DNA of 64,000 nucleotides from a virus, in IMG/VR virus record IMGVR_UViG_3300020190_000010, positions 1 through 64,000 of that record; one strand, given 5' to 3'. A model generated the notes under the pieces. That model worked only from the letters and a program-made list of their open reading frames with translations, did not search any database and was not told where the DNA came from. Positions 1 through 64,000 of this stretch are shown piece after piece. The position numbers and the translations under genes are program-made. The stretch's first letter is position 1. Each line of letters begins with the position of its first letter.

Positions 1-170
1 GCAATATCGTAGGTGCTTATATTGTCTGCAATATCAGAGGCACGGATTGACTTCACATCATCAAGTGCATCATCCAGTGCATTGATGACATAATTCAGGC
101 GTGTTCGTTCTTCTTTGAGAATGTCCTCGAATGTAGGACCGAGAGCTTTGCGAATTAGGTTGGAAATCAT
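1..170 (-). CDS. Partial small early protein, C-terminus off the window
   Basis: Only the first 56 or so codons are present; the gene runs leftward out of the window. The start ATG (complement of 168-170) is preceded on its own strand by AAGGAACAACCAC, the same leader type seen before many genes in the first 3.3 kb. The visible protein starts MISNLIRKALGPTFEDIL and continues as a charged helix rich in D, N and L, probably a coiled coil. I do not recognise the family. It belongs to the leftward early gene array. Confidence 0.6.
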   Translation of the reverse strand, partial: MISNLIRKALGPTFEDILKEERTRLNYVINALDDALDDVKSIRASDIADNISTYDI

Positions 171-458
171 GTGGTTGTTCCTTAAAGGGTATGTAAAATA
201 ATAATAGTTACCGTTGTTAAAAAAGAGTTACCGATGGCATGGCCTTATAGTATGTAGCAGGGGAGCTATCATCCGTGCCGGGGCCACCGGTAATTCTTTA
301 ATTTATAGGGAGTGAGTTCATCAAACTCTGTGGACATGGAGGTAATTGAAACCATCAGTAAACGAAACCGTAAACTTGCCTTCCATCATGTCCACCAGTG
401 TGAGGTACTGACGGGTTCTATTTCAAACCACGGTTCGCTCACACATTATCACGCTGAA
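171..458. other. 288-nt gap with no clear gene
   Basis: No convincing gene. On the minus strand a 22-codon frame (269-337, beginning MSTEFDELTPYKL) is open but lacks a ribosome binding site, so it is not called. The 12-mer TTACCGTTGTTA at about 209 recurs at about 788, in both cases in the leader region of a leftward gene. The right edge holds a stem (ATCACGCT / AGCGTGAT, about 448-468) overlapping the stop codon of the next gene, which may act as a weak terminator or 3' stabiliser. Confidence 0.4.
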
Positions 459-725
459 TTAGCGTGATGTTTTACTTGTTCTGAATTTACCAGCAGGTGT
501 AACAACAGAAGCAAGAGCGTTACGAAGATAACCAACATTCATGCTGTCAATAGATGTTCTAGATCCATCAGATGATGTCCATGTTGATTTGCGTCCATTC
601 GGTTTACCGTTGTTCACATATTGTTTGAGAACATTACGCAAGTGATTTTCGTTCATGGATGCGATAGCAACCTTTTGACCGTTTGAACGTGCGTAAACTG
701 GTTTGGATGAATTAGACTTTGCCAT
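459..725 (-). CDS. Small protein with an internal two-fold repeat
   Basis: This 88-residue protein has two copies of one motif: SMNENHLRNVLKQYV near residues 23-37 and SMNVGYLRNALASVV near residues 61-75, each preceded by a short basic, serine-rich stretch. The start has a strong AGGAGG ribosome binding site. A host-type promoter at 814-844 lies about 90 nt upstream, so it is probably the first gene of its transcript. The protein is very basic and could bind nucleic acid, but that is inference. Family not recognised. Confidence 0.75.
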   Translation of the reverse strand: MAKSNSSKPVYARSNGQKVAIASMNENHLRNVLKQYVNNGKPNGRKSTWTSSDGSRTSIDSMNVGYLRNALASVVTPAGKFRTSKTSR

Positions 726-813
726 AATGGCCTCCTGTAATTAGGGTGTTTGAAATTTGGTAAGCAATTGGTTAGTTAATTTTTACTTACCGTTGTTATC
801 AATTTTGAATATA

Positions 814-844
814 CAAATATAAGGCAATTTTCGGACATATACAA
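814..844 (-). promoter_or_regulatory. Bacteroidota-type promoter
   Basis: On the minus strand TTG, 20 nt, TATATTTG. This matches the -33/-7 pattern (TTTG or TTG, then TAnnTTTG) of the Bacteroidota primary sigma factor. It sits upstream of the gene ending at 459. Confidence 0.7.
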
Positions 845-859
845 GCGATATTGCATTTT

Positions 860-893
860 GTTAGGTGGCATACCGCAGATTGTTGGGTGGCAT
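860..893. repeat. Short direct repeat GTTRGGTGGCAT x2
   Basis: GTTAGGTGGCAT (860-871) and GTTGGGTGGCAT (882-893) lie 10 nt apart between the promoter at 814-844 and the 3' end of the gene at 903. One mismatch. Possible protein-binding site; function unknown. Confidence 0.35.
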
Positions 894-902
894 CATTGTT
901 GA

Positions 903-1118
903 TTAGAAGCCAGTAGCATAGTCATCTTCATCAACAAACTCATGGGATGGCATACAATCCCATATATTGTAGTGACCATCGCCATGCCTTTCTCTCAACC
1001 AGTTGTCTGCCTGTTGTCTAGCATCGTCTAAATTCTGAGCATCAAATATGGCATAACTGCCCAATCTTCCTGTGCGGGATGTTGGTGCTTCATAGGTATA
1101 ATAAACGTTGTAATTCAT
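903..1118 (-). CDS. Small acidic hypothetical protein
   Basis: A 71-residue protein beginning MNYNVYYTYEAPTSR. The start was set at 1118 because ATTACCGAAAGGAAACAAC precedes that ATG; an upstream in-frame ATG lacks a binding site. The fold pattern (a beta strand, then an Ala-rich helix of the type LDDARQQADNWL, then another strand) resembles the small phage proteins at 1904, 2932 and 13028. Function unknown. Confidence 0.7.
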   Translation of the reverse strand: MNYNVYYTYEAPTSRTGRLGSYAIFDAQNLDDARQQADNWLRERHGDGHYNIWDCMPSHEFVDEDDYATGF

Positions 1119-1153
1119 AGTGTTGTTTCCTTTCGGTAATAAAAAATAATATA

Positions 1154-1492
1154 TCAATACCAATCATCGTCATCATCATCATCATCGTCATCGTCATCAT
1201 AGTCATCATCTTCTACATATTCACCTTCGGGTTCGTCACAATACCACCAAGCACTATTCATAAATGTTTCCAATTCCTTGAAGCTCCATGTATTCCAGTT
1301 TTTCATTTTCGTCTTATTCTTTTTTACAGACGGCGGTATATCATCTTCTATGTCAATACCACATACTTCAGCAAGGGCTTTAATACCATTACGATATTCT
1401 TGCATCATTGAAATCATGTGTTCTTTTTGAAATGTACCCGTTTCTTGACCAAATATCTGCTTTACAATCTTTTGTTTCTGTGTAATTGTCAT
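1154..1492 (-). CDS. Small protein with a poly-aspartate tail
   Basis: A 112-residue protein. The start at 1492 follows ACCGAAAGGAAATACCC. The N-terminal part is basic and helical (MTITQKQKIVKQIFGQ); the last 20 residues are almost all aspartate and end in WY, from a run of GAT/GAC codons. Such tails bind basic surfaces or mimic DNA charge, so an inhibitor or DNA-mimic role is conceivable but not shown. The tandem GAY codons could also slip during replication. Confidence 0.7.
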   Translation of the reverse strand: MTITQKQKIVKQIFGQETGTFQKEHMISMMQEYRNGIKALAEVCGIDIEDDIPPSVKKNKTKMKNWNTWSFKELETFMNSAWWYCDEPEGEYVEDDDYDDDDDDDDDDDDWY

Positions 1493-1508
1493 GGGTATTT
1501 CCTTTCGG

Positions 1509-1613
1509 TTACTTGTATAATAATAGGTCAATAATACTGTCTATACTGGACATGAATATAACAACGGCCAGTATAAGGATGAATACGCCAATCTCTTTAA
1601 GCAATCGTTTCAT
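1509..1613 (-). CDS. 34-residue membrane microprotein
   Basis: ATG (complement 1611-1613) overlaps the stop of the upstream gene as ATGA, and a GGAGG site lies inside that gene's last codons, so translation is probably coupled. The product starts MKRLLKEIGVFILILAVVIF and contains one strongly hydrophobic segment (about residues 9-21) after a basic N-terminus: a single-pass inner-membrane peptide. Small early phage membrane peptides often interfere with host membrane functions or superinfection, but nothing here shows which. Confidence 0.6.
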   Translation of the reverse strand: MKRLLKEIGVFILILAVVIFMSSIDSIIDLLLYK

Positions 1614-1852
1614 TGTTGTTCCTCCAAGTTCCATTCAAATGCAATCCCTTCTTCATAGCGGAAGTAATCTTCTATATCTTCTAATGTCATATCATTCACG
1701 CCCTTGTGGCCGATGTGAACAATATCCCATATAGCACCATGGTCATACACAAGACCATCAAATATATCTTCGGCTATAATCCGTCTTGCCCCTTGTTCGG
1801 AATATACAGTATATCCCTCGTCAATCAATTCTTGTTTTGTTCTCTTATTCAT
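1610..1852 (-). CDS. Small acidic hypothetical protein
   Basis: An 80-residue protein starting MNKRTKQELIDEGYTVYSEQ. The start has the leader GTTACCGAAGGAAACAACC. It is acidic, with a conserved-looking core (YDHGAIWDIVHIGHKG). It overlaps the downstream microprotein gene by 4 nt. Family not recognised. Confidence 0.7.
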   Translation of the reverse strand: MNKRTKQELIDEGYTVYSEQGARRIIAEDIFDGLVYDHGAIWDIVHIGHKGVNDMTLEDIEDYFRYEEGIAFEWNLEEQQ

Positions 1853-1903
1853 GGTTGTTTCCTTCGGTAACTAAAATAATAATACTATACTATACAGATA
1901 AAC

Positions 1904-2122
1904 TTAATATATCATATGAAAAGGAGGATTGTCTTTTGGTAATAATTTAACCTCAACAGAGTATATCTTTGCATTTGAACCGTAATGACTTTGATACACA
2001 GAAATGGCATACTCCTTGGCCCGTTCAGCTGTGGTGCATTGAGTAATATCAAAGTGAATAGTGTCCTCACTGCCCGTAACTTTTAAGCGATAGTTATGTC
2101 TGTTTTCTGTTTTCTTTTTCAT
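1904..2122 (-). CDS. Small hypothetical protein, likely paralogue of the gene at 2932
   Basis: A 72-residue protein. GGAGA precedes the ATG at 2122, which was preferred to an in-frame ATG 12 nt upstream. The start MKKKTENRHNYRLKVTG resembles MKNNRHIHEYQVTVTG of the gene at 2932-3252. Both continue with a strand, a helix of about 18 residues and a YG-containing turn, so they look like diverged copies. Function unknown. Confidence 0.65.
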   Translation of the reverse strand: MKKKTENRHNYRLKVTGSEDTIHFDITQCTTAERAKEYAISVYQSHYGSNAKIYSVEVKLLPKDNPPFHMIY

Positions 2123-2148
2123 AACATTCTCCAATGTAATACGAAACC

Positions 2149-2505
2149 TTAACCTAATAGTTCTTGTAATTCAAAAGAAGCCCTATGACCACCACAGTTT
2201 TTTGTCAATATGCCACCTGCATCTTTCATGTGGGTGCATGTATAATAGACACCTTCCGTATGAGTAAAGTATCCCACAATGTTTTTGAAGCTCCTGCTAC
2301 ATTTTCTATAAGCGGTGTAATATACCCTACCATCGCTAAAAGGTCGAACCCATACATTGATAGTTTCACCTGCCATAGCGGTAATGTAATCAACTATGCC
2401 ATAATCAGGATGTGATGGTGCTTCGGTGTTATTTAAGTAGGTGTTTGCTTTTAAGACGGTTTCCACTATGTAGCTTCCGTCTTGGAATGTTTTTAAGTGT
2501 GTCAT
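2149..2505 (-). CDS. Hypothetical protein
   Basis: A 118-residue protein beginning MTHLKTFQDGSYIVETVLKA, with GGAGTAAGAC before the ATG. It is rich in aromatic residues and beta-prone segments (YYTAYRKC, GVYYTCTH) and has four cysteines. The late CTHMKD...NCGGH spacing could bind a metal, but the order does not match a zinc-finger family I know. It is part of the early leftward array. Confidence 0.65.
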   Translation of the reverse strand: MTHLKTFQDGSYIVETVLKANTYLNNTEAPSHPDYGIVDYITAMAGETINVWVRPFSDGRVYYTAYRKCSRSFKNIVGYFTHTEGVYYTCTHMKDAGGILTKNCGGHRASFELQELLG

Positions 2506-2517
2506 GTCTTACTCCAA

Positions 2518-2883
2518 TCAATACCAAGGTGTTTCAGAATGTCTATTTTCATCTATCCTATCAAGCACAGCAGTAACGAGACGCAACTTATCGTGTAGGG
2601 CACATATCTTTTCACCCAGATACTCGTTGGACATTCCTCTCAATGTAGTGAAATCAAGCACGAGCTTTGCCTCCTCCGCGAGTTTCTCAGCATACTCATG
2701 CAATGATTGAGCATCATCAACCGTAATGGCATAAGCCATAGATAAGCCCCATTCTCTGCGTCTCTGCTCCGCCTGTGCCTTGCGGTAATCATGGTATTCA
2801 TCTACTGTCATATTGTTCTGACTAGCAACACGCTTCCAATATCTGGTAACGCCGGCTTGCACTTGTTCGTTGGTCTTATTCAT
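2518..2883 (-). CDS. Hypothetical helical protein
   Basis: A 121-residue protein starting MNKTNEQVQAGVTRYWKRVA, almost entirely predicted helix with charged heptad-like stretches. The start follows TTACCGTTTAAGGAAACAACC, the standard early leader. No catalytic motif is visible. It lies between two other small array genes in the same direction. Confidence 0.7.
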   Translation of the reverse strand: MNKTNEQVQAGVTRYWKRVASQNNMTVDEYHDYRKAQAEQRRREWGLSMAYAITVDDAQSLHEYAEKLAEEAKLVLDFTTLRGMSNEYLGEKICALHDKLRLVTAVLDRIDENRHSETPWY

Positions 2884-2931
2884 GGTTGTTTCCTTAAACG
2901 GTAATAATAATAATTTTACTGGTGGTAATGA

Positions 2932-3252
2932 TTACAGAGAGATATAACCATCTTCATCCATAAAGTCCTTACCAGTAAAGTATGTCCAATTGATAACCAT
3001 ATCATCCTTAAAGAGATTCACTTGACTAACATGCAAACCTTCTGGTGTCTGGCATGGATAGGTATTCAATTCAATAGACTCTGTAATAGCATTGTCAATA
3101 CCATAGGTATTCATAAGAATATCCTCGGCTTTGAACATAGCAGCTGTCTCTGTATTAGCATGGACGAGCATATCCATAGATACTGGTACGCCATTAGGTT
3201 GAAAACCGGTTACTGTAACCTGGTATTCATGGATGTGTCTGTTGTTTTTCAT
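2932..3252 (-). CDS. Small hypothetical protein, likely paralogue of the gene at 1904
   Basis: A 106-residue protein. The leader TATTAAGGAAACAACCTT precedes the ATG, and a host-type promoter lies just upstream (3295-3325), so it is probably the first gene of a leftward operon. The N-terminus shares the NRH...VTG pattern with the gene at 1904. The middle (HANTETAAMFKAEDILMNTYG) looks like the helix of a compact alpha/beta domain. Confidence 0.7.
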   Translation of the reverse strand: MKNNRHIHEYQVTVTGFQPNGVPVSMDMLVHANTETAAMFKAEDILMNTYGIDNAITESIELNTYPCQTPEGLHVSQVNLFKDDMVINWTYFTGKDFMDEDGYISL

Positions 3253-3294
3253 AAGGTTGTTTCCTTAATAGTGGTTGTTGTTCTAATTACTCTA

Positions 3295-3325
3295 CAAATA
3301 TAAGGTATTGCGCATTAAGATCAAA
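3295..3325 (-). promoter_or_regulatory. Bacteroidota-type promoter
   Basis: Minus strand: TTTG, 19 nt, TATATTTG, a full match to the TTTG...TAnnTTTG pattern. The -33 box is extended as GCTTTGATCTTA, the same as at 3508, 12354 and 12450. It drives the gene at 2932 and probably the array to its left. Confidence 0.8.
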
Positions 3326-3328
3326 GCA

Positions 3329-3472
3329 TTATTTTACTTTTTTTACGGTTTTTGTGGTATCTGATAGGGTGGTTTTACCAACCTTTACCACTGCGCCACG
3401 GTCTGGAACGGTTACACCGTAACATAACACCATGAAAAATAAGGTAGTTACGCCGGTTTTGAGATGTTTCAT
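3329..3472 (-). CDS. Small exported peptide
   Basis: A 47-residue product starting MKHLKTGVTTLFFMVLCYG. The basic N-terminus, hydrophobic core and small residues look like a signal peptide; the single Cys near residue 17 could be a lipobox but the surroundings are poor. The rest is basic and threonine-rich. AGGA lies 6 nt before the ATG and a promoter (3508-3538) lies directly upstream. The stop codon abuts the -33 box of the promoter at 3295-3325. Confidence 0.6.
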   Translation of the reverse strand: MKHLKTGVTTLFFMVLCYGVTVPDRGAVVKVGKTTLSDTTKTVKKVK

Positions 3473-3507
3473 AGGGTGTCCTATTTGGTTGTTCTTAATT
3501 TCTTATA

Positions 3508-3538
3508 CAAATATAAGGCATTTTTGGTTAAGATCAAA
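3508..3538 (-). promoter_or_regulatory. Bacteroidota-type promoter
   Basis: Minus strand: TTTG, 19 nt, TATATTTG. It lies 36 nt upstream of the exported-peptide gene at 3329-3472. Confidence 0.8.
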
Positions 3539-3822
3539 GCATTATTTTACATAAGGTGTAATTTGGATTTAGTCTAAATAAGGATAAGGGGTTGCAATAG
3601 GTCAAAATAGGGGTATCTAGGGTATGGTCATAACCCTATGGCGCACAAGGATTTACGATACCCACTAGGTAGGGGGGTGGGGTAATTTCACGTAAGTCCT
3701 TATGGGGTAGGGGGTTAGGCCTGTTCGGCCATGTCCGTTTCCAGACCGGAGCCAATTTTTTGCTATAGGAAAATCGTGGTATGAGAATACCCCATTGGGT
3801 ATAATAATTCTATCAGCTCGTT
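3539..3822. other. Gene-free gap with several inverted repeats
   Basis: No gene seen in 284 nt. It contains AAGGATTTACG (3647-3657) facing CGTAAGTCCTT (3691-3701) across 33 nt; nearly the same arms form the terminator-like stem at 12543-12578. It also contains G-rich tracts on the plus strand (about 3668-3715), GGCC inverted repeats around 3717-3735, and the hairpin at 3787-3802. It separates the gene at 3823 from the next leftward promoter, so it looks like a transcription boundary. Confidence 0.5.
3787..3802 (-). terminator. Palindromic hairpin after the gene at 3823
   Basis: ATACCC / GGGTAT with a 4-nt loop, about 20 nt past the stop of the leftward gene at 3823. There is no T-run, so it may be an RNA-stabilising or weak termination hairpin. 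Confidence 0.4.
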
Positions 3823-4077
3823 TCACCACCACTCAACATTATCGCCATGAAATATATCATCACCCCAAACACCATCCACATTCACAACCTTCTTATTAAC
3901 TTGTATAGTTTCATCACTTCTATTAGGAACGGGATCAAATAAATCAATATCCCATGGATTAACCTCATTTTTATCACCTCTAACCAATTCTCCAACACTT
4001 GTGAATATAAGGTCATTTTCCATATAATCTACAAGTTCATTAGGGTTTACATCGGTAATATCTTTTCGTATGAACAT
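3823..4077 (-). CDS. Small acidic hypothetical protein
   Basis: An 84-residue protein starting MFIRKDITDVNPNELVDYME. GGAGATAAGTT precedes the ATG. It is strongly acidic and ends in NVEWW. It is transcribed divergently from the membrane protein gene at 4156. Family not recognised. Confidence 0.65.
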   Translation of the reverse strand: MFIRKDITDVNPNELVDYMENDLIFTSVGELVRGDKNEVNPWDIDLFDPVPNRSDETIQVNKKVVNVDGVWGDDIFHGDNVEWW

Positions 4078-4121
4078 AACTTATCTCCAGGTAAATAAAA
4101 AACATATTACATAACTATTGT

Positions 4122-4130
4122 TATATTTAT
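4122..4130 (+). promoter_or_regulatory. Candidate phage late promoter TATATTTAT
   Basis: TATATTTAT, 26 nt upstream of the start of the gene at 4156. It belongs to the recurring intergenic motif found before many rightward genes. Confidence 0.5.
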
Positions 4131-4155
4131 GTTTATATGTTTATAGGAGTGAACT

Positions 4156-4704
4156 ATGTTGCCTGGAGACTTATCATTATTTTGGACCTTTATTAAAAGA
4201 GATTTGTCATTTCCTGCACTTGTGGTATCGTTATTCGGTCTTGCACTTGATGGGTGGTTTGGCATCAGTAATCCCCTTATACTGTTATTGGGTATAACCT
4301 TATTCTCAGCATGGGATGCTATATGTTATGAGATAGCTGCTAGGTCGGACAATCGTGAGAATATGGTTCGTTATCGTATAGGGCAGACAAGTGTGCAAAT
4401 CCTTATCATAACCCTTATGGGTTTATTATCGGATTGGAACACTTGGGTGGTGTTAGGATTTTTTTACCTATGGTGGATGGGAGTATGTGATGTTTTATTC
4501 TACATACTTCTTGGTCGATTGAAGGACATGGTTAGATATGGTGATATGTTTTGGCTGTGGTGGACACCATTGGGTATGATGAATCGTTGGATGGGTAGGG
4601 GGACAAGTGGCATATCGGTATTTCATATTGCTGTGTATGCTGTAATATTGTGGTATGTCATATGGTTGTTTTATCCGGCAGTAAGGTTTGCTGGTTTATT
4701 TTAA
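4156..4704 (+). CDS. Polytopic membrane protein
   Basis: A 182-residue, tryptophan-rich protein with about five hydrophobic segments (roughly residues 20-35, 40-55, 77-95, 97-118 and 153-175) separated by charged loops such as AARSDNREN. TATAGGAG precedes the ATG. No transporter or holin family is recognised; at five segments it is larger than most holins. It is the first rightward gene after a divergent region and precedes the two effector-like genes. Confidence 0.7.
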   Translation: MLPGDLSLFWTFIKRDLSFPALVVSLFGLALDGWFGISNPLILLLGITLFSAWDAICYEIAARSDNRENMVRYRIGQTSVQILIITLMGLLSDWNTWVVLGFFYLWWMGVCDVLFYILLGRLKDMVRYGDMFWLWWTPLGMMNRWMGRGTSGISVFHIAVYAVILWYVIWLFYPAVRFAGLF

Positions 4705-4781
4705 GGTGTTGTAAACGGCGACACAAATACATAAGTCATTGGAGATCGGTTGGGTGGGCGCCCGGCCCTTGAGGAGTTAGA

Positions 4782-5252
4782 ATGATTAAATTAAAAAATA
4801 TAATGTTAGAGTTGGATATACCACCGGATGTCCCTAAACCCTTCAAGGGCGTTGATATAATCACCAATGAACTGCCAGATGATATTAGGGGTAATTTTGA
4901 TTCGTATCCTGAATTGCCGAGTCCTATTCTTTATATCCACTCATTTTTTCCAAAGGAAGAGTTTAGGGGAAAAGGATTTACTAAAGCATGGGTATTAAAG
5001 TATCTTGGAGATTGGAAAATGGGAAGACTCAACTACGACAACGAGTTAAATGCTAAATGGGGTTCACGGGGTCTTCGTGATGTTGGTATGGGTTCTGAAT
5101 GGTTTGGCACAAGTACATTCTATGATGATGGTGAAAAATTTTTCAATACCCTTGTGAGAGACGGATATTTGATTAAACAAAATCCTGTTAAGGTTGGTAG
5201 TGGTAGGGCATTGAATTTATACAAAATAACAAATAAGGTAAACATGGTATGA
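4782..5252 (+). CDS. GNAT-like acetyltransferase candidate with leader shared with the next gene
   Basis: A 156-residue protein. The segment FFPKEEFRGKGFTKAWVLKY (residues 55-74) resembles motif A of GNAT N-acetyltransferases (R-G-x-G-x followed by a helix), which binds acetyl-CoA. The rest is too divergent to confirm the fold. The first ten residues, MIKLKNIMLE, nearly repeat those of the next gene (MIKLKDILME). They resemble the short capsid-targeting leaders of T4 internal proteins, which are cut after a glutamate. TGAGGAG precedes the ATG. The stop overlaps the next start as ATGA, so the two are coupled. Confidence 0.6.
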   Translation: MIKLKNIMLELDIPPDVPKPFKGVDIITNELPDDIRGNFDSYPELPSPILYIHSFFPKEEFRGKGFTKAWVLKYLGDWKMGRLNYDNELNAKWGSRGLRDVGMGSEWFGTSTFYDDGEKFFNTLVRDGYLIKQNPVKVGSGRALNLYKITNKVNMV

Positions 5253-5827
5253 TTAAATTAAAAGACATATTGATGGAACGCATATCCGACATAGTATATC
5301 ACTTTACTACTACGGAAGCGGCAAATAATATAATAGAAACAAACCGTTTTAGATTGACTGATGTGCCGGTTGAACCCAATGTTGATCCTGGCAGAAAGTA
5401 TGACGATGGGTATTATATGTCCGTTGCAAGAACAAAGATAGAAGGGTATACAAAGTCATTCCGGTATGCATGTCACTTTGTTAGATTTGAATTGGATGGG
5501 ACAAAATTAGGAAACAAATATAAAGGTGGTGCTTACAATTATTATCATGGCATGCACGGTAATGATGAATACGAAGAATACGAAGACCGTATCTATTCAA
5601 AAGATATGTATATTCCTAATGCATTAAATTATATCAAGAGAATTGATGTGGATGTCAGTAGAAAATGTACGGGATATGATACTGCAAAGTTAATAAAAAC
5701 ATCAATAGGTGCAGGTGTTCCAACATTCCTATTTCCAAGTAGAGAAAAGTGGTCACAACAATACAATGGTATCGAAGTAAGGGATGTTGATGGATATAAA
5801 CTATTCATGCAATCACTCGTCAAGTAA
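5249..5827 (+). CDS. Putative ADP-ribosyltransferase-like effector
   Basis: A 192-residue protein. After the leader MIKLKDILME it has IVYHFTTTEAANNII (H18), then DGYYMSVARTKIEGY (Y55-S58) and EEYEDRIYS (E112 region). This order, a histidine in an early strand, an aromatic/serine strand and a late glutamate, matches the H-Y-E type of ADP-ribosyltransferases (PARP/DarT/ART-PolyVal group), which transfer ADP-ribose from NAD+ to a target. Known family logic suggests host protein or nucleic-acid modification; the assignment is by eye. The 3' end overlaps a convergent small gene by 15 nt. Confidence 0.55.
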   Translation: MIKLKDILMERISDIVYHFTTTEAANNIIETNRFRLTDVPVEPNVDPGRKYDDGYYMSVARTKIEGYTKSFRYACHFVRFELDGTKLGNKYKGGAYNYYHGMHGNDEYEEYEDRIYSKDMYIPNALNYIKRIDVDVSRKCTGYDTAKLIKTSIGAGVPTFLFPSREKWSQQYNGIEVRDVDGYKLFMQSLVK

Positions 5828-5965
5828 GTCTCTTGCAATAGTAATAAAGTGTTCTTCGTCAATAGGGAATACTGTTTTCAATCTGGCAATAAAGTCCATT
5901 ATACCGGTCTCATATCCTTCGTTATATGATTCCTCAACAAGAGTTAGATCGTTTCCTTTAATCAT
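5813..5965 (-). CDS. Small acidic protein, convergent with the ART-like gene
   Basis: A 50-residue frame beginning MIKGNDLTLVEESYNEGYET and ending in DLLDE. Composition and codon use are protein-like, with an EGYETG segment typical of small helical phage proteins. No strong ribosome binding site is visible. It lies just downstream of the hairpin at 5993-6026, so it needs read-through or its own start. Existence moderately supported; function unknown. Confidence 0.5.
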   Translation of the reverse strand: MIKGNDLTLVEESYNEGYETGIMDFIARLKTVFPIDEEHFITIARDLLDE

Positions 5966-5992
5966 AGTTTATTCGGTTGGTTAATAAAAAGT

Positions 5993-6026
5993 GGGGCACC
6001 GAAAACAACCACGAAAACGGTGCCCC
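5993..6026 (-). terminator. Rho-independent terminator for the leftward unit
   Basis: GGGGCACCG (5993-6001) pairs with CGGTGCCCC (6018-6026), a perfect 9-bp stem with a 16-nt loop. On the minus strand it is followed by ACTTTTTATT. It ends the leftward transcript of 7319-6067, which includes the tRNAs. Confidence 0.75.
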
Positions 6027-6066
6027 GATTGCAAACTCCGGGGAGGAGTATGTAGGGAGTAATTAT

Positions 6067-6444
6067 TTAGTAAGAATTTCTATCAATCATTTCTGGACCA
6101 TCGGGTGTATTATCTTGGTCATTGGTGTCTTTGATATTTGAAATACCCCAATCATCTTGAATACCATCAAATTCTCGTCTATATTTTGCTGAAGTATCAG
6201 CTAGTTTTGACATCAAATCATTATGGAAAATATATGTTTTTTGAGAAAGTTGTTTGAATTTTTGCATGGACGGATAGACTTCTGAAAATCTGTTCATCCA
6301 ATAAACGGTATCTATTTCCTTTTCCATTGTTTCTTTATCTAAAACCGCTGTTCTTATAGAATACAATAAATCTATTATTAGCATTTGATTGTGTTCTAAC
6401 TGTTCAAGTTTATCTTCTATTTGTTTTAATTTTAATTCACTCAT
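6067..6444 (-). CDS. Coiled-coil hypothetical protein
   Basis: A 125-residue protein. Residues 1-45 form a clear coiled coil (MSELKLKQIEDKLEQLEHNQ); the C-terminus is acidic and polar. The start has only GGAAAAAAT before ATG. It is the last gene before the terminator at 5993-6026. Function unknown. Confidence 0.65.
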   Translation of the reverse strand: MSELKLKQIEDKLEQLEHNQMLIIDLLYSIRTAVLDKETMEKEIDTVYWMNRFSEVYPSMQKFKQLSQKTYIFHNDLMSKLADTSAKYRREFDGIQDDWGISNIKDTNDQDNTPDGPEMIDRNSY

Positions 6445-6456
6445 ATTTTTTCCATT

Positions 6457-6705
6457 TTAATTGTCATTTTCCACTACATAGTCTAACGGTCTACAACTGG
6501 AAAATATAAATTCATTTGATGTTTCAAACGATTTCCTATAAAAATTTATTTCTTTTCCATTGGTAAGTTTAACAACAATACGCAACGCTGTAAGTTTAGT
6601 AACAATAAGTTCATCAGACCATCGATTCATGCTTTCTACCCAAACACGAATTTTGTCACCAACACGAACATATTTTTTTTGATAGTATTTGTATTCTTCA
6701 TTCAT
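6457..6705 (-). CDS. Small beta-rich protein, possibly SH3/KOW-like
   Basis: An 82-residue protein. YVRVGDKIRVWVESMNRW and LIVTKLTALRIVVKLTNGKE look like alternating beta strands of a small barrel such as SH3 or KOW, which often bind nucleic acid or proteins. This is inferred from the pattern only. It lies in a compact leftward cluster with the coiled-coil protein and the two tRNAs. Confidence 0.6.
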   Translation of the reverse strand: MNEEYKYYQKKYVRVGDKIRVWVESMNRWSDELIVTKLTALRIVVKLTNGKEINFYRKSFETSNEFIFSSCRPLDYVVENDN

Positions 6706-6716
6706 AACAAATATAA

Positions 6717-6863
6717 TTATTGTTTTTGTTGTAATTCTTCAAGTCTTTTCAGTTCTGCTTCCATTTCAACTAAACCTTTACGAACCCATGTATCATCTGG
6801 ATTTTCTTTCAGAACTTGTTTAGCAACTTCAATCATTTGTTCTAATTTTTCTTTATTATTCAT
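6717..6863 (-). CDS. 48-residue helical protein
   Basis: A small frame starting MNNKEKLEQMIEVAKQVLKE and ending RLEELQQKQ, predicted entirely helical with heptad spacing. AGGAG lies 6 nt before the ATG. It sits between the tRNA pair and the gene at 6457 with short spacers. Function unknown. Confidence 0.65.
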   Translation of the reverse strand: MNNKEKLEQMIEVAKQVLKENPDDTWVRKGLVEMEAELKRLEELQQKQ

Positions 6864-6877
6864 TTTATTCTCCTATG

Positions 6878-6951
6878 TGGGCCCAGCAGGACTTGAACCT
6901 GCAACCTAACGATTATGAGTCGTTTGCTCTAACCGATTGAGCTATAAGCCC
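6878..6951 (-). tRNA. tRNA with CAT anticodon (Ile2 or Met)
   Basis: A 74-nt cloverleaf. The acceptor stem is GGGCTTA / TGGGCCC with discriminator A, the D arm reads GCTC..GAGC, the anticodon stem is AACGA / TCGTT around loop CTCATAA, and the T arm is GCAGG TTCAAGT CCTGC. CCA is not encoded. Sequence alone does not separate elongator Met from the lysidine-modified Ile2 type that reads AUA; the ACTCATAATCG loop region resembles Ile2 of E. coli, and an AT-rich phage would benefit from AUA decoding. Confidence 0.9.
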
Positions 6952-6957
6952 TTATTG

Positions 6958-7029
6958 TGATCCCAAGGGGACTCGAACCCCTATTATCGCCGTGAAAGGG
7001 CGGTGTCCTAACCATTAAACGATGGGACC
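6958..7029 (-). tRNA. tRNA-Glu (TTC)
   Basis: A 72-nt cloverleaf. The acceptor is GGTCCCA / TGGGATC with discriminator A, the anticodon loop is CTTTCAC (anticodon TTC) on a CGCC / GGCG stem whose outer pair is C-A, and the T arm is AGGGG TTCGAGT CCCCT. CCA is not encoded. It lies 6 nt from the CAT tRNA, so both are probably processed from one leftward transcript. Confidence 0.92.
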
Positions 7030-7034
7030 TACCA

Positions 7035-7319
7035 TTATTTATTTTCTTTCTCATATTCTTCTGCCTTAATTACTGTCCATTGGAATAACCGGGTATAATA
7101 TCCAATGAAAAATATAATTGGAATTGCAATACCAATTAAAGTAAGCCACATGGGTGCAGATAATAAGAAATTCATATACCAATAGAACACAGTTATACCT
7201 AGAGCTACCATGATAAATAATACCACTATTAAAGCACATATCATAATAAATCCTTTCATGCCCGTAAAGAACACAGAAAGACAACCCATGTTCAATTTTT
7301 TATCATCATTATTTTTCAT
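7035..7319 (-). CDS. Two-span membrane protein
   Basis: About 94 residues with two long hydrophobic segments (GFIMICALIVVLFIMVALGI and WLTLIGIAIPIIFFIGYYT) and a charged C-terminus (KAEEYEKENK). An ATG 9 nt further upstream is also in frame, but the promoter at 7331-7361 would put the transcript start at or after it, so the inner ATG is preferred. The leader is then very short and no clear ribosome binding site is visible. It could be holin-like by topology only. The tRNAs follow immediately. Confidence 0.6.
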   Translation of the reverse strand: MKNNDDKKLNMGCLSVFFTGMKGFIMICALIVVLFIMVALGITVFYWYMNFLLSAPMWLTLIGIAIPIIFFIGYYTRLFQWTVIKAEEYEKENK

Positions 7320-7330
7320 TTCAATCATAA

Positions 7331-7361
7331 CAAATATACGAAAAATTTATTAACAAAGCAA
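7331..7361 (-). promoter_or_regulatory. Bacteroidota-type promoter
   Basis: Minus strand: TTG, 20 nt, TATATTTG, with the -33 region GCTTGCTTTG. It drives the membrane protein, tRNAs and small genes down to the terminator at 5993-6026. Confidence 0.7.
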
Positions 7362-7365
7362 GCAA

Positions 7366-7872
7366 TTAAATTTTTTCCATGACAAAATTAGTTGCGGTTT
7401 GTGCATACATATCACTTAAATAGTATGCTTCAATTTCATAAGGATTTTTATAGTAACCATGTTCTTTGTTCCATCGTTCATACCAACCGCCCTTTGTGGG
7501 TTGTAGGTAATGTATGTATTCATGTATGATAGTCTTGATAAAGACTTTAGCAGTTCTATGGCCACGAACCTTAAGCGATATTGTATTGGTATCTGGATCA
7601 TATCTTGCAATAGATTGTTTGTCATTGTCATCACTATCAAGAGTATTCCATTCCCAAGAAATATACGGATGTTCTCTATTGGTGTTCATACCAAAGGTAT
7701 CAATACACCAGTCAATAGTATGGTCAATTATAGATGAAATAATATCATCGGAAACATTCTTGCGAGACAGATACATAGTTTCCGCCGGTATTGGTTTTAC
7801 CGGCGGAGCCATTGCAAATCGTTTAAGTGATTTTGTTTTAACCATTCTTTTTACTCGCCGATAATAACTCAT
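7366..7872 (-). CDS. Zincin metalloprotease-like protein (HEYIH)
   Basis: A 168-residue protein. IIHEYIHYLQP carries the HExxH zinc-binding motif, with NPYEIEAYYL about 30 residues later supplying a likely third ligand glutamate, as in SprT/IrrE-type or gluzincin minimal proteases. The N-terminal third is basic and may be a tail. It overlaps the VWA gene upstream by 35 nt with AAGG before its ATG, so it is co-expressed with the MoxR-VWA pair. Substrate unknown; proteolysis is inferred from the motif. Confidence 0.7.
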   Translation of the reverse strand: MSYYRRVKRMVKTKSLKRFAMAPPVKPIPAETMYLSRKNVSDDIISSIIDHTIDWCIDTFGMNTNREHPYISWEWNTLDSDDNDKQSIARYDPDTNTISLKVRGHRTAKVFIKTIIHEYIHYLQPTKGGWYERWNKEHGYYKNPYEIEAYYLSDMYAQTATNFVMEKI

Positions 7873-9976
7873 CGTTCATGGCCTTAACAACTTTTGCAAT
7901 TTCATCAGCACGACGCAAGTGAACACAATTTGTTTTGTATGTTTCAACAACTTTACAGAAATCATGGGCACCACCAATGAAGTATGTGAGGACATTGATA
8001 CCGCGAGCACGCATACGCTCAACTTGTTTTCTGGAGTGTGTCTGAGCGGACTGTCCACGATATGAAAAATGTTGTTTATCATGTGTCATAAATGGTTCGC
8101 CGTCACATAGGTTGATAAAGTAAGCATCCGTATTAGCAGATTGTTTGATGATTTCACCCATGATTGCCTCAAAACAAAGTCCTTCTGGTGTTGTATTAGT
8201 GACATAGATTGTCTCAAAAACATCACGAATGTGAGCAATGTTATGTTTGGTTGAATCATATAGGTAAATAAGATAAGGTGTATCGTGCATTGATGATTTA
8301 CCTCTACCACCACTATAATTATCTGAATATACAGAACGAGCACTAACTACAACATGAAGGTTCTTAATTTGTTTAGCAGCAACCGCAAACATCACAGCAA
8401 GTTTGACTGATTCTTCAAACTTGTCACCAGACATTGAACCGGATTGGTCAATTGATAAGTGAATGAATGATGGTTGGTATTCGTGGATAGTAATTTGTTT
8501 GAAGATTTCATAATTACTACTACCAATTTCATGTAACAATCTTGCATCAATTCTGCCAGATTTGAGACGGGTAGAAGTAGTTACTCTTTCTTCGTTACGA
8601 ATTTGCAACTTCTTGGCGAGCACTTTACCTAAAGCAATGTATCTGGATACATCGCGTCTTCTCCAGCCGGATTTACGAACACCGAATGGTGCAGACACAT
8701 CACTTTCCATAAATTTACGGTTGATATTACGGACAATAAAAGTTTTGATACCGCGTGGATTAAATCTACCGTAGTCATCCTCAAAATTCTTGGCAACAAT
8801 TTGTTCGTCAAGATCCACAGAAGATACCGCATCAACCTTCTGAGCATCAGCTTTGGACAACTTTGTTTTTTTGGTATCACCGTTGATAAGGTCTCTTTGT
8901 TTCTGAAACAACTTTTCAACTTGTTCTCTTTGTTTGTCTGTTAGTGGTTTGTCACTAACGCCGTCTGGAATAGGATTTGGTCTACCAGTGGTTGGTTCCA
9001 TATCGTCACCTTCACCGTCACCTATGCCACCACCGTCACCATAACCGTCTTGGTCATCTGGTTGGTCATCTTTTTCAATCTCACTTAATTGTTTCAGAAT
9101 GATACCGGCAACCGTATAAGCAAGTTTGATACGGTCTTCATCAGTTTTCAATCTACGAATGTTCTGCAAGTCAAGCGTGTCCCAAACTAATTGCAATGCA
9201 GGTAGGGCATTGAGATTACGGTATGGGCTACGGAAATTACACAAGTGAAAAAGATAATTGTGTGCCGTAGGTTTCATAAATTCTTCGTCATAGAAAGCAC
9301 GGGTTACTTTCTCGTCACCGAAGAATTTATTGTAAAGAGATTTGTAATAGATACGATATCCGGGAGCAGCCGTATATGTCATCGCATCAATATACAAGTC
9401 TTCAATGATATTGACAAGAGATTTGAAAAAGTTTTGTTTATCGGTATAACCTTCAAACAATTTTTCTATATCACCTTGTTCTTGAAACAGATAATTACCG
9501 TTTTCATCCCTCAAATGTTGATGGGCATGATATACCAGATTAGATACTGCATCACGAAACTTTCCCATATCCGTATAAAGAATGTGGCTACTTTCATGTA
9601 GGGCAAGGCCAACATTTGAGTCAAAGTCTTTTTCATTTATGGATGCAGAAAGGTGAACGGTTTTTCCATCGGTCATATTTTGACCATTGTTGTTGTATTG
9701 GACATGAATGTTTGGATCACCGGTCATAATATGAACAAAGTTTGCAACGGCTCGTTGGTATTGTGCGAGGGCAAAGTAGTCATATTTTTCTTCTTTGAAG
9801 CCATATTCATGTTCAAACATGGATTGTTTCTTATCAAACAAGCTACCTTTGAGCCAGTAATTGGTTCCGGCTGAATACTCGTCCTGATAATTAGACGCAT
9901 ATTTGTTCCAAAATTGGTTTGTTCTAGCACTTGCTTCTGCAAGCATACCTTTTACGGACTTTTTGAAAATACTCAT
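7838..9976 (-). CDS. VWA-domain CobT-like protein with N-terminal HExxH-like motif
   Basis: A 712-residue protein. The C-terminal von Willebrand A domain (about 503-690) has an intact MIDAS: SIDQSGSMSG (D510, S512, S514), TTPEG and LCDGEP. The acidic Gly/Asp-rich linker around residues 300-340 is typical of CobT-like subunits. The N-terminal part has LALHESSHILYTD (127-131), an HExxH-like site seen in some VWA partners of MoxR ATPases. In the known pairs, the AAA+ ATPase remodels or loads metal onto a target selected by the VWA protein. AAGGGATATGTA precedes the ATG. Confidence 0.8.
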   Translation of the reverse strand: MSIFKKSVKGMLAEASARTNQFWNKYASNYQDEYSAGTNYWLKGSLFDKKQSMFEHEYGFKEEKYDYFALAQYQRAVANFVHIMTGDPNIHVQYNNNGQNMTDGKTVHLSASINEKDFDSNVGLALHESSHILYTDMGKFRDAVSNLVYHAHQHLRDENGNYLFQEQGDIEKLFEGYTDKQNFFKSLVNIIEDLYIDAMTYTAAPGYRIYYKSLYNKFFGDEKVTRAFYDEEFMKPTAHNYLFHLCNFRSPYRNLNALPALQLVWDTLDLQNIRRLKTDEDRIKLAYTVAGIILKQLSEIEKDDQPDDQDGYGDGGGIGDGEGDDMEPTTGRPNPIPDGVSDKPLTDKQREQVEKLFQKQRDLINGDTKKTKLSKADAQKVDAVSSVDLDEQIVAKNFEDDYGRFNPRGIKTFIVRNINRKFMESDVSAPFGVRKSGWRRRDVSRYIALGKVLAKKLQIRNEERVTTSTRLKSGRIDARLLHEIGSSNYEIFKQITIHEYQPSFIHLSIDQSGSMSGDKFEESVKLAVMFAVAAKQIKNLHVVVSARSVYSDNYSGGRGKSSMHDTPYLIYLYDSTKHNIAHIRDVFETIYVTNTTPEGLCFEAIMGEIIKQSANTDAYFINLCDGEPFMTHDKQHFSYRGQSAQTHSRKQVERMRARGINVLTYFIGGAHDFCKVVETYKTNCVHLRRADEIAKVVKAMNDELLSASKKNG

Positions 9977-10010
9977 TACATATCCCTTATGGTTGTTATT
10001 GGTTGTTTGT

Positions 10011-10019
10011 ATAAATATA
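10011..10019 (-). promoter_or_regulatory. Candidate late promoter TATATTTAT on the minus strand
   Basis: Plus strand ATAAATATA, so TATATTTAT on the minus strand, 34 nt upstream of the VWA gene start. It is the only leftward copy I found, and it would put the VWA and zincin genes under late control. Confidence 0.45.
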
Positions 10020-10021
10020 AC

Positions 10022-10049
10022 ATAGTGTGGAAGCGAACCCCCACACTAT
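10022..10049 (-). terminator. Hairpin between the ATPase and VWA genes
   Basis: ATAGTGTGG (10022-10030) pairs with CCACACTAT (10041-10049), 9 bp with a 10-nt loop. T-runs are weak on the minus strand but TTTTTAG follows on the plus strand. It may attenuate the ATPase transcript or mark an RNA processing point. Confidence 0.5.
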
Positions 10050-10069
10050 TTTTAGAAAAGTGGTTCATT

Positions 10070-11017
10070 TCAAGATTTAGCAGTATCGCCTTCATCGAAC
10101 ATATTGTCATTATCAAGACTGTCAATAGGAATAAACTTTTGAACAATCTGGCGAACATAAGTTCTCTCACTATCAGCACCACCTTCTTCGGTGAAATATG
10201 GGAATACACACACTTCAAGTGCCTCACCGATAGTAAAGCCGTCACATATAAGAGCAGCAGCACGGAGGATGGTTCTGGTTGATATTGTGGTTGAAACTTT
10301 ACCGTGACCGGAAAGAACTTCGGTGTAAACTTGTGTATAGATTGAGGACAAAATATCTACTGTTTTTTCGTCAAGGTTTGGACAAACATAATTGATAAGT
10401 TTACCTTGTTGTGTTTTGTCCAACAAATCCATTTCAAGAAGGAGAAAACGGTCTTGGATAGCACGGTCAATTACACGGGTTGAGGTATATTCCACACCGA
10501 TATTGGCGGTAGCAAGGAAAGAAACACCGGGTGCAACCTTGATAACTTCTGCATCAGGACTTTCATCTACACGCACATATCTTTGTCCGTCATCAAGAAC
10601 GGTCATCAAGATATTCCATGCCTCTGGATGGGCACGGGATAATTCATCGAGCAGGATAACAGCATCCTCAATCTGAATTGCCTTGATAAAGGTTGATTGA
10701 TTGAAATATGTTCCTGTTGATTTGTCAAAATGTGTGGTGCCAATGAGAGCCGTTCTTGGATCCTGCGTTGAACCCAAATTGAAATAAAAGAACGGTCTAT
10801 CCATTGCGTCTGCAACCGTTCTGACGGCAAGTGTTTTACCGGAACCTGCAGGACCAGTTATCATAAGATTTTGACCACGGAGAACACTACGGACAAGATA
10901 TTTCCATTTTATGTCCGAAAGAATTAAAGACTCCGGGCGGAATGATGGAGCTGTAGCAACAATATCTGCAACAGACAAATTTTGTGTTTTGGTTTTGGTT
11001 GTTTTGGTTCTAGACAT
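10070..11017 (-). CDS. MoxR/CobS-like AAA+ ATPase
   Basis: A 315-residue protein. Walker A is GPAGSGKT (55-62), Walker B is AVILLDEL (119-126), sensor 1 lies in FLATANIG, and DRAIQDRF supplies the arginine finger region. The order and length fit the MoxR/CobS branch of AAA+ ATPases, which act in rings with VWA-domain partners; that partner is encoded just downstream. CobS-like genes occur in several T4-type phages, where they are not thought to make cobalamin. AGGAATTGTTCT precedes the ATG. Confidence 0.85.
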   Translation of the reverse strand: MSRTKTTKTKTQNLSVADIVATAPSFRPESLILSDIKWKYLVRSVLRGQNLMITGPAGSGKTLAVRTVADAMDRPFFYFNLGSTQDPRTALIGTTHFDKSTGTYFNQSTFIKAIQIEDAVILLDELSRAHPEAWNILMTVLDDGQRYVRVDESPDAEVIKVAPGVSFLATANIGVEYTSTRVIDRAIQDRFLLLEMDLLDKTQQGKLINYVCPNLDEKTVDILSSIYTQVYTEVLSGHGKVSTTISTRTILRAAALICDGFTIGEALEVCVFPYFTEEGGADSERTYVRQIVQKFIPIDSLDNDNMFDEGDTAKS

Positions 11018-11063
11018 AGAACAATTCCTGTAAGAAATGAATAAGGTTGTTTTTTAACATATA

Positions 11064-11094
11064 CGAATATAAGGCATTTTATTGAGAGATCAAA
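11064..11094 (-). promoter_or_regulatory. Bacteroidota-type promoter inside the end of the HTH gene
   Basis: Minus strand: TTTG, 19 nt, TATATTCG (one mismatch in the -7 box). It overlaps the last codons of the gene at 11079 and serves the ATPase gene. Confidence 0.65.
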
Positions 11095-11369
11095 GCATTA
11101 TTTTGATTTTTTTTGTTAATTTTAGATAATTTCTTATCTACCAAAAACTTAACTGCATCTTCGTGAACCATATATTTTACTTTCTTTTGGTTCTCTTTCT
11201 GAATTTTCATAACAAGAGTTTGATCAACTACGGGTTTCTCTTGTATTTTGTAACTTTGATATTTTCGGGTTCTTCCATTTGTAAGACGGCGAACATATTG
11301 GAATGAACATCCGAGAATTTTTGCAACTTCTGGTACTGTGTACCATTTTCCTTGTGGGGTGTCAATCAT
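11079..11369 (-). CDS. Helix-turn-helix DNA-binding protein
   Basis: A 96-residue protein. Residues 7-30 (WYTVPEVAKILGCSFQYVRR) form a MerR/excisionase-type helix-turn-helix; the rest is lysine-rich. This family binds DNA as small regulators or recombination directionality factors. AGGAG precedes the ATG, and the start overlaps the stop of the upstream gene as ATGA, so the two are coupled. The target is unknown. Confidence 0.75.
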   Translation of the reverse strand: MIDTPQGKWYTVPEVAKILGCSFQYVRRLTNGRTRKYQSYKIQEKPVVDQTLVMKIQKENQKKVKYMVHEDAVKFLVDKKLSKINKKNQNNALISQ

Positions 11370-11926
11370 TTCTTTCTCCTGGTTGTTTTGGTTGGTTTAA
11401 TAGATTTAGTTATCGTTTTCTTTGTAGTTTTCTTCGTTGTCTTCGCAGTCTTCGGTTTGGCAGTTTTCTTCTTCGTAGTTCTCGTAGCCGCCTTTGCAGG
11501 TGTCTTTTTCTTCTTCAACTTTTTGGTTATCTCTGCGGAAATTTTATCATCAAGCGTGACTTTCTTTTTCTTGTTTGGTGTTGCGGGTTTGATTTCTGTT
11601 GCCGGTAAACTACCGAACAATTCTGGTTTTTCTACGCCCTTATGATATACCTTGCCGTTCTCATGTACAAATTCCTTAAAAAATTTCCAACCGCGAGGAA
11701 AGCCAGTCGAAACTGTTTTCTCATTGAGAGTAGGACCTGGAATCTTTCCAGCAACACATCGCCAACAAGTGGCAGAGACAACACCTTCCATGACACGCAG
11801 TTTTTCGTTACAGTCACGACCAGAATACCATTTACTTGCGGGATTTCCACCTTCACAAGTTACGGTTCGCATCTTGATATTTTCAAGATTTCTTGTTTGT
11901 TTCTTTGCAGTTCCTTTGCGTTTCAT
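11366..11926 (-). CDS. Basic protein with a histone H1-like lysine/threonine tail
   Basis: About 186 residues. The N-terminal half (GGNPASKWYSGRDCNEKL, TCWRCVAGK) is compact and has a CxxC pair that could bind zinc. Roughly the last 65 residues are Lys/Thr/Ala repeats (KKTPAKAATRTTKKKTAKPK) like histone H1 or bacterial H1-like tails, which bind DNA without sequence specificity. The start was set at 11926 because AAGGAAACAAAAT precedes it; an in-frame ATG 18 nt upstream has no such site. It forms a coupled pair with the HTH gene. Confidence 0.7.
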   Translation of the reverse strand: MKRKGTAKKQTRNLENIKMRTVTCEGGNPASKWYSGRDCNEKLRVMEGVVSATCWRCVAGKIPGPTLNEKTVSTGFPRGWKFFKEFVHENGKVYHKGVEKPELFGSLPATEIKPATPNKKKKVTLDDKISAEITKKLKKKKTPAKAATRTTKKKTAKPKTAKTTKKTTKKTITKSIKPTKTTRRKK

Positions 11927-11979
11927 ATTTTGTTTCCTTATCATAATAAATTATTTCTCAATACCGTTGTTGTGGTGGA

Positions 11980-12312
11980 TTAAATATGGTTTGTGATTAC
12001 CATACCACCATTTTCAGAAGAATATCTACCGATAGGTGTCCAATTTTGGCTATGAGGCCAAGGTTGGTTGTTCAAGAACCACATCCAATTTTTTTGGTGA
12101 ATACGGACACCAGGAATACCGTTCAATCTTTCTTTGGTAGTATTAGTTTCCCAACCGGCAGAACGAACATAAATAATTCCGTCAGTATCGTCAATCTTTG
12201 CAATGGCATGGCCATGTAGGTATAAGGTTGTGCCGTCTGTTTGGGTATTGTCTCTGCGGAATTTTTTACGCATCAACCAATTTGATACGGCGAGCTGTGT
12301 TACTTGTCTCAT
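11980..12312 (-). CDS. Conserved phage hypothetical protein
   Basis: A 110-residue protein. The central part (ETNTTKERLNGIPGVRIHQK followed by NWMWFLNNQPW) resembles a small protein recurrent in large phages, from memory rather than from a search; no function is known to me. AAGGATCTCAAA precedes the ATG. Two host-type promoters lie upstream. Confidence 0.65.
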   Translation of the reverse strand: MRQVTQLAVSNWLMRKKFRRDNTQTDGTTLYLHGHAIAKIDDTDGIIYVRSAGWETNTTKERLNGIPGVRIHQKNWMWFLNNQPWPHSQNWTPIGRYSSENGGMVITNHI

Positions 12313-12353
12313 TTTGAGATCCTTGAATATGTGGTTGTTATCAGTTTACAATA

Positions 12354-12384
12354 CAAATGTAAGGCATTGCCAACTAAGATCAAA
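12354..12384 (-). promoter_or_regulatory. Bacteroidota-type promoter
   Basis: Minus strand: TTTG, 19 nt, TACATTTG, a full TAnnTTTG match, 42 nt upstream of the gene at 11980. Confidence 0.75.
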
Positions 12385-12449
12385 GCAATTTTTGAAATAA
12401 TTGTAACAATGTTCATATTTGTTTGTTTGGTTGTCATCATTGCATATTA

Positions 12450-12480
12450 CAAATATAAGGCATTTTTTTGTAAGATCAAA
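12450..12480 (-). promoter_or_regulatory. Second tandem Bacteroidota-type promoter
   Basis: Minus strand: TTTG, 19 nt, TATATTTG. It lies 96 nt upstream of the one at 12354 with the same extended -33 box. No convincing gene lies between them, so they are probably tandem promoters for the gene at 11980. Confidence 0.7.
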
Positions 12481-12529
12481 GCAATAATGAAAATAATTTG
12501 TAAACCGTTGATTTTTAAGGAGTTACGCT

Positions 12530-12591
12530 AAGTCTATAAAAATCAAGGACTTACGCCGGAAATGACGTAAATCCTTGAAATATAAAGACTT
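12530..12591 (-). terminator. Nested inverted-repeat terminator
   Basis: The inner stem is TCAAGGACTTACG (12543-12555) with CGTAAATCCTTGA (12566-12578), 13 bp with one mismatch. Outer arms are AAGTCTATA (12530-12538) and TATAAAGACTT (12581-12591). On the minus strand the inner stem is followed by TTTTTATAG. It lies just past the stop of the gene at 12601. Confidence 0.65.
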
Positions 12592-12600
12592 AACCGATTT

Positions 12601-13038
12601 TTACTGAATATTCAGCAAAACATCTGGTCTTTTTACTATTTCTACATTCCCAAATTCATCATCGAAAAGAACATTCTCTTTATCCCATGATACAATTTGA
12701 TCCGGTGTAAGACATCCGTATCTTTGAAAATATGAACCATATTCTTCAAACATATCATCAATTTCATCGAAACTTGTGTCTAAATCAAAAATAGGTATTC
12801 CACTATCTTCATTGTCATTATACCACAATGAATTTTCAAATTTACCAAACTTGTTCATGTATTCACCTTTTTGTTCATCATGTTGAATGGATGACATAAT
12901 CCATTCAAAGATATTTTCACGACTGATTTCAAGAGCACTATACTTTTCTTTTAAGTCTTGTAAATCATTTGAATTTGAAACCAACTCAAAATTCTTCTTA
13001 AATTCATCAAGTAGTTGATTAAATTTTTCATTGCTCAT
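12601..13038 (-). CDS. Acidic hypothetical protein
   Basis: A 145-residue protein starting MSNEKFNQLLDEFKKNFELV. The N-terminal part is helical and the middle very acidic (DTSFDEIDDMFEEYGSY). The start at 13038 was chosen because it overlaps the end of the upstream gene by 11 nt and looks coupled; a longer frame reading back to 13083 adds residues unlike the rest. Function unknown. Confidence 0.65.
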   Translation of the reverse strand: MSNEKFNQLLDEFKKNFELVSNSNDLQDLKEKYSALEISRENIFEWIMSSIQHDEQKGEYMNKFGKFENSLWYNDNEDSGIPIFDLDTSFDEIDDMFEEYGSYFQRYGCLTPDQIVSWDKENVLFDDEFGNVEIVKRPDVLLNIQ

Positions 13039-13234
13039 AGATACAATCCACAATTTTTGATTCTGCAATAGTTTTGACTTCAAATGGTTCGGTGCTATCT
13101 TTTAGATACTTATTCACCAAAACTTCTGCATCGGTTACTGAAACTGCACTAACTAGATAGGTGCGGTTGTGTTTTTTTACTTTACCTTGTTCATTTGTGA
13201 TTTCAAATTGAACTTTTGCGAGGTAGAACGCCAT
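13028..13234 (-). CDS. DUF4494-like small protein
   Basis: A 68-residue protein: MAFYLAKVQFEITNEQGKVK, then a strand RTYLVSAVSVTDAEVLVNKY and a final strand. The arrangement (strand, YLV-A-SVTDAE helix, strand) resembles DUF4494, a small family common in Bacteroidota and their phages. The start at 13234 follows AAAGGAATTGTT; longer in-frame starts are hydrophobic read-back. Function unknown, but the family supports the host assignment. Confidence 0.65.
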   Translation of the reverse strand: MAFYLAKVQFEITNEQGKVKKHNRTYLVSAVSVTDAEVLVNKYLKDSTEPFEVKTIAESKIVDCIYEQ

Positions 13235-13278
13235 AACAATTCCTTTGGAAATGTGAAATAAAATGATTATATTTGATA

Positions 13279-13309
13279 CGAATATAAGAAATAGTTTGAT
13301 ACGAAGCAA
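13279..13309 (-). promoter_or_regulatory. Bacteroidota-type promoter
   Basis: Minus strand: TTG, 20 nt, TATATTCG, in the divergent region upstream of the gene pair 13028-12601. Confidence 0.6.
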
Positions 13310-13360
13310 GCAATTTTTGAAATTTTTTATTATAGTTATTATTTTCAACAAGGGAAAACA

Positions 13361-14014
13361 ATGTTAAGGTTTATTTTAGTATTATTGTTGGCATCATCTA
13401 TTACTTGGGGGAAGGAATGGGTTATTAAGTTGCCACTCAAAAAAGTTCGGGTGTATTCATCTGATACACTACGCCACCCATCATGGTATTCTGTAAAGTA
13501 TAAATTGAGGAATATGATAAATCTATCGTTCTTTACTACAAAGGCGGTAGTTCCACCGTTCAAGAACCATGATTATATCAAACCAAACAACCCACATGGT
13601 TGGCCATTTGTATCTATTGATGATCCACATGATTTTGGTGTTCCAAATTTAAGACCACATTTACACTTCAGCGACCGGTTTGGTGTACCTGCTATATGGT
13701 CAAAATACATCTTTGCGGGGACGCCACTACTCGTTAAGGATAGTTTACCACAAAAGATAGGTAAAAACAGTTTTACAACAGCCAGACGGCCGAGAACGGT
13801 GTTTGGCAGTCATCATCAAGATAGTGTGTTCATTTACATCAATACTGGTATCAGAGTGGTAGATTTACCAAAAAGATTATTGGAACTTGGTTGTAAGGAT
13901 GCCATCAACATGGATGGTGGCGGTTCAACATTCCTATATCGTGGTAACAAATATGATTATGTTCAAATGCCAATTAAAAAAATGAGGAAATATCCGAATG
14001 TTCTTGCTTGGTAA
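13361..14014 (+). CDS. Exported phosphodiester glycosidase (NAGPA-like) domain protein
   Basis: A 217-residue protein with an N-terminal signal peptide (LRFILVLLLASSITWG). The rest matches the pattern of phosphodiester glycosidase/NAGPA domains: an early SFF strand, a TARRPRTVFG strand and the signature GCKDAINMDGGGSTFLY near the C-terminus. Members cleave or modify phosphodiester-linked sugars in exopolysaccharide and capsule pathways. Export to the periplasm or surface suggests action on envelope glycans during infection or lysis. AAGGGAAAACA precedes the ATG. Confidence 0.8.
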   Translation: MLRFILVLLLASSITWGKEWVIKLPLKKVRVYSSDTLRHPSWYSVKYKLRNMINLSFFTTKAVVPPFKNHDYIKPNNPHGWPFVSIDDPHDFGVPNLRPHLHFSDRFGVPAIWSKYIFAGTPLLVKDSLPQKIGKNSFTTARRPRTVFGSHHQDSVFIYINTGIRVVDLPKRLLELGCKDAINMDGGGSTFLYRGNKYDYVQMPIKKMRKYPNVLAW

Positions 14015-14024
14015 TAATAATTGC

Positions 14025-14056
14025 TTTGATCATATAGGTAAAATGTATTATCTTGC
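14025..14056 (+). promoter_or_regulatory. Bacteroidota-type promoter, weak -7
   Basis: Plus strand: TTTG, 20 nt, TATCTTGC. The -33 context GCTTTGATC is the same as in the leftward promoters; the -7 box misses two bases. Confidence 0.45.
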
Positions 14057-14060
14057 CAGT

Positions 14061-14093
14061 GAACACGGAGAAAGTGTGAACACAAAGAAAGTG
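14061..14093 (+). repeat. Direct repeat GAACACRRAGAAAGTG x2
   Basis: GAACACGGAGAAAGTG and GAACACAAAGAAAGTG separated by 1 nt, just downstream of the promoter at 14025. Possible operator half-sites. Confidence 0.5.
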
Positions 14094-14099
14094 ATCAGA

Positions 14100-14128
14100 T
14101 ATAGATCTAATATAGATCTATAGATCTA
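14100..14128. repeat. Three TATAGATCTA palindromic units
   Basis: Copies start at 14100, 14111 and 14119 (the last two overlap). They are self-complementary around AGATCT and sit 17 nt before the -33 box of the promoter at 14145, a typical operator position. Confidence 0.5.
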
Positions 14129-14144
14129 AGAAGTAAAAAAGTGC

Positions 14145-14175
14145 TTGCTACATATTTATATTTTTCGTATCTTTG
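14145..14175 (+). promoter_or_regulatory. Bacteroidota-type promoter
   Basis: Plus strand: TTG, 20 nt, TATCTTTG, a full TAnnTTTG match. The spacer contains ATATTTATA, the late-type motif, so the site may respond to both polymerase forms. Confidence 0.65.
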
Positions 14176-14223
14176 ATAGATACTCAAAGTAAGTTCTTTG
14201 AAAACATGGTCGGTATATGTTTT

Positions 14224-14253
14224 AACCATATCGTTAATTTCAACGGAATGGTT
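14224..14253 (+). promoter_or_regulatory. Leader hairpin before the transglycosylase gene
   Basis: AACCAT (14224-14229) pairs with ATGGTT (14248-14253) and the inner CGTT with AACG, in the 5' leader 35 nt before the start codon. It may influence translation or RNA stability. Confidence 0.4.
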
Positions 14254-14288
14254 CGTTAAATATATTATCCATAAATGAGGACAAGATT

Positions 14289-14792
14289 ATGACTAACAAA
14301 TGTAAACGGGTTATATCATTGTTTTTCATTGGTTTCTGTTTTCCGTTAGTAGCAATGACTACTACTCTAAACAGAAGTGCTGAAATAAAATCGGTAACAA
14401 TGAAAAAAGTGCTATATTCATCTATCGTTTGGGTTGAGTCAAAAGGCAATGCAACCGCACGATCAAAGGATGGTTCACTTGGAATAGTTCAAATTTTACC
14501 AGTAATGGTGAAGGAAGTGAACCGTATCTGTAAAATGAAAGGTATCAATAAAACTTTTACTTTACAAGATAGGCTAAATCCTGAAAAGTCAGAACAAATG
14601 TTTTGGATTTTTCAGAATTTCTACAATCCCAACATTAACTGGGAAACCATCACAATGAGTGAGATGGAGATCATTGCACGAAAGTGGAATGGAGGTCCTA
14701 ATGGACATAAAAAAGGTGCTACTAAGCACTATTGGAATAAAGTTTCAAAGATGGTCTATAAAGACCTAAAAGAAAGGGGAGTTAAGGTATAA
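14289..14792 (+). CDS. Exported lytic transglycosylase (SLT domain)
   Basis: A 167-residue protein. Residues 7-25 form a signal peptide. VLYSSIVWVESKGNATARSK carries the SLT catalytic glutamate (E50), followed by DGSLGIVQI and, near the end, ARKWNGGPNGHKKG, the usual order in SLT-type transglycosylases that cleave peptidoglycan between MurNAc and GlcNAc. The secretion signal points to a periplasmic lysin rather than a tail enzyme. It is preceded by an elaborate control region, so its timing is probably regulated. Confidence 0.8.
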   Translation: MTNKCKRVISLFFIGFCFPLVAMTTTLNRSAEIKSVTMKKVLYSSIVWVESKGNATARSKDGSLGIVQILPVMVKEVNRICKMKGINKTFTLQDRLNPEKSEQMFWIFQNFYNPNINWETITMSEMEIIARKWNGGPNGHKKGATKHYWNKVSKMVYKDLKERGVKV

Positions 14793-14809
14793 CAACTGTT
14801 ATATCATAA

Positions 14810-14849
14810 ACGAGAGAATTTTTTTACATACCGACCATTTTTCTCTCGT
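14810..14849 (+). terminator. Inverted repeat after the transglycosylase gene
   Basis: ACGAGAGAA (14810-14818) pairs with TTCTCTCGT (14841-14849), 9 bp with a 22-nt loop holding TTTTTTT. The loop also carries ATACCGACCAT, the complement of ATGGTCGGTAT upstream of the gene at about 14205. Terminator or boundary element. Confidence 0.5.
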
Positions 14850-14896
14850 AAAGTTTCTATTTATTTACAAACAGTTATCCATAATCGGAGAGTTAG

Positions 14897-15148
14897 GTGG
14901 AAATACTAACATCATTTTTATTAGGGTTTGTATCGATGTGGCTTGTGCTTAGACTTGATATAATGAAACCAAGTAAAGTTCAAATTAAAAATACAATGAT
15001 TGAAATGGCAACACAATATGGCGGTAATCAAAAAATCTGTAAAGAGTTAAAAGATTATTCCATCAAACAAATAAAGAATGGAAACTATGAGTATGTTGAA
15101 GTCATAGATATAATTAAAAGGCAAAATAATGACAAAACAAGAACATAA
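14897..15148 (+). CDS. Small membrane-anchored protein
   Basis: An 83-residue protein with GTG start (CGGAGAGTTAG before it). The N-terminus (LTSFLLGFVSMWLVLRLDIM) is one membrane span followed by a short cytoplasmic helical domain with two isolated cysteines or none of note. CTATTTATTT at 14857-14866, a variant of the late motif, lies upstream. The stop overlaps the next gene. Function unknown. Confidence 0.6.
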   Translation: MEILTSFLLGFVSMWLVLRLDIMKPSKVQIKNTMIEMATQYGGNQKICKELKDYSIKQIKNGNYEYVEVIDIIKRQNNDKTRT

Positions 15149-15605
15149 ATTAAAATCCATGTTAAATTACTATGAAGTTAATTTAGGTGGAAAAAAGGAT
15201 GAAAAGATGTCAAAGAAAACATTAAGTAAATTTCTTGATAGCTTTAATAAAATTTATGACTTTTATACTCTTGAAGAAATAATGAGTAAAATTAAAGAAA
15301 AACGCAGAGAAGAAATAGATGGTGATGATGATGAACAAGACTTTATGATGCCACCAAAAGAATTACCAAACATGGATGAAGATACATTTGAAAATGAAAT
15401 GATGAAAAATCCTGAAGATTTTTTTGGTAAAAATAATTTGAAAGGTAAAGATAAAAACTTTAATGATTCAATAGATACCGATATAAATAAATTTCTGAAA
15501 TGGCTTACGATGATACTTTATACAGGTGACCATTCAGTTATTATTACAGAAGATAGAAATGGTATCAATATCAAATTGGTAAAAATAAATAAAGGCAAAA
15601 AATAA
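15129..15605 (+). CDS. Acidic hypothetical protein
   Basis: A 158-residue protein beginning MTKQEHKLKSMLNYYEVNLG. It is highly charged, with an acidic stretch around residues 62-72 (EIDGDDDEQDF), and ends in a beta-like segment HSVIITEDRNGINIKLVK. It overlaps the preceding gene by 20 nt and lies 3 nt before thyX. Function unknown. Confidence 0.65.
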   Translation: MTKQEHKLKSMLNYYEVNLGGKKDEKMSKKTLSKFLDSFNKIYDFYTLEEIMSKIKEKRREEIDGDDDEQDFMMPPKELPNMDEDTFENEMMKNPEDFFGKNNLKGKDKNFNDSIDTDINKFLKWLTMILYTGDHSVIITEDRNGINIKLVKINKGKK

Positions 15606-15608
15606 GTT

Positions 15609-16289
15609 ATGTCCGTAAAATTAGTTTCAGTAACTCAACCTATAATTGAAAAAGGAAGCATGATCATTGAAGACATAAATCCTTTTGAAAAATTGTCTTC
15701 TGAAGAATTGATAGTTTATATTGCAAGAGTCAGTAATCCATCTAATCAGAAAAATATTCAAACAGCTTCTAAATTGATAAACTATTTGATTAAACATAAA
15801 CATTGGTCGCCATTTGAATTTGTAGATATGACAGTTGAAATAATTACTCGTAGAAGTATTGCTGCTCAAATTCTTCGTCACAAATCATTTTCATTTCAAG
15901 AATTTTCTCAAAGATATTCAACTGCAACTGAAATTCAACCGATTGAAATGCGTAAACAAGGAAAGACAAATAGACAAAGTAGTGAAGAAACTGTTTCGGA
16001 TTTTATACTTGAAAGGGATATTGAACAACACTTTGCAAATTCAAAAATGTTATATGATAAGTTAATAAAACAAGGTATTTCAAGAGAAACTGCTCGTGAT
16101 GTTCTTCCACTTTCAACAGAAACTACAATGTATATGAAAGGTTCTGTTAGAAGTTGGATCCACTATCTTGAACTACGATGTTCGCCTGATACACAGAAGG
16201 AACATAGACTAATTGCGGAAAGTATAAAATCAATTTTTAATAATCAATTTCCAAATATTTCAGAAGCACTAAATTGGAAAAATAATTAA
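15609..16289 (+). CDS. thyX: FAD-dependent thymidylate synthase ThyX
   Basis: A 226-residue protein. The ThyX signature RHRxxSxxExSxRY appears as RHKSFSFQEFSQRYS (residues 90-104), and the C-terminal half has the usual LPLSTETTMYMKGSVRSW region. It makes dTMP from dUMP using methylene-tetrahydrofolate with FAD and NADPH, feeding phage DNA synthesis. Length fits the family. It is in a tight rightward cluster. Confidence 0.93.
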   Translation: MSVKLVSVTQPIIEKGSMIIEDINPFEKLSSEELIVYIARVSNPSNQKNIQTASKLINYLIKHKHWSPFEFVDMTVEIITRRSIAAQILRHKSFSFQEFSQRYSTATEIQPIEMRKQGKTNRQSSEETVSDFILERDIEQHFANSKMLYDKLIKQGISRETARDVLPLSTETTMYMKGSVRSWIHYLELRCSPDTQKEHRLIAESIKSIFNNQFPNISEALNWKNN

Positions 16290-16301
16290 GGATAGAATAA
16301 A

Positions 16302-16835
16302 ATGATTTATGACTATGAAAATGATAGAAATTTCGCAAGAGAAATAATTTATTGTGGAATTGGACAATATGAAAGTGTATTGCATTTTGGTGCATGTGAT
16401 CATAATCTAAATTTTATCCAAAATTTGGATGAACATGGTCTTGATATTCAATATACTGCTGTTGATGTTAAAGATGAAGTAAAAACATTATTCACAGACT
16501 TTGAACCAATGGAAAGAACTCATATATGGATTTCTACCCAAGAAAGTATGCAAGAATTTATAGACAACATCGAAGACCAAAAATATAAATGGACAATAAT
16601 AACCGGTTTATTTGATAAACCACTTTATAGTGAGAGGCAGTATCAATACATAGATACTATAATAACAGCTTGTTTAGAGTTTTCTGATAATGTTATATTA
16701 ACGATAGATGAAAATGTATCATCGGATTTTAAGTATAGTATGATATATCTATTCTCACATTTTACAAATGCATATAATGCCGTTACTGTTAAAAAAATAG
16801 ATGCGGGTAAGTATATTTTTCATATAATAAAATAA
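16302..16835 (+). CDS. Possible methyltransferase-fold protein
   Basis: A 177-residue protein. ESVLHFGACDHNLNFIQNL followed by DIQYTAVDVKDEV resembles motifs I and II of SAM-dependent methyltransferases (a Gly-containing loop after strand 1, an acidic end of strand 2), but the glycine loop is poor and a catalytic motif is missing. WTIITGLFDKPLY could be motif IV. It may be an inactive or very divergent member. Lies between thyX and a small membrane protein. Confidence 0.5.
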   Translation: MIYDYENDRNFAREIIYCGIGQYESVLHFGACDHNLNFIQNLDEHGLDIQYTAVDVKDEVKTLFTDFEPMERTHIWISTQESMQEFIDNIEDQKYKWTIITGLFDKPLYSERQYQYIDTIITACLEFSDNVILTIDENVSSDFKYSMIYLFSHFTNAYNAVTVKKIDAGKYIFHIIK

Positions 16836-16848
16836 CAGGAGCTATGTT

Positions 16849-17100
16849 ATGTTAGAACTTATTTTAATTTTTGTTGCAGGATTCATTGTAGGAATTGTAT
16901 CATCTTGGCTTTATTACCGAGATAAATTCCGAAAAGTATTAACGGAATTGGAAGATAAAAAAATTATCATTTCAACAATCCACGAACATGCAAATCAACT
17001 CGAAAGAGAAAATGTAAAAACATTTGCAAAAGAACATAATGCAAAAGTTACTAAAACCCAAAAAGTTAAAAAAGTCACAAAAAATACTGATAAAAAATAA
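16849..17100 (+). CDS. Small membrane-anchored basic protein
   Basis: An 83-residue protein with one N-terminal span (LELILIFVAGFIVGIVSSWL), then a helix and a lysine-rich end (TKTQKVKKVTKNTDKK). AGGAG precedes the ATG. The topology is like spanins' inner-membrane subunits or small membrane adaptors, but there is no partner to support that. Function unknown. Confidence 0.6.
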   Translation: MLELILIFVAGFIVGIVSSWLYYRDKFRKVLTELEDKKIIISTIHEHANQLERENVKTFAKEHNAKVTKTQKVKKVTKNTDKK

Positions 17101-17133
17101 AAAATATTTATTTGTTTTTTTAATTGTTTGACA

Positions 17134-17142
17134 TATATTTAT
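17134..17142 (+). promoter_or_regulatory. Candidate late promoter TATATTTAT
   Basis: TATATTTAT, 38 nt before the FISUMP gene start; the preceding gene ends at 17100. Confidence 0.55.
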
Positions 17143-17180
17143 ATCAATAACAACCATTTTTTTATTTGTAGGAGATATAA

Positions 17181-17810
17181 ATGGCAATTAAAACAATAGG
17201 TACACAAAAATGGAGTGATACAAATTTAGATGTTCAAACATTTCAAGATGGAACACCTATCGCTGAAATATCCTCATCTGAACAATGGACTGAATATGCT
17301 GATGCAAATATACCAGGATGGTCATATTATGAATTTGATTCGAGTAATGGTGATCTTTATGGAAAACTCTATAATTGGTATGCAGTTTCTCAATCATCTG
17401 CAATATGTCCAATAGGATTTAGAATACCAACTGAAGCCGATTATTCAACATTAGTAACTTATTTAGGTGGAATTGATCCAGCTGGTTACAAAATGAAAAA
17501 TAGGGAATACTGGTTGACCTTGGGTAGAACATCTGGTAATGGTTCAAATGAAAGTAATTTCAAAGCAAATCCTGGTGGATATATCAAATCTGCAACCGCA
17601 GAATTTTGGGATCTCGGATGGAGTAGTAACTTTTGGACACAAACAACAGCATCTGCTTCCGAAATTATCAGTAAAAGATTGTATTGGTCAAATAGAAAGT
17701 GTATATCTGTTGATGCACCAATCGATATGGGACTTTCAGTTAGATTGATTTGCACCGGATCAAGTCAAAATTGTTCAGACGGTGATTTTGATATTACCAA
17801 TATGTTTTAA
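17181..17810 (+). CDS. FISUMP-domain protein
   Basis: A 209-residue protein covering a whole Fibrobacter succinogenes major-domain (FISUMP). Visible are TIGTQKWSDTNLDVQTFQDG at the start, YGKLYNWYAVSQSSAICPIGFRIPTEADY in two halves, FKANPGGYI and a C-terminal GLSVRLICT. The domain is typical of secreted or surface proteins in Bacteroidota and Fibrobacterota and probably binds ligands. No signal peptide is seen, so it may be a virion or fibre-tip protein. A GTAGGAGATATAA site precedes the ATG. Confidence 0.8.
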   Translation: MAIKTIGTQKWSDTNLDVQTFQDGTPIAEISSSEQWTEYADANIPGWSYYEFDSSNGDLYGKLYNWYAVSQSSAICPIGFRIPTEADYSTLVTYLGGIDPAGYKMKNREYWLTLGRTSGNGSNESNFKANPGGYIKSATAEFWDLGWSSNFWTQTTASASEIISKRLYWSNRKCISVDAPIDMGLSVRLICTGSSQNCSDGDFDITNMF

Positions 17811-17824
17811 TTCGGAGGAATAAA

Positions 17825-18352
17825 ATGAAAAGTTTTATCAGTTTATTATTTGTAACTTTGTTCTTTGTTGGTTGTAATGAGAATATCAACCAACCACAAG
17901 ACATCAGTATGTTTGAAAAAAGAACACCCATCACAAATCGTGATAGTGTAAAAAATCGTGTTCCACTTCAAAGAGCATTAGAATGTCTTAATTTGACAAG
18001 AGAACAAAGATTGGTGATTGATAGTATAATTCGTGAAGAACAAATTTGCACAATGGAATGTAAAAAAGAATTTAATGATGCCATTAAAACATTACAAGAA
18101 CAACATAAGGCAAAATTAGAAAAGTATCGTGGTGTTCGTAAAACAGATGAAATAAAAAAAGAAATTGAAATAATAAATTTTGAATTTCGTCAATTACACC
18201 GAGACTTGTTAAAAGAACATAGACTTAAAATGGAACAATGTGTAAAAAATACATTCATTTATATTGAAGCAATTTTAAGAAAAGACCAACTCACTCTTTG
18301 GAATTTATGGAAGGCAACTGGTAAAATTCCATGTGATAGAGTTAAACCGTAA
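17825..18352 (+). CDS. Predicted lipoprotein
   Basis: A 175-residue protein with a lipoprotein signal (FISLLFVTLFFVGCN, lipobox FVGC, acylated Cys at about 17). The mature part is helical and highly charged (LTREQRLVIDSII, then a coiled coil), somewhat like periplasmic CpxP/Spy-type proteins but too divergent to call. TCGGAGGAATAAA precedes the ATG. It could alter the host envelope or block superinfection; that is inference. A terminator follows. Confidence 0.7.
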   Translation: MKSFISLLFVTLFFVGCNENINQPQDISMFEKRTPITNRDSVKNRVPLQRALECLNLTREQRLVIDSIIREEQICTMECKKEFNDAIKTLQEQHKAKLEKYRGVRKTDEIKKEIEIINFEFRQLHRDLLKEHRLKMEQCVKNTFIYIEAILRKDQLTLWNLWKATGKIPCDRVKP

Positions 18353-18382
18353 TTACCTATTGTTCGGAATGGGTATCTTATT

Positions 18383-18424
18383 CCCACCGTGTTAATGCAG
18401 AAATGTAAACCGGTGGGTTTTTTT
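18383..18424 (+). terminator. Rho-independent terminator
   Basis: CCCACCG (18383-18389) pairs with CGGTGGG (18411-18417) and is followed by seven T's. It ends the transcript carrying the FISUMP and lipoprotein genes. Confidence 0.85.
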
Positions 18425-18441
18425 ATATTAAAGGTTATGTT

Positions 18442-19125
18442 ATGAAAATTTCTGTAAATTCACTTCATTGGGATAATGTAGATACCAGAATACTGGAATC
18501 ACATAAAATGGTTATGAAACACTTTGATATTCCTATCGAATATCACAATATGAATATCGAACATGGGCTATGGATGAATGCAGTTTGCCGTAATACAGAT
18601 GCAGATGTTTATGTTTTCTTCGATGTTGATTGTGTTCCACTCAATAGAGAAGTTTATGACGAAGCAATCCATTATGTTACTGCAAATGATAGTCTATTTG
18701 GTAATGCACAAGTATCAAATCATATACACCCAAAAACTCATGTGTTTGTTGCACCGTCATTTTTTGTAATAACAAAATCATGTTATGAACAATTGGGAAA
18801 ACCAACCTTCTATCCAACAATTCGTTCAGATGTTGCAGAAGAAATCAGTCATGTTGCTGATGAAATTGGAAAGAGATACCGTTGTCTTTATCCAACAAAG
18901 TTCGATGGTGTTCCTAAAAAAGATGGTGTATGGAGATTATCTAATTATGGTTACTATGGTATAGGAACTGTTTATGAAAATAAAACTTATCATCTTTTTG
19001 AAAGTAGATGGGGAGACCATATAGAATTATTCCAAAAAAGATGCCAACAAATAGTTGATGGTGGATTTAATATGGATGGCATGTATGATAGTCTGGCAGA
19101 GTTTCACGGTCATAAAGTAAAATAA
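18442..19125 (+). CDS. Glycosyltransferase-like protein (GT-A type)
   Basis: A 227-residue protein. ADVYVFFDVDCVPLNREVYD (about residues 53-72) contains a DVD motif after a hydrophobic strand, the metal- and nucleotide-sugar-binding site of GT-A glycosyltransferases. The later HLFESRWGDHIELF could carry the C-terminal ligand histidine. In phages such enzymes glucosylate DNA or modify host glycans; the acceptor cannot be told here. Confidence 0.65.
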   Translation: MKISVNSLHWDNVDTRILESHKMVMKHFDIPIEYHNMNIEHGLWMNAVCRNTDADVYVFFDVDCVPLNREVYDEAIHYVTANDSLFGNAQVSNHIHPKTHVFVAPSFFVITKSCYEQLGKPTFYPTIRSDVAEEISHVADEIGKRYRCLYPTKFDGVPKKDGVWRLSNYGYYGIGTVYENKTYHLFESRWGDHIELFQKRCQQIVDGGFNMDGMYDSLAEFHGHKVK

Positions 19126-19127
19126 AT

Positions 19128-19158
19128 TTTGATCTTACAAAAAAGATCCGTATATTGG
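19128..19158 (+). promoter_or_regulatory. Bacteroidota-type promoter
   Basis: Plus strand: TTTG, 19 nt, TATATTGG (one mismatch in -7). It lies 36 nt upstream of the uvsE start. Confidence 0.6.
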
Positions 19159-19194
19159 TGTTGAATTAAACATTATACATTAAAGCCAACTACT

Positions 19195-20100
19195 ATGAAA
19201 CTCGGCTATGCCTGTATCAATATGACCTTATCAAAAGATAAGATTACTACAAATCGTTCAATGATTAAAAAAACCTTTCTACAAAAAGGTATCAATTATT
19301 GTTCCGAACTTGCTCTCCTAAATGTTAAAGATATGGAAACTATACTCAAATGGAATGTTGAGAATGGTATCTATTTCTTCCGAACATCATCAAATGTATT
19401 TCCTTGGGGTTCTGAATATGACTTGAAAACACTACCAGACATTGAAGAAATCAAAATCGTTCTCAAACGAATTGGTGACTATGCAAATGAACACGGTATT
19501 CGTTTATCATGTCATCCTGGACCTTTCAATGTTCTTTGTTCACCAAACGAAAATGTTGTAAAAAATACAATCGTTGATTTGGAATTACACGGTAAAGTAT
19601 TCGATATGATGGGATTATCACATACACCATACAACAAAATCAATATACATTGCAACGGTGTTTATGGTGACAAGATTGCGTCACTTGACCGTTGGTGCCG
19701 TAACTTCAACTTATTATCCCATAGTGTTCGTTCAAGAATGACTATTGAAAATGATGACAAAGCCAGTATGTATTCAGTCAAAGACCTTATGCGTATTCAC
19801 GAATGTATTGGTATTCCAATTGTATTTGACTATCACCACCACCAATTTTGCACAGGTGACTTATCAGAACAACAAGCTCTTGAACTTGCCATATCTACTT
19901 GGCCAGATGGTATTACACCAGTTGTTCATTATTCATCATCACGACTGAAAGAAACAGGTAATTCCAAAGAAAAACCACAGGCACACGCTGATTACATATT
20001 AGAAAAAATCAACACATACGGACATAATGTTGATATTATGTTGGAATGTAAAGCCAAAGAATTAGCCCTCAAACAATACCTAACCGAATATGGTATCTAA
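19195..20100 (+). CDS. uvsE: UV damage endonuclease UvsE/UVDE
   Basis: A 301-residue TIM-barrel protein. KLGYACINMTL at the start, FFRTSSNVFPWGSEY, LSCHPGPFNVL, the NIHCNG strand, RMTIENDD and PIVFDYHHHQF are the characteristic UVDE segments; the His, Asp and Glu residues form the three-metal active site. The enzyme nicks DNA 5' of UV photoproducts. It has its own host-type promoter and implies exposure to sunlight. Confidence 0.92.
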   Translation: MKLGYACINMTLSKDKITTNRSMIKKTFLQKGINYCSELALLNVKDMETILKWNVENGIYFFRTSSNVFPWGSEYDLKTLPDIEEIKIVLKRIGDYANEHGIRLSCHPGPFNVLCSPNENVVKNTIVDLELHGKVFDMMGLSHTPYNKINIHCNGVYGDKIASLDRWCRNFNLLSHSVRSRMTIENDDKASMYSVKDLMRIHECIGIPIVFDYHHHQFCTGDLSEQQALELAISTWPDGITPVVHYSSSRLKETGNSKEKPQAHADYILEKINTYGHNVDIMLECKAKELALKQYLTEYGI

Positions 20101-20120
20101 CCTATAAATTCCAAAAGTTC

Positions 20121-20129
20121 ATATTTATG
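20121..20129 (+). promoter_or_regulatory. Candidate late promoter CATATTTATG
   Basis: ATATTTATG, one base off TATATTTAT, 32 nt before the gene at 20162. Confidence 0.45.
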
Positions 20130-20161
20130 ATTACATGATTATGAACAAAAATGGGATATAA

Positions 20162-21205
20162 ATGTCAAGTAAATTACTTTCTCTGAAAAATCTAATCTGG
20201 TTTTGTGCGATTGGATTAGCTGTTTTTTCGGGTTATTATTCTGTTTACGGCATATCCAAATTATTTTCTGGTGGATCTTGGTCAATCGTGGGGATGGCTG
20301 GGATGTTGGAATTTTCAAAATTAGTGGTTATCACATTCCTACATGACCACTATAAAACCCTAAAAACTACCTTCAAAGTTTACCTTATTAGTGCAGCCGC
20401 TGTCCTTATGATATTGACATCGGTTGGTGTTTATGGATATTTAACCAATTCTTACCAGGAAACTGCAAAGTCAATATATGAAACACAGAATAAAATTGCA
20501 CTAATTGATAAGAAAAAAGAAATCTTTGTTGAACAAAAAAACCAAATAGATACTCTTGTAAAACAAAAATCACAAAGAATATCATCTTATGACCAATTGA
20601 GATTTACCCAAGAAACATCTTTGAACGCACAACTATCATCAAAGAAAGGAACAAAGGGATTGCAGAGAAATATTCAATCCGTAGATAATTCAACTCAAAC
20701 ACTAAATAAAGAAATATCGGAACTAAATCAAAAATCTATTGGTTTATCTGATAGTCTTGCTAAATTGGAACAAGAAAAATTGATATTAGAAAATTCTACA
20801 TTTACATCAGAAATAGGACCATTATTGTATTTGAGTAGATTAACTGGTGCACCAATGGACATAATAGTTAATTGGTTTATACTCGTTCTTGTATCAGTAT
20901 TTGATCCCCTTGCAGTTAGTTTGGTAATAGCAGCAAATCATCTTCGTCATAAGGAAAAGGAGATACCACCGGAAGATGATGAAAGTCCACCACCACCAAA
21001 AAATAAAAAAGTTGTGGAAACCGTTGTAGATGTTGTGGAACCCCCAAAAGAAAAAAAAATTGTTACACACAAAAAACAAAAAATAAAAAAAGATTTGGCA
21101 GTTCAAGAAGAAATTGGTATATTAGACGAACAAGAAGAACAAAGGGCATTCTATGAAGAACCACCTAGACCCGATTTAGGTTATAGGAGGGGAATATCTT
21201 TTTAG
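20162..21205 (+). CDS. Membrane protein with periplasmic-type coiled coil
   Basis: A 347-residue protein. Three spans lie in the first 100 residues (about 11-30, 42-58, 75-96), then a coiled coil of about 130 residues (QNKIALIDKKKEIFVEQK to LEQEKLILEN), a fourth span near residues 235-260, and a proline/lysine-rich cytoplasmic tail. I recall similar proteins in marine myoviruses without known role. Not a tape measure by composition. It precedes the ClpP-like gene. Confidence 0.65.
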   Translation: MSSKLLSLKNLIWFCAIGLAVFSGYYSVYGISKLFSGGSWSIVGMAGMLEFSKLVVITFLHDHYKTLKTTFKVYLISAAAVLMILTSVGVYGYLTNSYQETAKSIYETQNKIALIDKKKEIFVEQKNQIDTLVKQKSQRISSYDQLRFTQETSLNAQLSSKKGTKGLQRNIQSVDNSTQTLNKEISELNQKSIGLSDSLAKLEQEKLILENSTFTSEIGPLLYLSRLTGAPMDIIVNWFILVLVSVFDPLAVSLVIAANHLRHKEKEIPPEDDESPPPPKNKKVVETVVDVVEPPKEKKIVTHKKQKIKKDLAVQEEIGILDEQEEQRAFYEEPPRPDLGYRRGISF

Positions 21206-21240
21206 AATGTCATTATCATATTTTAACAAGGAGTTCTACT

Positions 21241-21900
21241 ATGAACGATTTTTATGATGGTGAAGATACTGATGAAGAAAAATTAGCAAGTAATAAATCA
21301 AAAGAAAGTGAAAATGATATTCCAGTTAGGTGGAAAGAAGCAACTACACAAATGGATTATGGTATTGATGTTGAGACATCCTCTGTATTGTTGTTCGGTG
21401 AAATAATGGATGGTAGTTTATATGATATTATCACTCGTATTCGTGCAATACTACACATGAGAAAAGATGAAAATAAAAATGATCCTATTAACTTGATTAT
21501 CAATTCAGATGGTGGTTCAGTATATGAGGCACTTGGCATCATTGATTATATTCAAAGTCTTGATGTTAAAGTAAACACAATTTGTAGGGGTAGAGCAATG
21601 TCTGCTGCTGCTCTTATTCTTTGTGCAGGAACCGGTATTCGTGCTGCTTCTCAATACAGCACAATCATGTTCCATGAAATAAGTTCAGATATTTACGGTA
21701 AATCTTCTGATATGAAAGCCAATGTTCAACACATGGAAAAATTGGAAGAAATACTTTTGGGAATACTAAAATCAAATTCAAACAAAGAAAAAGAGTATTG
21801 GAAAAATGTAACAATCAAGGATTATTATATCACACCGAAAGATGCATTAGATATGGGTGTAATTGATGCAATAATTCCACCAAAACATAAGAGAGGTTGA
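21241..21900 (+). CDS. ClpP-like serine protease
   Basis: A 219-residue protein with the ClpP fold pattern: LIINSDGGSVYEALGIIDYI (oxyanion strand), CRGRAMSAAALILCAG with the nucleophile serine, IMFHEISS with the histidine, and KDYYITPKDALDMGVIDAII with the aspartate. The Ser-His-Asp order is intact. It could act with a host Clp ATPase or as a prohead protease as in some phages; no capsid gene is nearby to decide. AAGGAGTTCT precedes the ATG. Confidence 0.85.
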   Translation: MNDFYDGEDTDEEKLASNKSKESENDIPVRWKEATTQMDYGIDVETSSVLLFGEIMDGSLYDIITRIRAILHMRKDENKNDPINLIINSDGGSVYEALGIIDYIQSLDVKVNTICRGRAMSAAALILCAGTGIRAASQYSTIMFHEISSDIYGKSSDMKANVQHMEKLEEILLGILKSNSNKEKEYWKNVTIKDYYITPKDALDMGVIDAIIPPKHKRG

Positions 21901-21901
21901 T

Positions 21902-22267
21902 ATGATAATTGAAATAATTGTTTTATCCGTTTTATTAACGGCATCGGTATATGTAAATGTAAACTTGTATAAAAAGTTTGATAAATTGGAAGAAATGGCA
22001 GAAAATAGTGTTGATACACTTTTAGAAAATGAAAGGTTCCTAACCGAATTAAAAAATAGAGTTTTATCACAACAATCCTATTTAAGACAATTAGATAGGA
22101 TTGGTTCGTTTGAAGCCGACGATGAAACAGGATATTTTTTCAAAGAAATGAAAGATATTGTAAATGATATTGTAGTTTATTTTGGTGAAGCACCATTGGA
22201 TGATCAAAGAAGTTCTGTTCTTGAAAAACCAAAATTTGATGTAAGATTTGAAAAGGACTATCTATGA
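21902..22267 (+). CDS. Membrane-anchored hypothetical protein
   Basis: A 121-residue protein. One N-terminal span (IIEIIVLSVLLTASVYVNVN) is followed by a coiled coil (KKFDKLEEMAENSVDTLLEN) and a compact end beginning RIGSFEADDETGYFFKEMKD, a segment I have seen in other T4-type phage proteins of unknown function. Its stop overlaps the late sigma gene start by 4 nt, so the two are coupled. Confidence 0.65.
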   Translation: MIIEIIVLSVLLTASVYVNVNLYKKFDKLEEMAENSVDTLLENERFLTELKNRVLSQQSYLRQLDRIGSFEADDETGYFFKEMKDIVNDIVVYFGEAPLDDQRSSVLEKPKFDVRFEKDYL

Positions 22268-22998
22268 AACAAAAACGAACTCCCAAAAAACCTAATATTT
22301 ACTTTACACAAGAAACGGAAGATGCGATAGTATTGTATAATTCGATGGAAGATGACATTCAAAGAAATATCATTTATACTAAAAAAATACATCCTGCATT
22401 TTACAAATTAGCAGAAATAATGATACATCGTTTTAAGTTTTACAATTTTGATGTAGGACACGAAGATGTTAAACATGAAGTCATATCTTTTCTTCACGAA
22501 AAAATTGGAAAATATAAAGCAGAAAACGGTAAAGCATTTTCTTACTTTTCAATTGTTGCTAAGAATTATCTAATTGCAGAAAATAATAAAAACTATTATC
22601 ATTTTAAGCGTAGTCAAGATATTGGTGCAATTGATTTGGAAAGAAATGTTGTAAATGAAAAAATAAGAAAAGATTTAATTGAAGAAAAATCAGACTTTAT
22701 TGATCAGTTCATAATTGTTTTTGAAAAATACTTACCATTATTTTTTTCAAAAAAGAGAGACATTCAAGTTGCTGACACAATAATCTATCTTTTTAGAACA
22801 AGAGATAACATTGAAAACTATAATAAAAAGGCAATTTATATTTTGATACGAGAAAGAACTGGAATAACATCACAATACATAACAAATGTAATAACAAAAG
22901 TAAAACTAATATATGCAAAATTATATGGTGAATACAAAAATGGTGTTAATATAGATAATTTATCATGGTATCAAATACAAGACATTATTTCAAACTAA
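22264..22998 (+). CDS. Late-transcription sigma factor (gp55-like)
   Basis: A 244-residue protein. NIYFTQETEDAIVLYN, the HPAFYKLAEIMIHRFKFYNF region and GKAFSYFSIVAKNYLIAENN (sigma-2-type region) match the phage late sigma family related to T4 gp55. Such proteins redirect host RNA polymerase to late promoters. The recurring TATATTTAT before late genes here is the obvious candidate target. The C-terminal region 4-like part is diverged. Confidence 0.8.
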   Translation: MKQKRTPKKPNIYFTQETEDAIVLYNSMEDDIQRNIIYTKKIHPAFYKLAEIMIHRFKFYNFDVGHEDVKHEVISFLHEKIGKYKAENGKAFSYFSIVAKNYLIAENNKNYYHFKRSQDIGAIDLERNVVNEKIRKDLIEEKSDFIDQFIIVFEKYLPLFFSKKRDIQVADTIIYLFRTRDNIENYNKKAIYILIRERTGITSQYITNVITKVKLIYAKLYGEYKNGVNIDNLSWYQIQDIISN

Positions 22999-23000
22999 AC

Positions 23001-23009
23001 TATATTTAT
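23001..23009 (+). promoter_or_regulatory. Candidate late promoter TATATTTAT
   Basis: TATATTTAT only 5 nt before the annotated ATG at 23014, so the message would be leaderless, or the true start of that gene is further in. Confidence 0.45.
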
Positions 23010-23013
23010 TTAT

Positions 23014-23403
23014 ATGAACTTTAATCAAGAACTTTTTGGTAATAAAAAATTTTCTGACTTGTTAAAAGACATCTATGACAATCAGAAAAAGAAAGATCGG
23101 CAAATAAATTTACTTATTGCTGATCTAAAACCTATGTTAAATAACATAAGTGATGCTGCTATTTTAGTTCCAGCTATCAAAGATTTCATTGAAGTTTCAG
23201 TTAAGAATGATGAACATTTAGTTAAATTAGCTGCTGTTATACAACGTGCTGTTAGTAATAAGGGTGAAGAAACATCTTCGTTCTTGACTGATGAAGAAAA
23301 AGAAGCTCTATTAAAGGGCATTCAAGAAATTCAAGAAGAACAAGAGGAAGAAGAAATTGGCACTAGATCCACAAAAGACCCAAATCAACGGCCAGACCTA
23401 TGA
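23014..23403 (+). CDS. Hypothetical helical protein upstream of the spike gene
   Basis: A 129-residue, mostly helical protein. Its C-terminus is glutamate-rich ([15 protein letters not shown]) and encodes, in another frame, the ribosome binding site and TTG start of the next gene; they overlap by 47 nt. No ribosome binding site is seen before its ATG. Probably a tail-assembly partner of the spike protein by position; not recognised. Confidence 0.6.
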   Translation: MNFNQELFGNKKFSDLLKDIYDNQKKKDRQINLLIADLKPMLNNISDAAILVPAIKDFIEVSVKNDEHLVKLAAVIQRAVSNKGEETSSFLTDEEKEALLKGIQEIQEEQEEEEIGTRSTKDPNQRPDL

Positions 23404-25705
23404 GAATATACCTGCAGAGGTAGTTGCTGTTGATTTTGATGGAAAGAGTAAAGAGAAATTGTATACAATTCAATGTAAATTGATTGGTGCATTTGGCTCT
23501 CAAGCAAATAATAATGTAGTTGCCGCTCGTGCACTTGATGCTAACATAAAAAATATACCCATAAAGGGCGAAGTTGTTATGTTATTAAAAGCACCAACTG
23601 CATATAATAGTGCATTAAGAACTGGTCAAGAATACTATTATACAAATCCTGTTTCTGTGCAGAGTTCAATACACCACAATGGTTTGCCAGGAATAACTGA
23701 CATGGGTAAATCTGCACTAAATACCAGTCCTAGTGCTAGAGAAAATGCACAAGATGGTGTTACTGCACAAGTAACATCAAGACTAAATGTAAATAAGACA
23801 ATAGATCCAGGATTTCCAGAAAGAAATGATGTTTACCCAATACAACCATTTCCTGGAGATATTATCATAGAAGGTAGATGGGGACAATCAATACGATTTG
23901 GTTCTACCGTTGATGAAAGACGAGAATATCCACAAAAACCATTATGGAAAAAAGGATTGGGTGATACAGGAAACCCAATACTAATAATATCAAATGGAAC
24001 CAATCCAGATTCAAAACCTTTCAATGAATTTATACTTGAAGATCCAGATAAAGATGATTCTGCAATTTGGATGACATCTGGTCAAGCATTAAACTTTACA
24101 CCTGCATCCGAATACAAGGATGCTGCAACAAATAGAAGTGTTGATCTTCATAGTGCAAATGCCTTTTCAGGAAATCAAATTCTCATGGCTTCTGATAGAA
24201 TTATACTAAATGCACGAAAACAAGAAATTATGGCATTTAGTTCGGAAGGTATAGGATTATCTTCAAACAAAGGTGTTACTATTGATGGTGGACAGGTAGT
24301 AGAGTTAGAATCACAGAGAATAAATTTGGGTATAAATGCAGTTTCTCCTGTTTTAATGGGGGATAGAACACTTCAATGGCTTGGTGATTTATGTGACGCA
24401 TTGGCAAATTTATGCACAAATATATCAAATCAAACACATCCAACGGGAACAGGACCATCTGGTCCACCAATAAATGCTGCCGCATTTAATTTAGTAAAAT
24501 CAAAAATAAAATCGTTAAGATCATCATTAAAAAATTTACCAAGTGATTTAGTTTTTGTATGTGAATCTGGTGGTGGACCAAGTGCAGCGGAACAAGAAAA
24601 AGCGGAAGAAAGGGCAGATAGTGATAAAGGGTATGTTGAACCAACACCAACAAGTGAACATGGTGGTGATAGAGCAGATTCATTAGCTGCTGAACCAGAA
24701 GATCCTCAACCAACTAATGTTGTGACTATACTGACTGATATTAAAAAAGTTGAAGAAGAAAAACAAAAAATACTAAAAGAAATATCAGAAAAATCCGGCG
24801 TTTCAACAGATCCTGCACCTGTAAATATTGATCCAAATAGTCAAGATACATCTGGTACATCGGGAACTTCTGGTACATCGGGAACTTCTGGAACAACAGG
24901 AACTTCTGGAACAACAGGAACTTCTGGAACAACAGGAACTTCTGGAACAAACGGCACACAGGGTGTAAATGAAAATGTAATTCCAGGAACAGTTTCATCA
25001 ACAAATCCAAATGGTATAACATTTGAGCAAATGGGTGTAGATAAGACTAAAATGAAATTTGTTAATGGTAAGTGGGATTATGATGGTAGTATATCATTTG
25101 TTGGTAAAAATATATTAAATAAAGTTCAATCCACAACTGGACCAGATTTATATGAAATCCCAATACCTTTTGGGAAGGTAAAAGGATCATTTATAGTAAG
25201 TAATTGTAAATTAAAATCACTTGTAAATGCACCACAAGAGGCAGAAAAATTCTTCTGTGATGATAACCGTGACTTAAAATCACTTGTTGGTGGTCCTAAA
25301 AGAGTAGAATTTTTTGGATGTAAGAAAACTGGTATAACAAATCTTGTGGGTGGTCCTGAATATGTTAAATTAGGTATGGATGTTAGATATAATAATTTGA
25401 ATAGTTTAACTGGAGCACCTACAAAATTTGGAGATAAAGCTCAATTTGAATGTAGTGGTAATGTAAACCTAAAATCTTTGGTTGGACTACCAAGTGATTA
25501 TACTGGATGGGCTTTCCAAAGAGTTGTAGCAAGAGATTGTGATTTGAAAAATGATACTATATTTGCAGGAATGACCCAATTAAAAATTACAGGTGGAACA
25601 ATATCTGTTGGATCACAAAATAATTATTTTGACGATGATGGTGTTTTATTAGACAAAGAAATGATAAAAGAATTTACGGGTGCAACAAATATTTTTGTTG
25701 AATAA
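23357..25705 (+). CDS. Baseplate hub/spike protein with collagen-like linker and LRR tail
   Basis: A 782-residue protein with TTG start (GAGGAAGAAG before it). Residues 1-330 are typical of phage hub/spike proteins: an OB-like N-terminus, then [27 protein letters not shown] and beta-helix-like strands ([15 protein letters not shown]). After a low-complexity region comes a GTSG/GTTG collagen-like linker (24850-24964), then a leucine-rich-repeat-like end with LKSLV-AP units. It would form the membrane-puncturing spike; the LRR end is probably surface-displayed and ligand-binding. Confidence 0.75.
24850..24964 (+). repeat. Collagen-like GTSG/GTTG repeat
   Basis: Tandem GGAACTTCTGGAACAACA-type units coding for Gly-Thr-Ser/Thr. 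The end of the block (ACAAACGGCACACAGGGTG) recurs at 29393-29411 in another tail gene. Confidence 0.85.
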
Positions 25706-25719
25706 AATGGAGAAGTTTA

Positions 25720-27498
25720 ATGCCAAACCCTAATATAAATAAATTATTTGAAAATGTTTCACAAGAAAATTTATCGTATGAGTATTCCAAATCAAAAGCG
25801 ATAGGTGATAGAACTTCAAATATAATTGGTAGTGTAAAAAACAATATACTAAAAGATATTCCTAGTATAGATGACATATCAAATTTATCCGCAAATAAAT
25901 TAGGATCTTTTGCTAAAAGTATTGGATCAAATACAAACATATTAAGAAAATTATCAAGAATAACTGATAGTATAAATTTATCTGATATTGCAAGTGGTGA
26001 TATAAATAAAATAAAACAAAGATTATTAGAACAACTTGAATTGACAAATTTAGTAGAAGATGCATTGAATCCAGATGTATTAGAAATGTTGGCGCAATCT
26101 GTTGGTATTTCTGTTCCAACTCTTGATAAAATGTTAAATTCTTCAATAAAAATAAAAACATTTTCAGATATAAAAAATATGGAAATATACAATATATTGG
26201 ATTCTGTTTTTAAGAAAAAATTGATAGATGATAATGGTCTTCGAGATGAAAAATTACTTGAATCGGTTGTTAAAATTTCTACATTATTATATTCAAAAAA
26301 TGAAGATGATAGAAAAGAAGCAGAAAAATTGGCATTATCACTTGAAATAGATTTTATTGATTTAATGACACCTAGAGATACAGAACCTGATATAGAAAAT
26401 TATCCAAATAGTTTACCAATAGAACAAAGTATCTGGATAACTAATTTTTCAAAAATAGATTATAGGGTACAAAAAGTAGCTGCAATTGCAATGGGTTTTG
26501 GAATTGAAGAAAGTGGTGTACTTGAATTGCGAGATATGATAGAAAAAATAAATAAATATGTGCAATTATCTGCTGAGTCAAACTCGTTAAGAACATCATT
26601 AACTGACCATATCAATGATATAGAATTACAAAGTGTTAATAATAAAGATGCTTTTAAGAACTATAAAGAAGAACATGGATTAAATGATGAAGAATTTGAT
26701 GAATCTATACAAACAGCATTTTCTCCAGAATTTACAAATTTTGGAGAAGATGCATTATGCAGTGAAGCAGTAGATCCCGATGAAAGAGATAATCCAGATA
26801 CACCAGAAAATGAAGAAGAAACTGGTGGTGATGCAAGAACATCAAACGATCCAATATGGGAGTTGGGACTATCACCACAACTTGTAATAAGAGAAGAAAT
26901 AACAAATGAAATTATTGGCTATAATGGAACTATTGATTTAAGGAATAAGAAACAATATACTACTGGAGAAATAGTTACCAGCATACCATTCAAATTTAAG
27001 ACTGTAAATGGTAATTTTATTTGTAGAGATATTGGGTTGAAAGATTTAACAAATGCGCCAGATTTGGTAACTGGAAATTTTGATTGTTCAAATAATAATT
27101 TACAATCTTTACAAGGTGCACCTAAACAAGTAAATGGTGAATTTAATGCTGCAAATAATAAAATAACATCATTAGAAGGTTTACCTAGATCGTGTAGTGG
27201 TATAACATTAAGACAAAATGACATAAGTTCATTGGACATATCATATCCAGTATCTATTCTTAATGGAGGAAATTTTAATGTTAGTAATAACGATATTAAA
27301 TCACTACTTAGCGGTGATATAACAGTAGACGGAGAATTTAACATTTCTTCAAATCAATTGTCAAATGATAATTTGAATTTACAAAGATGTTTAATAAGAG
27401 TAAAAACTAAATTTATTGCAAAAAATCAAAGAGACGGTGTATTAAATTCAAGGTTATTACAAGATAAATTTGGTAGTGACATAACATATGAAGTTTAA
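25720..27498 (+). CDS. Tail/baseplate protein with C-terminal LRR domain
   Basis: A 592-residue protein. The first 350 residues are helical and acidic without a known fold. Residues 420-570 are a leucine-rich-repeat domain of the phage type (GNFICRDIGLKDLTNAPDLV, GNFDCSNNNLQSLQGAPKQV, GEFNAANNKITSLEGLP), related to the end of the preceding protein. ATGGAGAAGTTTA precedes the ATG. It is in the tail operon, so it is probably a virion protein; the LRR may recognise a host surface molecule. Confidence 0.65.
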   Translation: MPNPNINKLFENVSQENLSYEYSKSKAIGDRTSNIIGSVKNNILKDIPSIDDISNLSANKLGSFAKSIGSNTNILRKLSRITDSINLSDIASGDINKIKQRLLEQLELTNLVEDALNPDVLEMLAQSVGISVPTLDKMLNSSIKIKTFSDIKNMEIYNILDSVFKKKLIDDNGLRDEKLLESVVKISTLLYSKNEDDRKEAEKLALSLEIDFIDLMTPRDTEPDIENYPNSLPIEQSIWITNFSKIDYRVQKVAAIAMGFGIEESGVLELRDMIEKINKYVQLSAESNSLRTSLTDHINDIELQSVNNKDAFKNYKEEHGLNDEEFDESIQTAFSPEFTNFGEDALCSEAVDPDERDNPDTPENEEETGGDARTSNDPIWELGLSPQLVIREEITNEIIGYNGTIDLRNKKQYTTGEIVTSIPFKFKTVNGNFICRDIGLKDLTNAPDLVTGNFDCSNNNLQSLQGAPKQVNGEFNAANNKITSLEGLPRSCSGITLRQNDISSLDISYPVSILNGGNFNVSNNDIKSLLSGDITVDGEFNISSNQLSNDNLNLQRCLIRVKTKFIAKNQRDGVLNSRLLQDKFGSDITYEV

Positions 27499-27510
27499 TT
27501 GGAGATTATT

Positions 27511-28542
27511 ATGGCATTAACTGATGCTGATAGAGAAGAAATAGAAGCTGAACCAGACATAAATAATTTTGTTGGTGCTTATAGGGCACAACTTTTAGAA
27601 AATGTTGTAATATCCGATGAAGAAGCAGAAGTTGCTTTAACTGATGTTAGAGAAGAAGATTGGTCTGATGATTTAATGAATCGTGAAGCATATAAAACAT
27701 TAACAGCTGAAACAGCAGATACATATAGAGCTGGTTCAAGTAGTGTATCAAAATCACCATGTTTAAGCTCCGATAATACAGGTGGAACTGCAACTTCAGG
27801 TGGTGGAGCCGGTGGAGCAGGAGGCGCTGGTGGAGCCGGTGGAGCAGGAGGCGCTGGTGGAGCCGGTGGAGCAGGAGGCGCTGGTGGAACTGGTAGTCCA
27901 CCAGTAGAAGTTCCAATACCAGTTAAAGCTGGAAAAGTGGATTTGGGTAAATTAAAAGGTCATGTTCCACCCAATGCCTTTTCTGGTCTTATTCTTTGTG
28001 TTGAAAAATATAATGTTAATACTAATGTTAGAATGGCACATTTTTTAGGTCAATGTAAAACTGAATGTAGTTTGATAATACCAAGATCGGAAAATACTAA
28101 TTACACAAAACCTGCGTCGTTGATTAAGTTATTTGGTAGTACGAGAGGAAATAGAGCTGCACAATTTATAGGAAATCCTGAAAAAATTGCAAATATAATA
28201 TATGCTAATAAACTAGGAAATGGTTCAGAAGAAACAGGTGACGGTTTCAGATTTAGAGGCAAAGGGTGGATTCAATTAACAGGCAAATCCAATTACAAAT
28301 CGTTTGCTAATTCAATGAACAGACAAGACATATTGACAAATTCAGATTTGGTTGCAGGTGAATTGTCTCCTGCATCAGCTGGACATTATTGTTCAAGTCG
28401 AGGTACATTAAAAAAAGCTGATGCTGGTTTTTCTTCTGCAAATTGTAAAGCAGTTTCATTAACTGTAAATTCAGTTCCTGTTCACCAAGATAAAAGAGAA
28501 AAATTTACATTAGAGTTTGCAAAAATTTTAGGTGCAATATAA
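27511..28542 (+). CDS. Tail-associated GH19 lysozyme with poly-Gly/Ala linker
   Basis: A 343-residue protein starting MALTDADREEIEAEPD (TTGGAGATTATT precedes; an ATG 12 nt upstream is in frame but less well placed). After an acidic N-terminus comes a Gly-Gly-Ala linker, then a GH19-type catalytic domain: MAHFLGQCKTECSL with the catalytic glutamate, KIANIIYANKLGNGSEETGD and RFRGKGWIQLTGKSNYK. GH19 enzymes cut chitin or peptidoglycan glycan chains; in tails they open the cell wall on entry. The linker DNA is shared in inverted form with the gene at 35679. Confidence 0.82.
   Translation: MALTDADREEIEAEPDINNFVGAYRAQLLENVVISDEEAEVALTDVREEDWSDDLMNREAYKTLTAETADTYRAGSSSVSKSPCLSSDNTGGTATSGGGAGGAGGAGGAGGAGGAGGAGGAGGAGGTGSPPVEVPIPVKAGKVDLGKLKGHVPPNAFSGLILCVEKYNVNTNVRMAHFLGQCKTECSLIIPRSENTNYTKPASLIKLFGSTRGNRAAQFIGNPEKIANIIYANKLGNGSEETGDGFRFRGKGWIQLTGKSNYKSFANSMNRQDILTNSDLVAGELSPASAGHYCSSRGTLKKADAGFSSANCKAVSLTVNSVPVHQDKREKFTLEFAKILGAI
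27818..27870 (+). repeat. Gly/Ala linker repeat, inverted copy of the Pro linker at 35717
   Basis: Two identical 26-nt units (27818-27843 and 27845-27870) and a partial third. Each is the exact reverse complement of 35717-35742. Confidence 0.9.
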
Positions 28543-28552
28543 CACAAAAATC

Positions 28553-28559
28553 TATTTAT
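28553..28559 (+). promoter_or_regulatory. Candidate late promoter CTATTTATAT
   Basis: TATTTAT core, 23 nt before the TTG start at 28583. Confidence 0.45.
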
Positions 28560-28582
28560 ATTAAATAGTAAAGGAGAAATAA

Positions 28583-31500
28583 TTGGCAGCGCCCAAAGAA
28601 CCAAGAATAGATAAAAATTTTGAATACGGTTCGTTCAAATCATCTATAAAAGATTTGAATGCTCCACTTATTTTTTTAGTAGGTGGTGTGGGTGTTCCAA
28701 CAAATCCAAAAACACCTGTTGTTTTTCCAGGAGAATATATGTGGGGAACAAATAATAGTAGTGCAGGTGGGTATAGTAAAGGTTTTAGTAGATGTGCAGA
28801 TTTTAATGTTTACAATTTAACAAAAGTTGCAATTGTAAGTGGTAAATCACAAAAAAAAGTTGATGGTAATGGTATAAAAAGAGGAACTGCGGAATGTAAA
28901 AAAATTCTATCGGATAATGGCATATCTCCAACCAAACACATTATTGTTGCATTTTCAAAAGGTTGTGAGGCATATCAAATAGCAATTGACGAATTTGGCG
29001 GTGGTTATGAAAAATGGGATTTAATTTTAATAGGTGGTGTTTATTCTAGACAAGGTGATCCAGGAAGAGATACAATTTTACAATCAGTTGATAGAATTGC
29101 TAGCCATCTTGTAAAATATCCAGATAAAGTATATTATTTTTCTTCCGGTGAAGATGGAACTGGAGTTCCTGCAACTAAAAAATTAAAAGATGCTGCAAAA
29201 AGTGGTCATTTTATAGACAAACCATTTGGTGCAACTTCACATTCTGGTCTTCCAAATGCTATGGCAAGTTATATTTTGAATAATGTTCCGGTAAATAATA
29301 CCGCACAATCATCAAACCCACCTACTAATCCTGGTGAAACAACAGGAACTTCTGGAACAACAGGAACATCTGGAACAACAGGAACATCTGGAACAAACGG
29401 CACACAGGGTGTAAATGATGGCGGTGGCGGAGGACAAGACGGTGGAACACCAGATGACACATCAGGTCAACCAGTAACATCTGGAAATGATTGTGGTGAT
29501 TTAACAAAATTAGATGCAAAGGCGAAGGCAAATGAAAGTCCACAAGGTGCTGATGGTGTTGATAAAGATCCACTACCACCTTCAAAAAATGATGCTCCTG
29601 TTAGTGCAGATGGTAAGTATAACCATAGGTTTTATTTAGTTCCATTAAAAGATAATCAACCAATGTCACTTGCAGATATGGTTAAAAAAGAAAATAAATA
29701 TCACAAAAGATATTGGGGATGGCGACCAGATGAAGGTCCAGGATTTGGATATAAAGAAAATGAAAATGTTGTTACATCACCAACAGGAACAAGTTTAATT
29801 GCTGGATTGATACCATACTGGCCACCTCCAGAAATGACTGGATCAGCATCACCAACCGATGGATCTCGTGAAAAAAATCCAACAATACTTGGAAAATGGA
29901 AAAATTTAATAGAAGGCCAAAAAAGTATTGAATCTTTTTTGGACATACCAATACTTTTGAATGTATACGATGTTGGTGTCTATAATAATAATATAGAATA
30001 TATTTTTGAAGCTGGTAATGAATTACATATGACAATAGTAGATGGATCTATAATTACAAATGGAAAAAGTCAAATAGGAATAGGTAAATCTGCAAATACT
30101 AATGTAATTGAGAAAAAAAATTTAGATTCATCATGGCGAAATTGGCCAAAATGGTCTGGTATTTGGGTTAATCATTGTCTTAAACATTCTGGATATGCAT
30201 TACTATCAACAAGTATAGAGGGAAACATAAATAATTACCACGAAGAAATACTAAAAAAAGAAAAATTGATAAATTATCCTGGAAATAAACAGTGGAAATG
30301 GAAAGACTTGAAATCGGCAGGAACACAAGATAATGTTTTCAAACCAAGTAAAATTTGGTTAGATCCTGCTAACTTAAATTCAGAAGAATTGATTAAAGAT
30401 TCCGGTAATATTGCTATTTTTATTCCAGATTTTCATTTTACAAAAGATGGTGGAATTACACCAAAAGGTGAAAAACTATTAAAACAACTAATAAAATTAA
30501 ATTGGAAAATAGGTGTAATTTCAGCAGTAAAGCATCATACTGTTCAAAATAGTCAGTTATATGCTGAAGTATTGATATTTCTTGATGAATTTGGTAGAAT
30601 GGTAACTATTGGAGGAAACACAACACCAAAAGGTGCAGATTCATCTGCATCATCAGGACATCATATTGCAATAAAAGAAACAAATTTTAAGGAATTTACT
30701 CAAATTGCAAATGATGCATGGGTTCATGGAGCAGTATTTATATCTAATGTAAAATCTGCACCAGATGGACATAGAGAGGGTGGATTGGATTCAAAAATTT
30801 ACGTTAGTTCTATCTATAAGGATTATTATGAGAGAATAGACAAAGAACCTGGAAAATTAACAGGAAGAATGTATAATACTCTTGTTCCATATATTTCAAA
30901 AAAACCAGCTGCACCTGCTCCGGATCCAATACCAAATGGAGAAAGTATTGGTGATAAAATTGCTGCAAGCCATAACCAACCTGCACAAACTGGTGCAGGT
31001 GGAGGGGATGGTAAAACTGTTTTGGGTGATCCAAAAGATGCATTAGCAAGAGGTATTTTAACAGCAATTCCTCCAAAATATAGAAGAAATACTGGTGATA
31101 ATTACTTAGCAACACCTGCTGTAGCTGCAGTGATTAGAATGTTTGAAGCCGGATTTGCTTCAGGACTTTTGCCGACTCCTACTCCAGGTGCAGATGTAAA
31201 AGGAAATCTTGGAGGCAAATTATTGATGATAAGTGATTCATTTAGAACTCAGCAAGGACAAGTTGATGTTTGGAGACCCTATGCTGGTAGTTATGTAACA
31301 CCCGGCGGAAGATTTAATTCAATAAATGGTGACACTTCGTTAGTAGCTCCACCTATGGGCAAACATAATCTGAAAGGTGAAAAAGCTGGTGGACCACACC
31401 AACAAGGGAGAGCGATAGATACAAGAGGCAAAACAGGAAGTGGAGCGGGAACGAAAAACCTAGAAGCAATAGAGAGATACCATCAAGCAAATGCTACTAC

Positions 31501-31633
31501 GGCACAATTATGGATTCGTAAAAATGGTATGCAATTTGGTTGGTATCCATATTGGAATGAAGTTTGGCATTTTTCATATAAAACAGATACTAGAAAACCT
31601 GGAAACTACCCTAAACTTTGGGATGGAAGATAA
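28583..31633 (+). CDS. Multidomain tail hydrolase ending in an M15 peptidase
   Basis: A 1016-residue protein with TTG start (AAAGGAGAAATAA before it). Residues 25-235 look like an alpha/beta hydrolase (HIIVAFSKGCEAY with nucleophile S125; ATSHSGLPNAM near the end). A GTSG/GTTG linker follows (29338-29412). The middle (WSGIWVNHCLKHSGYALLST, later VLIFLDEFGRMVTIGGN and GHHIAIKE) vaguely resembles a CHAP/NlpC-type domain. The end has GGPHQQGRAIDTRG and NEVWHFSYK, the metal-ligand motifs of M15 (LAS) peptidases that cut peptidoglycan peptides. Probably a baseplate lysin. Confidence 0.72.
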   Translation: MAAPKEPRIDKNFEYGSFKSSIKDLNAPLIFLVGGVGVPTNPKTPVVFPGEYMWGTNNSSAGGYSKGFSRCADFNVYNLTKVAIVSGKSQKKVDGNGIKRGTAECKKILSDNGISPTKHIIVAFSKGCEAYQIAIDEFGGGYEKWDLILIGGVYSRQGDPGRDTILQSVDRIASHLVKYPDKVYYFSSGEDGTGVPATKKLKDAAKSGHFIDKPFGATSHSGLPNAMASYILNNVPVNNTAQSSNPPTNPGETTGTSGTTGTSGTTGTSGTNGTQGVNDGGGGGQDGGTPDDTSGQPVTSGNDCGDLTKLDAKAKANESPQGADGVDKDPLPPSKNDAPVSADGKYNHRFYLVPLKDNQPMSLADMVKKENKYHKRYWGWRPDEGPGFGYKENENVVTSPTGTSLIAGLIPYWPPPEMTGSASPTDGSREKNPTILGKWKNLIEGQKSIESFLDIPILLNVYDVGVYNNNIEYIFEAGNELHMTIVDGSIITNGKSQIGIGKSANTNVIEKKNLDSSWRNWPKWSGIWVNHCLKHSGYALLSTSIEGNINNYHEEILKKEKLINYPGNKQWKWKDLKSAGTQDNVFKPSKIWLDPANLNSEELIKDSGNIAIFIPDFHFTKDGGITPKGEKLLKQLIKLNWKIGVISAVKHHTVQNSQLYAEVLIFLDEFGRMVTIGGNTTPKGADSSASSGHHIAIKETNFKEFTQIANDAWVHGAVFISNVKSAPDGHREGGLDSKIYVSSIYKDYYERIDKEPGKLTGRMYNTLVPYISKKPAAPAPDPIPNGESIGDKIAASHNQPAQTGAGGGDGKTVLGDPKDALARGILTAIPPKYRRNTGDNYLATPAVAAVIRMFEAGFASGLLPTPTPGADVKGNLGGKLLMISDSFRTQQGQVDVWRPYAGSYVTPGGRFNSINGDTSLVAPPMGKHNLKGEKAGGPHQQGRAIDTRGKTGSGAGTKNLEAIERYHQANATTAQLWIRKNGMQFGWYPYWNEVWHFSYKTDTRKPGNYPKLWDGR
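29338..29412 (+). repeat. Collagen-like GTSG/GTTG linker
   Basis: Second copy of the GTSG/GTTG cassette with the shared end ACAAACGGCACACAGGGTG. Confidence 0.85.
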
Positions 31634-31639
31634 AATTAT

Positions 31640-31648
31640 TATATTTAT
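31640..31648 (+). promoter_or_regulatory. Candidate late promoter TATATTTAT
   Basis: TATATTTAT in the 49-nt spacer, 34 nt before the gene at 31683. Confidence 0.55.
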
Positions 31649-31682
31649 TTACATAAACAATTAACAATATAAAGGTGATGTG

Positions 31683-32102
31683 ATGGACAGCAATGGTTTT
31701 TTCAAAAAAATTAGAGAAATAATCCGTGAAGAAATTGAAATTGCTTTGGAAAAAAAGGTGACAAAAAAAGAAGCAAGTAAACCTTCGCAAAAACGTGCAA
31801 TTGAACACGGTATGTCTCTTTATACAGAAGCTCAAAAAACAGTAAAAAAACCAATACAATCAAAAATAAATTTTAATTCTATACAAGATTTATTGGAAGA
31901 AACGCGTAGAACACTAAATGAAAGTGCAGATATGGAAGGTGAATTTATGTTTACTGCCGATATGGCTCAAAATTTTGGACAAAATACTGGTGCAGTTCCA
32001 CAAGGTTATACACCAAATCAAATACCAGACGAAGTAATGTCTGCTTTAACCAAAGATTATTCTGCTCTTATGAAAAAGATAGAAGAAAAAAAAGGGAGAT
32101 GA
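31683..32102 (+). CDS. Small helical baseplate-operon protein
   Basis: A 139-residue protein starting MDSNGFFKKIREIIREEIEI. It has an amphipathic, coiled-coil-like N-terminus, a proline- and serine-containing middle and an acidic/basic helical end (MKKIEEKKGR). AAAGGTG precedes the ATG; a GTG 3 nt earlier is also in frame. It lies directly before gp25, so a baseplate assembly role is likely by position only. Confidence 0.6.
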   Translation: MDSNGFFKKIREIIREEIEIALEKKVTKKEASKPSQKRAIEHGMSLYTEAQKTVKKPIQSKINFNSIQDLLEETRRTLNESADMEGEFMFTADMAQNFGQNTGAVPQGYTPNQIPDEVMSALTKDYSALMKKIEEKKGR

Positions 32103-32105
32103 TAA

Positions 32106-32600
32106 ATGTCATTTTACCGTAGAAAAAGAGAAATTGTAAATACTGCAGTTCCAAACTTAAAATATGCAAGACCAATTGGTATAACTATACCGTTTAACAA
32201 TCCAAATGGTGTATTTTTTCAAAGTTTTACTAATGTAAAACAAGTTCTTTCAAATCTTAAAAATTTGTTATTGACTGCTCGTGGTGAACGATATATGTTG
32301 CCAACATTTGGAACAGATATTAGAACTATACTATTTGAAAACATTACAAATGAAGAAGATTTTTTCAATAGAATAAACGGTGAAATTGAAAGTGCAATTC
32401 AAGAATGGATGCCATATCTTGTAATACAAGAATTGGAAACAATAATACCAAGTGAACAAGATTATATTGTTGAAAAAGACCATTCAGTTGAAATAAAATT
32501 AACTGTAAAAATAGGTGGAACAAACATATATTTGCCAATTCAGATATTTATTGATGACACAGGCAATTTAGAAATTAAAGAGTCAATAATAAATAAATAA
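32106..32600 (+). CDS. Baseplate wedge protein, gp25-like
   Basis: A 164-residue protein of the GPW/gp25 family. The conserved strand-helix core LKNLLLTARGERYMLPTFGT, then IRTILFEN and ESAIQEWMPYLVI, are clear. gp25 is part of the wedge that connects baseplate to sheath and starts sheath assembly. It is directly followed by gp6, the same order as in many myoviruses. Confidence 0.88.
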   Translation: MSFYRRKREIVNTAVPNLKYARPIGITIPFNNPNGVFFQSFTNVKQVLSNLKNLLLTARGERYMLPTFGTDIRTILFENITNEEDFFNRINGEIESAIQEWMPYLVIQELETIIPSEQDYIVEKDHSVEIKLTVKIGGTNIYLPIQIFIDDTGNLEIKESIINK

Positions 32601-32614
32601 AGAGGCGGTTACAA

Positions 32615-34510
32615 ATGGCTGATTTGGTAAAAAAAGACATTCGTTATTTATCAAGAGATTTTTCTTCTCTTAAACAAAATCTTATTGATTTTGCTAAAAA
32701 TTACTTTCCAAATACATACCAAGATTTTAATGAAACATCTCCGGGTATGATGTTTTTGGAAATGGCCGCTTATGTTGGTGATGTATTATCGTATTACACC
32801 GATGTTACATTACAAGAATCAATGATATTACATTCTAGTGAAAGAACAAATATATTAAATTTGGCACAATCATTGGGATATAAACCAAAAAATAGAATTG
32901 CATCAAATGTTGTATTGGATATATTTCAAATAGTTCCTGCAAAAACAGTTGATGGTGAAATTGTACCAGATTATGCGTATGCATTTGCAATAGAACCGGG
33001 TATGGTTGTTGGAACAACCGGCGGTGGATTTAATACTATTGAGTTTAGAACAGTTGATTTTGTTGATTTTAAGTTTAGTAGTCCTAATGATCCAACCGAA
33101 GTAACTCCTTTTGAAGTAAATGGAAGTGGTGAAGTTTTATTTTGGTTATTAAAAAAATCAGTTAAAGCTGTTTCGGGAACAATAAAAACAGTAGATTACG
33201 AATTTACAGATCCAAAACCCTATGATAAAATTGTTTTACAAGATTTGGATATGATTGAAGTTTTATATGCAATTGACTCGGATGGAAACGTATGGCATCA
33301 TGTTCCATATTTAGCACAAGATACTATTTTTGATTCCGTTATTAACGTTTCAAGAAATGATAAAACCCTATCACAACACAGAACAGAAACACCTTATTTA
33401 TTAAAACTTAAAAAAGTTGCTAGAAGATTTACAACAAGAACTGTTGATTTGGGATCATATGAAATACAATTCGGTGCAGGTGTTGCTGATTTAGATGATG
33501 AAGTTCTTATTCCAAATCCAGATTTAGTTGGTTCATCATTAACTGGTTTAGAAGCAAATACTTCAATTGATATTGATCCTTCAAATTTTCTCTATACAAA
33601 AACATATGGTCTTGCTCCAAACAATACAACACTAACTATTCATTATACTATTGGAAAAGGTATTGATGATAATGTTCAAAGTGATGTTTTAACAAGAGTA
33701 ATTAGCAGAAATATATTACTTGATGAAACTGGATTAGATAATGTTTTATACAACCAAGTGGTATCGAGTCTTGCGGTAACAAATTCTGTACCAGCTACTG
33801 GTGGAAAAACAGCAGAAGGAATAAACGAAATTCGTCAAAATGCACTTGCTTCTTTTGCTGCTCAAAATCGTGCTGTTACAAAAGAAGATTACATAATTCG
33901 TGCATATAGTTTGCCTTCAAAATATGGTTCTATCGCTAAAGCATATATTACAAAAGATACACAGTTAATATCCGAAGCAATTTTTAATAGTGAACGGGTA
34001 CAAAATGATTTAGCATTAAATTTTTATGTTTTAGGGTATGATGCTAACAAACAATTAACTACTGTAAATAATGCAACAAAAGAAAATCTAAAAACATATC
34101 TAAATCATTATAGAATGCTTACGGATGCAATTAACATTCGTGACGCTTACATAATAAACATCGGTATTGAATTTGATATAATCATATTTCCTGATCAAAA
34201 TTCAAACCAAGTTGTTCTTCGTTGTATAAACAAATTAAAACAATACTTTAATACAAAAAAATGGCAGATAAACCAACCAATTATTATCAGTAATGTTTAT
34301 ACGGAACTTGATAAAGTAGAAGGTGTCCAAACTGTTGTTGATGTAAAAATAAATAATTTATACGATCAAACATTAGGATATTCTTCTAATGCTTACAATA
34401 TACCACAAGCAACAAAAGATGGAATTATATTTCCGTCACTTGATCCATCTATTTTTGAAATAAAATATCCCGATAATGATATTATTGGTAGAGTGAGGGC
34501 ATTTGGATGA
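32615..34510 (+). CDS. Baseplate wedge protein, gp6-like (baseplate J)
   Basis: A 631-residue protein. IRYLSRDFSSLKQNLIDFAK, then TSPGMMFLEMAAYVGDVLSY (start of baseplate J family), the Ala-rich AEGINEIRQNALASFAAQNR with AVTKEDYIIRAYSLPSKYGS, and EFDIIIFPDQ strands are typical. Two copies per wedge form the inner baseplate ring in T4. RBS AGAGGCGGTTACAA. It overlaps the next gene by 4 nt. Confidence 0.88.
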   Translation: MADLVKKDIRYLSRDFSSLKQNLIDFAKNYFPNTYQDFNETSPGMMFLEMAAYVGDVLSYYTDVTLQESMILHSSERTNILNLAQSLGYKPKNRIASNVVLDIFQIVPAKTVDGEIVPDYAYAFAIEPGMVVGTTGGGFNTIEFRTVDFVDFKFSSPNDPTEVTPFEVNGSGEVLFWLLKKSVKAVSGTIKTVDYEFTDPKPYDKIVLQDLDMIEVLYAIDSDGNVWHHVPYLAQDTIFDSVINVSRNDKTLSQHRTETPYLLKLKKVARRFTTRTVDLGSYEIQFGAGVADLDDEVLIPNPDLVGSSLTGLEANTSIDIDPSNFLYTKTYGLAPNNTTLTIHYTIGKGIDDNVQSDVLTRVISRNILLDETGLDNVLYNQVVSSLAVTNSVPATGGKTAEGINEIRQNALASFAAQNRAVTKEDYIIRAYSLPSKYGSIAKAYITKDTQLISEAIFNSERVQNDLALNFYVLGYDANKQLTTVNNATKENLKTYLNHYRMLTDAINIRDAYIINIGIEFDIIIFPDQNSNQVVLRCINKLKQYFNTKKWQINQPIIISNVYTELDKVEGVQTVVDVKINNLYDQTLGYSSNAYNIPQATKDGIIFPSLDPSIFEIKYPDNDIIGRVRAFG

Positions 34511-35676
34511 TATATTCGATATATGCTGAAAAAGATGCAACAATTTATGAAAAAACCGAATCAAAAAATTCAGGTCTTGATTCATTATTAGAATTATCCC
34601 ATGAATTAGTTGGAACTGCATCCAAATACAATAGTAGAATACTAATAAAATTTGATATTAGTGAAATTGAAGAAAAAATAAATGCAGGTAAAATATCAAA
34701 TAATGCAAAATACTATTTATCATTGAGAACAGCAGATGTAAGAGAAATACCACAAGAATATGATGTTTATGCATATCCCGTAAGTTCTTCATGGACAAAT
34801 GGAACTGGTAGATTTTTTAATAATCCATTTTCAACAGACGGTGTTTCTTGGAAATATAGAACTTCAAAAACTGTTGGAACAGAATGGGATGTACCGCCTG
34901 CAACATCCTCATTGGAATGGGATAGTATTTCACAAACATGGGTTGATGCTGCCATATTATTTGGTTCAAATTTATCTGCAAATGTTACGTCATCATATTT
35001 CTCAAAAGAAGGTGGAGGAACATGGTGGGATTATGATAATATTGAATGCACACAATCATTTTCTTTTCAGACAAGTGATTTGTATATGGATGTTACACAG
35101 ATAGTAAAAAAATGGGTTACTGGTTCTGGTAGATTTGAAAATGATGGTTTTATACTTAAATTTAGTAATGATATTGAAAGTTCATTAGATACATTAAACA
35201 GTTTGAAATTTTTTGGAACAGATAGTAATACAATATATGTTCCAAGATTGCATGTTATTTGGAATGATTCTGTTTTTATTACTGGAAGTTTGAGTCCAAT
35301 AACTGATAGTAATATGAATATAAATTTGAAATTAAAAAAGTTTTATTCACAAGATGAAAAAGCAAAAGTAAAAATTTATGCAAATACAAAATATCCACAA
35401 AAAAATTATACAACTCAATCGTATCATACTGTAAATTATTATCTACCATCATCATCTTATTATGAAATTAGAGATGCACATACGGATGAAATAATACTAC
35501 CATTTAATTACACTGGTTCAAAAATTAGTTGTGATGGAACAAGTAGTTACTTTAATGTTTGGATGAATGCATTTCAACCAGAAAGATTTTATCGTATAGT
35601 TTTGAAAGTAGAAACAGATGGTGGTGATAATGTCCAAATTTTTGATAACAATTATTACTTTAAGGTTACACGATAA
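34507..35676 (+). CDS. Beta-rich virion protein, DNRLRE-like
   Basis: A 389-residue protein. DATIYEKTESKNSGLDSLLE, RILIKFDIS, then VYAYPVSSSWTNGTGRFFNN and DVTQIVKKWVTGSGRFENDG match the pattern of DNRLRE-type beta-sandwich domains, found in secreted or surface proteins. A second beta-rich half follows. It starts on ATGA overlap with gp6, so it is a co-translated structural protein, possibly a baseplate decoration or fibre base. Confidence 0.65.
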   Translation: MIYSIYAEKDATIYEKTESKNSGLDSLLELSHELVGTASKYNSRILIKFDISEIEEKINAGKISNNAKYYLSLRTADVREIPQEYDVYAYPVSSSWTNGTGRFFNNPFSTDGVSWKYRTSKTVGTEWDVPPATSSLEWDSISQTWVDAAILFGSNLSANVTSSYFSKEGGGTWWDYDNIECTQSFSFQTSDLYMDVTQIVKKWVTGSGRFENDGFILKFSNDIESSLDTLNSLKFFGTDSNTIYVPRLHVIWNDSVFITGSLSPITDSNMNINLKLKKFYSQDEKAKVKIYANTKYPQKNYTTQSYHTVNYYLPSSSYYEIRDAHTDEIILPFNYTGSKISCDGTSSYFNVWMNAFQPERFYRIVLKVETDGGDNVQIFDNNYYFKVTR

Positions 35677-35678
35677 CT

Positions 35679-36749
35679 ATGTATTCATCACCTACTCCAC
35701 CGCCGCCTCCTGTTGTTCCACCGGCTCCACCAGCGCCTCCTGGTGTTCCACCGGCTCCACCAGCGCCACCACCTCCTTTCCTTACTCCAGGTGGTAGACT
35801 CGGTAGTGATATGATAAATATGCTAAAAAGAGATCAGTTAAATGGCCGTATAATAAGTTATGTTCCACAAAGTGAAATTCAAAACTTTGGATCTATAGAA
35901 GTTGCTGTTCTTGACGGTAGATATGTTCGTAGTGATTTTACACGAATAATAGATACAAAATTTAAGTCATTACCAGACGCAATTAGCGCTGAACAAAGTG
36001 TATTTAATAAAATATCAAGTATACAAAACAGAGCTTTATTACCAGGTGAATTTGAAAAAATAACAGGAAAACCATTACCAGCTGGATTAAATGATCAACA
36101 AATTCGTGAATTGGCAAAAAAAGAATTTTTAACAAAAGTAAATAACTTAACAAATGCAGGTGATAATACAATAGGTGGTTTGCAAGTTAGAATTTCCGAA
36201 CTTGAATCTGAAAACGCTAGAAAAGACTCTATTATTAGTGATCAATTACAAACCATTTCTAATTTTGATGATGTTCTTTCATCCGTTAGTGCAGAGAGGG
36301 CAAATGCTTTAACAACTGCAGAAAAACAAAGAGAAGCAAAAGTTTCACTACAACAACAGGCAGATGAAACACTTTTCAGAACCGAATTGGAAGTTATTAA
36401 ACAAAGAGAAGAATCTGCAAAAGCTGCTGAAGAATTAAAAGAAGCATTACTTGATGTTGCAGACCAAAGAGACGAAATCACTAATATTCAATCCGATGTT
36501 GCAACTACACAGGCGGTTGTTACTGGTCTAGCAAGTGATGTAAAAGATATAAGTGTTGATAATACAAGACAAGATGGAGAAATTAGAGATGCACAAGATA
36601 CAGCAGATGATGCGATTGATCAATCAAATTCTGCTAGAAATGATGCTAATGCTTCAACCTTCAAAATAAATGAGGCAAATAGAAAGGCGGCATCTGTATT
36701 GTCTACTGATACTGCTGAACAGGCAATTGATAAGATATTCCCAATTTAA
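35679..36749 (+). CDS. Coiled-coil protein with N-terminal proline-rich linker
   Basis: A 356-residue protein. The first 35 residues are almost all Pro, Ala, Val and Gly (PPPPPVVPPAPPAPPGVPP), followed by a short domain (about 35-160) and a long coiled coil (175-345) with Ala, Glu and Gln heptads, typical of a trimeric shaft. It starts 2 nt after the previous gene. The proline-encoding DNA is the reverse complement of the Gly/Ala linker of the GH19 gene. Probably a fibre or baseplate protein. Confidence 0.65.
   Translation: MYSSPTPPPPPVVPPAPPAPPGVPPAPPAPPPPFLTPGGRLGSDMINMLKRDQLNGRIISYVPQSEIQNFGSIEVAVLDGRYVRSDFTRIIDTKFKSLPDAISAEQSVFNKISSIQNRALLPGEFEKITGKPLPAGLNDQQIRELAKKEFLTKVNNLTNAGDNTIGGLQVRISELESENARKDSIISDQLQTISNFDDVLSSVSAERANALTTAEKQREAKVSLQQQADETLFRTELEVIKQREESAKAAEELKEALLDVADQRDEITNIQSDVATTQAVVTGLASDVKDISVDNTRQDGEIRDAQDTADDAIDQSNSARNDANASTFKINEANRKAASVLSTDTAEQAIDKIFPI
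35717..35767 (+). repeat. Pro-linker repeat, inverted copy of the Gly linker at 27818
   Basis: A 26-nt unit (35717-35742) and a 21-nt partial repeat (35747-35767). The first is the exact reverse complement of 27818-27843. Confidence 0.9.
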
Positions 36750-36763
36750 CAACGGATGGTTTA

Positions 36764-39700
36764 GTGACAAATTTTAGTTACAAAAATATAGACGATATTT
36801 TATTAGCAAAAGGTCCAATTCGAGGAACCAGATTTACACCAATTAGATTAAAAAGAAAATTGGTTGTTCCTGTTTTGGATGCACCAACAACTCAATTTTT
36901 TGAATATCCTGATGCCAGTTTAGAACTTCATGCATTTTTACCAACAACTGCATATGTTGATGGTGCATCGTTATATGATATACCTTTTACAACAAAAACT
37001 GTAAATGAACAAGTTACAATTGATGGTGTATCAACAACCGTAGAAAGAAAATATGTTGTATTGGATGTTCATAGACATATCCATGAGTTTTTGAAATTAC
37101 CAGTTGGTGAATATAAATTTGTTTACAACTTTTTTAGAAATTTGGTTGGAGATCCATCAACTGATGCTTATAGATTATTTATATCCGATTTGTCTGCAGA
37201 TCGTAGAGAAGTTAGACTTTCCTTAAAATACGCTGCAAATCAAGAAGCAATTAAAAGATTAAGTGATTTTGTTTTAACATATCTATCATCAACAACATAT
37301 TTGCCACCGATAGTATTAAACTTTGGTGAAAATTTAATAGTAGATGTAATAAACATTACAACTGATGGTGATGATACATATTTTTATGCAAAATTATATG
37401 AGCCATTACCAGCAGATGTTGATGTTTATTACGAATGTTGGTTAGGTAGTCAGATACTTAAACCTTGGATAGAAAATGTATCAGTTCGTAGAGAAGAAGG
37501 TGTTGGTAAAATACCATATATTAGTGGACCTAATTTTGAAGTTGATTATGATTATTGGCTATCAACTGAAACTGATTACAAATCTTGGAATGATTTATTA
37601 TCCACAAATGTTCAAACATCACAAGAATTATTAAATAGATATGTATTTGATTACGGAAGTAATGTAAAATTAAATGTAGATTTTCGTGAGTTTAAGAACT
37701 TTATATTTTATTCTTCTGCTGCTGATAGACTTGCAAATTTCTTTTTCAAATTGGGTTTAATAGAAAATTACAACACACAACTTGTTTTATTATCTACATA
37801 TACGGGTTCCGTTGATGCTAATGTTATTAAAGTTACAAATTTAAGGGATAAGGTAATTGGTGGTTTTGATGAATTTGAAAAATGGATGTATTACGAAACC
37901 ACCGGTAGTAATTATTACACATCACAACTATCATCAACAATTACACCATTTCCAAAATATGAATTGGATATAACTGCAAGTAATTACAATATAGCAACAA
38001 AAGAGGGTAAATTTGGTTTATATTCAACATTATCTGCCGAAGGACAAAATTGGTATGATAACTTATATGAGTCTGCGAGTAACTATGATTTAAAAAATTA
38101 CAACTCTCTCAATAAAGCAATACCAGAATTTTTAAGAGATGACGAAGATAACGATGAATTTACAGTTTTTGTAAATATGATTGGACAACATTTTGATATA
38201 ATATATTTGTATACCGACCATATTTTGAAAAAAAATCAAAGAAAAGAAAATCCAAAAGACGGATTATCACAAGATTTAATATATGAAACTGCAAAAAATT
38301 TAGGTTGGACATTATCACATGGAACACAAGCAAAAGACCTTTGGGAATATGCACTTGGTTTAAGTGGTAGTGGCGAACCAATTTGGTCTGGAAAAGTAAC
38401 TACAAACAAATACCTTGCAAAAACAGAAGAAGAAAGAACAAAAGAAGTTTGGCGTAGAATACTAAATAATTTACCATATATTTACAAAACAAAAGGAACT
38501 GCAAGAGGAATACGGGCATTACTTGCTGCTTATGGCATACCAAAAACTCTTTTAAGTATAAGAGAATACGGTGGTCCAGATAATGCCGATTTCGGTGAAA
38601 CACCAAGAACAGAATTTGAAAAACAAACTTATTATCTAAATTTTTCAGGAAGTTATCCGCTACCAACAACAAATCGTTATGTTGAAGTTCCGTGGGAACA
38701 AATTAACAATGAAGATGGCAATTGGCAATATCCAGATACATTAACATTTCGTTGGAAAATGGAACCAAACAAAATGTATAAATATGATTTGGATCCAATA
38801 CAAACTGTATTGCAAAAACAAAGTGGTAGTCGAGTGGATTGGTTTGTTACTGCAAATAAAAATGGAACTGATATTGAAAAAGGAAGTTTAACTTTTTATT
38901 TAGGAAATGGTAGTAGTTACAAAAGTGCATCAATAAACGATGATTATTTCTATGATGATGTTCCATTAAATTTAATGATTAAAAGAAGATATACAAATGA
39001 TAATTCTTCTTCAAATCAAATTTATGATTTTATAGTTAAAACTGAAAAATACGGAAAAGTTGTAATAGAAAGGTCTGCTAGTATATCCGTAACTGGAAGC
39101 ACCGAATCAAATTACAATCGTGCATGGGTATCAAGTGGACAATTATACATTGGTTCTGGATCAAATACACAAACAAATAATATACTTTCAGGTTCAATTT
39201 TTGAATTGAGATATTGGGCAAAACAATTAAATGAAACTTCTTTCAATAACCATGTGTTATCTGCTCGTGCTTACAATGGTAATACACCAACATCCTCTTT
39301 CTATGATTTACAGGCACAATGGAAATTTTGGCAAAAATTTGATGTTGCAGTTACAACAAGTATACAAAGTTCACATCCAGACCAAACAAAAAATACATTT
39401 TATAGTTCTTCAAAAAATGCTTATTTTTATGGATTTGATTCCGGTGCATTTGAAAGTTTTGTTGAAACATATAATATGGAAATTGTAACTGCAGGAAATA
39501 ACACACCGTTTACAGAAAAAATCCGAATTGACTCCGCATCATTACTTGCTCCATTAAAAGTTGATGAATCATTTGCCGTTTCAAATTTTGATAAATTTTC
39601 TATTGATACAAATAAATTGATGGTTGCATTTTCACCAAACCATATAATAAATGAAGACATATATGAGGCATTAGGATATACAACACTTGATGATTATTTT

Positions 39701-40762
39701 GGTGAATACTCTGCTGTAAATTCCGATGAATATGTAAACTTAAAACATTTTGCAAGAGAATACTGGAAAAAATATCCAAACAAAAATGATTTTACTGCAT
39801 ATATTCGTTTAATTGCAAAATTTGATTTTAGTGTATTTGATCAAATTCGTCAAACATTACCATTAAGAACAAATGAAATTTTAGGTGTGGTTGTAGAACC
39901 AAATGTTCTTGAACGCTCAAAAGTAAAAGTAAATAGAGATTTTTCTGCTGAAAATGTAAATGTAGTTGATACTAATGTTTTGGATAAGGCACCAAAACCG
40001 GCAGTATCTATTTCAAGAAAAAAATCAACTTTATTGATTGGATTTGAAGAAAACTTTGGAAGTAACATTGCAAATGTTGAAGGTGAATATGATGTTGAAA
40101 CTAATTTTAGTGTTGTAGTTGATGATATTGAAGGTGATAGAGATATAAAAGCTGAAGTAAAACCTAAAATACAATTTAGAAAAAAGGCAAAAATTACTCC
40201 AAAATTCAAAAAAATTGAAAGTCAATATAAACCAACTATTAAAACAAAAATACAATCAACATTTAAGTCAATACTACCAAGTATTAGTTCACTTGAAACT
40301 ACATTGATTGCAAAATCATCAAAGATAAGTGTTCAATCAAATATGTTTTATTCTCCAACTGGAATATTATCCATTATTCCATTGCGTTCAAATAGAATAG
40401 ATTTTGAAAATTTAACTTCAATTGGGTATAATGCTAAAGAAAGAAAAACTGCTTACTATCAACAAATAGATAGATACAGAGATGATAGTTATTATCAAAA
40501 ATTTGATCCAAGATATGCAACCATATTAAGTTACAATATGGAAGCACCAACATCTTATGAAAAAATATCAACAGATTATCGTAAATCTGAAAATTTACCA
40601 ACTGGTATAAAAAATCATAGATTTATTGGAACAAAACTTCGTGGAAAAAATAATGAAGCAATAAACCAAGATTGTATACCTGCAGTAACGCCAGACGGTG
40701 GACCGGTTGTTGTTGTAATTACATCAAATCTTGATACTGACATTGAATATAATATACAATAA
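36764..40762 (+). CDS. Large tail/baseplate protein with gpI-like module
   Basis: A 1332-residue protein, GTG start (GGATGG before it). Residues 560-610 (RRILNNLPYIYKTKGTARGI followed by RALLAAYGIPKTLLSIREYG) match the core of phage tail protein I (P2 gpI), a baseplate component. A later stretch (about residues 640-900) has LamG-like beta segments (LSGSIFELRYWAKQLNETSF). The end is basic with repeated KPKI/KIQ segments and PDGGPVVVVITSN. Its size suggests the role of T4 gp7 or a fused wedge protein. Confidence 0.68.
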   Translation: MTNFSYKNIDDILLAKGPIRGTRFTPIRLKRKLVVPVLDAPTTQFFEYPDASLELHAFLPTTAYVDGASLYDIPFTTKTVNEQVTIDGVSTTVERKYVVLDVHRHIHEFLKLPVGEYKFVYNFFRNLVGDPSTDAYRLFISDLSADRREVRLSLKYAANQEAIKRLSDFVLTYLSSTTYLPPIVLNFGENLIVDVINITTDGDDTYFYAKLYEPLPADVDVYYECWLGSQILKPWIENVSVRREEGVGKIPYISGPNFEVDYDYWLSTETDYKSWNDLLSTNVQTSQELLNRYVFDYGSNVKLNVDFREFKNFIFYSSAADRLANFFFKLGLIENYNTQLVLLSTYTGSVDANVIKVTNLRDKVIGGFDEFEKWMYYETTGSNYYTSQLSSTITPFPKYELDITASNYNIATKEGKFGLYSTLSAEGQNWYDNLYESASNYDLKNYNSLNKAIPEFLRDDEDNDEFTVFVNMIGQHFDIIYLYTDHILKKNQRKENPKDGLSQDLIYETAKNLGWTLSHGTQAKDLWEYALGLSGSGEPIWSGKVTTNKYLAKTEEERTKEVWRRILNNLPYIYKTKGTARGIRALLAAYGIPKTLLSIREYGGPDNADFGETPRTEFEKQTYYLNFSGSYPLPTTNRYVEVPWEQINNEDGNWQYPDTLTFRWKMEPNKMYKYDLDPIQTVLQKQSGSRVDWFVTANKNGTDIEKGSLTFYLGNGSSYKSASINDDYFYDDVPLNLMIKRRYTNDNSSSNQIYDFIVKTEKYGKVVIERSASISVTGSTESNYNRAWVSSGQLYIGSGSNTQTNNILSGSIFELRYWAKQLNETSFNNHVLSARAYNGNTPTSSFYDLQAQWKFWQKFDVAVTTSIQSSHPDQTKNTFYSSSKNAYFYGFDSGAFESFVETYNMEIVTAGNNTPFTEKIRIDSASLLAPLKVDESFAVSNFDKFSIDTNKLMVAFSPNHIINEDIYEALGYTTLDDYFGEYSAVNSDEYVNLKHFAREYWKKYPNKNDFTAYIRLIAKFDFSVFDQIRQTLPLRTNEILGVVVEPNVLERSKVKVNRDFSAENVNVVDTNVLDKAPKPAVSISRKKSTLLIGFEENFGSNIANVEGEYDVETNFSVVVDDIEGDRDIKAEVKPKIQFRKKAKITPKFKKIESQYKPTIKTKIQSTFKSILPSISSLETTLIAKSSKISVQSNMFYSPTGILSIIPLRSNRIDFENLTSIGYNAKERKTAYYQQIDRYRDDSYYQKFDPRYATILSYNMEAPTSYEKISTDYRKSENLPTGIKNHRFIGTKLRGKNNEAINQDCIPAVTPDGGPVVVVITSNLDTDIEYNIQ

Positions 40763-40802
40763 TTAAAAATAACAATTATTTGTGGTAAATTATTTTACAA
40801 CC

Positions 40803-40811
40803 ATATTTATA
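40803..40811 (+). promoter_or_regulatory. Candidate late promoter CATATTTATA
   Basis: ATATTTATA in the 129-nt gap, 80 nt before the gene at 40892. A TACCCA/TGGGTA hairpin (40821-40842) would lie in the leader RNA. Confidence 0.5.
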
Positions 40812-40891
40812 TTGGAAATCTACCCACTATTTGTTTTGGGTATCAATAAAATGTATTTTAATATACTAATTAAAAATAAAGGAGTATTAAC

Positions 40892-41611
40892 ATGGGTTAT
40901 TTGAGCAATAGTGGCACAATCACCGTAGATGCAATTCTTACGAAAAAAGGTAGAGAGTTACTTGCTAAAGGTCAAGGTAGTTTTAACATTACACAATTTG
41001 CACTTTCTGATGATGAAGTAGATTATGATTTATGGAACCCACAACATGGACTTGGTTCCGATTACTTTGGTATAGTAATTGAAAACATGCCAGTTACTGA
41101 AGCTGTTCCAGATGAAACACAATCAATGAAATATAAATTGATTACACTTCCTCCAGGAACAAAAGCAATTCCATATCTTGAAGAAAAAAATGGACAAACA
41201 TCCGTATCAGTATACAGTCAAGGTTATTTGGGAAATAATGCTGCAACTTTTCCTGTTACTAAACTAGTGGAAATTGGAACATTCCAATACACAGGTACAC
41301 AAAGTAATACAAGAATGGATGCAGAAGCTCAAACATATACTCTTACTATTTTAGATTCAACTTATATTATGTTTGACACAACGATCCCATTGAATACAAA
41401 CAAGCAACCAAGTATGTCAGGTAATTCAATGACATATTCTGGAGTTGGTGATGTTTTGACTAATGGTCAAAGATATGTAAACTTTACAGTTAGAGGTAAA
41501 GACGTTCCAACTGTTCCGGGTGGAGTAGAAACTACAAAATCTACAAAAATTATTATTACTAATGAAAAGTATGGCTCAAGATTAGTTTTACCGGTATCAT
41601 TTACATACTAA
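40892..41611 (+). CDS. Abundant-type virion structural protein
   Basis: A 239-residue protein starting MGYLSNSGTITVDAILTKKG, then RELLAKGQGSFNITQFALSD, a conserved opening I associate with structural proteins of marine myoviruses. The rest is beta-rich with an Ig-like end (RGKDVPTVPGGVETTKSTKI). It has the strongest ribosome binding site in the region (AAAGGAG), its own promoter and a leader hairpin, so it is probably highly expressed. Exact position in the virion unknown. Confidence 0.65.
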   Translation: MGYLSNSGTITVDAILTKKGRELLAKGQGSFNITQFALSDDEVDYDLWNPQHGLGSDYFGIVIENMPVTEAVPDETQSMKYKLITLPPGTKAIPYLEEKNGQTSVSVYSQGYLGNNAATFPVTKLVEIGTFQYTGTQSNTRMDAEAQTYTLTILDSTYIMFDTTIPLNTNKQPSMSGNSMTYSGVGDVLTNGQRYVNFTVRGKDVPTVPGGVETTKSTKIIITNEKYGSRLVLPVSFTY

Positions 41612-41649
41612 TTTTAGTAAGTTTTTTTAATAAAAGATAGGAATTTAAC

Positions 41650-42822
41650 ATGAGTAGCTTAATCTATAAGCCATTAGAATTTACTGTAGCACCAAATGGT
41701 AGAGCAGAAGTAATTACAACACCATTCATTCGTGGTATGTGGGATGATACTACAAGTGAACTTATGACATTTTTTACAAGTTCATTACAAACCACTGCTT
41801 CTCAAGAATACTATTATGAAATTTGGAGTTCTTCTTCTTTGAGTTGCGAAAACAAAGAAAAAGTTTTTTCCGTTGCATATGGTCATGTAAGTGGTTCTGG
41901 CTCACAATATAATAATGCAAACGTAGAAAATACTTCTGGCGATACACCATCAAAATCGATATACAACCAATTCAAACAAATGTGTCTTGATGGAGATGAA
42001 GGTGGTTTGAAATTGTCAGGATCATCATTCCCAATGACACATTTTTATGTTGTATCACTCAATCGTGATAAATTTGGTGATAAATTGGATCCAGGTAATT
42101 TTGAATTAAACTTGGTAGAATTAAGTGGAAGTGGTATTCCAAATAATGATTTTACTGGAAGTAAAGTTGTTCCCTCCGGATCAAATCCAAAAATGATTTC
42201 TTTAATAGATGATTCTGGCGATATTAACAATAGTGCTGTAGACGAAAGCGGTATTGCAACATCTGTTCCAAGATATATTGTTAGTGGTAGTTTGTCAAAT
42301 GGTATTCATAATACATCCGCACCACATCAATACGGTATTGTTTATCCAAGTTTGGGTATAATGTTATTGGATGCCGATAAACTAAACCTTTCAGCATCAT
42401 TTAATTCAGTAACAGGTAGTAATGTAAACGGTGATAATTCATATAAATTATTTACAGCCATAAGTGGTGCTGCTTCTTTACAATCAACTGGATTTAATGC
42501 TCGTTCAATTGACGTAAAAAATGAGTCACATTTTTATGTAAGAGTAAAAACAGAAACAAATGGTTATGGATCTAATAATCCAACTTTTGTTTTACCGCCA
42601 AATACTGTTGATGCTGAAACAGGAATATCTGCAACAGGATTGATAAAATATAGTGACTGGAGGGCAAAGGCATCCGGTGTTTCTGGAAAACCAACCGTTT
42701 ACATAACATCAATTGGTTTGTATGATAAAGACTTCAACCTATTGGCTGTTGCTAAAATGAGTAAACCGGTAAGACATGATATAAATGAAGAATTATCAAT
42801 AACTGTAAAATTAGAGTATTAA
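41650..42822 (+). CDS. Tail structural protein, five-member paralogue family (copy 1)
   Basis: A 390-residue protein. Shared family segments: TFFTSSLQTTASQEYYYEIW, VFSVAYGHVSGSGS, NRDKFGDKLDPGNFELNLVE, the GSNPKMISLIDDSGD strand and the end YITSIGLYDKDFNLLAVAKM. The four following family genes (42825, 43919, 48047, 49330) repeat all or part of this plan. GATAGGAATTTAAC precedes the ATG. Virion role by context; possibly fibres or decoration around the baseplate. Confidence 0.65.
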   Translation: MSSLIYKPLEFTVAPNGRAEVITTPFIRGMWDDTTSELMTFFTSSLQTTASQEYYYEIWSSSSLSCENKEKVFSVAYGHVSGSGSQYNNANVENTSGDTPSKSIYNQFKQMCLDGDEGGLKLSGSSFPMTHFYVVSLNRDKFGDKLDPGNFELNLVELSGSGIPNNDFTGSKVVPSGSNPKMISLIDDSGDINNSAVDESGIATSVPRYIVSGSLSNGIHNTSAPHQYGIVYPSLGIMLLDADKLNLSASFNSVTGSNVNGDNSYKLFTAISGAASLQSTGFNARSIDVKNESHFYVRVKTETNGYGSNNPTFVLPPNTVDAETGISATGLIKYSDWRAKASGVSGKPTVYITSIGLYDKDFNLLAVAKMSKPVRHDINEELSITVKLEY

Positions 42823-42824
42823 AT

Positions 42825-43910
42825 ATGGACTCATTATCATTTAAGAAATTTACAAACGATGCACTTTCAACATCGCAACGTGAAGTAGTTACGGCACCAT
42901 TGTGGTCTGAAGAACAAAGTAAATTATCAACTGTATTTACAAGTTCCGCACAATCTGATAATGAAAAACGATATTATTATGAAATTTTTAATAGTCAATC
43001 AAATACAATAGGTGCAGAATCACAATTTAGTATTGCGTATGGCGATGTTATGGGCAGTGGTTCATCAACAGGTTCTTATGGATTTGATACATTAGATTAT
43101 CCAACAAAGGCGATATATTCTCAATATAGACAATTATTGCTTACCAATCAAAATTTATTTAAGTTTGAAAATGATGAAACATCTGAATATGTTTATATTG
43201 TTAATGTAAACCGTGCTCGTTTCAAAGATAGAATGGACACTAATACTTGGCAATTAAACTTAATGCATATAAATGGAACTGGTAGTGCTCTTCTCGGTCA
43301 AGTTGTTGTTTCATCATCAAATAAAATGATTTCATTGATAGATGATTCTGGACAATCAACTACCGAATCTGCAACATTAGGTGGTAGAGTACATTATGTT
43401 AGAAGTGGATCATTAGTAAATGGTATTTATACTGCAGATACAACTCCGTGGGGATTGTTTTATCCAGACTATGGTGTAATTGTTTTGAACGGAAAGGCAT
43501 TAGATGCATCTTCTTCATTTTCAACTGCAAGATCTGTTGCTGGTAGTGGTAGTCAATTTGGTGGTGGTGCAGATAATATATTTAGATTTTGGACATCAAT
43601 AAGTGGTGCTATGTCATACGATCCAAATAGTGGATCATTTCAAGGTGCTACCAGTGAAGTAATTGCATCAACCTATTACTATGCTAGACTATTAAATAAT
43701 GAATTTAACTATACAGGAAATCCAAGTTTTTATTCTGGTAGTAGAAATGAATTAAAATGGCCAGGTATGTATAATGATCCAAGAGTATATTTAACTACTG
43801 TTGGTTTATATGATGACAATTATCAATTATTGGCTGTTGCTAAATTAAATGAGGCGGTTGCAAAAACATTTGACAAAGAAATTGTTATTAAAGTAAAACT
43901 TGATTATTAA
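42825..43910 (+). CDS. Tail structural protein, paralogue family (copy 2)
   Basis: A 361-residue protein starting MDSLSFKKFTNDALSTSQRE. It has VFTSSAQSDNEKRYYYEIFN, SIAYGDVMGSGSSTG, NRARFKDRMDTNTWQLNLMH, KMISLIDDSGQ, a WGLFYPDYGVIVLNG strand and the end LTTVGLYDDNYQLLAVAKLN. It is separated from copy 1 by 2 nt with no good ribosome binding site, so translation probably continues from upstream. Confidence 0.65.
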   Translation: MDSLSFKKFTNDALSTSQREVVTAPLWSEEQSKLSTVFTSSAQSDNEKRYYYEIFNSQSNTIGAESQFSIAYGDVMGSGSSTGSYGFDTLDYPTKAIYSQYRQLLLTNQNLFKFENDETSEYVYIVNVNRARFKDRMDTNTWQLNLMHINGTGSALLGQVVVSSSNKMISLIDDSGQSTTESATLGGRVHYVRSGSLVNGIYTADTTPWGLFYPDYGVIVLNGKALDASSSFSTARSVAGSGSQFGGGADNIFRFWTSISGAMSYDPNSGSFQGATSEVIASTYYYARLLNNEFNYTGNPSFYSGSRNELKWPGMYNDPRVYLTTVGLYDDNYQLLAVAKLNEAVAKTFDKEIVIKVKLDY

Positions 43911-43918
43911 GGCGATAT

Positions 43919-46900
43919 ATGAATGAATACTTTGACGATGGCGTTTTCGGTTTAATTACATCTGGTGTAACCGCAATTACACAGAAGAATGCATCTGTTA
44001 TAGATACAACAATAACCGCATTACAAGCTGAAATACAAAAACAACAGGGTAATATAGATTATTGGAGAGATCTTGATAGACAAGATATTGTTGATGAACT
44101 TACTCTCATTCAAAATATCGCAAGACAATTTGTTACATTATTCAATGTTTATTTCAGATACTTAACTGATACAGGCGGAACAGGAACTCCTCCATATACT
44201 GATTGGGCTGATGAATATAATTCATTTCTTGGTGTATCACCAAAAACAATAGTTAGTGGATCACAATTACCTTCTGGTACAAATCAAAGTTCATTGGAAT
44301 ATGGTACATGGCAAAAATTAAAAAACATGCTAACTACTGGTCAAACTGGAACACCTTATACCCAACCACCACCACCACAGGGAATGCAACAGCGTGCAGC
44401 ATGGATGCAAAAACCATTTACATTACCAATTGACAATGCAAAAGATTGCATGTTTTATATTGAAACTAGAGAAGTTGATCCAGGTGGAACAAGAAGTATA
44501 GTAATTGGAAGTAATACATATACCATAAAAAATCCAACAGTTTTAGAATTTAAGTTACACAGATGTTGCAATGTCAAAGTTCCAAAAGTAGTTGATCAAT
44601 GTGGTAATTGTCCTACAGGAACAAATCAAAAATATAAGGCAAATGAACGGCACATAATAATTGATTGGACAAGATTAGTTACCGGAAAATTATCATATAC
44701 ATTACAAGATTGTCAAGGTCTTCAAACAAAAAAGGTAAATTACAATTATTGGTATGATTCAGACGAAGTTTGGGAAAACTTTTTATCAATAACAAAAAAT
44801 TACAATATAGTAGTTCCTGATGGTCAAAATGAAGCATCATGTGCAGTTGATATGCAATTTGATCCTGAGGATTATCCATATTCAACACAATCTCGTCAAT
44901 TCTCTCTTGTAAATTTACAAGAACATTTAATATCAAGAACAATTGATCCTACTGTTTACAGTAAATATCCAAACAATAGAGGAAGAGAATTGCGTGGAGC
45001 ATATGCCACAAGTCTTGGAACTCTATGCACCGAAGCGTATAATAAACAATTTGTTAGTCCTCACGGTGATATTGGTGAGTTAATTGGTTCAAAAAAGGGG
45101 ATGCTTCCAGATAATTTTGATAGAATATTTGCATATGCTTCACCAAAGTGGTTTGATTACACAAATATAGGATTCATAAGTCATGTTGAAGCTGTTTATA
45201 GAGGAAATACAAAATCAAATCCTGGTAGTATCAGTATAAGTGAATGGTATTCAAATGCATCATTAACCAATGAATTTGAACTAATTTCTGATATTCAGCA
45301 TTTTGATAATCCCATAGTTGAAAGAACGTCATGGCCTTATGTTGATCCTCTATCCTCTAATCCAAATGATAGATTATATCCGTTAGTGCCTTCTGTGAAA
45401 GCAAAAGGTGGTGGGGAAATTGCATGTCAATCACCAAACATTACACCAACTGGTTATGATTGTAATAGACCATTTAGTGAAACTAGAGGATTTAATTGGA
45501 TATTAAAAGAATCTCCTGTAAATGTTTTTAGAGACATTGAAGATTTTTCAAATGCGTATAATCAATCAACAAAAAGATTTGTTGGATTAACAGATAATAA
45601 TACATTTGACGGATCAGTAAAAATTGCATCCGGACAAATCTTTAAGATTTTTGATGGTGGCGGATCTGTATTGAGATTTAATAACTTTACAGATGTTCCA
45701 AACATCCAAGTTCCTGGTAAACCTTGTTTTGTTGGAACTGAAAGAACATACAAAATTGATATTAAACGCCAACAAAAAGTTTATATTAAATTAGAATGTA
45801 ATGCTTGGGGCGAAATTCCATATTTTTCAAAACCAACAGATGTCCCAAAAGCCGCTGGCGATTCAAGATTTGACAATTCAGATTTTACAGGAAATGCTGG
45901 TATTATATCAAGAGGACCATATGTAACTCAAATGGTTAAAGGTGGTGCTGGAACAACAATGGGTTCTTATCCAGGTGCTATACTTGAAGAATCAACTGGA
46001 CAATGGTATATTTACAAAGAAGTATTTACACCATTTTTAGATGGAAATGGTAATAGAGACTTCAAAACAATTCTTGGTAATACAATATCTCTGAATAAAA
46101 ACGGTGTTGGTTGTCAGCCATCAAGAGAAGAATGTGCTAGAACAGAACCACAAGTTGATCCAAATAATGTTTGTGGTTGCACCGAATTTATTATAGAAAC
46201 TTGCGATGATGTATATGATTCATTTACATATACAGATTTCATGGATAGACAAACGCATGTAAAAGAATACAGAATTGCTAAGGAGTTTCCTGCTGATCCA
46301 CAATACCGTTGGTTACGAGCAACAGAAAGAATATACTCAACCGTATTATCTGGAAGACCAGAGTGTAATCCTTCACCAGTTAGAATGCATCATCCTTTCT
46401 TGTTTGGTGCAGATGTGCTAACAGGTATAAAGAAAAATATAGTTTTTGGTTTATTCAATGGAATGCAATCACCGACTTGTTATTTAACAAGTTCCGTTCA
46501 ACCTACTGCATCAAAAGAATACTATTATGATATAACTGATTGTGATAGTTGCACAACAAATCCATATTATGCAATTGCTTATGGACATTATGAAGGTTCT
46601 GGATCTACAAGTATTGGTTATGATTATAGTGATAGTGCAACTAAGGCAATATATTCACAATATAGATTATTGGCACTTGAACATCCAGAAACAAGATTTA
46701 AGTTTTATGATGTTGGAACCGAAACAACACCAAAGGGAATATATGCAATAAACTTTTATAGAGATGGTTTGAGTCACAGATTGGATCCTGGCAATTTTCA
46801 AATAAATCTTGCAGGATTAAGTGGAAGTGCTTTTGCTAATAATGTTCACACAGGAAGTAATGTTCAAATATCTGGTTCAAATCCAACGATATTGTCACTA

Positions 46901-47485
46901 ATTGATAATTCCGGTGATATTGATGAAAGTAAATTTTGTTTAGAGGATCCGTATTCATATTATGATATTGTTAGTGGTTCACTTTCAAATGGTGTTCATA
47001 ATAGTGGAACTGGAAGTATATTGACCAATACAAACATAACAACTTATGGTAGAGTATATCCAAATATAGGCGTTGTTATATTGAACGGTGATAAATTTGA
47101 TAGTATTTTAGGATTTAATTCTGTAACTGGAAGTAACATTGCAGGTGATAATGCTTGGAAAATACATACATCTATAAGTGGTGCAGCTGCTCTTGGACAA
47201 CCTATTAAAGCTAGAAATGTAAGAACAAAAACAACAAATCATTATTTTGTTCGTGTTCCAACAACTGAGGCAAATTATAGCACAAATCCTACTTATGTAC
47301 TAAACGATGGTGAAAAACGCGGTCACTTAAAGTATGAGTGTTTTGTAAACGATCCAGTAACATACATTACATCAGTTGGTCTTTACAATGACAAAACAGA
47401 ATTACTTGCTGTTGCAAAATTAAGTAGACCTATTCAGAAAACGCCAGATAACGATGTTCTAATTAAAATAAGGTTAAATTGGTAA
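43919..47485 (+). CDS. Large virion protein with C-terminal paralogue domain (copy 3)
   Basis: A 1188-residue protein. The first 830 residues are unique: a short helical start, then Cys-rich beta regions (HRCCNVKVPKVVDQCGNCPT, CGCTEFIIETCDD), which could hold metals or disulphides. From about residue 840 it repeats the family plan (CYLTSSVQPTASKEYYYDIT, AIAYGHYEGSGS, HRLDPGNFQINLAGLSGSAF, VTYITSVGLYNDKTELLAVA). It seems a fusion of a new N-terminal module to the shared domain. AAGGCGATAT precedes the ATG. Confidence 0.65.
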   Translation: MNEYFDDGVFGLITSGVTAITQKNASVIDTTITALQAEIQKQQGNIDYWRDLDRQDIVDELTLIQNIARQFVTLFNVYFRYLTDTGGTGTPPYTDWADEYNSFLGVSPKTIVSGSQLPSGTNQSSLEYGTWQKLKNMLTTGQTGTPYTQPPPPQGMQQRAAWMQKPFTLPIDNAKDCMFYIETREVDPGGTRSIVIGSNTYTIKNPTVLEFKLHRCCNVKVPKVVDQCGNCPTGTNQKYKANERHIIIDWTRLVTGKLSYTLQDCQGLQTKKVNYNYWYDSDEVWENFLSITKNYNIVVPDGQNEASCAVDMQFDPEDYPYSTQSRQFSLVNLQEHLISRTIDPTVYSKYPNNRGRELRGAYATSLGTLCTEAYNKQFVSPHGDIGELIGSKKGMLPDNFDRIFAYASPKWFDYTNIGFISHVEAVYRGNTKSNPGSISISEWYSNASLTNEFELISDIQHFDNPIVERTSWPYVDPLSSNPNDRLYPLVPSVKAKGGGEIACQSPNITPTGYDCNRPFSETRGFNWILKESPVNVFRDIEDFSNAYNQSTKRFVGLTDNNTFDGSVKIASGQIFKIFDGGGSVLRFNNFTDVPNIQVPGKPCFVGTERTYKIDIKRQQKVYIKLECNAWGEIPYFSKPTDVPKAAGDSRFDNSDFTGNAGIISRGPYVTQMVKGGAGTTMGSYPGAILEESTGQWYIYKEVFTPFLDGNGNRDFKTILGNTISLNKNGVGCQPSREECARTEPQVDPNNVCGCTEFIIETCDDVYDSFTYTDFMDRQTHVKEYRIAKEFPADPQYRWLRATERIYSTVLSGRPECNPSPVRMHHPFLFGADVLTGIKKNIVFGLFNGMQSPTCYLTSSVQPTASKEYYYDITDCDSCTTNPYYAIAYGHYEGSGSTSIGYDYSDSATKAIYSQYRLLALEHPETRFKFYDVGTETTPKGIYAINFYRDGLSHRLDPGNFQINLAGLSGSAFANNVHTGSNVQISGSNPTILSLIDNSGDIDESKFCLEDPYSYYDIVSGSLSNGVHNSGTGSILTNTNITTYGRVYPNIGVVILNGDKFDSILGFNSVTGSNIAGDNAWKIHTSISGAAALGQPIKARNVRTKTTNHYFVRVPTTEANYSTNPTYVLNDGEKRGHLKYECFVNDPVTYITSVGLYNDKTELLAVAKLSRPIQKTPDNDVLIKIRLNW

Positions 47486-47486
47486 T

Positions 47487-48008
47487 ATGATATGGGATAG
47501 AACAAAAACTCTTGCTATTTTATCAAATTTTTATGTTTACATGGTTCCAAGTGTAAGTATTTTTGGTGAATTATACAATTTAACAGTAATTGAAGATGAA
47601 TTGCAAGATCAAGTATTACGATTAGAATTTCATAACGAACAGCTGTTGCCAAGAGTTGGATTAAAAAAAGTTGTTGATAATGTTATTGCAAGAAAAAGTG
47701 CAGAATTTTTCATAAGACTAATACAAGATTCAAAATTTCATGTTAAAGATGGATTAGATTATCTAGAATTTATTGAAGGCATAGAGTATGCATTAGATAA
47801 GTTAAATTCATACGATAAAGTATTAACTGACATAGTTATAGAGGATCAAAAAGATGTATCTTTAATTGAATTTAGTGTGAATTTTATTGCTGCACTTAAT
47901 GACAAACAAAATGAAATTGAAGAATCTGAAACAGAAGATCAACTTGCAGAAACATTTTTTGATTCACCGATAGATACTAGATTTTTAATAGATGATACAG
48001 AAATTTAA
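47487..48008 (+). CDS. Small helical tail-operon protein
   Basis: A 173-residue protein beginning MIWDRTKTLAILSNFYVYMV. It is helical and acidic toward the end (NEIEESETEDQLAETFFDSP). It sits between copies 3 and 4 of the paralogue family with 1-nt spacing to copy 3, which suggests a chaperone or adaptor for them, but the sequence gives no family. Confidence 0.6.
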   Translation: MIWDRTKTLAILSNFYVYMVPSVSIFGELYNLTVIEDELQDQVLRLEFHNEQLLPRVGLKKVVDNVIARKSAEFFIRLIQDSKFHVKDGLDYLEFIEGIEYALDKLNSYDKVLTDIVIEDQKDVSLIEFSVNFIAALNDKQNEIEESETEDQLAETFFDSPIDTRFLIDDTEI

Positions 48009-48019
48009 TATACAAAAAT

Positions 48020-48026
48020 TATTTAT
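48020..48026 (+). promoter_or_regulatory. Candidate late promoter TATTTAT
   Basis: TTATTTATTA, a weak variant, 20 nt before the gene at 48047. Confidence 0.35.
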
Positions 48027-48046
48027 TAAAAATAAAATGGTTACAA

Positions 48047-49330
48047 ATGAAAATAGATAGACTTAAAATAAATAAATACATTCTTGAATTATTAAAAAGT
48101 TACGTTGATTTTGTAAAAGAAAACGATTTTGTAACTCCAGATAAAATTACTGTATTAAATCGCACAACAAGTGGTTCAGTTTTTCCAGAAATAGAGTTCA
48201 TAAATGAAGCTCTAAATCTTGGTGTTCCATCATTAAACTATAAGGAATTATCGAAAGAAACCGATTATACACCTGCCATAAAAAAACAAACTACAAGAGG
48301 TTTATTTGGGTGTGCAACAAATGAAAAATTGGAAACATTCTATACTGGTTCAGTATTATCCAATCAACAAAATTATTATATGTCTGTTTATGATAAATTG
48401 CCAAGTGATATAAATACACATCACGAATTTGATATTGCATATGCACATATATCTGGATCAGGTTCTTCATATACACAAATAGACGGAACATATACAACAG
48501 AATTTTTGCCAGCAAAAACTATGTTTCGTAAATATATGTTAGATTGTTTTGATAAAACTGATGGTAAATTTGAATTTAAGAATGGTGCAAACGGTAACTA
48601 TTTTTATGTTTTACATTTTAATAGACAATCATTTAAGGACAGGTTAGATCCTGGTAATTTTCAAATGACTATTTCTCCCATTGTTTCAAATCCAAATCAA
48701 TTATACAATACAGGAAGTAATTTTTATTTCAATACTGCATCAAATACTATATTTACATTGATAGATGATAGTTCTGACTCAAAAGAACAAATAACATACA
48801 TGGAAGAAGTAAAAGATTATTACTACCTTGTTTCTGGATCTCTTTTAGATGGTGTATATGATGATAGTGGTTCAAATGCTTGGGGTATAGTTATTCCAAA
48901 AAAGGGTATTGTTATTTTAGATGGTGTTGTTTTGGATCAATCATGTTCATTTAATACCGTTACTGCTTCTATTGATGGTGATAACATTAAAAAATTATTT
49001 TATGCAATAAGTGGTTCAACTGCACCAAATAGTGTAAGAAATAACTATGGTTCTTGGTTTGCTAGATCATCGGAATGTAATTTAGTAGAAACATATTTTT
49101 GTAGAGTTCGACCAAATGAAATGAGTTATTCAAATAATCCTACTTATGTAAGTGGTAGTAATAAAGAACTACGCTATAAATCACCAGTAGATGATTCATT
49201 TGCTTACATAACAACCGTTGGTTTGTATAATAATAAAAGACAACTTATTGCAGTTGGTAAATTAGAAAAACCAATTCTAAAAAAGAAGAGCGATGAATGT
49301 ATATTTCAAGTTAAAGTGAGAACAAACTAA
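48047..49330 (+). CDS. Tail structural protein, paralogue family (copy 4)
   Basis: A 427-residue protein. An 85-residue N-terminal extension (KIDRLKINKYILELLKSYVD) precedes the family plan: LETFYTGSVLSNQQNYYMSV, FDIAYAHISGSGSSY, NRQSFKDRLDPGNFQMTISP, FTLIDDSSD, WGIVIPKKGIVILDG and AYITTVGLYNNKRQLIAVGK. Its stop overlaps the start of the next gene by 1 nt (TAATG), so translation is coupled. Confidence 0.65.
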   Translation: MKIDRLKINKYILELLKSYVDFVKENDFVTPDKITVLNRTTSGSVFPEIEFINEALNLGVPSLNYKELSKETDYTPAIKKQTTRGLFGCATNEKLETFYTGSVLSNQQNYYMSVYDKLPSDINTHHEFDIAYAHISGSGSSYTQIDGTYTTEFLPAKTMFRKYMLDCFDKTDGKFEFKNGANGNYFYVLHFNRQSFKDRLDPGNFQMTISPIVSNPNQLYNTGSNFYFNTASNTIFTLIDDSSDSKEQITYMEEVKDYYYLVSGSLLDGVYDDSGSNAWGIVIPKKGIVILDGVVLDQSCSFNTVTASIDGDNIKKLFYAISGSTAPNSVRNNYGSWFARSSECNLVETYFCRVRPNEMSYSNNPTYVSGSNKELRYKSPVDDSFAYITTVGLYNNKRQLIAVGKLEKPILKKKSDECIFQVKVRTN

Positions 49331-51045
49331 TGTCATTTCAATTCGGAAATACAATAAGTGTTGCTTGGAAAAAATTAAAAGCCGGTGATTATACTGTTAG
49401 GTCATTTGAGGCAAATAAACTTTGGAAAATAAACACAGATACAAATGACCAATACTATTACGATAAAATTGGAACAAAAGTATACCGTGCACTATATGCA
49501 GAAAATCATAAGTATTTTGGCAAAGTTGCAAATTTAAGTTCTTCTTTATATGAAAGAGTTTTTACTTCACAAAGTTTAGATCCAAAACTTTTATGGTATC
49601 ATCTTGACCATTCTTTTTATACAGAATATCAAACAGGAAAATTTCCTGTTTATATTACAGAGGATGCAACATTAACATATCTTTGGCAATCAAGTTCAAT
49701 GGTTGTATTTCCAATGGGTGTTTTTGGTGAAGGAATAAAGAAAAAAAGTTTTACTATGACCAATTACAGTAGCACATCTTCAAAAGAATTTACAGTAGTT
49801 GATGACGGATTTGGTAATCTAATAGATACTTCATACGATACTGAACATTTTATACCGATAGAAAATAATCTTCTATATGTTGGTTTCAATGAAAAGTATA
49901 GAGAATACAATTACAAAAATGAAAAATTGGAATATGTATTAGATACTTCGAGAAATAGATATAATGTAAAATTATTTAATCCGAAAAAAATAAGTTACAA
50001 TGATGGAATACCAACAAGTGATACAAATGAATCAACTGGTGTTTCTGCTAATTTATATGGTTCTTATTTTCAAGTAGAAGAAGCACCGTATTTTAATTTT
50101 ACAAGGTTAAACAATTTTGCTTTTAGTTTTTGGATGAAAATACCACCAACACAATCAATGCTTACTTCCGATTACAACGCAATCTTTAATAAAAATACAA
50201 TTGAAAAAAAAGATATAAATGGAATAACATCAACAATTTTAAGTGTTTCGGAACAATATCCATTTGATATTTCATTATTAAATGTGTCATCTTCTTCACC
50301 AAATTCAATAAGATTTAGACAAAGTTCAGAATTAGAGACTGCATTTGTTACTTCAAGTGCATTAACGCCAAATTCTTGGTATCATGTTGTGTGTCAGAAA
50401 ACAGGAAGCAATTATCAAATATGGTTAAACGGTGCATTAAATGCATCTTCAAGTGCATTCGTTTCAAATAAAATACTAAATAATAACAATTTTTATATTG
50501 GTGATGATGGAACTGGAACAAAATGTTTATCTGGTTCTTTGGATGAAATTCGTATTTACAAAAAAGGTTTAACCTCAAATCAAATAAATTCTTTGTATGA
50601 TAACAGTTTTGAAACAGGATCTGCATATCAAACCAATAGAATTGGCAATATATTTTACAAAAAAGGAATTGTTGTTGTTTCTGATCCAAGACCTAAATAT
50701 GCAAATACATTTTTAGGTGAAACTGGTAATTTTGATTACAATGATTTAACAGATGGTTTTTATGGACAATTTAGAAGCACAACAACAATGTATGAACATG
50801 AAATTGTTTGTAAAATTCGCAAACATGAATTTAATTATACACAAAATCCATCTATATTAAAAGATGTGCAATCCGGTCCTTCATTATTAGATACCTATGT
50901 AACTAATCCATATTTCAATCCATACATAACAACAGTTGGATTATACAATAAAGATAGAGAGTTAGTTGCAGTTGCTAAAGTGGCAAATCCGATAGAAAAA
51001 AGAGACGATGTAGATATGAATATCATTGTAAGGTTTGATATGTAA
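49330..51045 (+). CDS. Tail protein with LamG-like insert, paralogue family (copy 5)
   Basis: A 571-residue protein. The beginning and end follow the paralogue family (end: YITTVGLYNKDRELVAVAKV), but residues about 235-430 contain a concanavalin/LamG-type sandwich: FNFTRLNNFAFSFWMKIPPT, TPNSWYHVVCQKTGSNYQIW, NNNFYIGDDGTGTKCLSGSL and DEIRIYKKGLTSNQINSLYD. LamG domains bind sugars, so this copy is a candidate receptor-binding member. Confidence 0.7.
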   Translation: MSFQFGNTISVAWKKLKAGDYTVRSFEANKLWKINTDTNDQYYYDKIGTKVYRALYAENHKYFGKVANLSSSLYERVFTSQSLDPKLLWYHLDHSFYTEYQTGKFPVYITEDATLTYLWQSSSMVVFPMGVFGEGIKKKSFTMTNYSSTSSKEFTVVDDGFGNLIDTSYDTEHFIPIENNLLYVGFNEKYREYNYKNEKLEYVLDTSRNRYNVKLFNPKKISYNDGIPTSDTNESTGVSANLYGSYFQVEEAPYFNFTRLNNFAFSFWMKIPPTQSMLTSDYNAIFNKNTIEKKDINGITSTILSVSEQYPFDISLLNVSSSSPNSIRFRQSSELETAFVTSSALTPNSWYHVVCQKTGSNYQIWLNGALNASSSAFVSNKILNNNNFYIGDDGTGTKCLSGSLDEIRIYKKGLTSNQINSLYDNSFETGSAYQTNRIGNIFYKKGIVVVSDPRPKYANTFLGETGNFDYNDLTDGFYGQFRSTTTMYEHEIVCKIRKHEFNYTQNPSILKDVQSGPSLLDTYVTNPYFNPYITTVGLYNKDRELVAVAKVANPIEKRDDVDMNIIVRFDM

Positions 51046-51046
51046 T

Positions 51047-51454
51047 ATGCGTAGAAATCAAGTTGCAATTAAACATGGTTTTCGTAGTGGTTTGGAAGAT
51101 ATAGTAAATGATATGTTGAAAGAAAACGGTAAATCATTCAGTTACGAAAGTGAAAAAATATCCTACATCCAACCGGAAACTAAACACAATTATACACCAG
51201 ATTTTGTCCTAAACAAAACGGATGGCAACAAAATGTATATTGAAACAAAGGGTAGATGGGTAAAGACAGACCGATTGAAGTTTGATTTGATATTTGACCA
51301 ATATCCTGGTATAGATATTCGTTTTGTATTCCAAAATCCAAATGCAAAATTATACAAAGGAAGTAAAACAACCTATGCTCAATACTGTGATAAGAAAGGG
51401 TGGCGTTGGGCAAAGAAAGAAATACCAGAGGAATGGTTGAAAGAATGCTTGTAA
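51047..51454 (+). CDS. T7 endonuclease I-like Holliday junction resolvase
   Basis: A 135-residue protein. The catalytic set of the endonuclease I family is visible: SGLED (E17), YTPDF (D52) and YIETKGRW (E66, K68), corresponding to E20, D55, E65 and K67 of the T7 enzyme. It should cut branched DNA before packaging. The ATG at 51047 was chosen; the frame continues 12 nt upstream to a TTG without spacing for a binding site. Its last codons (EEWLKECL) are duplicated at 51964-51987. Confidence 0.85.
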   Translation: MRRNQVAIKHGFRSGLEDIVNDMLKENGKSFSYESEKISYIQPETKHNYTPDFVLNKTDGNKMYIETKGRWVKTDRLKFDLIFDQYPGIDIRFVFQNPNAKLYKGSKTTYAQYCDKKGWRWAKKEIPEEWLKECL

Positions 51455-51478
51455 TTGTAACAAATTTTTCTTATATTT
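51431..51478 (+). repeat. 48-bp direct repeat, copy 1
   Basis: Matches 51964-52011 with one mismatch. It covers the last codons of the resolvase gene and the promoter region after it. Confidence 0.9.
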
Positions 51479-51479
51479 A
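51449..51479 (+). promoter_or_regulatory. Promoter-like site, TTG-N20-TATATTTA
   Basis: Host-type -33 TTG, 20 nt, then TATATTTA, which also reads TATATTTAT (51472-51480), the late motif. It serves the gene at 51514. The downstream duplicate has TATATTTG instead. Confidence 0.6.
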
Positions 51480-51513
51480 TTGGTATACCAAGTATTTTTT
51501 TTGGAGATTATGA

Positions 51514-51813
51514 ATGAATAAACAAAGAATGCAAAAACTTGCTGGTCTTTTGAAGGAAAACATCAATGAAGCCAGTGGTAAAATCAATGCGAAAATTACA
51601 GCTGTTGAATTTGATTTTGAATCAGATGACGATTATGGGGATGTATCTCCAGCAGAACAGAAAAAATTTGTTGCTTCTGTAATAGGTAAAACGTATCAAG
51701 TTGATGACGAAGATGAAATTGCAGACGCTATTTCAGACGATACAGGGTGGTTAGTAATGAGTTTACAATACGAACTTCAAGATGCAATAGTTCAACGTAA
51801 AATGAAAAAGTAA
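51514..51813 (+). CDS. Small acidic protein with a processing-type leader
   Basis: A 99-residue protein starting MNKQRMQKLAGLLKENINEA, an amphipathic leader with Glu at spacing like prohead-protease sites, then an acidic beta-like domain (VEFDFESDDDYGDVSPAEQK). TTGGAGATTATGA precedes the ATG. The leader resembles N-termini of many phage internal or scaffold-associated proteins, but cleavage is unproved. It lies between the two copies of the 48-bp repeat. Confidence 0.65.
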   Translation: MNKQRMQKLAGLLKENINEASGKINAKITAVEFDFESDDDYGDVSPAEQKKFVASVIGKTYQVDDEDEIADAISDDTGWLVMSLQYELQDAIVQRKMKK

Positions 51814-51831
51814 AATCTTCTTAAAGAAGCC

Positions 51832-51987
51832 ATGGGGCTAACCATAGACCAAAATCTTCCGAATGCTACCAACAAAATTACATCATTCAGCAATGAATAT
51901 TGGAATAAAATACGGGAGTATGAAAGAAATACGGTGGAACCTTTCACGGAGCGGTTGGCAGAAGAATGGTTAAAAGAATGCTTGTAA
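51832..51987 (+). CDS. 51-residue frame ending in the duplicated resolvase tail
   Basis: A frame starting MGLTIDQNLPNATNKITSFS and ending AEEWLKECL, the last eight residues being identical to the end of the resolvase at 51047. No good ribosome binding site. It may be a small gene, or the remnant of a second resolvase copy reduced by recombination. Low confidence as an expressed gene. Confidence 0.35.
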   Translation: MGLTIDQNLPNATNKITSFSNEYWNKIREYERNTVEPFTERLAEEWLKECL

Positions 51988-52011
51988 TTGTAACAAATTT
52001 TTCTTATATTT
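51964..52011 (+). repeat. 48-bp direct repeat, copy 2
   Basis: Same as 51431-51478 with one G-to-A change. After it the two copies diverge. Confidence 0.9.
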
Positions 52012-52012
52012 G
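51982..52012 (+). promoter_or_regulatory. Bacteroidota-type promoter
   Basis: Plus strand: TTG, 20 nt, TATATTTG, a full match. It lies 31 nt upstream of the primase start. Confidence 0.75.
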
Positions 52013-52043
52013 TTACAAGTATTATTTTCCGTAAAGTGTGGTT

Positions 52044-52997
52044 ATGATAAATTACGATTTGTTATCTCTTGTTGAGAAAGTTCTTGGTAAAGGTAGAAGA
52101 ACATCTGGCAACAATTATTCATTCTTCTCACCTTTCATCAGTCATTACAAACCAAAACTTGAAATTGATTTAACTGTAAACAATAACGGTGAAAATCCAT
52201 GGCATTGTTGGGTTAGTAATGCTAAAGGTAGAAGTATAGTTTCACTATTCAAAAAAGTAAAAGCAGGTAAACAATACCTAGATGACTTAAATAAAATACT
52301 CAAAACAAAAAATCTATACATTAAAGATAAATCCGAAACAAAAGAAGAATTGGTTTTACCAAAAGAATTTATCCGTTTATACGAATACCCAAAGATAAAA
52401 GACATTCAAGTAAAAATGCAAATGAAACAAGCATTAAATTATTTGAAATTAAGAGGTATCGGTAGAACGGATATATTGCGTTATGGGATTGGTTATTGTC
52501 CTAATGGTAATTATTCTGGCAGAATTATTGTTCCATCTTATGATGAAAACTTCAATCTAAACTTTTTTGTTTCTCGTTCTATTTTTGAAGAAGATACTCT
52601 AAAATATAAAAATCCAAAATGGAGTAAAGATGTTATTGGATTTGATTGTTTTATTGATTGGGATGAACCGGTTACACTTGTTGAAGGTGTATTCGATGCA
52701 ATTACTGCCAGATATAATGCAGTTCCACTATTCGGCAAAATAATTCAACCAAAACTTCGAGAAAGAATTTTGTTGCGTAAACCACCAAAAATAATTGTTG
52801 CACTTGATAATGATGCTTATTCGGATGCCATAAAAATATCCTCATCACTTCTTTCAGAAGGTATAAATGTATCAATAGTTCAAATGCAAAGTAAAGATAT
52901 AAATGAAATGGGTTTCAAAGATTTTTCAAGTTTGAAATCAGTTACACCACCAACAGACAGTTATGATATAATTAAACAGAGGATATTGTATGCGTAA
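52044..52997 (+). CDS. Toprim-domain DNA primase
   Basis: A 317-residue protein. The N-terminal part (NYSFFSPFISHYKPKLEIDL, WHCWVSNAKGRS) is a diverged zinc-binding-like region. LRGIGRTDILRYGIGYCPNG and the Toprim core follow: VTLVEGVFDAITARYNAVPL with the metal-binding glutamate and IIVALDNDAYSD with the aspartates. It should synthesise RNA primers. The ATG at 52044 was preferred over an in-frame GTG 6 nt upstream. It overlaps the next gene by 8 nt. Confidence 0.8.
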   Translation: MINYDLLSLVEKVLGKGRRTSGNNYSFFSPFISHYKPKLEIDLTVNNNGENPWHCWVSNAKGRSIVSLFKKVKAGKQYLDDLNKILKTKNLYIKDKSETKEELVLPKEFIRLYEYPKIKDIQVKMQMKQALNYLKLRGIGRTDILRYGIGYCPNGNYSGRIIVPSYDENFNLNFFVSRSIFEEDTLKYKNPKWSKDVIGFDCFIDWDEPVTLVEGVFDAITARYNAVPLFGKIIQPKLRERILLRKPPKIIVALDNDAYSDAIKISSSLLSEGINVSIVQMQSKDINEMGFKDFSSLKSVTPPTDSYDIIKQRILYA

Positions 52998-55900
52998 AGA
53001 AACATTATGGTCATTCGCTATTAGTGAAGTTGAAAAGATATTACACATATCGGATGTTCATATTCGCAATCTAAAAAGACATGACGAATATCGTAGTGTA
53101 TTCAAAAAACTTTATGATGTTTGTAGAAGTAAAGTTGCTGAAAACAAAAATACTATCATATATCTTGCCGGTGATATTGTTCATGCAAAAACAGATATGA
53201 CTCCGGAACTTGTGGAAATGGTTACAGAATTTCTTGATACTATTTCAAGAATTGCACCAACAATTTTGATTGCTGGTAATCACGATTGTAACTTAAATAA
53301 CATGAGTAGAATGGATGCACTTTCACCAATTGTATCACTATTGACAGATGAAAAAAATCAATTATTTTATTTGAAACAGAGTGGTATTTACTATTTACAA
53401 AATGTTGATTTTGTTCTTAACTCGGTTTATGAAAATCCAAAAGATTTTATTTTGGCAAAAGATGTGGTTGGAAACAGAACAAAAATAGTATTGTATCATG
53501 GACCCGTTGATAGAGCAGCAACCGATACCGGTGTTCTTATGAAACATAATGATGTAAAGATTGAAATGTTTGATGGATTTGATTATGGAATGTTTGGCGA
53601 TATTCATAAGTTTCAATATCTTGACGTTGATGGGAAGTTTGCTTATGCAGGTTCACTCATACAACAAAATTATGGTGAAGGTTTAGTTCATGGTATTATT
53701 GAATGGGATATTAAGAATAAGAAATCAAAGTTTATTGAAATTGAAAACGATTGGTCATATCACACTATTGATGTTGAAAACGGTAAAATTAAAAAGTTGC
53801 CAACAAAATGGACAAAGTATAATTCAATTAGATTGCGTATAACCAACACACCCCATTCCGAAGTCAGTCAAATAATGACTGAATTAAAGTCATTGACAAA
53901 TGTTATAGATATTAGAACACAACATCTTGTTGGTTCAAGTAATGGCAATGTTCAAACAAAAGTAAATCCAATTGGTAAAATTCGTGATGTTGAATATCAG
54001 AACAAATTGATTACTAATTATGTAAATGACAAGTTTACGGTAACGGATGATATACTTGAAAAGATTAGGGGTATCAACAGAAATGTAAATACCAAATTAT
54101 CAGAAAGTGATGTTGTTCGTAATCTTATATGGAAACCAATTTCATTTGAATTTGAAAATATGTTTTCATATGGAAAGGGTAACAGAATACAATTAGATGG
54201 GATGAATGGAATATACGGATTGTTTGCTCCAAATGCAAGTGGTAAGTCTTCCATTCTTGATGCAATTATGTTCTGTCTATTTGATAAATGCTCGAGAACA
54301 TTCAAAGCAGCACAAGTTCTCAATAATAAAAAAGATAACTTTCAATGTAAACTACATTTTATGATTGGTGAGAAAAACTTTTACATAAAGAGAGTTGCCA
54401 CGAAAGAAAAGAAAGGAAATGTAAAAGTTAATGTAGATTTTTGGTATGAAGAAAACGGTGACTTGGTATCACTCAACGGCGAAGACCGTGATGGGACTAA
54501 TTACGCCATACGGAAGTATATTGGAAATTACGATGATTTTGTCCTAACGGCAATGTCATTGCAGGGTAATAATACAAACTTCGTAGATAAAGCACAAAAG
54601 GATAGAAAAGATTTGTTGGCACAATTCTTTGACTTAAATTTATTCGAGGAATTAAACATTATTGCTACGGATGAAGTCAAGGGATTGCAGGCATTGGTCA
54701 AGGAATTTAAGAAACAAGACCATTCAACAAAATTAGCAGATGCCATCGGTATTCATAAAGCAAATACAATACTTTTGGAAGAAACAACTGACCAGAAGGG
54801 TTATATTGAGAAAAAAATAGAAAAATTAACCGTTTCAATTTCAGAATTGAATAAAAAACTAATTCCAATTGCAGACAATTTTTCTTCAAAATCTGTCCAA
54901 TCATTATTGGATAAGAGATATTTATTAGATAGAAAGAGTAATGATTTAATAAATGAAATAAAGTCATTAGAAGATGAATTAGATGATGCTAAGACATCAC
55001 ACTCGAAGTATCTTGGTTTATCGAAAGAGTTTGATAAAGAAACTCTGATGGTAAGAAAAGAAAGAATTGACATTGTTCGTAACAGAATAACTGAACTTGA
55101 AGCTGATTTGCGTAGTGTAAAGTTAAAAGTTCAACATTGTCAAGATAAAATTGATAATTTGAAAGATCATGAGTATGATCCAAACTGTGAGTTTTGTGTA
55201 AATAATGTATTTGTTAAGGATGCAGAAAGAGCAAAATCACAGATTTGGGGATTTGAACAAGACAGAGATGAATTGAATTTTGAATTGCGTAATTTGAACG
55301 AGGAATTTACAAAAAATTCATTTGTTTATTCTGAATTAGAAAAATTACATTCTCTTGAAAATAGTGCTTTCAAATATGAGAAGCAGATATATTCGGTAGA
55401 AAAACAGATTTTTTCTGCAAAAGAAGAACAGAAAAGAATACATGATGAAATTGGTAACATAGATATTCAGATTGAAAAGTATAAAGAAAATGAAGATGCC
55501 ATCAATCAGAATAACAAAATTCAATCAGAAATTGATGAATTGGAAACTGAAAAGAATACTCTATTAAAAGTTGAATTGAAAAAAATTGATGAAAGTATTT
55601 TAGAGTATAATGGTAATGTAAAGGTTAGTGAAAAGGTAATAGACGAATGTGAAGTATCTATACAAAAGTTGAAAGACCTTGAAAAAGAATATGAAGCATA
55701 CGACTATTACCTAAAGGCAGTAAACAGAAACGGTGTTCCGTATGAATTGATAAGTAATGCTTTGCCAAGTATTCAAGAAGAAACAAATAATATATTGGCA
55801 AACGTGGTCGATTTCCAAGTTCTGTTTGATACAGACGGAAAGAGTATCAATACATACATAGTATATGACGATGACCGTTTTTGGAATTTGGAACTGTCAA

Positions 55901-56169
55901 GTGGTATGGAAAAGTTTATTTCATCACTTGCAATCAGAACAGCATTGATACAAGTTTCGTCTTTACCAAGACCAAACTTTATTGCAATAGATGAAGGATT
56001 GGGTGTTCTTGATCCAACTGTTATGGCAAACTTCTCTCTGTTCATGGAGTATTTGAAAACACAATTTGAATTTGTAATACTTATATCACACATAGATAGT
56101 GTTCGTGATATGGTGGACAATCACATTGAGATTAAAAAAGAAAACGGATTTTCTAAAATAGAGACATAG
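52990..56169 (+). CDS. Fused SbcD-SbcC (gp47-gp46) recombination nuclease
   Basis: A 1059-residue protein. The N-terminal third is the Mre11/SbcD nuclease: ILHISDVHIRN (D22, H24), YLAGDIVH, IAGNHDCN, LYHGP and GDIHKF. From about 380 on is the Rad50/SbcC ATPase: NASGKSS Walker A (about 413), a long coiled coil with a zinc hook CEFC (about 732), LSSGMEK signature (about 967) and FIAIDEG Walker B (about 996). In T4 these are two proteins (gp47 and gp46) that process DNA ends for recombination-dependent replication; here they are one chain. Confidence 0.88.
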   Translation: MRKETLWSFAISEVEKILHISDVHIRNLKRHDEYRSVFKKLYDVCRSKVAENKNTIIYLAGDIVHAKTDMTPELVEMVTEFLDTISRIAPTILIAGNHDCNLNNMSRMDALSPIVSLLTDEKNQLFYLKQSGIYYLQNVDFVLNSVYENPKDFILAKDVVGNRTKIVLYHGPVDRAATDTGVLMKHNDVKIEMFDGFDYGMFGDIHKFQYLDVDGKFAYAGSLIQQNYGEGLVHGIIEWDIKNKKSKFIEIENDWSYHTIDVENGKIKKLPTKWTKYNSIRLRITNTPHSEVSQIMTELKSLTNVIDIRTQHLVGSSNGNVQTKVNPIGKIRDVEYQNKLITNYVNDKFTVTDDILEKIRGINRNVNTKLSESDVVRNLIWKPISFEFENMFSYGKGNRIQLDGMNGIYGLFAPNASGKSSILDAIMFCLFDKCSRTFKAAQVLNNKKDNFQCKLHFMIGEKNFYIKRVATKEKKGNVKVNVDFWYEENGDLVSLNGEDRDGTNYAIRKYIGNYDDFVLTAMSLQGNNTNFVDKAQKDRKDLLAQFFDLNLFEELNIIATDEVKGLQALVKEFKKQDHSTKLADAIGIHKANTILLEETTDQKGYIEKKIEKLTVSISELNKKLIPIADNFSSKSVQSLLDKRYLLDRKSNDLINEIKSLEDELDDAKTSHSKYLGLSKEFDKETLMVRKERIDIVRNRITELEADLRSVKLKVQHCQDKIDNLKDHEYDPNCEFCVNNVFVKDAERAKSQIWGFEQDRDELNFELRNLNEEFTKNSFVYSELEKLHSLENSAFKYEKQIYSVEKQIFSAKEEQKRIHDEIGNIDIQIEKYKENEDAINQNNKIQSEIDELETEKNTLLKVELKKIDESILEYNGNVKVSEKVIDECEVSIQKLKDLEKEYEAYDYYLKAVNRNGVPYELISNALPSIQEETNNILANVVDFQVLFDTDGKSINTYIVYDDDRFWNLELSSGMEKFISSLAIRTALIQVSSLPRPNFIAIDEGLGVLDPTVMANFSLFMEYLKTQFEFVILISHIDSVRDMVDNHIEIKKENGFSKIET

Positions 56170-56170
56170 G

Positions 56171-59100
56171 ATGTTAGAAAAGAAACGGTTACCCAGAAAA
56201 TACATAGATGTAAAAACTACCTTTACGGATAGTAATAATAAATCACCAAACATTCTTGATTTGAAATTTATACCCGATGTATTTACTGCCGGTAAAAATA
56301 TATTTAAGATAAAGCCAAATAAAAAAGTAGTTTCTTCAAAGTTTCCAATAGACATAGAAATTCTTGATAAGAATGGTAATCCAATATACCATGAAGTTTT
56401 AGAGTCAAGAGAAAAAACAGATCTAATAAATGTTTCAGTTTATGTTTATGAGACTGTTCCTGCAGGTGAATGCACAATAACTATTCTAGCAACTGTAACT
56501 GTTGATAGAACGGGAAGACCTTTAACTAAAAGCAATATAAAGAAGTATAATTACAAATACAACCACAAACTTTCTGTTGATCCAAAAAAACAAAATGAAA
56601 GCGAAATAATATATTCAAAAGTTCCAGAAGTTTCTATTAAGGAAAAAACATTTTCTGTAATAGAAGAAATAAATACGCCAACAAAATTGGATGTAAAATC
56701 TGGATATGCAAACTATGAGTTAAAAGAAGACGGAACACCAAGATTAACTGCTAGAACAGATTTATTCAATTCCGATTTTGTTAATGGTAAAATAACATTT
56801 GGATCTCTTGCAACAGGATATAGACCAACCGTTCAAACTTCATCATTTCAATATACATCAAGCGTTGATAAGGTAGTTGGACCAAGACAATTAAACTTAA
56901 AAGATGCAGTTTACATAACTGGATCAGATGGGATTTATAGAAAATTAAGTTCTGTTTCAAATCAACCGTATCAAATAGAGTATTACAAAAGTCCAACTAT
57001 TAGAAATATAACACAAAATGTAAAGACATATGCACAGATTGATATTTCTGGATTGGATCCTGAAGTTGGTAATTCATCTAGAATAAAAGTTTTTGCTAGA
57101 AGTGCCGTAAAACCAAATCAATCATATGAGTTAATATATGATGAAAGAGTATTACAAAATAATAGATTGGTAGATACTTCATCAAAATTTATAGATCATC
57201 CAATCGGTATATTTGCAAAAAATGTTACAGTAAAATCTGCTGGAACACAAGTAACATACCAATTAAATTCATCTGCAAGTTATTGGAAAGCGGTATCTGT
57301 AAACGGTGCTCCATCTGCAAATATAACAACTGGATCAGTTGCTAATGATGAAACCTTTGTTGGAATATCAACTGTTGTTGCATCACCTTTAACTGGAATA
57401 CAAGAAATTTTTGTTGAACAAACTTCAAGTGCCGCTACTGAATTTTATGATGATTCTGTTTACAACTTAAAATTCGATTATACCATAAGACCTAGTAAAT
57501 CAGATTCCAGAACTCCAAAATTTAGAGTATATGTAACAGGAAGTGCTTTTGCAAATAATTCTGAATACGGTAGATTGGTTGCAGATATTCCAATTGGTAG
57601 AATATTTGATAATAAAGTAAATAAAGATTACACCGTAAAACTACCTGTTGTAAAAAATGGAACTGGTATAGTTCGTTTTCTTGTAAATGATGGCATAAGA
57701 TTATCGAATATAAGAATACAAGAGGATGTTGATTTTGGTTTTACTCCAAATAGAACAACCATATATGCACCATTGAAACAGGATCATAGAAATGAATATC
57801 TTGATTTTAAGATACAATTTTTTAATGATAGTCTAAAAGAATCAAATGTTTCTGCATCATTTACTAATGCATTTTTTGTTGGTGGAAATAGTTACATATA
57901 CGGTGGAACTAATATAATAACTGGATCTACATTTATTTCTCCATATACTTCAAGTGGTGTTCAATTGTATGCAAACATACAAGCCGGAACATCAGGATCA
58001 GCAATTCAGTCTTATGGTTATAGTGGGGTAAACAATGCAATTCAAAATCCTTCAACTCCTTCTCATTTTGGATGGGGATTAACTCAAGGCAATCCTCATA
58101 GTCAAAGTGTAAATACCTTCTCCGAAACAAATATAAATATGATAAATGAATGTGGATCTATTTTTGATTTTAGAGCAACACCTTCAAATTTTATATTTAC
58201 AATGATTGGTAGTTCTTCATTTCTTGTAGGTAGTAGTGGATCATACAATCCAACATTTGGCACTGCAGGTGCGGCTGGAACATCTGGATGTGATCCAATA
58301 TGTGATGAATCATACATAAAGTGGGATGGGTGTGAAGTAACAATATACAATGCAAATGTAATATCAAGTTCTTTTGTAGGAACATCCGGTATTGGTGGAA
58401 CTGGAACATCAGGAACTTCTGGCACCGATGGATTAAATGGGACATCCGGAACATCTGGAACTTCAGGAAATAATGGTTCATCCGGAACATCTGGATTAGA
58501 TGGGACATTTTTTGGTTCATCTGGTTCATCTGGAACCTCAGGTTCATCAGGAAGTTCTGGCACATCAGGTTCATCAGGAACTTCTGGCACATCAGGTTCA
58601 ACAGGAACATCTGGATTAGATGGGACATTTTTTGGTTCATCCGGAACATCAGGAACTTCTGGCACATCAGGTTCATCAGGAACATCAGGAAGTTCTGGTT
58701 CATCTGGTTCAAGTGGAACTTCTGGCACATCAGGTTCAACAGGAACATCTGGATTAGATGGGACATTTTTTGGTTCATCTGGTTCATCTGGAACCTCAGG
58801 TTCATCAGGAAGTTCTGGTTCATCTGGTTCAAGTGGAACTTCTGGCACATCAGGTTCATCAGGAACTTCTGGATTAGATGGGACATTTTTTGGTTCATCC
58901 GGAACATCAGGAACTTCTGGATTAGATGGGACATTTTTTGGTTCATCCGGAACATCTGGTTCATCCGGAACATCTGGTTCATCCGGAACATCTGGTTCAT
59001 CCGGAACATCTGGTTCATCCGGAACATCTGGTTCATCAGGTTCATTCGGAAGTTCTGGCACATCAGGTTCATCCGGAAGTTCTGGCACATCAGGTTCATC

Positions 59101-62100
59101 AGGAAGTTCTGGCATATCAGGTTCAAGTGGAACTTCTGGTTCATCAGGTTCATCAGGAAGTTCTGGCACATCAGGAAGTTCTGGCACATCAGGAAGTTCT
59201 GGCACATCAGGTTCATCAGGAACTTCTGGTTCAAGTGGAACATCTGGTTCATCAGGAACATCAGGTTCATCCGGAACATCAGGAAGTTCTGGCACATCAG
59301 GTTCATCAGGAAGTTCTGGTTCAAGTGGAACTTCTGGTTCATCAGGAACATCAGGAAGTTCTGGCACATCAGGAACATCAGGAAGTTCTGGCACATCAGG
59401 TTCATCAGGAAGTTCTGGTTCAAGTGGAACATCAGGTTCATCAGGAAGTTCTGGTTCAAGTGGAACATCAGGTTCATCAGGAACTTCTGGCACATCAGGA
59501 AGTTCTGGCACATCAGGTTCATCAGGAAGTTCTGGTTCAAGTGGAACATCAGGTTCATCAGGAAGTTCTGGCACATCAGGTTCATCCGGAAGTTCTGGCA
59601 CATCAGGTTCATCAGGAAGTTCTGGCACATCAGGTTCATCAGGAACTTCTGGTTCAAGTGGAACTTCTGGTTCATCTGGTTCATCTGGTTCAAGTGGAAC
59701 TTCTGGTTCATCAGGTTCATCAGGAAGTTCTGGCACATCAGGAAGTTCTGGCACATCAGGTTCATCAGGAAGTTCTGGTTCAAGTGGAACATCAGGTTCA
59801 TCAGGAACTTCTGGTTCAAGTGGAACTTCTGGTTCATCAGGTTCATCAGGAAGTTCTGGCACATCAGGAAGTTCTGGCACATCAGGAAGTTCTGGCACAT
59901 CAGGTTCATCAGGAACTTCTGGTTCAAGTGGAACATCTGGTTCATCAGGTTCATCAGGAACTTCTGGTTCAAGTGGAACATCAGGTTCATCAGGAACTTC
60001 TGGTTCAAGTGGAACTTCTGGTTCATCAGGTTCATCAGGAAGTTCTGGCACATCAGGAAGTTCTGGCACATCAGGAAGTTCTGGCACATCAGGAAGTTCT
60101 GGCACAACAGGTTCATCAGGTTCATCAGGTTCATCGGGAACTTCTGGTTCAAGTGGAACATCTGGTTCATCAGGTTCATCAGGAACTTCTGGTTCAAGTG
60201 GAACTTCTGGTTCATCAGGTTCATCAGGAAGTTCTGGCACATCAGGAAGTTCTGGCACATCAGGAAGTTCTGGCACATCAGGTTCATCAGGAACTTCTGG
60301 TTCAAGTGGAACATCTGGTTCATCAGGTTCATCAGGAACTTCTGGTTCAAGTGGAACATCAGGTTCATCAGGAACTTCTGGTTCATCAGGAACTTCTGGT
60401 TCATCAGGAACTTCTGGTTCAAGTGGAACTGCAGGAACAAGTGGCAGTCAAGGTAATATAGCCGGTATACAATACAGATTTGATAATTCATCAACAACTG
60501 GCACAGGATTGAATAGCGGTAAGTTTAGATTTAATTCAGCAACTCCATCATCAGTAACACAATTATACATACATAATTTTGATGTTAATACAGTTTCAAT
60601 GGAAACATTTATTGAAACATGGGATGATTCAAATTCAACTCAAAAGGGATATATCTTAATTAGAGGAAATGAAAATAGTGATACAACCGTAATAGTTTTT
60701 GAAGTGACATCATTGGATAATATAGGTGGTAATCCTTCTGCAACAGGACTTGAAATAAATGGAACTATTTTGAATGCTGGGACTGCAACTTTACCAAGTT
60801 CAAATGAACAATGTGCATTACAATTTAGTAGAACTGGAAATAGTGGGACATCTGGATCTTCAGGAACATCTGGTTCATCAGGAACTTCTGGTTCATCAGG
60901 TTCATCAGGAACTTCTGGCACATCTGGTTCATCAGGAACTTCTGGTTCATCAGGTTCATCAGGAACTTCTGGTACATCAGGTTCATCAGGAACAAGAGGA
61001 ACATCTGGTTCAAGTGGAACTTCTGGTTCATCTGGTTCATCAGGAAGTTCTGGCACATCAGGAAGTTCTGGCACATCAGGTTCATCAGGAAGTTCTGGTT
61101 CAAGTGGAACATCAGGTTCATCAGGAACTTCTGGTTCAAGTGGAACTTCTGGTTCATCAGGTTCATCAGGAAGTTCTGGCACATCAGGAAGTTCTGGCAC
61201 ATCAGGAAGTTCTGGAACATCCGGTAGTTCTGGAACAAGAGGAACATCAGGAAGTTCTGGAACAAGAGGAACATCTGGTGTTCAAGGGGATAAGGGTGGT
61301 TTGGAATATAATTTTAACACAACCACAAATACCATTCCTAGCTCAGGACAATTTAGACTAAACAGTGCAACAATATCAAACGGTTCAACCTATACTCTTT
61401 CAATAAATTCAACAAATGCTGATAGTGCATCAGTTGGTAGTTATTTGGCTACATGGGATGATTCCACTAGTTCAACAAAAGGATTTATCATAATTAGAAG
61501 TAATAGCAATGAAAGTTCACTTCTACTCATATTTAGTGTATCTACATTAAACATAAGTTCACCGTATTATCAATACACAGTAACTTCTATATCAGGAACA
61601 ACACTTCCATCAAATTCTGAAAAATGTGTAATTGAATTTTATAGAACAGGTGATATAGGGAATGCTGGTATAACTGATTTACAAGTTTATACAAATGGAT
61701 CCAACTATTGGTCAAAACCAACTGGTGTTAATAAAGTTGATATTATACTAATAGGCGGTGGCGGTGGCGGTGGATCAGGAGCATTATGTGGAACTTCTCC
61801 AGGCCGTAAATTATTTGGCGGAGGTGGCGGTGGTGGTGGAGCAATAACATTTGCTACTGTTAGGGCATCGGATTTAGCTGCAACTGTATCTTATCAAGTA
61901 GGAAGTGGAGGAAATGGTGCTGCTCCTGTAACTGCAGCTACTGCAACTGATGCTATTAATGGTAATAATGGTCAATCTGGCGGAAAATCTATATTTGGTA
62001 GATTTATTGCTCCTGGTGGTATAAACGGTTCTAGAGGAATAACTACTGATCAAGGAACATATGATTTTCCTTTTGCCGGACTAGGAGGCGGATCTCAAGT

Positions 62101-62728
62101 TAGAGATGTAAATAAATACAATGTATCAGATACACAAACCAATTGGGGGACCATGGGTGTTGATGTATACAGCGGTATTGCTATAGGTGGACTTGGATTT
62201 ATTCCAGGAATTGCTGGTGGGACGGGAAGAGTGATTGTATCAGCCAATCAAAACGAAACTCCAAATGATACAAACGCTAACTCTAGACATAATGCTCCGG
62301 TATATTTAATTGGTTGCACTGGCGGTGGAGGTGGCGGTGGTTCAACCGGTGAAACGGGTGAAAGAAATGTTGCAGGTGGAAATGGTGGTTCTATAATTGC
62401 ATCAAATCCAAATGGTACTATTAATAACAACATTGCATCGCCATTTTATGGATTGGATCAAGTTGGTTTATGGAAAGGTGGATTATCTACAACTACTGCA
62501 GCAACTGCTAGTGCAGGTGGAGCATATAGTGGTTCATTATTTGTAAAAATAGGTTTAGGTGGCGGCGGAGGATGGAAACGGAATAATTTAGACGGAGCAC
62601 AAGGGGGAGCCGGTGGCGATTTTGGCGGAGGTGGCGGTGGCGGTGGATCTGCAATAAGTGCAAATGGTCGTAAATCTGGTGCCGGTGGTAAAGGCGGTAG
62701 TGGTGTAGTTGTTGTTATTTCATATTAA
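56171..62728 (+). CDS. Giant fibre protein with GTSGSSG repeats and poly-glycine tip
   Basis: A 2185-residue protein. Residues 1-735 are a beta-rich base (RKYIDVKTTFTDSNNKSPNI). Residues 737-1425 and 1557-1705 are collagen-like GTSGSSG repeats. Each repeat block is followed by a related domain of about 130 residues (YILIRGNENSDTTVIVFEV; GFIIIRSNSNESSLLLIFSV). Residues 1849-2185 form a glycine-rich domain with GGGGGGG loops ending VVVVISY, like Gly-rich tips of phage adhesins, where such loops bind receptors. It probably recognises the host. Repeat length may vary by recombination. Confidence 0.75.
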   Translation: MLEKKRLPRKYIDVKTTFTDSNNKSPNILDLKFIPDVFTAGKNIFKIKPNKKVVSSKFPIDIEILDKNGNPIYHEVLESREKTDLINVSVYVYETVPAGECTITILATVTVDRTGRPLTKSNIKKYNYKYNHKLSVDPKKQNESEIIYSKVPEVSIKEKTFSVIEEINTPTKLDVKSGYANYELKEDGTPRLTARTDLFNSDFVNGKITFGSLATGYRPTVQTSSFQYTSSVDKVVGPRQLNLKDAVYITGSDGIYRKLSSVSNQPYQIEYYKSPTIRNITQNVKTYAQIDISGLDPEVGNSSRIKVFARSAVKPNQSYELIYDERVLQNNRLVDTSSKFIDHPIGIFAKNVTVKSAGTQVTYQLNSSASYWKAVSVNGAPSANITTGSVANDETFVGISTVVASPLTGIQEIFVEQTSSAATEFYDDSVYNLKFDYTIRPSKSDSRTPKFRVYVTGSAFANNSEYGRLVADIPIGRIFDNKVNKDYTVKLPVVKNGTGIVRFLVNDGIRLSNIRIQEDVDFGFTPNRTTIYAPLKQDHRNEYLDFKIQFFNDSLKESNVSASFTNAFFVGGNSYIYGGTNIITGSTFISPYTSSGVQLYANIQAGTSGSAIQSYGYSGVNNAIQNPSTPSHFGWGLTQGNPHSQSVNTFSETNINMINECGSIFDFRATPSNFIFTMIGSSSFLVGSSGSYNPTFGTAGAAGTSGCDPICDESYIKWDGCEVTIYNANVISSSFVGTSGIGGTGTSGTSGTDGLNGTSGTSGTSGNNGSSGTSGLDGTFFGSSGSSGTSGSSGSSGTSGSSGTSGTSGSTGTSGLDGTFFGSSGTSGTSGTSGSSGTSGSSGSSGSSGTSGTSGSTGTSGLDGTFFGSSGSSGTSGSSGSSGSSGSSGTSGTSGSSGTSGLDGTFFGSSGTSGTSGLDGTFFGSSGTSGSSGTSGSSGTSGSSGTSGSSGTSGSSGSFGSSGTSGSSGSSGTSGSSGSSGISGSSGTSGSSGSSGSSGTSGSSGTSGSSGTSGSSGTSGSSGTSGSSGTSGSSGTSGSSGTSGSSGSSGSSGTSGSSGTSGSSGTSGTSGSSGTSGSSGSSGSSGTSGSSGSSGSSGTSGSSGTSGTSGSSGTSGSSGSSGSSGTSGSSGSSGTSGSSGSSGTSGSSGSSGTSGSSGTSGSSGTSGSSGSSGSSGTSGSSGSSGSSGTSGSSGTSGSSGSSGSSGTSGSSGTSGSSGTSGSSGSSGSSGTSGSSGTSGSSGTSGSSGTSGSSGTSGSSGSSGTSGSSGTSGSSGTSGSSGTSGSSGSSGSSGTSGSSGTSGSSGTSGSSGTTGSSGSSGSSGTSGSSGTSGSSGSSGTSGSSGTSGSSGSSGSSGTSGSSGTSGSSGTSGSSGTSGSSGTSGSSGSSGTSGSSGTSGSSGTSGSSGTSGSSGTSGSSGTAGTSGSQGNIAGIQYRFDNSSTTGTGLNSGKFRFNSATPSSVTQLYIHNFDVNTVSMETFIETWDDSNSTQKGYILIRGNENSDTTVIVFEVTSLDNIGGNPSATGLEINGTILNAGTATLPSSNEQCALQFSRTGNSGTSGSSGTSGSSGTSGSSGSSGTSGTSGSSGTSGSSGSSGTSGTSGSSGTRGTSGSSGTSGSSGSSGSSGTSGSSGTSGSSGSSGSSGTSGSSGTSGSSGTSGSSGSSGSSGTSGSSGTSGSSGTSGSSGTRGTSGSSGTRGTSGVQGDKGGLEYNFNTTTNTIPSSGQFRLNSATISNGSTYTLSINSTNADSASVGSYLATWDDSTSSTKGFIIIRSNSNESSLLLIFSVSTLNISSPYYQYTVTSISGTTLPSNSEKCVIEFYRTGDIGNAGITDLQVYTNGSNYWSKPTGVNKVDIILIGGGGGGGSGALCGTSPGRKLFGGGGGGGGAITFATVRASDLAATVSYQVGSGGNGAAPVTAATATDAINGNNGQSGGKSIFGRFIAPGGINGSRGITTDQGTYDFPFAGLGGGSQVRDVNKYNVSDTQTNWGTMGVDVYSGIAIGGLGFIPGIAGGTGRVIVSANQNETPNDTNANSRHNAPVYLIGCTGGGGGGGSTGETGERNVAGGNGGSIIASNPNGTINNNIASPFYGLDQVGLWKGGLSTTTAATASAGGAYSGSLFVKIGLGGGGGWKRNNLDGAQGGAGGDFGGGGGGGGSAISANGRKSGAGGKGGSGVVVVISY
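58378..60446 (+). repeat. Long tandem GGNTCNTCN-type repeat array
   Basis: About 2.07 kb of 9-18 nt units such as GGTTCATCAGGAACTTCT. All forward frames and two reverse frames stay open for long stretches because the units contain no stop codons. Codes for Gly-Thr/Ser-Ser triplets. Confidence 0.92.
60840..61287 (+). repeat. Second tandem GTSGSSG repeat array
   Basis: About 450 bp of the same unit family, separated from the first by a unique domain. Ends with GTRGTSG variants. Confidence 0.9.
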
Positions 62729-62739
62729 AAGAGACATTT

Positions 62740-63315
62740 ATGGCACAATACGGTATACAAAATATATCAACATTAGATATTATCAATATAATAGAAACCG
62801 ATGATACCGGAAGTATTATACTTGAATCTGGATATCAATTGTATTCGGGATCACTATCAATGTGGTCAGAATCGTATGAAAACTATACAGAAACATATCC
62901 ATCATATACTGGATCATTTACGGGTTCATTTAATGATTACTCTGGATCTCTTGGGTGGTTAGACAATTTTGCATCTTCATCTAGAACCGGTTCATATACT
63001 GGATCATTTACGGGTTCATTAAATGGCACTGCTTCATATGCAGGAACATCATCGTATGTATCAAGTATAAAATCAGGAGTAATTTCAAGTGGTGAATGGA
63101 TAATTGACATGACAGGTTTTAATTATACCGCTTCTGTTGCATTTTCATCAAGTTACTCGACCATTGGATATTCTATTACATTAACACCTGAAACTGATGT
63201 TCGTTCATTTTCTATAACAAATAAGAGGATAGACGGGTTTAACATTGATAGTAATTCTGCAACACCAATGACCGATGATGTATATTGGATAGTGGTTCCA
63301 TATAATAATCCATAA
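62740..63315 (+). CDS. Serine/tyrosine-rich fibre protein
   Basis: A 191-residue protein starting MAQYGIQNISTLDIINIIET. Repeats of the type YTGSFTGSFNDYSGS and SYTGSFTGSLNGTASY look like strands of a trimeric fibre shaft; the end is a small beta domain. AGAGACATTT precedes the ATG. It lies between the giant fibre and the next fibre gene, so it is probably an adaptor or shorter fibre. Confidence 0.65.
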   Translation: MAQYGIQNISTLDIINIIETDDTGSIILESGYQLYSGSLSMWSESYENYTETYPSYTGSFTGSFNDYSGSLGWLDNFASSSRTGSYTGSFTGSLNGTASYAGTSSYVSSIKSGVISSGEWIIDMTGFNYTASVAFSSSYSTIGYSITLTPETDVRSFSITNKRIDGFNIDSNSATPMTDDVYWIVVPYNNP

Positions 63316-63340
63316 AAAATTCATGTATTAGCAGTTTTTT

Positions 63341-63349
63341 TATATTTAT
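63341..63349 (+). promoter_or_regulatory. Candidate late promoter TATATTTAT
   Basis: TATATTTAT preceded by a T-run, 26 nt before the TTG start at 63376. Confidence 0.55.
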
Positions 63350-63375
63350 ATGAGAAAACTAATGAGAGAGAATAA

Positions 63376-64000
63376 TTGCCAAGTTCACAAAGAGACCTAA
63401 CCAATCTATTTGTTTCCGAGTCTTATTATAGATTACTTCAAACGGATCCTGTTGATGACTCAACACTTCTTGATGGAACTGGATCTCTTGTTACTTTATT
63501 AGCTGTATCTGGAACTGTTGATGCTTACTATTTTAAGGGTGACGGTTCACAATTAACCAATATCGGTGCGGCATCATTACCTAATGGTGTAGTATCTTCA
63601 TCCGTTCAAACCATTTCACATCTTGTTGGAACAAATGTAATATCAAGTTCTGCTCAAAGAGGAGTGCTTGGTCTTGCTACAACGGATTCACCAATATTTA
63701 ATAACCTTACCCTAACTGGTGATTTAACTGCTAGACAGTTAATTATTTCATCATCGGTAATAAATGTAACCCAATCATTCAGTAGTGGTTCAACTATATT
63801 TGGTAACGATATACTAGACACCCATCAGTTTACAGGTTCTGTACTTGTATCTGGATCATTATATGGAACATTTGTTGGTGATGGTAGTGGTTTGACAAAT
63901 CTTGTTGCTGCTGGCACAATATCATCTTCACAACAAATACAAAACTTTGGATTTATTACTTCAAGTGTTTGGGATGAAATTGTAAATAAACCAAGTGGAA
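63376..64000 (+). CDS. Tail fibre protein, 3' end off the window
   Basis: About 208 residues are visible. A TTG start with GAGAGAGAA before it gives PSSQRDLTNLFVSESYYRLL. The body has trimeric-fibre signatures: YYFKGDGSQLTNIG, FGNDILDTHQFTGSVLVSGS and GDGSGLTNL. These GDGS-LTN modules occur in many phage tail fibres and in self-trimerising shafts. The gene runs past 64000, so its tip, possibly a chaperone or receptor-binding domain, is not seen. Confidence 0.75.
   Translation, partial: MPSSQRDLTNLFVSESYYRLLQTDPVDDSTLLDGTGSLVTLLAVSGTVDAYYFKGDGSQLTNIGAASLPNGVVSSSVQTISHLVGTNVISSSAQRGVLGLATTDSPIFNNLTLTGDLTARQLIISSSVINVTQSFSSGSTIFGNDILDTHQFTGSVLVSGSLYGTFVGDGSGLTNLVAAGTISSSQQIQNFGFITSSVWDEIVNKPSG

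Follow-up and report, generated by a model that had tools for sequence, protein, structure and literature searches.

Canonical tail fibres and tailspikes are anchored by their N-termini, i.e., with a polarity opposite to the one proposed below for the core domain studied here. N-terminal anchoring of such proteins is also stated in a passage of PMC12692247. Two described adsorption complexes resemble the present locus in organization. The branched tailspike complex of the Ackermannviridae consists of clustered paralogous adsorption proteins in which conserved N-terminal domains hold the complex together and the distal parts vary (PMC11414711), and in the adsorption complex of Alcyoneusvirus RaK2 many tail proteins from a single cluster are present together in the virion, ten of them shown experimentally (PMC10253068).

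The stretch of DNA analyzed (the window, 64,000 nucleotides) corresponds to bases 1-64000 of the 137,492-base record IMGVR_UViG_3300020190_000010. It carries an array of five genes, g1 to g5, with the following features in and upstream of it:

32106-32600, + strand, gp25-like baseplate wedge protein (PHROG baseplate wedge subunit, E 3e-10)
32615-34510, + strand, gp6/gpJ-like baseplate wedge protein (PHROG baseplate wedge subunit, E 1e-23)
36764-40762, + strand, w1332, a 1332-aa protein conserved upstream of the array (synteny)
40892-41611, + strand, w239, a 239-aa protein (synteny, alignment)
41650-42822, + strand, g1, core-only copy of 390 aa, core at about residues 22-390 (blastp, core alignment, AF2 model)
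42825-43910, + strand, g2, core-only copy of 361 aa, core at about residues 7-361 (blastp, core alignment)
43919-46402, + strand, N-terminal region of g3, 828 aa, fast evolving (structure model, rates, cysteine test)
46403-47485, + strand, core of g3, residues 829-1188; the whole of g3 spans 43919-47485 (blastp, core alignment)
47487-48008, + strand, p173, small gene between g3 and g4
48047-48259, + strand, short N-terminal segment of g4, ~61-71 aa (hhalign 95.6% to long extensions)
48260-49330, + strand, core of g4; the whole of g4 spans 48047-49330 (blastp, core alignment)
49330-51045, + strand, g5, core-related protein of 571 aa with a predicted LamG insertion
50092-50589, + strand, LamG/concanavalin A-like domain in g5, residues 255-420 (Pfam PF13385, E 1.6e-17)
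50638-51042, + strand, C-terminal part of g5, homologous to about positions 229-390 of the core (hhalign 99.4%, E 2e-21)

A sequence-only reading of this stretch had described the open reading frames starting at 41650, 42825, 43919, 48047 and 49330 as five tail proteins with one common C-terminal domain. All five were recovered at these coordinates, and the shared domain was confirmed in each of them, by blastp among g1-g4 and by a profile match for g5. In an all-against-all blastp every pair of g1-g4 aligned at 31-40% identity over ~360 aa (E 1e-44 to 1e-69), the core common to these four proteins being ~355 aa long. Residues 385-568 of g5 matched g4 (E 7e-13) and its C-terminus matched g1-g3 (E 1e-6 to 1e-10), while profile-profile alignment of the C-termini (hhalign) paired g5 425-571 with core positions ~229-390 far beyond chance (probability 99.4%, E 2e-21, 131 columns; hhalign E-values are those of a single comparison, with no database). 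The stretch that g5 has in common with g1-g4 is its C-terminal ~130-160 aa. The short motifs quoted in that reading are present in varying form, for instance as FKDRMDTNTW in g2 and as YTGS...YYMSV in g4. The sharing of a domain among paralogues, as in complexes of the Ackermannviridae or RaK2 type, was thus found in the array proteins as well, and their distal parts vary as they do in the Ackermannviridae; there, however, the shared domains are N-terminal, whereas here the shared domain is C-terminal and has no Pfam or PHROG relatives. No tailspike domains like those of the Ackermannviridae and no depolymerase-type domain, for which RaK2 served as the comparison, were detected in the array proteins, and co-existence in the virion was shown by experiment for RaK2, whereas the array is known here from its genes. 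Both complexes are best seen as functional parallels and not as relatives by any test made.

The core gave no significant match among Pfam or PHROG families, which sets it apart from the described tail fibre and tailspike families, and none of its relatives carries a functional annotation. A good g1 model was obtained with AlphaFold (AF2; pLDDT 83, pTM 0.76), and a solved structure akin to the core was sought by both sequence and fold with no significant match (best PDB E 0.5). In BFVD the g1 model retrieved 11 proteins at E ≤ 1e-3, of which the named ones are uncharacterised apart from one of the concanavalin A-like lectin superfamily and one with a Laminin G domain. The C-terminus of the core has the motif GLYDxxxxLIAVA in common with the N-terminal domain of the P2 gpH tail-collar fibre (PF12571; hhalign 50-86% over 23-26 residues), at the opposite position in the protein, i.e., N-terminal in gpH and C-terminal in the core. 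Searched for PF12571, the C-terminal ~90 aa of the core had no match at E ≤ 10 (P2 gpH itself, 2.8e-58). No other lead pointed to an attachment domain already described, and this motif is too short for membership.

The array is linked to the gp25- and gp6-like wedge genes, and a contractile sheath gene is located elsewhere in the 137,492-base record, which is the setting of a baseplate module. A large collagen-type tail fibre gene (56171-62728) lies in the same window. The gene w239 immediately precedes the first core gene in all loci compared for gene order, and the order gp25-gp6-w389-w1332-w239-core(s)-LamG core-(GIY)-primase-gp46 is common to phages with two, three and five copies, some pieces being missing at contig ends. 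No Pfam or PHROG match was found for w1332, which may be gp7-like as judged by its position.

The core profile detected 472 ORFs in 183 loci, and at least 589 stretches of viral contigs matched the family; no prophage copies were found in cellular genomes. Five genes in one order occur in the loci of the window lineage and in Microcystis phage Mel-JY01 (PP395634) wherever the contig spans the region. Mel-JY01, which is in culture and infects Microcystis elabens, has the same neighbours as the window and all five of its genes are annotated as hypothetical; unlike the window, its g4 has a long N-terminus and p173 is absent. A two-gene form, in which a ~430-aa core protein is followed by a LamG-carrying protein of the g5 type, is commoner, and contigs of this type measuring 56-187 kb hold exactly two copies each. 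Three copies were found in the loci L136, L140 and L141, and one in Rhodothermus phage RM378, where the core homologue (Rm378p128) adjoins the 239-aa gene; of the conserved order this w239-core pair is all that was found, most other neighbours being absent. Flavobacterium phage immuto (immuto_164/165) encodes a core homologue and a g5-type protein as well, but this pair is LamG-free. No function is assigned to the RM378 and immuto homologues in their annotation, and in the open-access literature we found no paper on the core family or on Mel-JY01, although such papers may exist.

In a tree of 145 cores built with a quick method, g1, g2, g3 and g4 of different phages formed separate clades (support of 99, 99, 100 and 98, respectively), and the g1, g2 and g4 clades each received 100 in a careful-bootstrap tree of a 45-row subset. 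A recent tandem duplication was rejected, as the copies cluster by position across phages, and on these trees the duplications of the array are old. In the 45-row tree the long copy of L136 paired with the short copy beside it (99/96), which indicates that duplicated cores received a long N-terminus on two or more independent occasions. The same grouping (of L136_n2_2) led us to reject the long copy of the three-gene phages as a g3 orthologue, and the N-terminal part (N-part) of L136 gave no match to the g3 N profile. The proposal that one domain was duplicated and then supplied with differing parts, beside baseplate genes, is supported by these data, and the pattern recurs independently in the L136/L140/L141 lineage, whose new core copy likewise received a long N-terminus that changes quickly.

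The set described as five in the earlier reading is complete within the window, but a whole-record search located a sixth copy outside it (g6; ORF of 921 aa at 132578-135343 of the record, core at 134252-135334). Its core is closest to that of g3 (52%), it falls within the g3 group in the careful 45-row tree, and the two proteins share a CGC-containing neck, not the distal N-terminus. The neighbours of g6 are Hsp20, a PLP-enzyme-like gene and a dUTPase. An orthologue of 915 aa, 35% identical over ~850 aa and flanked by the same genes, is present in another, distinct genome (contig of L023, 177,312 bases), where it lies ~74 kb away from the array; the other matches listed for the g6 N-terminal part were in contigs identical to this g6 in that part. 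No sixth copy was found in Mel-JY01, unlike in the window record.

N-terminal additions are borne out for g3 and, in some relatives, for g4; g1 and g2 have none to speak of, with ~20 and ~6 residues, respectively, ahead of the core. Between the window and locus L005, the g3 N-part is 57% identical (dN 0.36) and the g3 core 94% (dN 0.038), a roughly 10-fold higher rate at amino-acid-changing sites for the N-part than for the core of the same protein; in the same pair g1 and g2 are 90-91% and g5 85% identical. Four further pairs showed a difference in the same direction. In the long copies of L136 and L140 the N-part retains 35% identity (dN 0.76) next to a core of 94% (dN 0.032), and in L136 collagen-like GPT repeats and a proline-rich stretch lie at the end of the N-part, just ahead of the core. 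Within one protein the dN contrast is thus 10- to 24-fold, ratios that are rough because dS was near or above 1 in several comparisons, while the within-gene identity contrasts are independent of dS. The g4 extensions show less of a contrast (38-45% vs. 57-58%), and g5 shows none. Fibre families with an N-terminal anchor have the reverse polarity, as here the N-part is variable and the C-terminal core conserved. Conservation in the g3 N-part was 62% for cysteines and 15% for the remaining residues (permutation p < 1/20000), and positions conserved at 60% or more included 12 of 18 cysteines vs. 32 of 810 other residues. The model of this part (pTM 0.40) is confident locally, not as a whole, with a predicted helical bundle (7-140), a beta domain (177-300), a low-confidence middle and a beta-rich neck with conserved cysteines (~527-820). 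A kinship of the g3 N-part to a solved structure was sought and rejected, with no significant sequence or fold match (best PDB E 0.3).

An N-terminal extension of g4 was correctly noticed from the sequence, though its length is ~60-70 residues instead of 85. This short segment represents the end portion of long g4 extensions in relatives (hhalign 95.6%), whereas its identity with the N-segment of single-copy phages is unsupported (hhalign 4.5%). In eight loci (L038, L045, L046, L049, L055, L025, L125 and L126) g4 has 150-636 residues before the core, and in these there is no separate gene between g3 and g4 and p173 is absent. L122 has a separate 317-aa gene between g3 and g4 that is homologous to the g4 extensions of L046, L049 and L038 (E 1e-24 to 1e-17); as a fusion-fission pair, this gene and the g4 extension suggest that the products are physically associated. 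No link was detected between p173 and the long g4 extension (hhalign 1.2%), the L122 gene being the only one linked.

The LamG domain of g5 was likewise recognized (PF13385, 64.5 bits vs. a cut-off of 27.6), but instead of an N-terminal addition it appears from the alignments to be an internal insertion. It is flanked by a DDGxGNL stretch before and an xGNIFYxxG stretch after, which are 272-283 residues apart in ten aligned LamG-carrying proteins and 9 residues apart or overlapping in two relatives that lack LamG, those of Flavobacterium phage immuto and LR756508; flanks joined within 10 residues in these two point to insertion of LamG in g5. The g5 region before LamG gave a weak profile-profile match (15%) to the N-terminal half of the core at the expected place.

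A conserved core beside baseplate genes, together with core-only copies and fast N-parts, argues for attachment by the C-terminus and for N-terminal modules that face outward. Our preferred reading, to which we assign a probability of roughly 0.55, is that the core is an undescribed baseplate-associated attachment domain, anchored C-terminally and fitted with variable N-terminal host-contact modules, and that all copies are used together. Since neither the core nor the g3 N-part matched a PDB entry and functional annotation is lacking, the attachment role is argued from conservation and gene order; it is from genes that we infer location in the virion, C-terminal anchoring, outward N-termini, receptor or glycan binding and co-existence in one particle. 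The six proteins would form one undescribed baseplate-associated family of contractile-tailed aquatic phages, in which the ~355-aa core (g1-g4 and g6) and its shortened relative in g5 most likely hold each protein on the baseplate wedge or link the proteins with one another. The ancestral unit may have been one core gene and one LamG-carrying core gene, expanded by duplication into copies that would have taken separate fixed roles, as the position-specific clades suggest. Some copies, namely g3, g6 and, in relatives, g4, would have gained long N-terminal regions that reach outward and touch the host; these regions evolve quickly, in g3 on a scaffold kept by its conserved cysteines, and the LamG insert of g5 is probably a sugar-binding module. 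All copies would be made and used together.

Alternatively, the copies could be purely structural, i.e., a component of the baseplate or a neck ring that was duplicated and turned into a hetero-oligomer, with N-parts that are fast-drifting spacer or assembly parts with no receptor role. Fast N-part evolution could indeed reflect loose constraint, g1 and g2 consist of the core only, the order is fixed with separate clades, and the collagen-type fibre could supply host recognition; still, we consider this explanation unlikely, as it has to accommodate the dN contrast inside one protein, the cysteine scaffold of g3, a lectin-like domain in g5 and, in the pair L136/L140 with its 94% identical cores, a near-complete replacement of the N-part. 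It is quite improbable that the long copies are alternative host-range cassettes, with either g3 or g6 present per particle: g6 lies outside the tail cluster and differs from g3 in the distal N-part while sharing its core and cysteine-rich neck, but it is kept at the same place in a second genome. The related suggestion of alternative fibres is disfavoured, g1-g4 being four separate orthologous groups kept in order, with no DGR or recombinase gene in the record (no match to PF00078, reverse transcriptase, or PF00239, resolvase/invertase, in the 137,492 bases, possibly an incomplete genome); fixed position-specific copies and the lack of these genes speak for joint use and against switching. 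The usual tail-fibre polarity, in which the core itself would bind a receptor or sugar and the N-parts would serve as anchors, is equally hard to credit despite being the rule in canonical fibres and tailspikes, given that the core is conserved and the N-part variable between phages, that g1 and g2 have no other part to anchor with, and that the motif-level lead to the baseplate-proximal domain of P2 gpH sits in the core C-terminus.

Under the preferred reading of a C-terminally anchored attachment domain, a wider claim can be made tentatively, at somewhat less than even odds: uncultured aquatic contractile phages may have a widespread, undescribed host-recognition platform with a polarity reverse to that of usual tail fibres, in which N-terminal receptor modules are combined with a C-terminally anchored baseplate domain and up to six paralogues form a hetero-oligomeric baseplate edge. 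The core family, with its hundreds of matched stretches, has neither a name nor a fold match nor an assigned function. Should the reading be right, annotation that expects conserved N-terminal anchors would miss the host-recognition parts in this large phage group, and variable N-parts of the g3 type would be the place to seek what determines host range in relatives among freshwater cyanophages, Mel-JY01 for example. Phages with one, two, three and five copies would offer a natural series for the growth of a tail part by duplication, from one gene product to several.

The shared C-terminal core varied in cysteine content among the copies of the tail gene array, with 5–6 cysteines in the g3-type core (the copy with the long N-terminal part) of most phages and 0–2 in a few, compared to 0–1 in g2 and 1–5 in g1.

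46403–47482 of the window, + strand: g3 core, cysteine-carrying

The g1 copy of the Microcystis phage Mel-JY01 (L038:17980–19053) lacked a mid-core stretch, approximately profile positions 145–168. A stand-alone 317-aa gene was found in locus L122 (7951–8901); in related phages, its homologues form N-terminal fusions with g4.

A sixth core copy, encoding 921 aa, was located further along the same viral record (L192:14579–17344; record positions 132578–135343) among non-structural neighbours (Hsp20, a PLP-enzyme-like gene and dUTPase), and an orthologue was present in the 177-kb contig of L023. In the three-copy lineage, the core was duplicated independently and carries a long N-terminus:

L136:6914–10153, duplicated copy
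L140:7016–10147, duplicated copy
L141:6875–10141, duplicated copy

Between these phages, identity reached 90–94% in the core vs. 35–46% in the long N-terminus; in the L136 copy, collagen-like GPT and poly-proline stretches precede the core.

Upstream of the array, the 1332-aa protein (window 36764–40762) seems, by eye only, to contain a LamG-like stretch (LSGSIFELRYWAKQLNETSF); a Pfam search of this protein reported no LamG. The 389-aa protein (window 34507–35676) had a below-threshold match to the carbohydrate-binding module CBM96 (E 2e−4).

Elsewhere in the window, an endonuclease-like ORF (19195–20100; phrog_8420, E 1e−56) is followed a little further downstream, at 21241, by the gene for the head maturation protease, and two tRNA genes were detected:

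6877–7029, − strand: tRNA-Met and tRNA-Glu

A 782-aa ORF (23357–25705), followed downstream by an endolysin-like gene, matched tail-fibre/collagen PHROGs. Collagen-type PHROG matches were also obtained for a 2185-aa tail fibre-like gene (56171–62728), which is probably the main long fibre.
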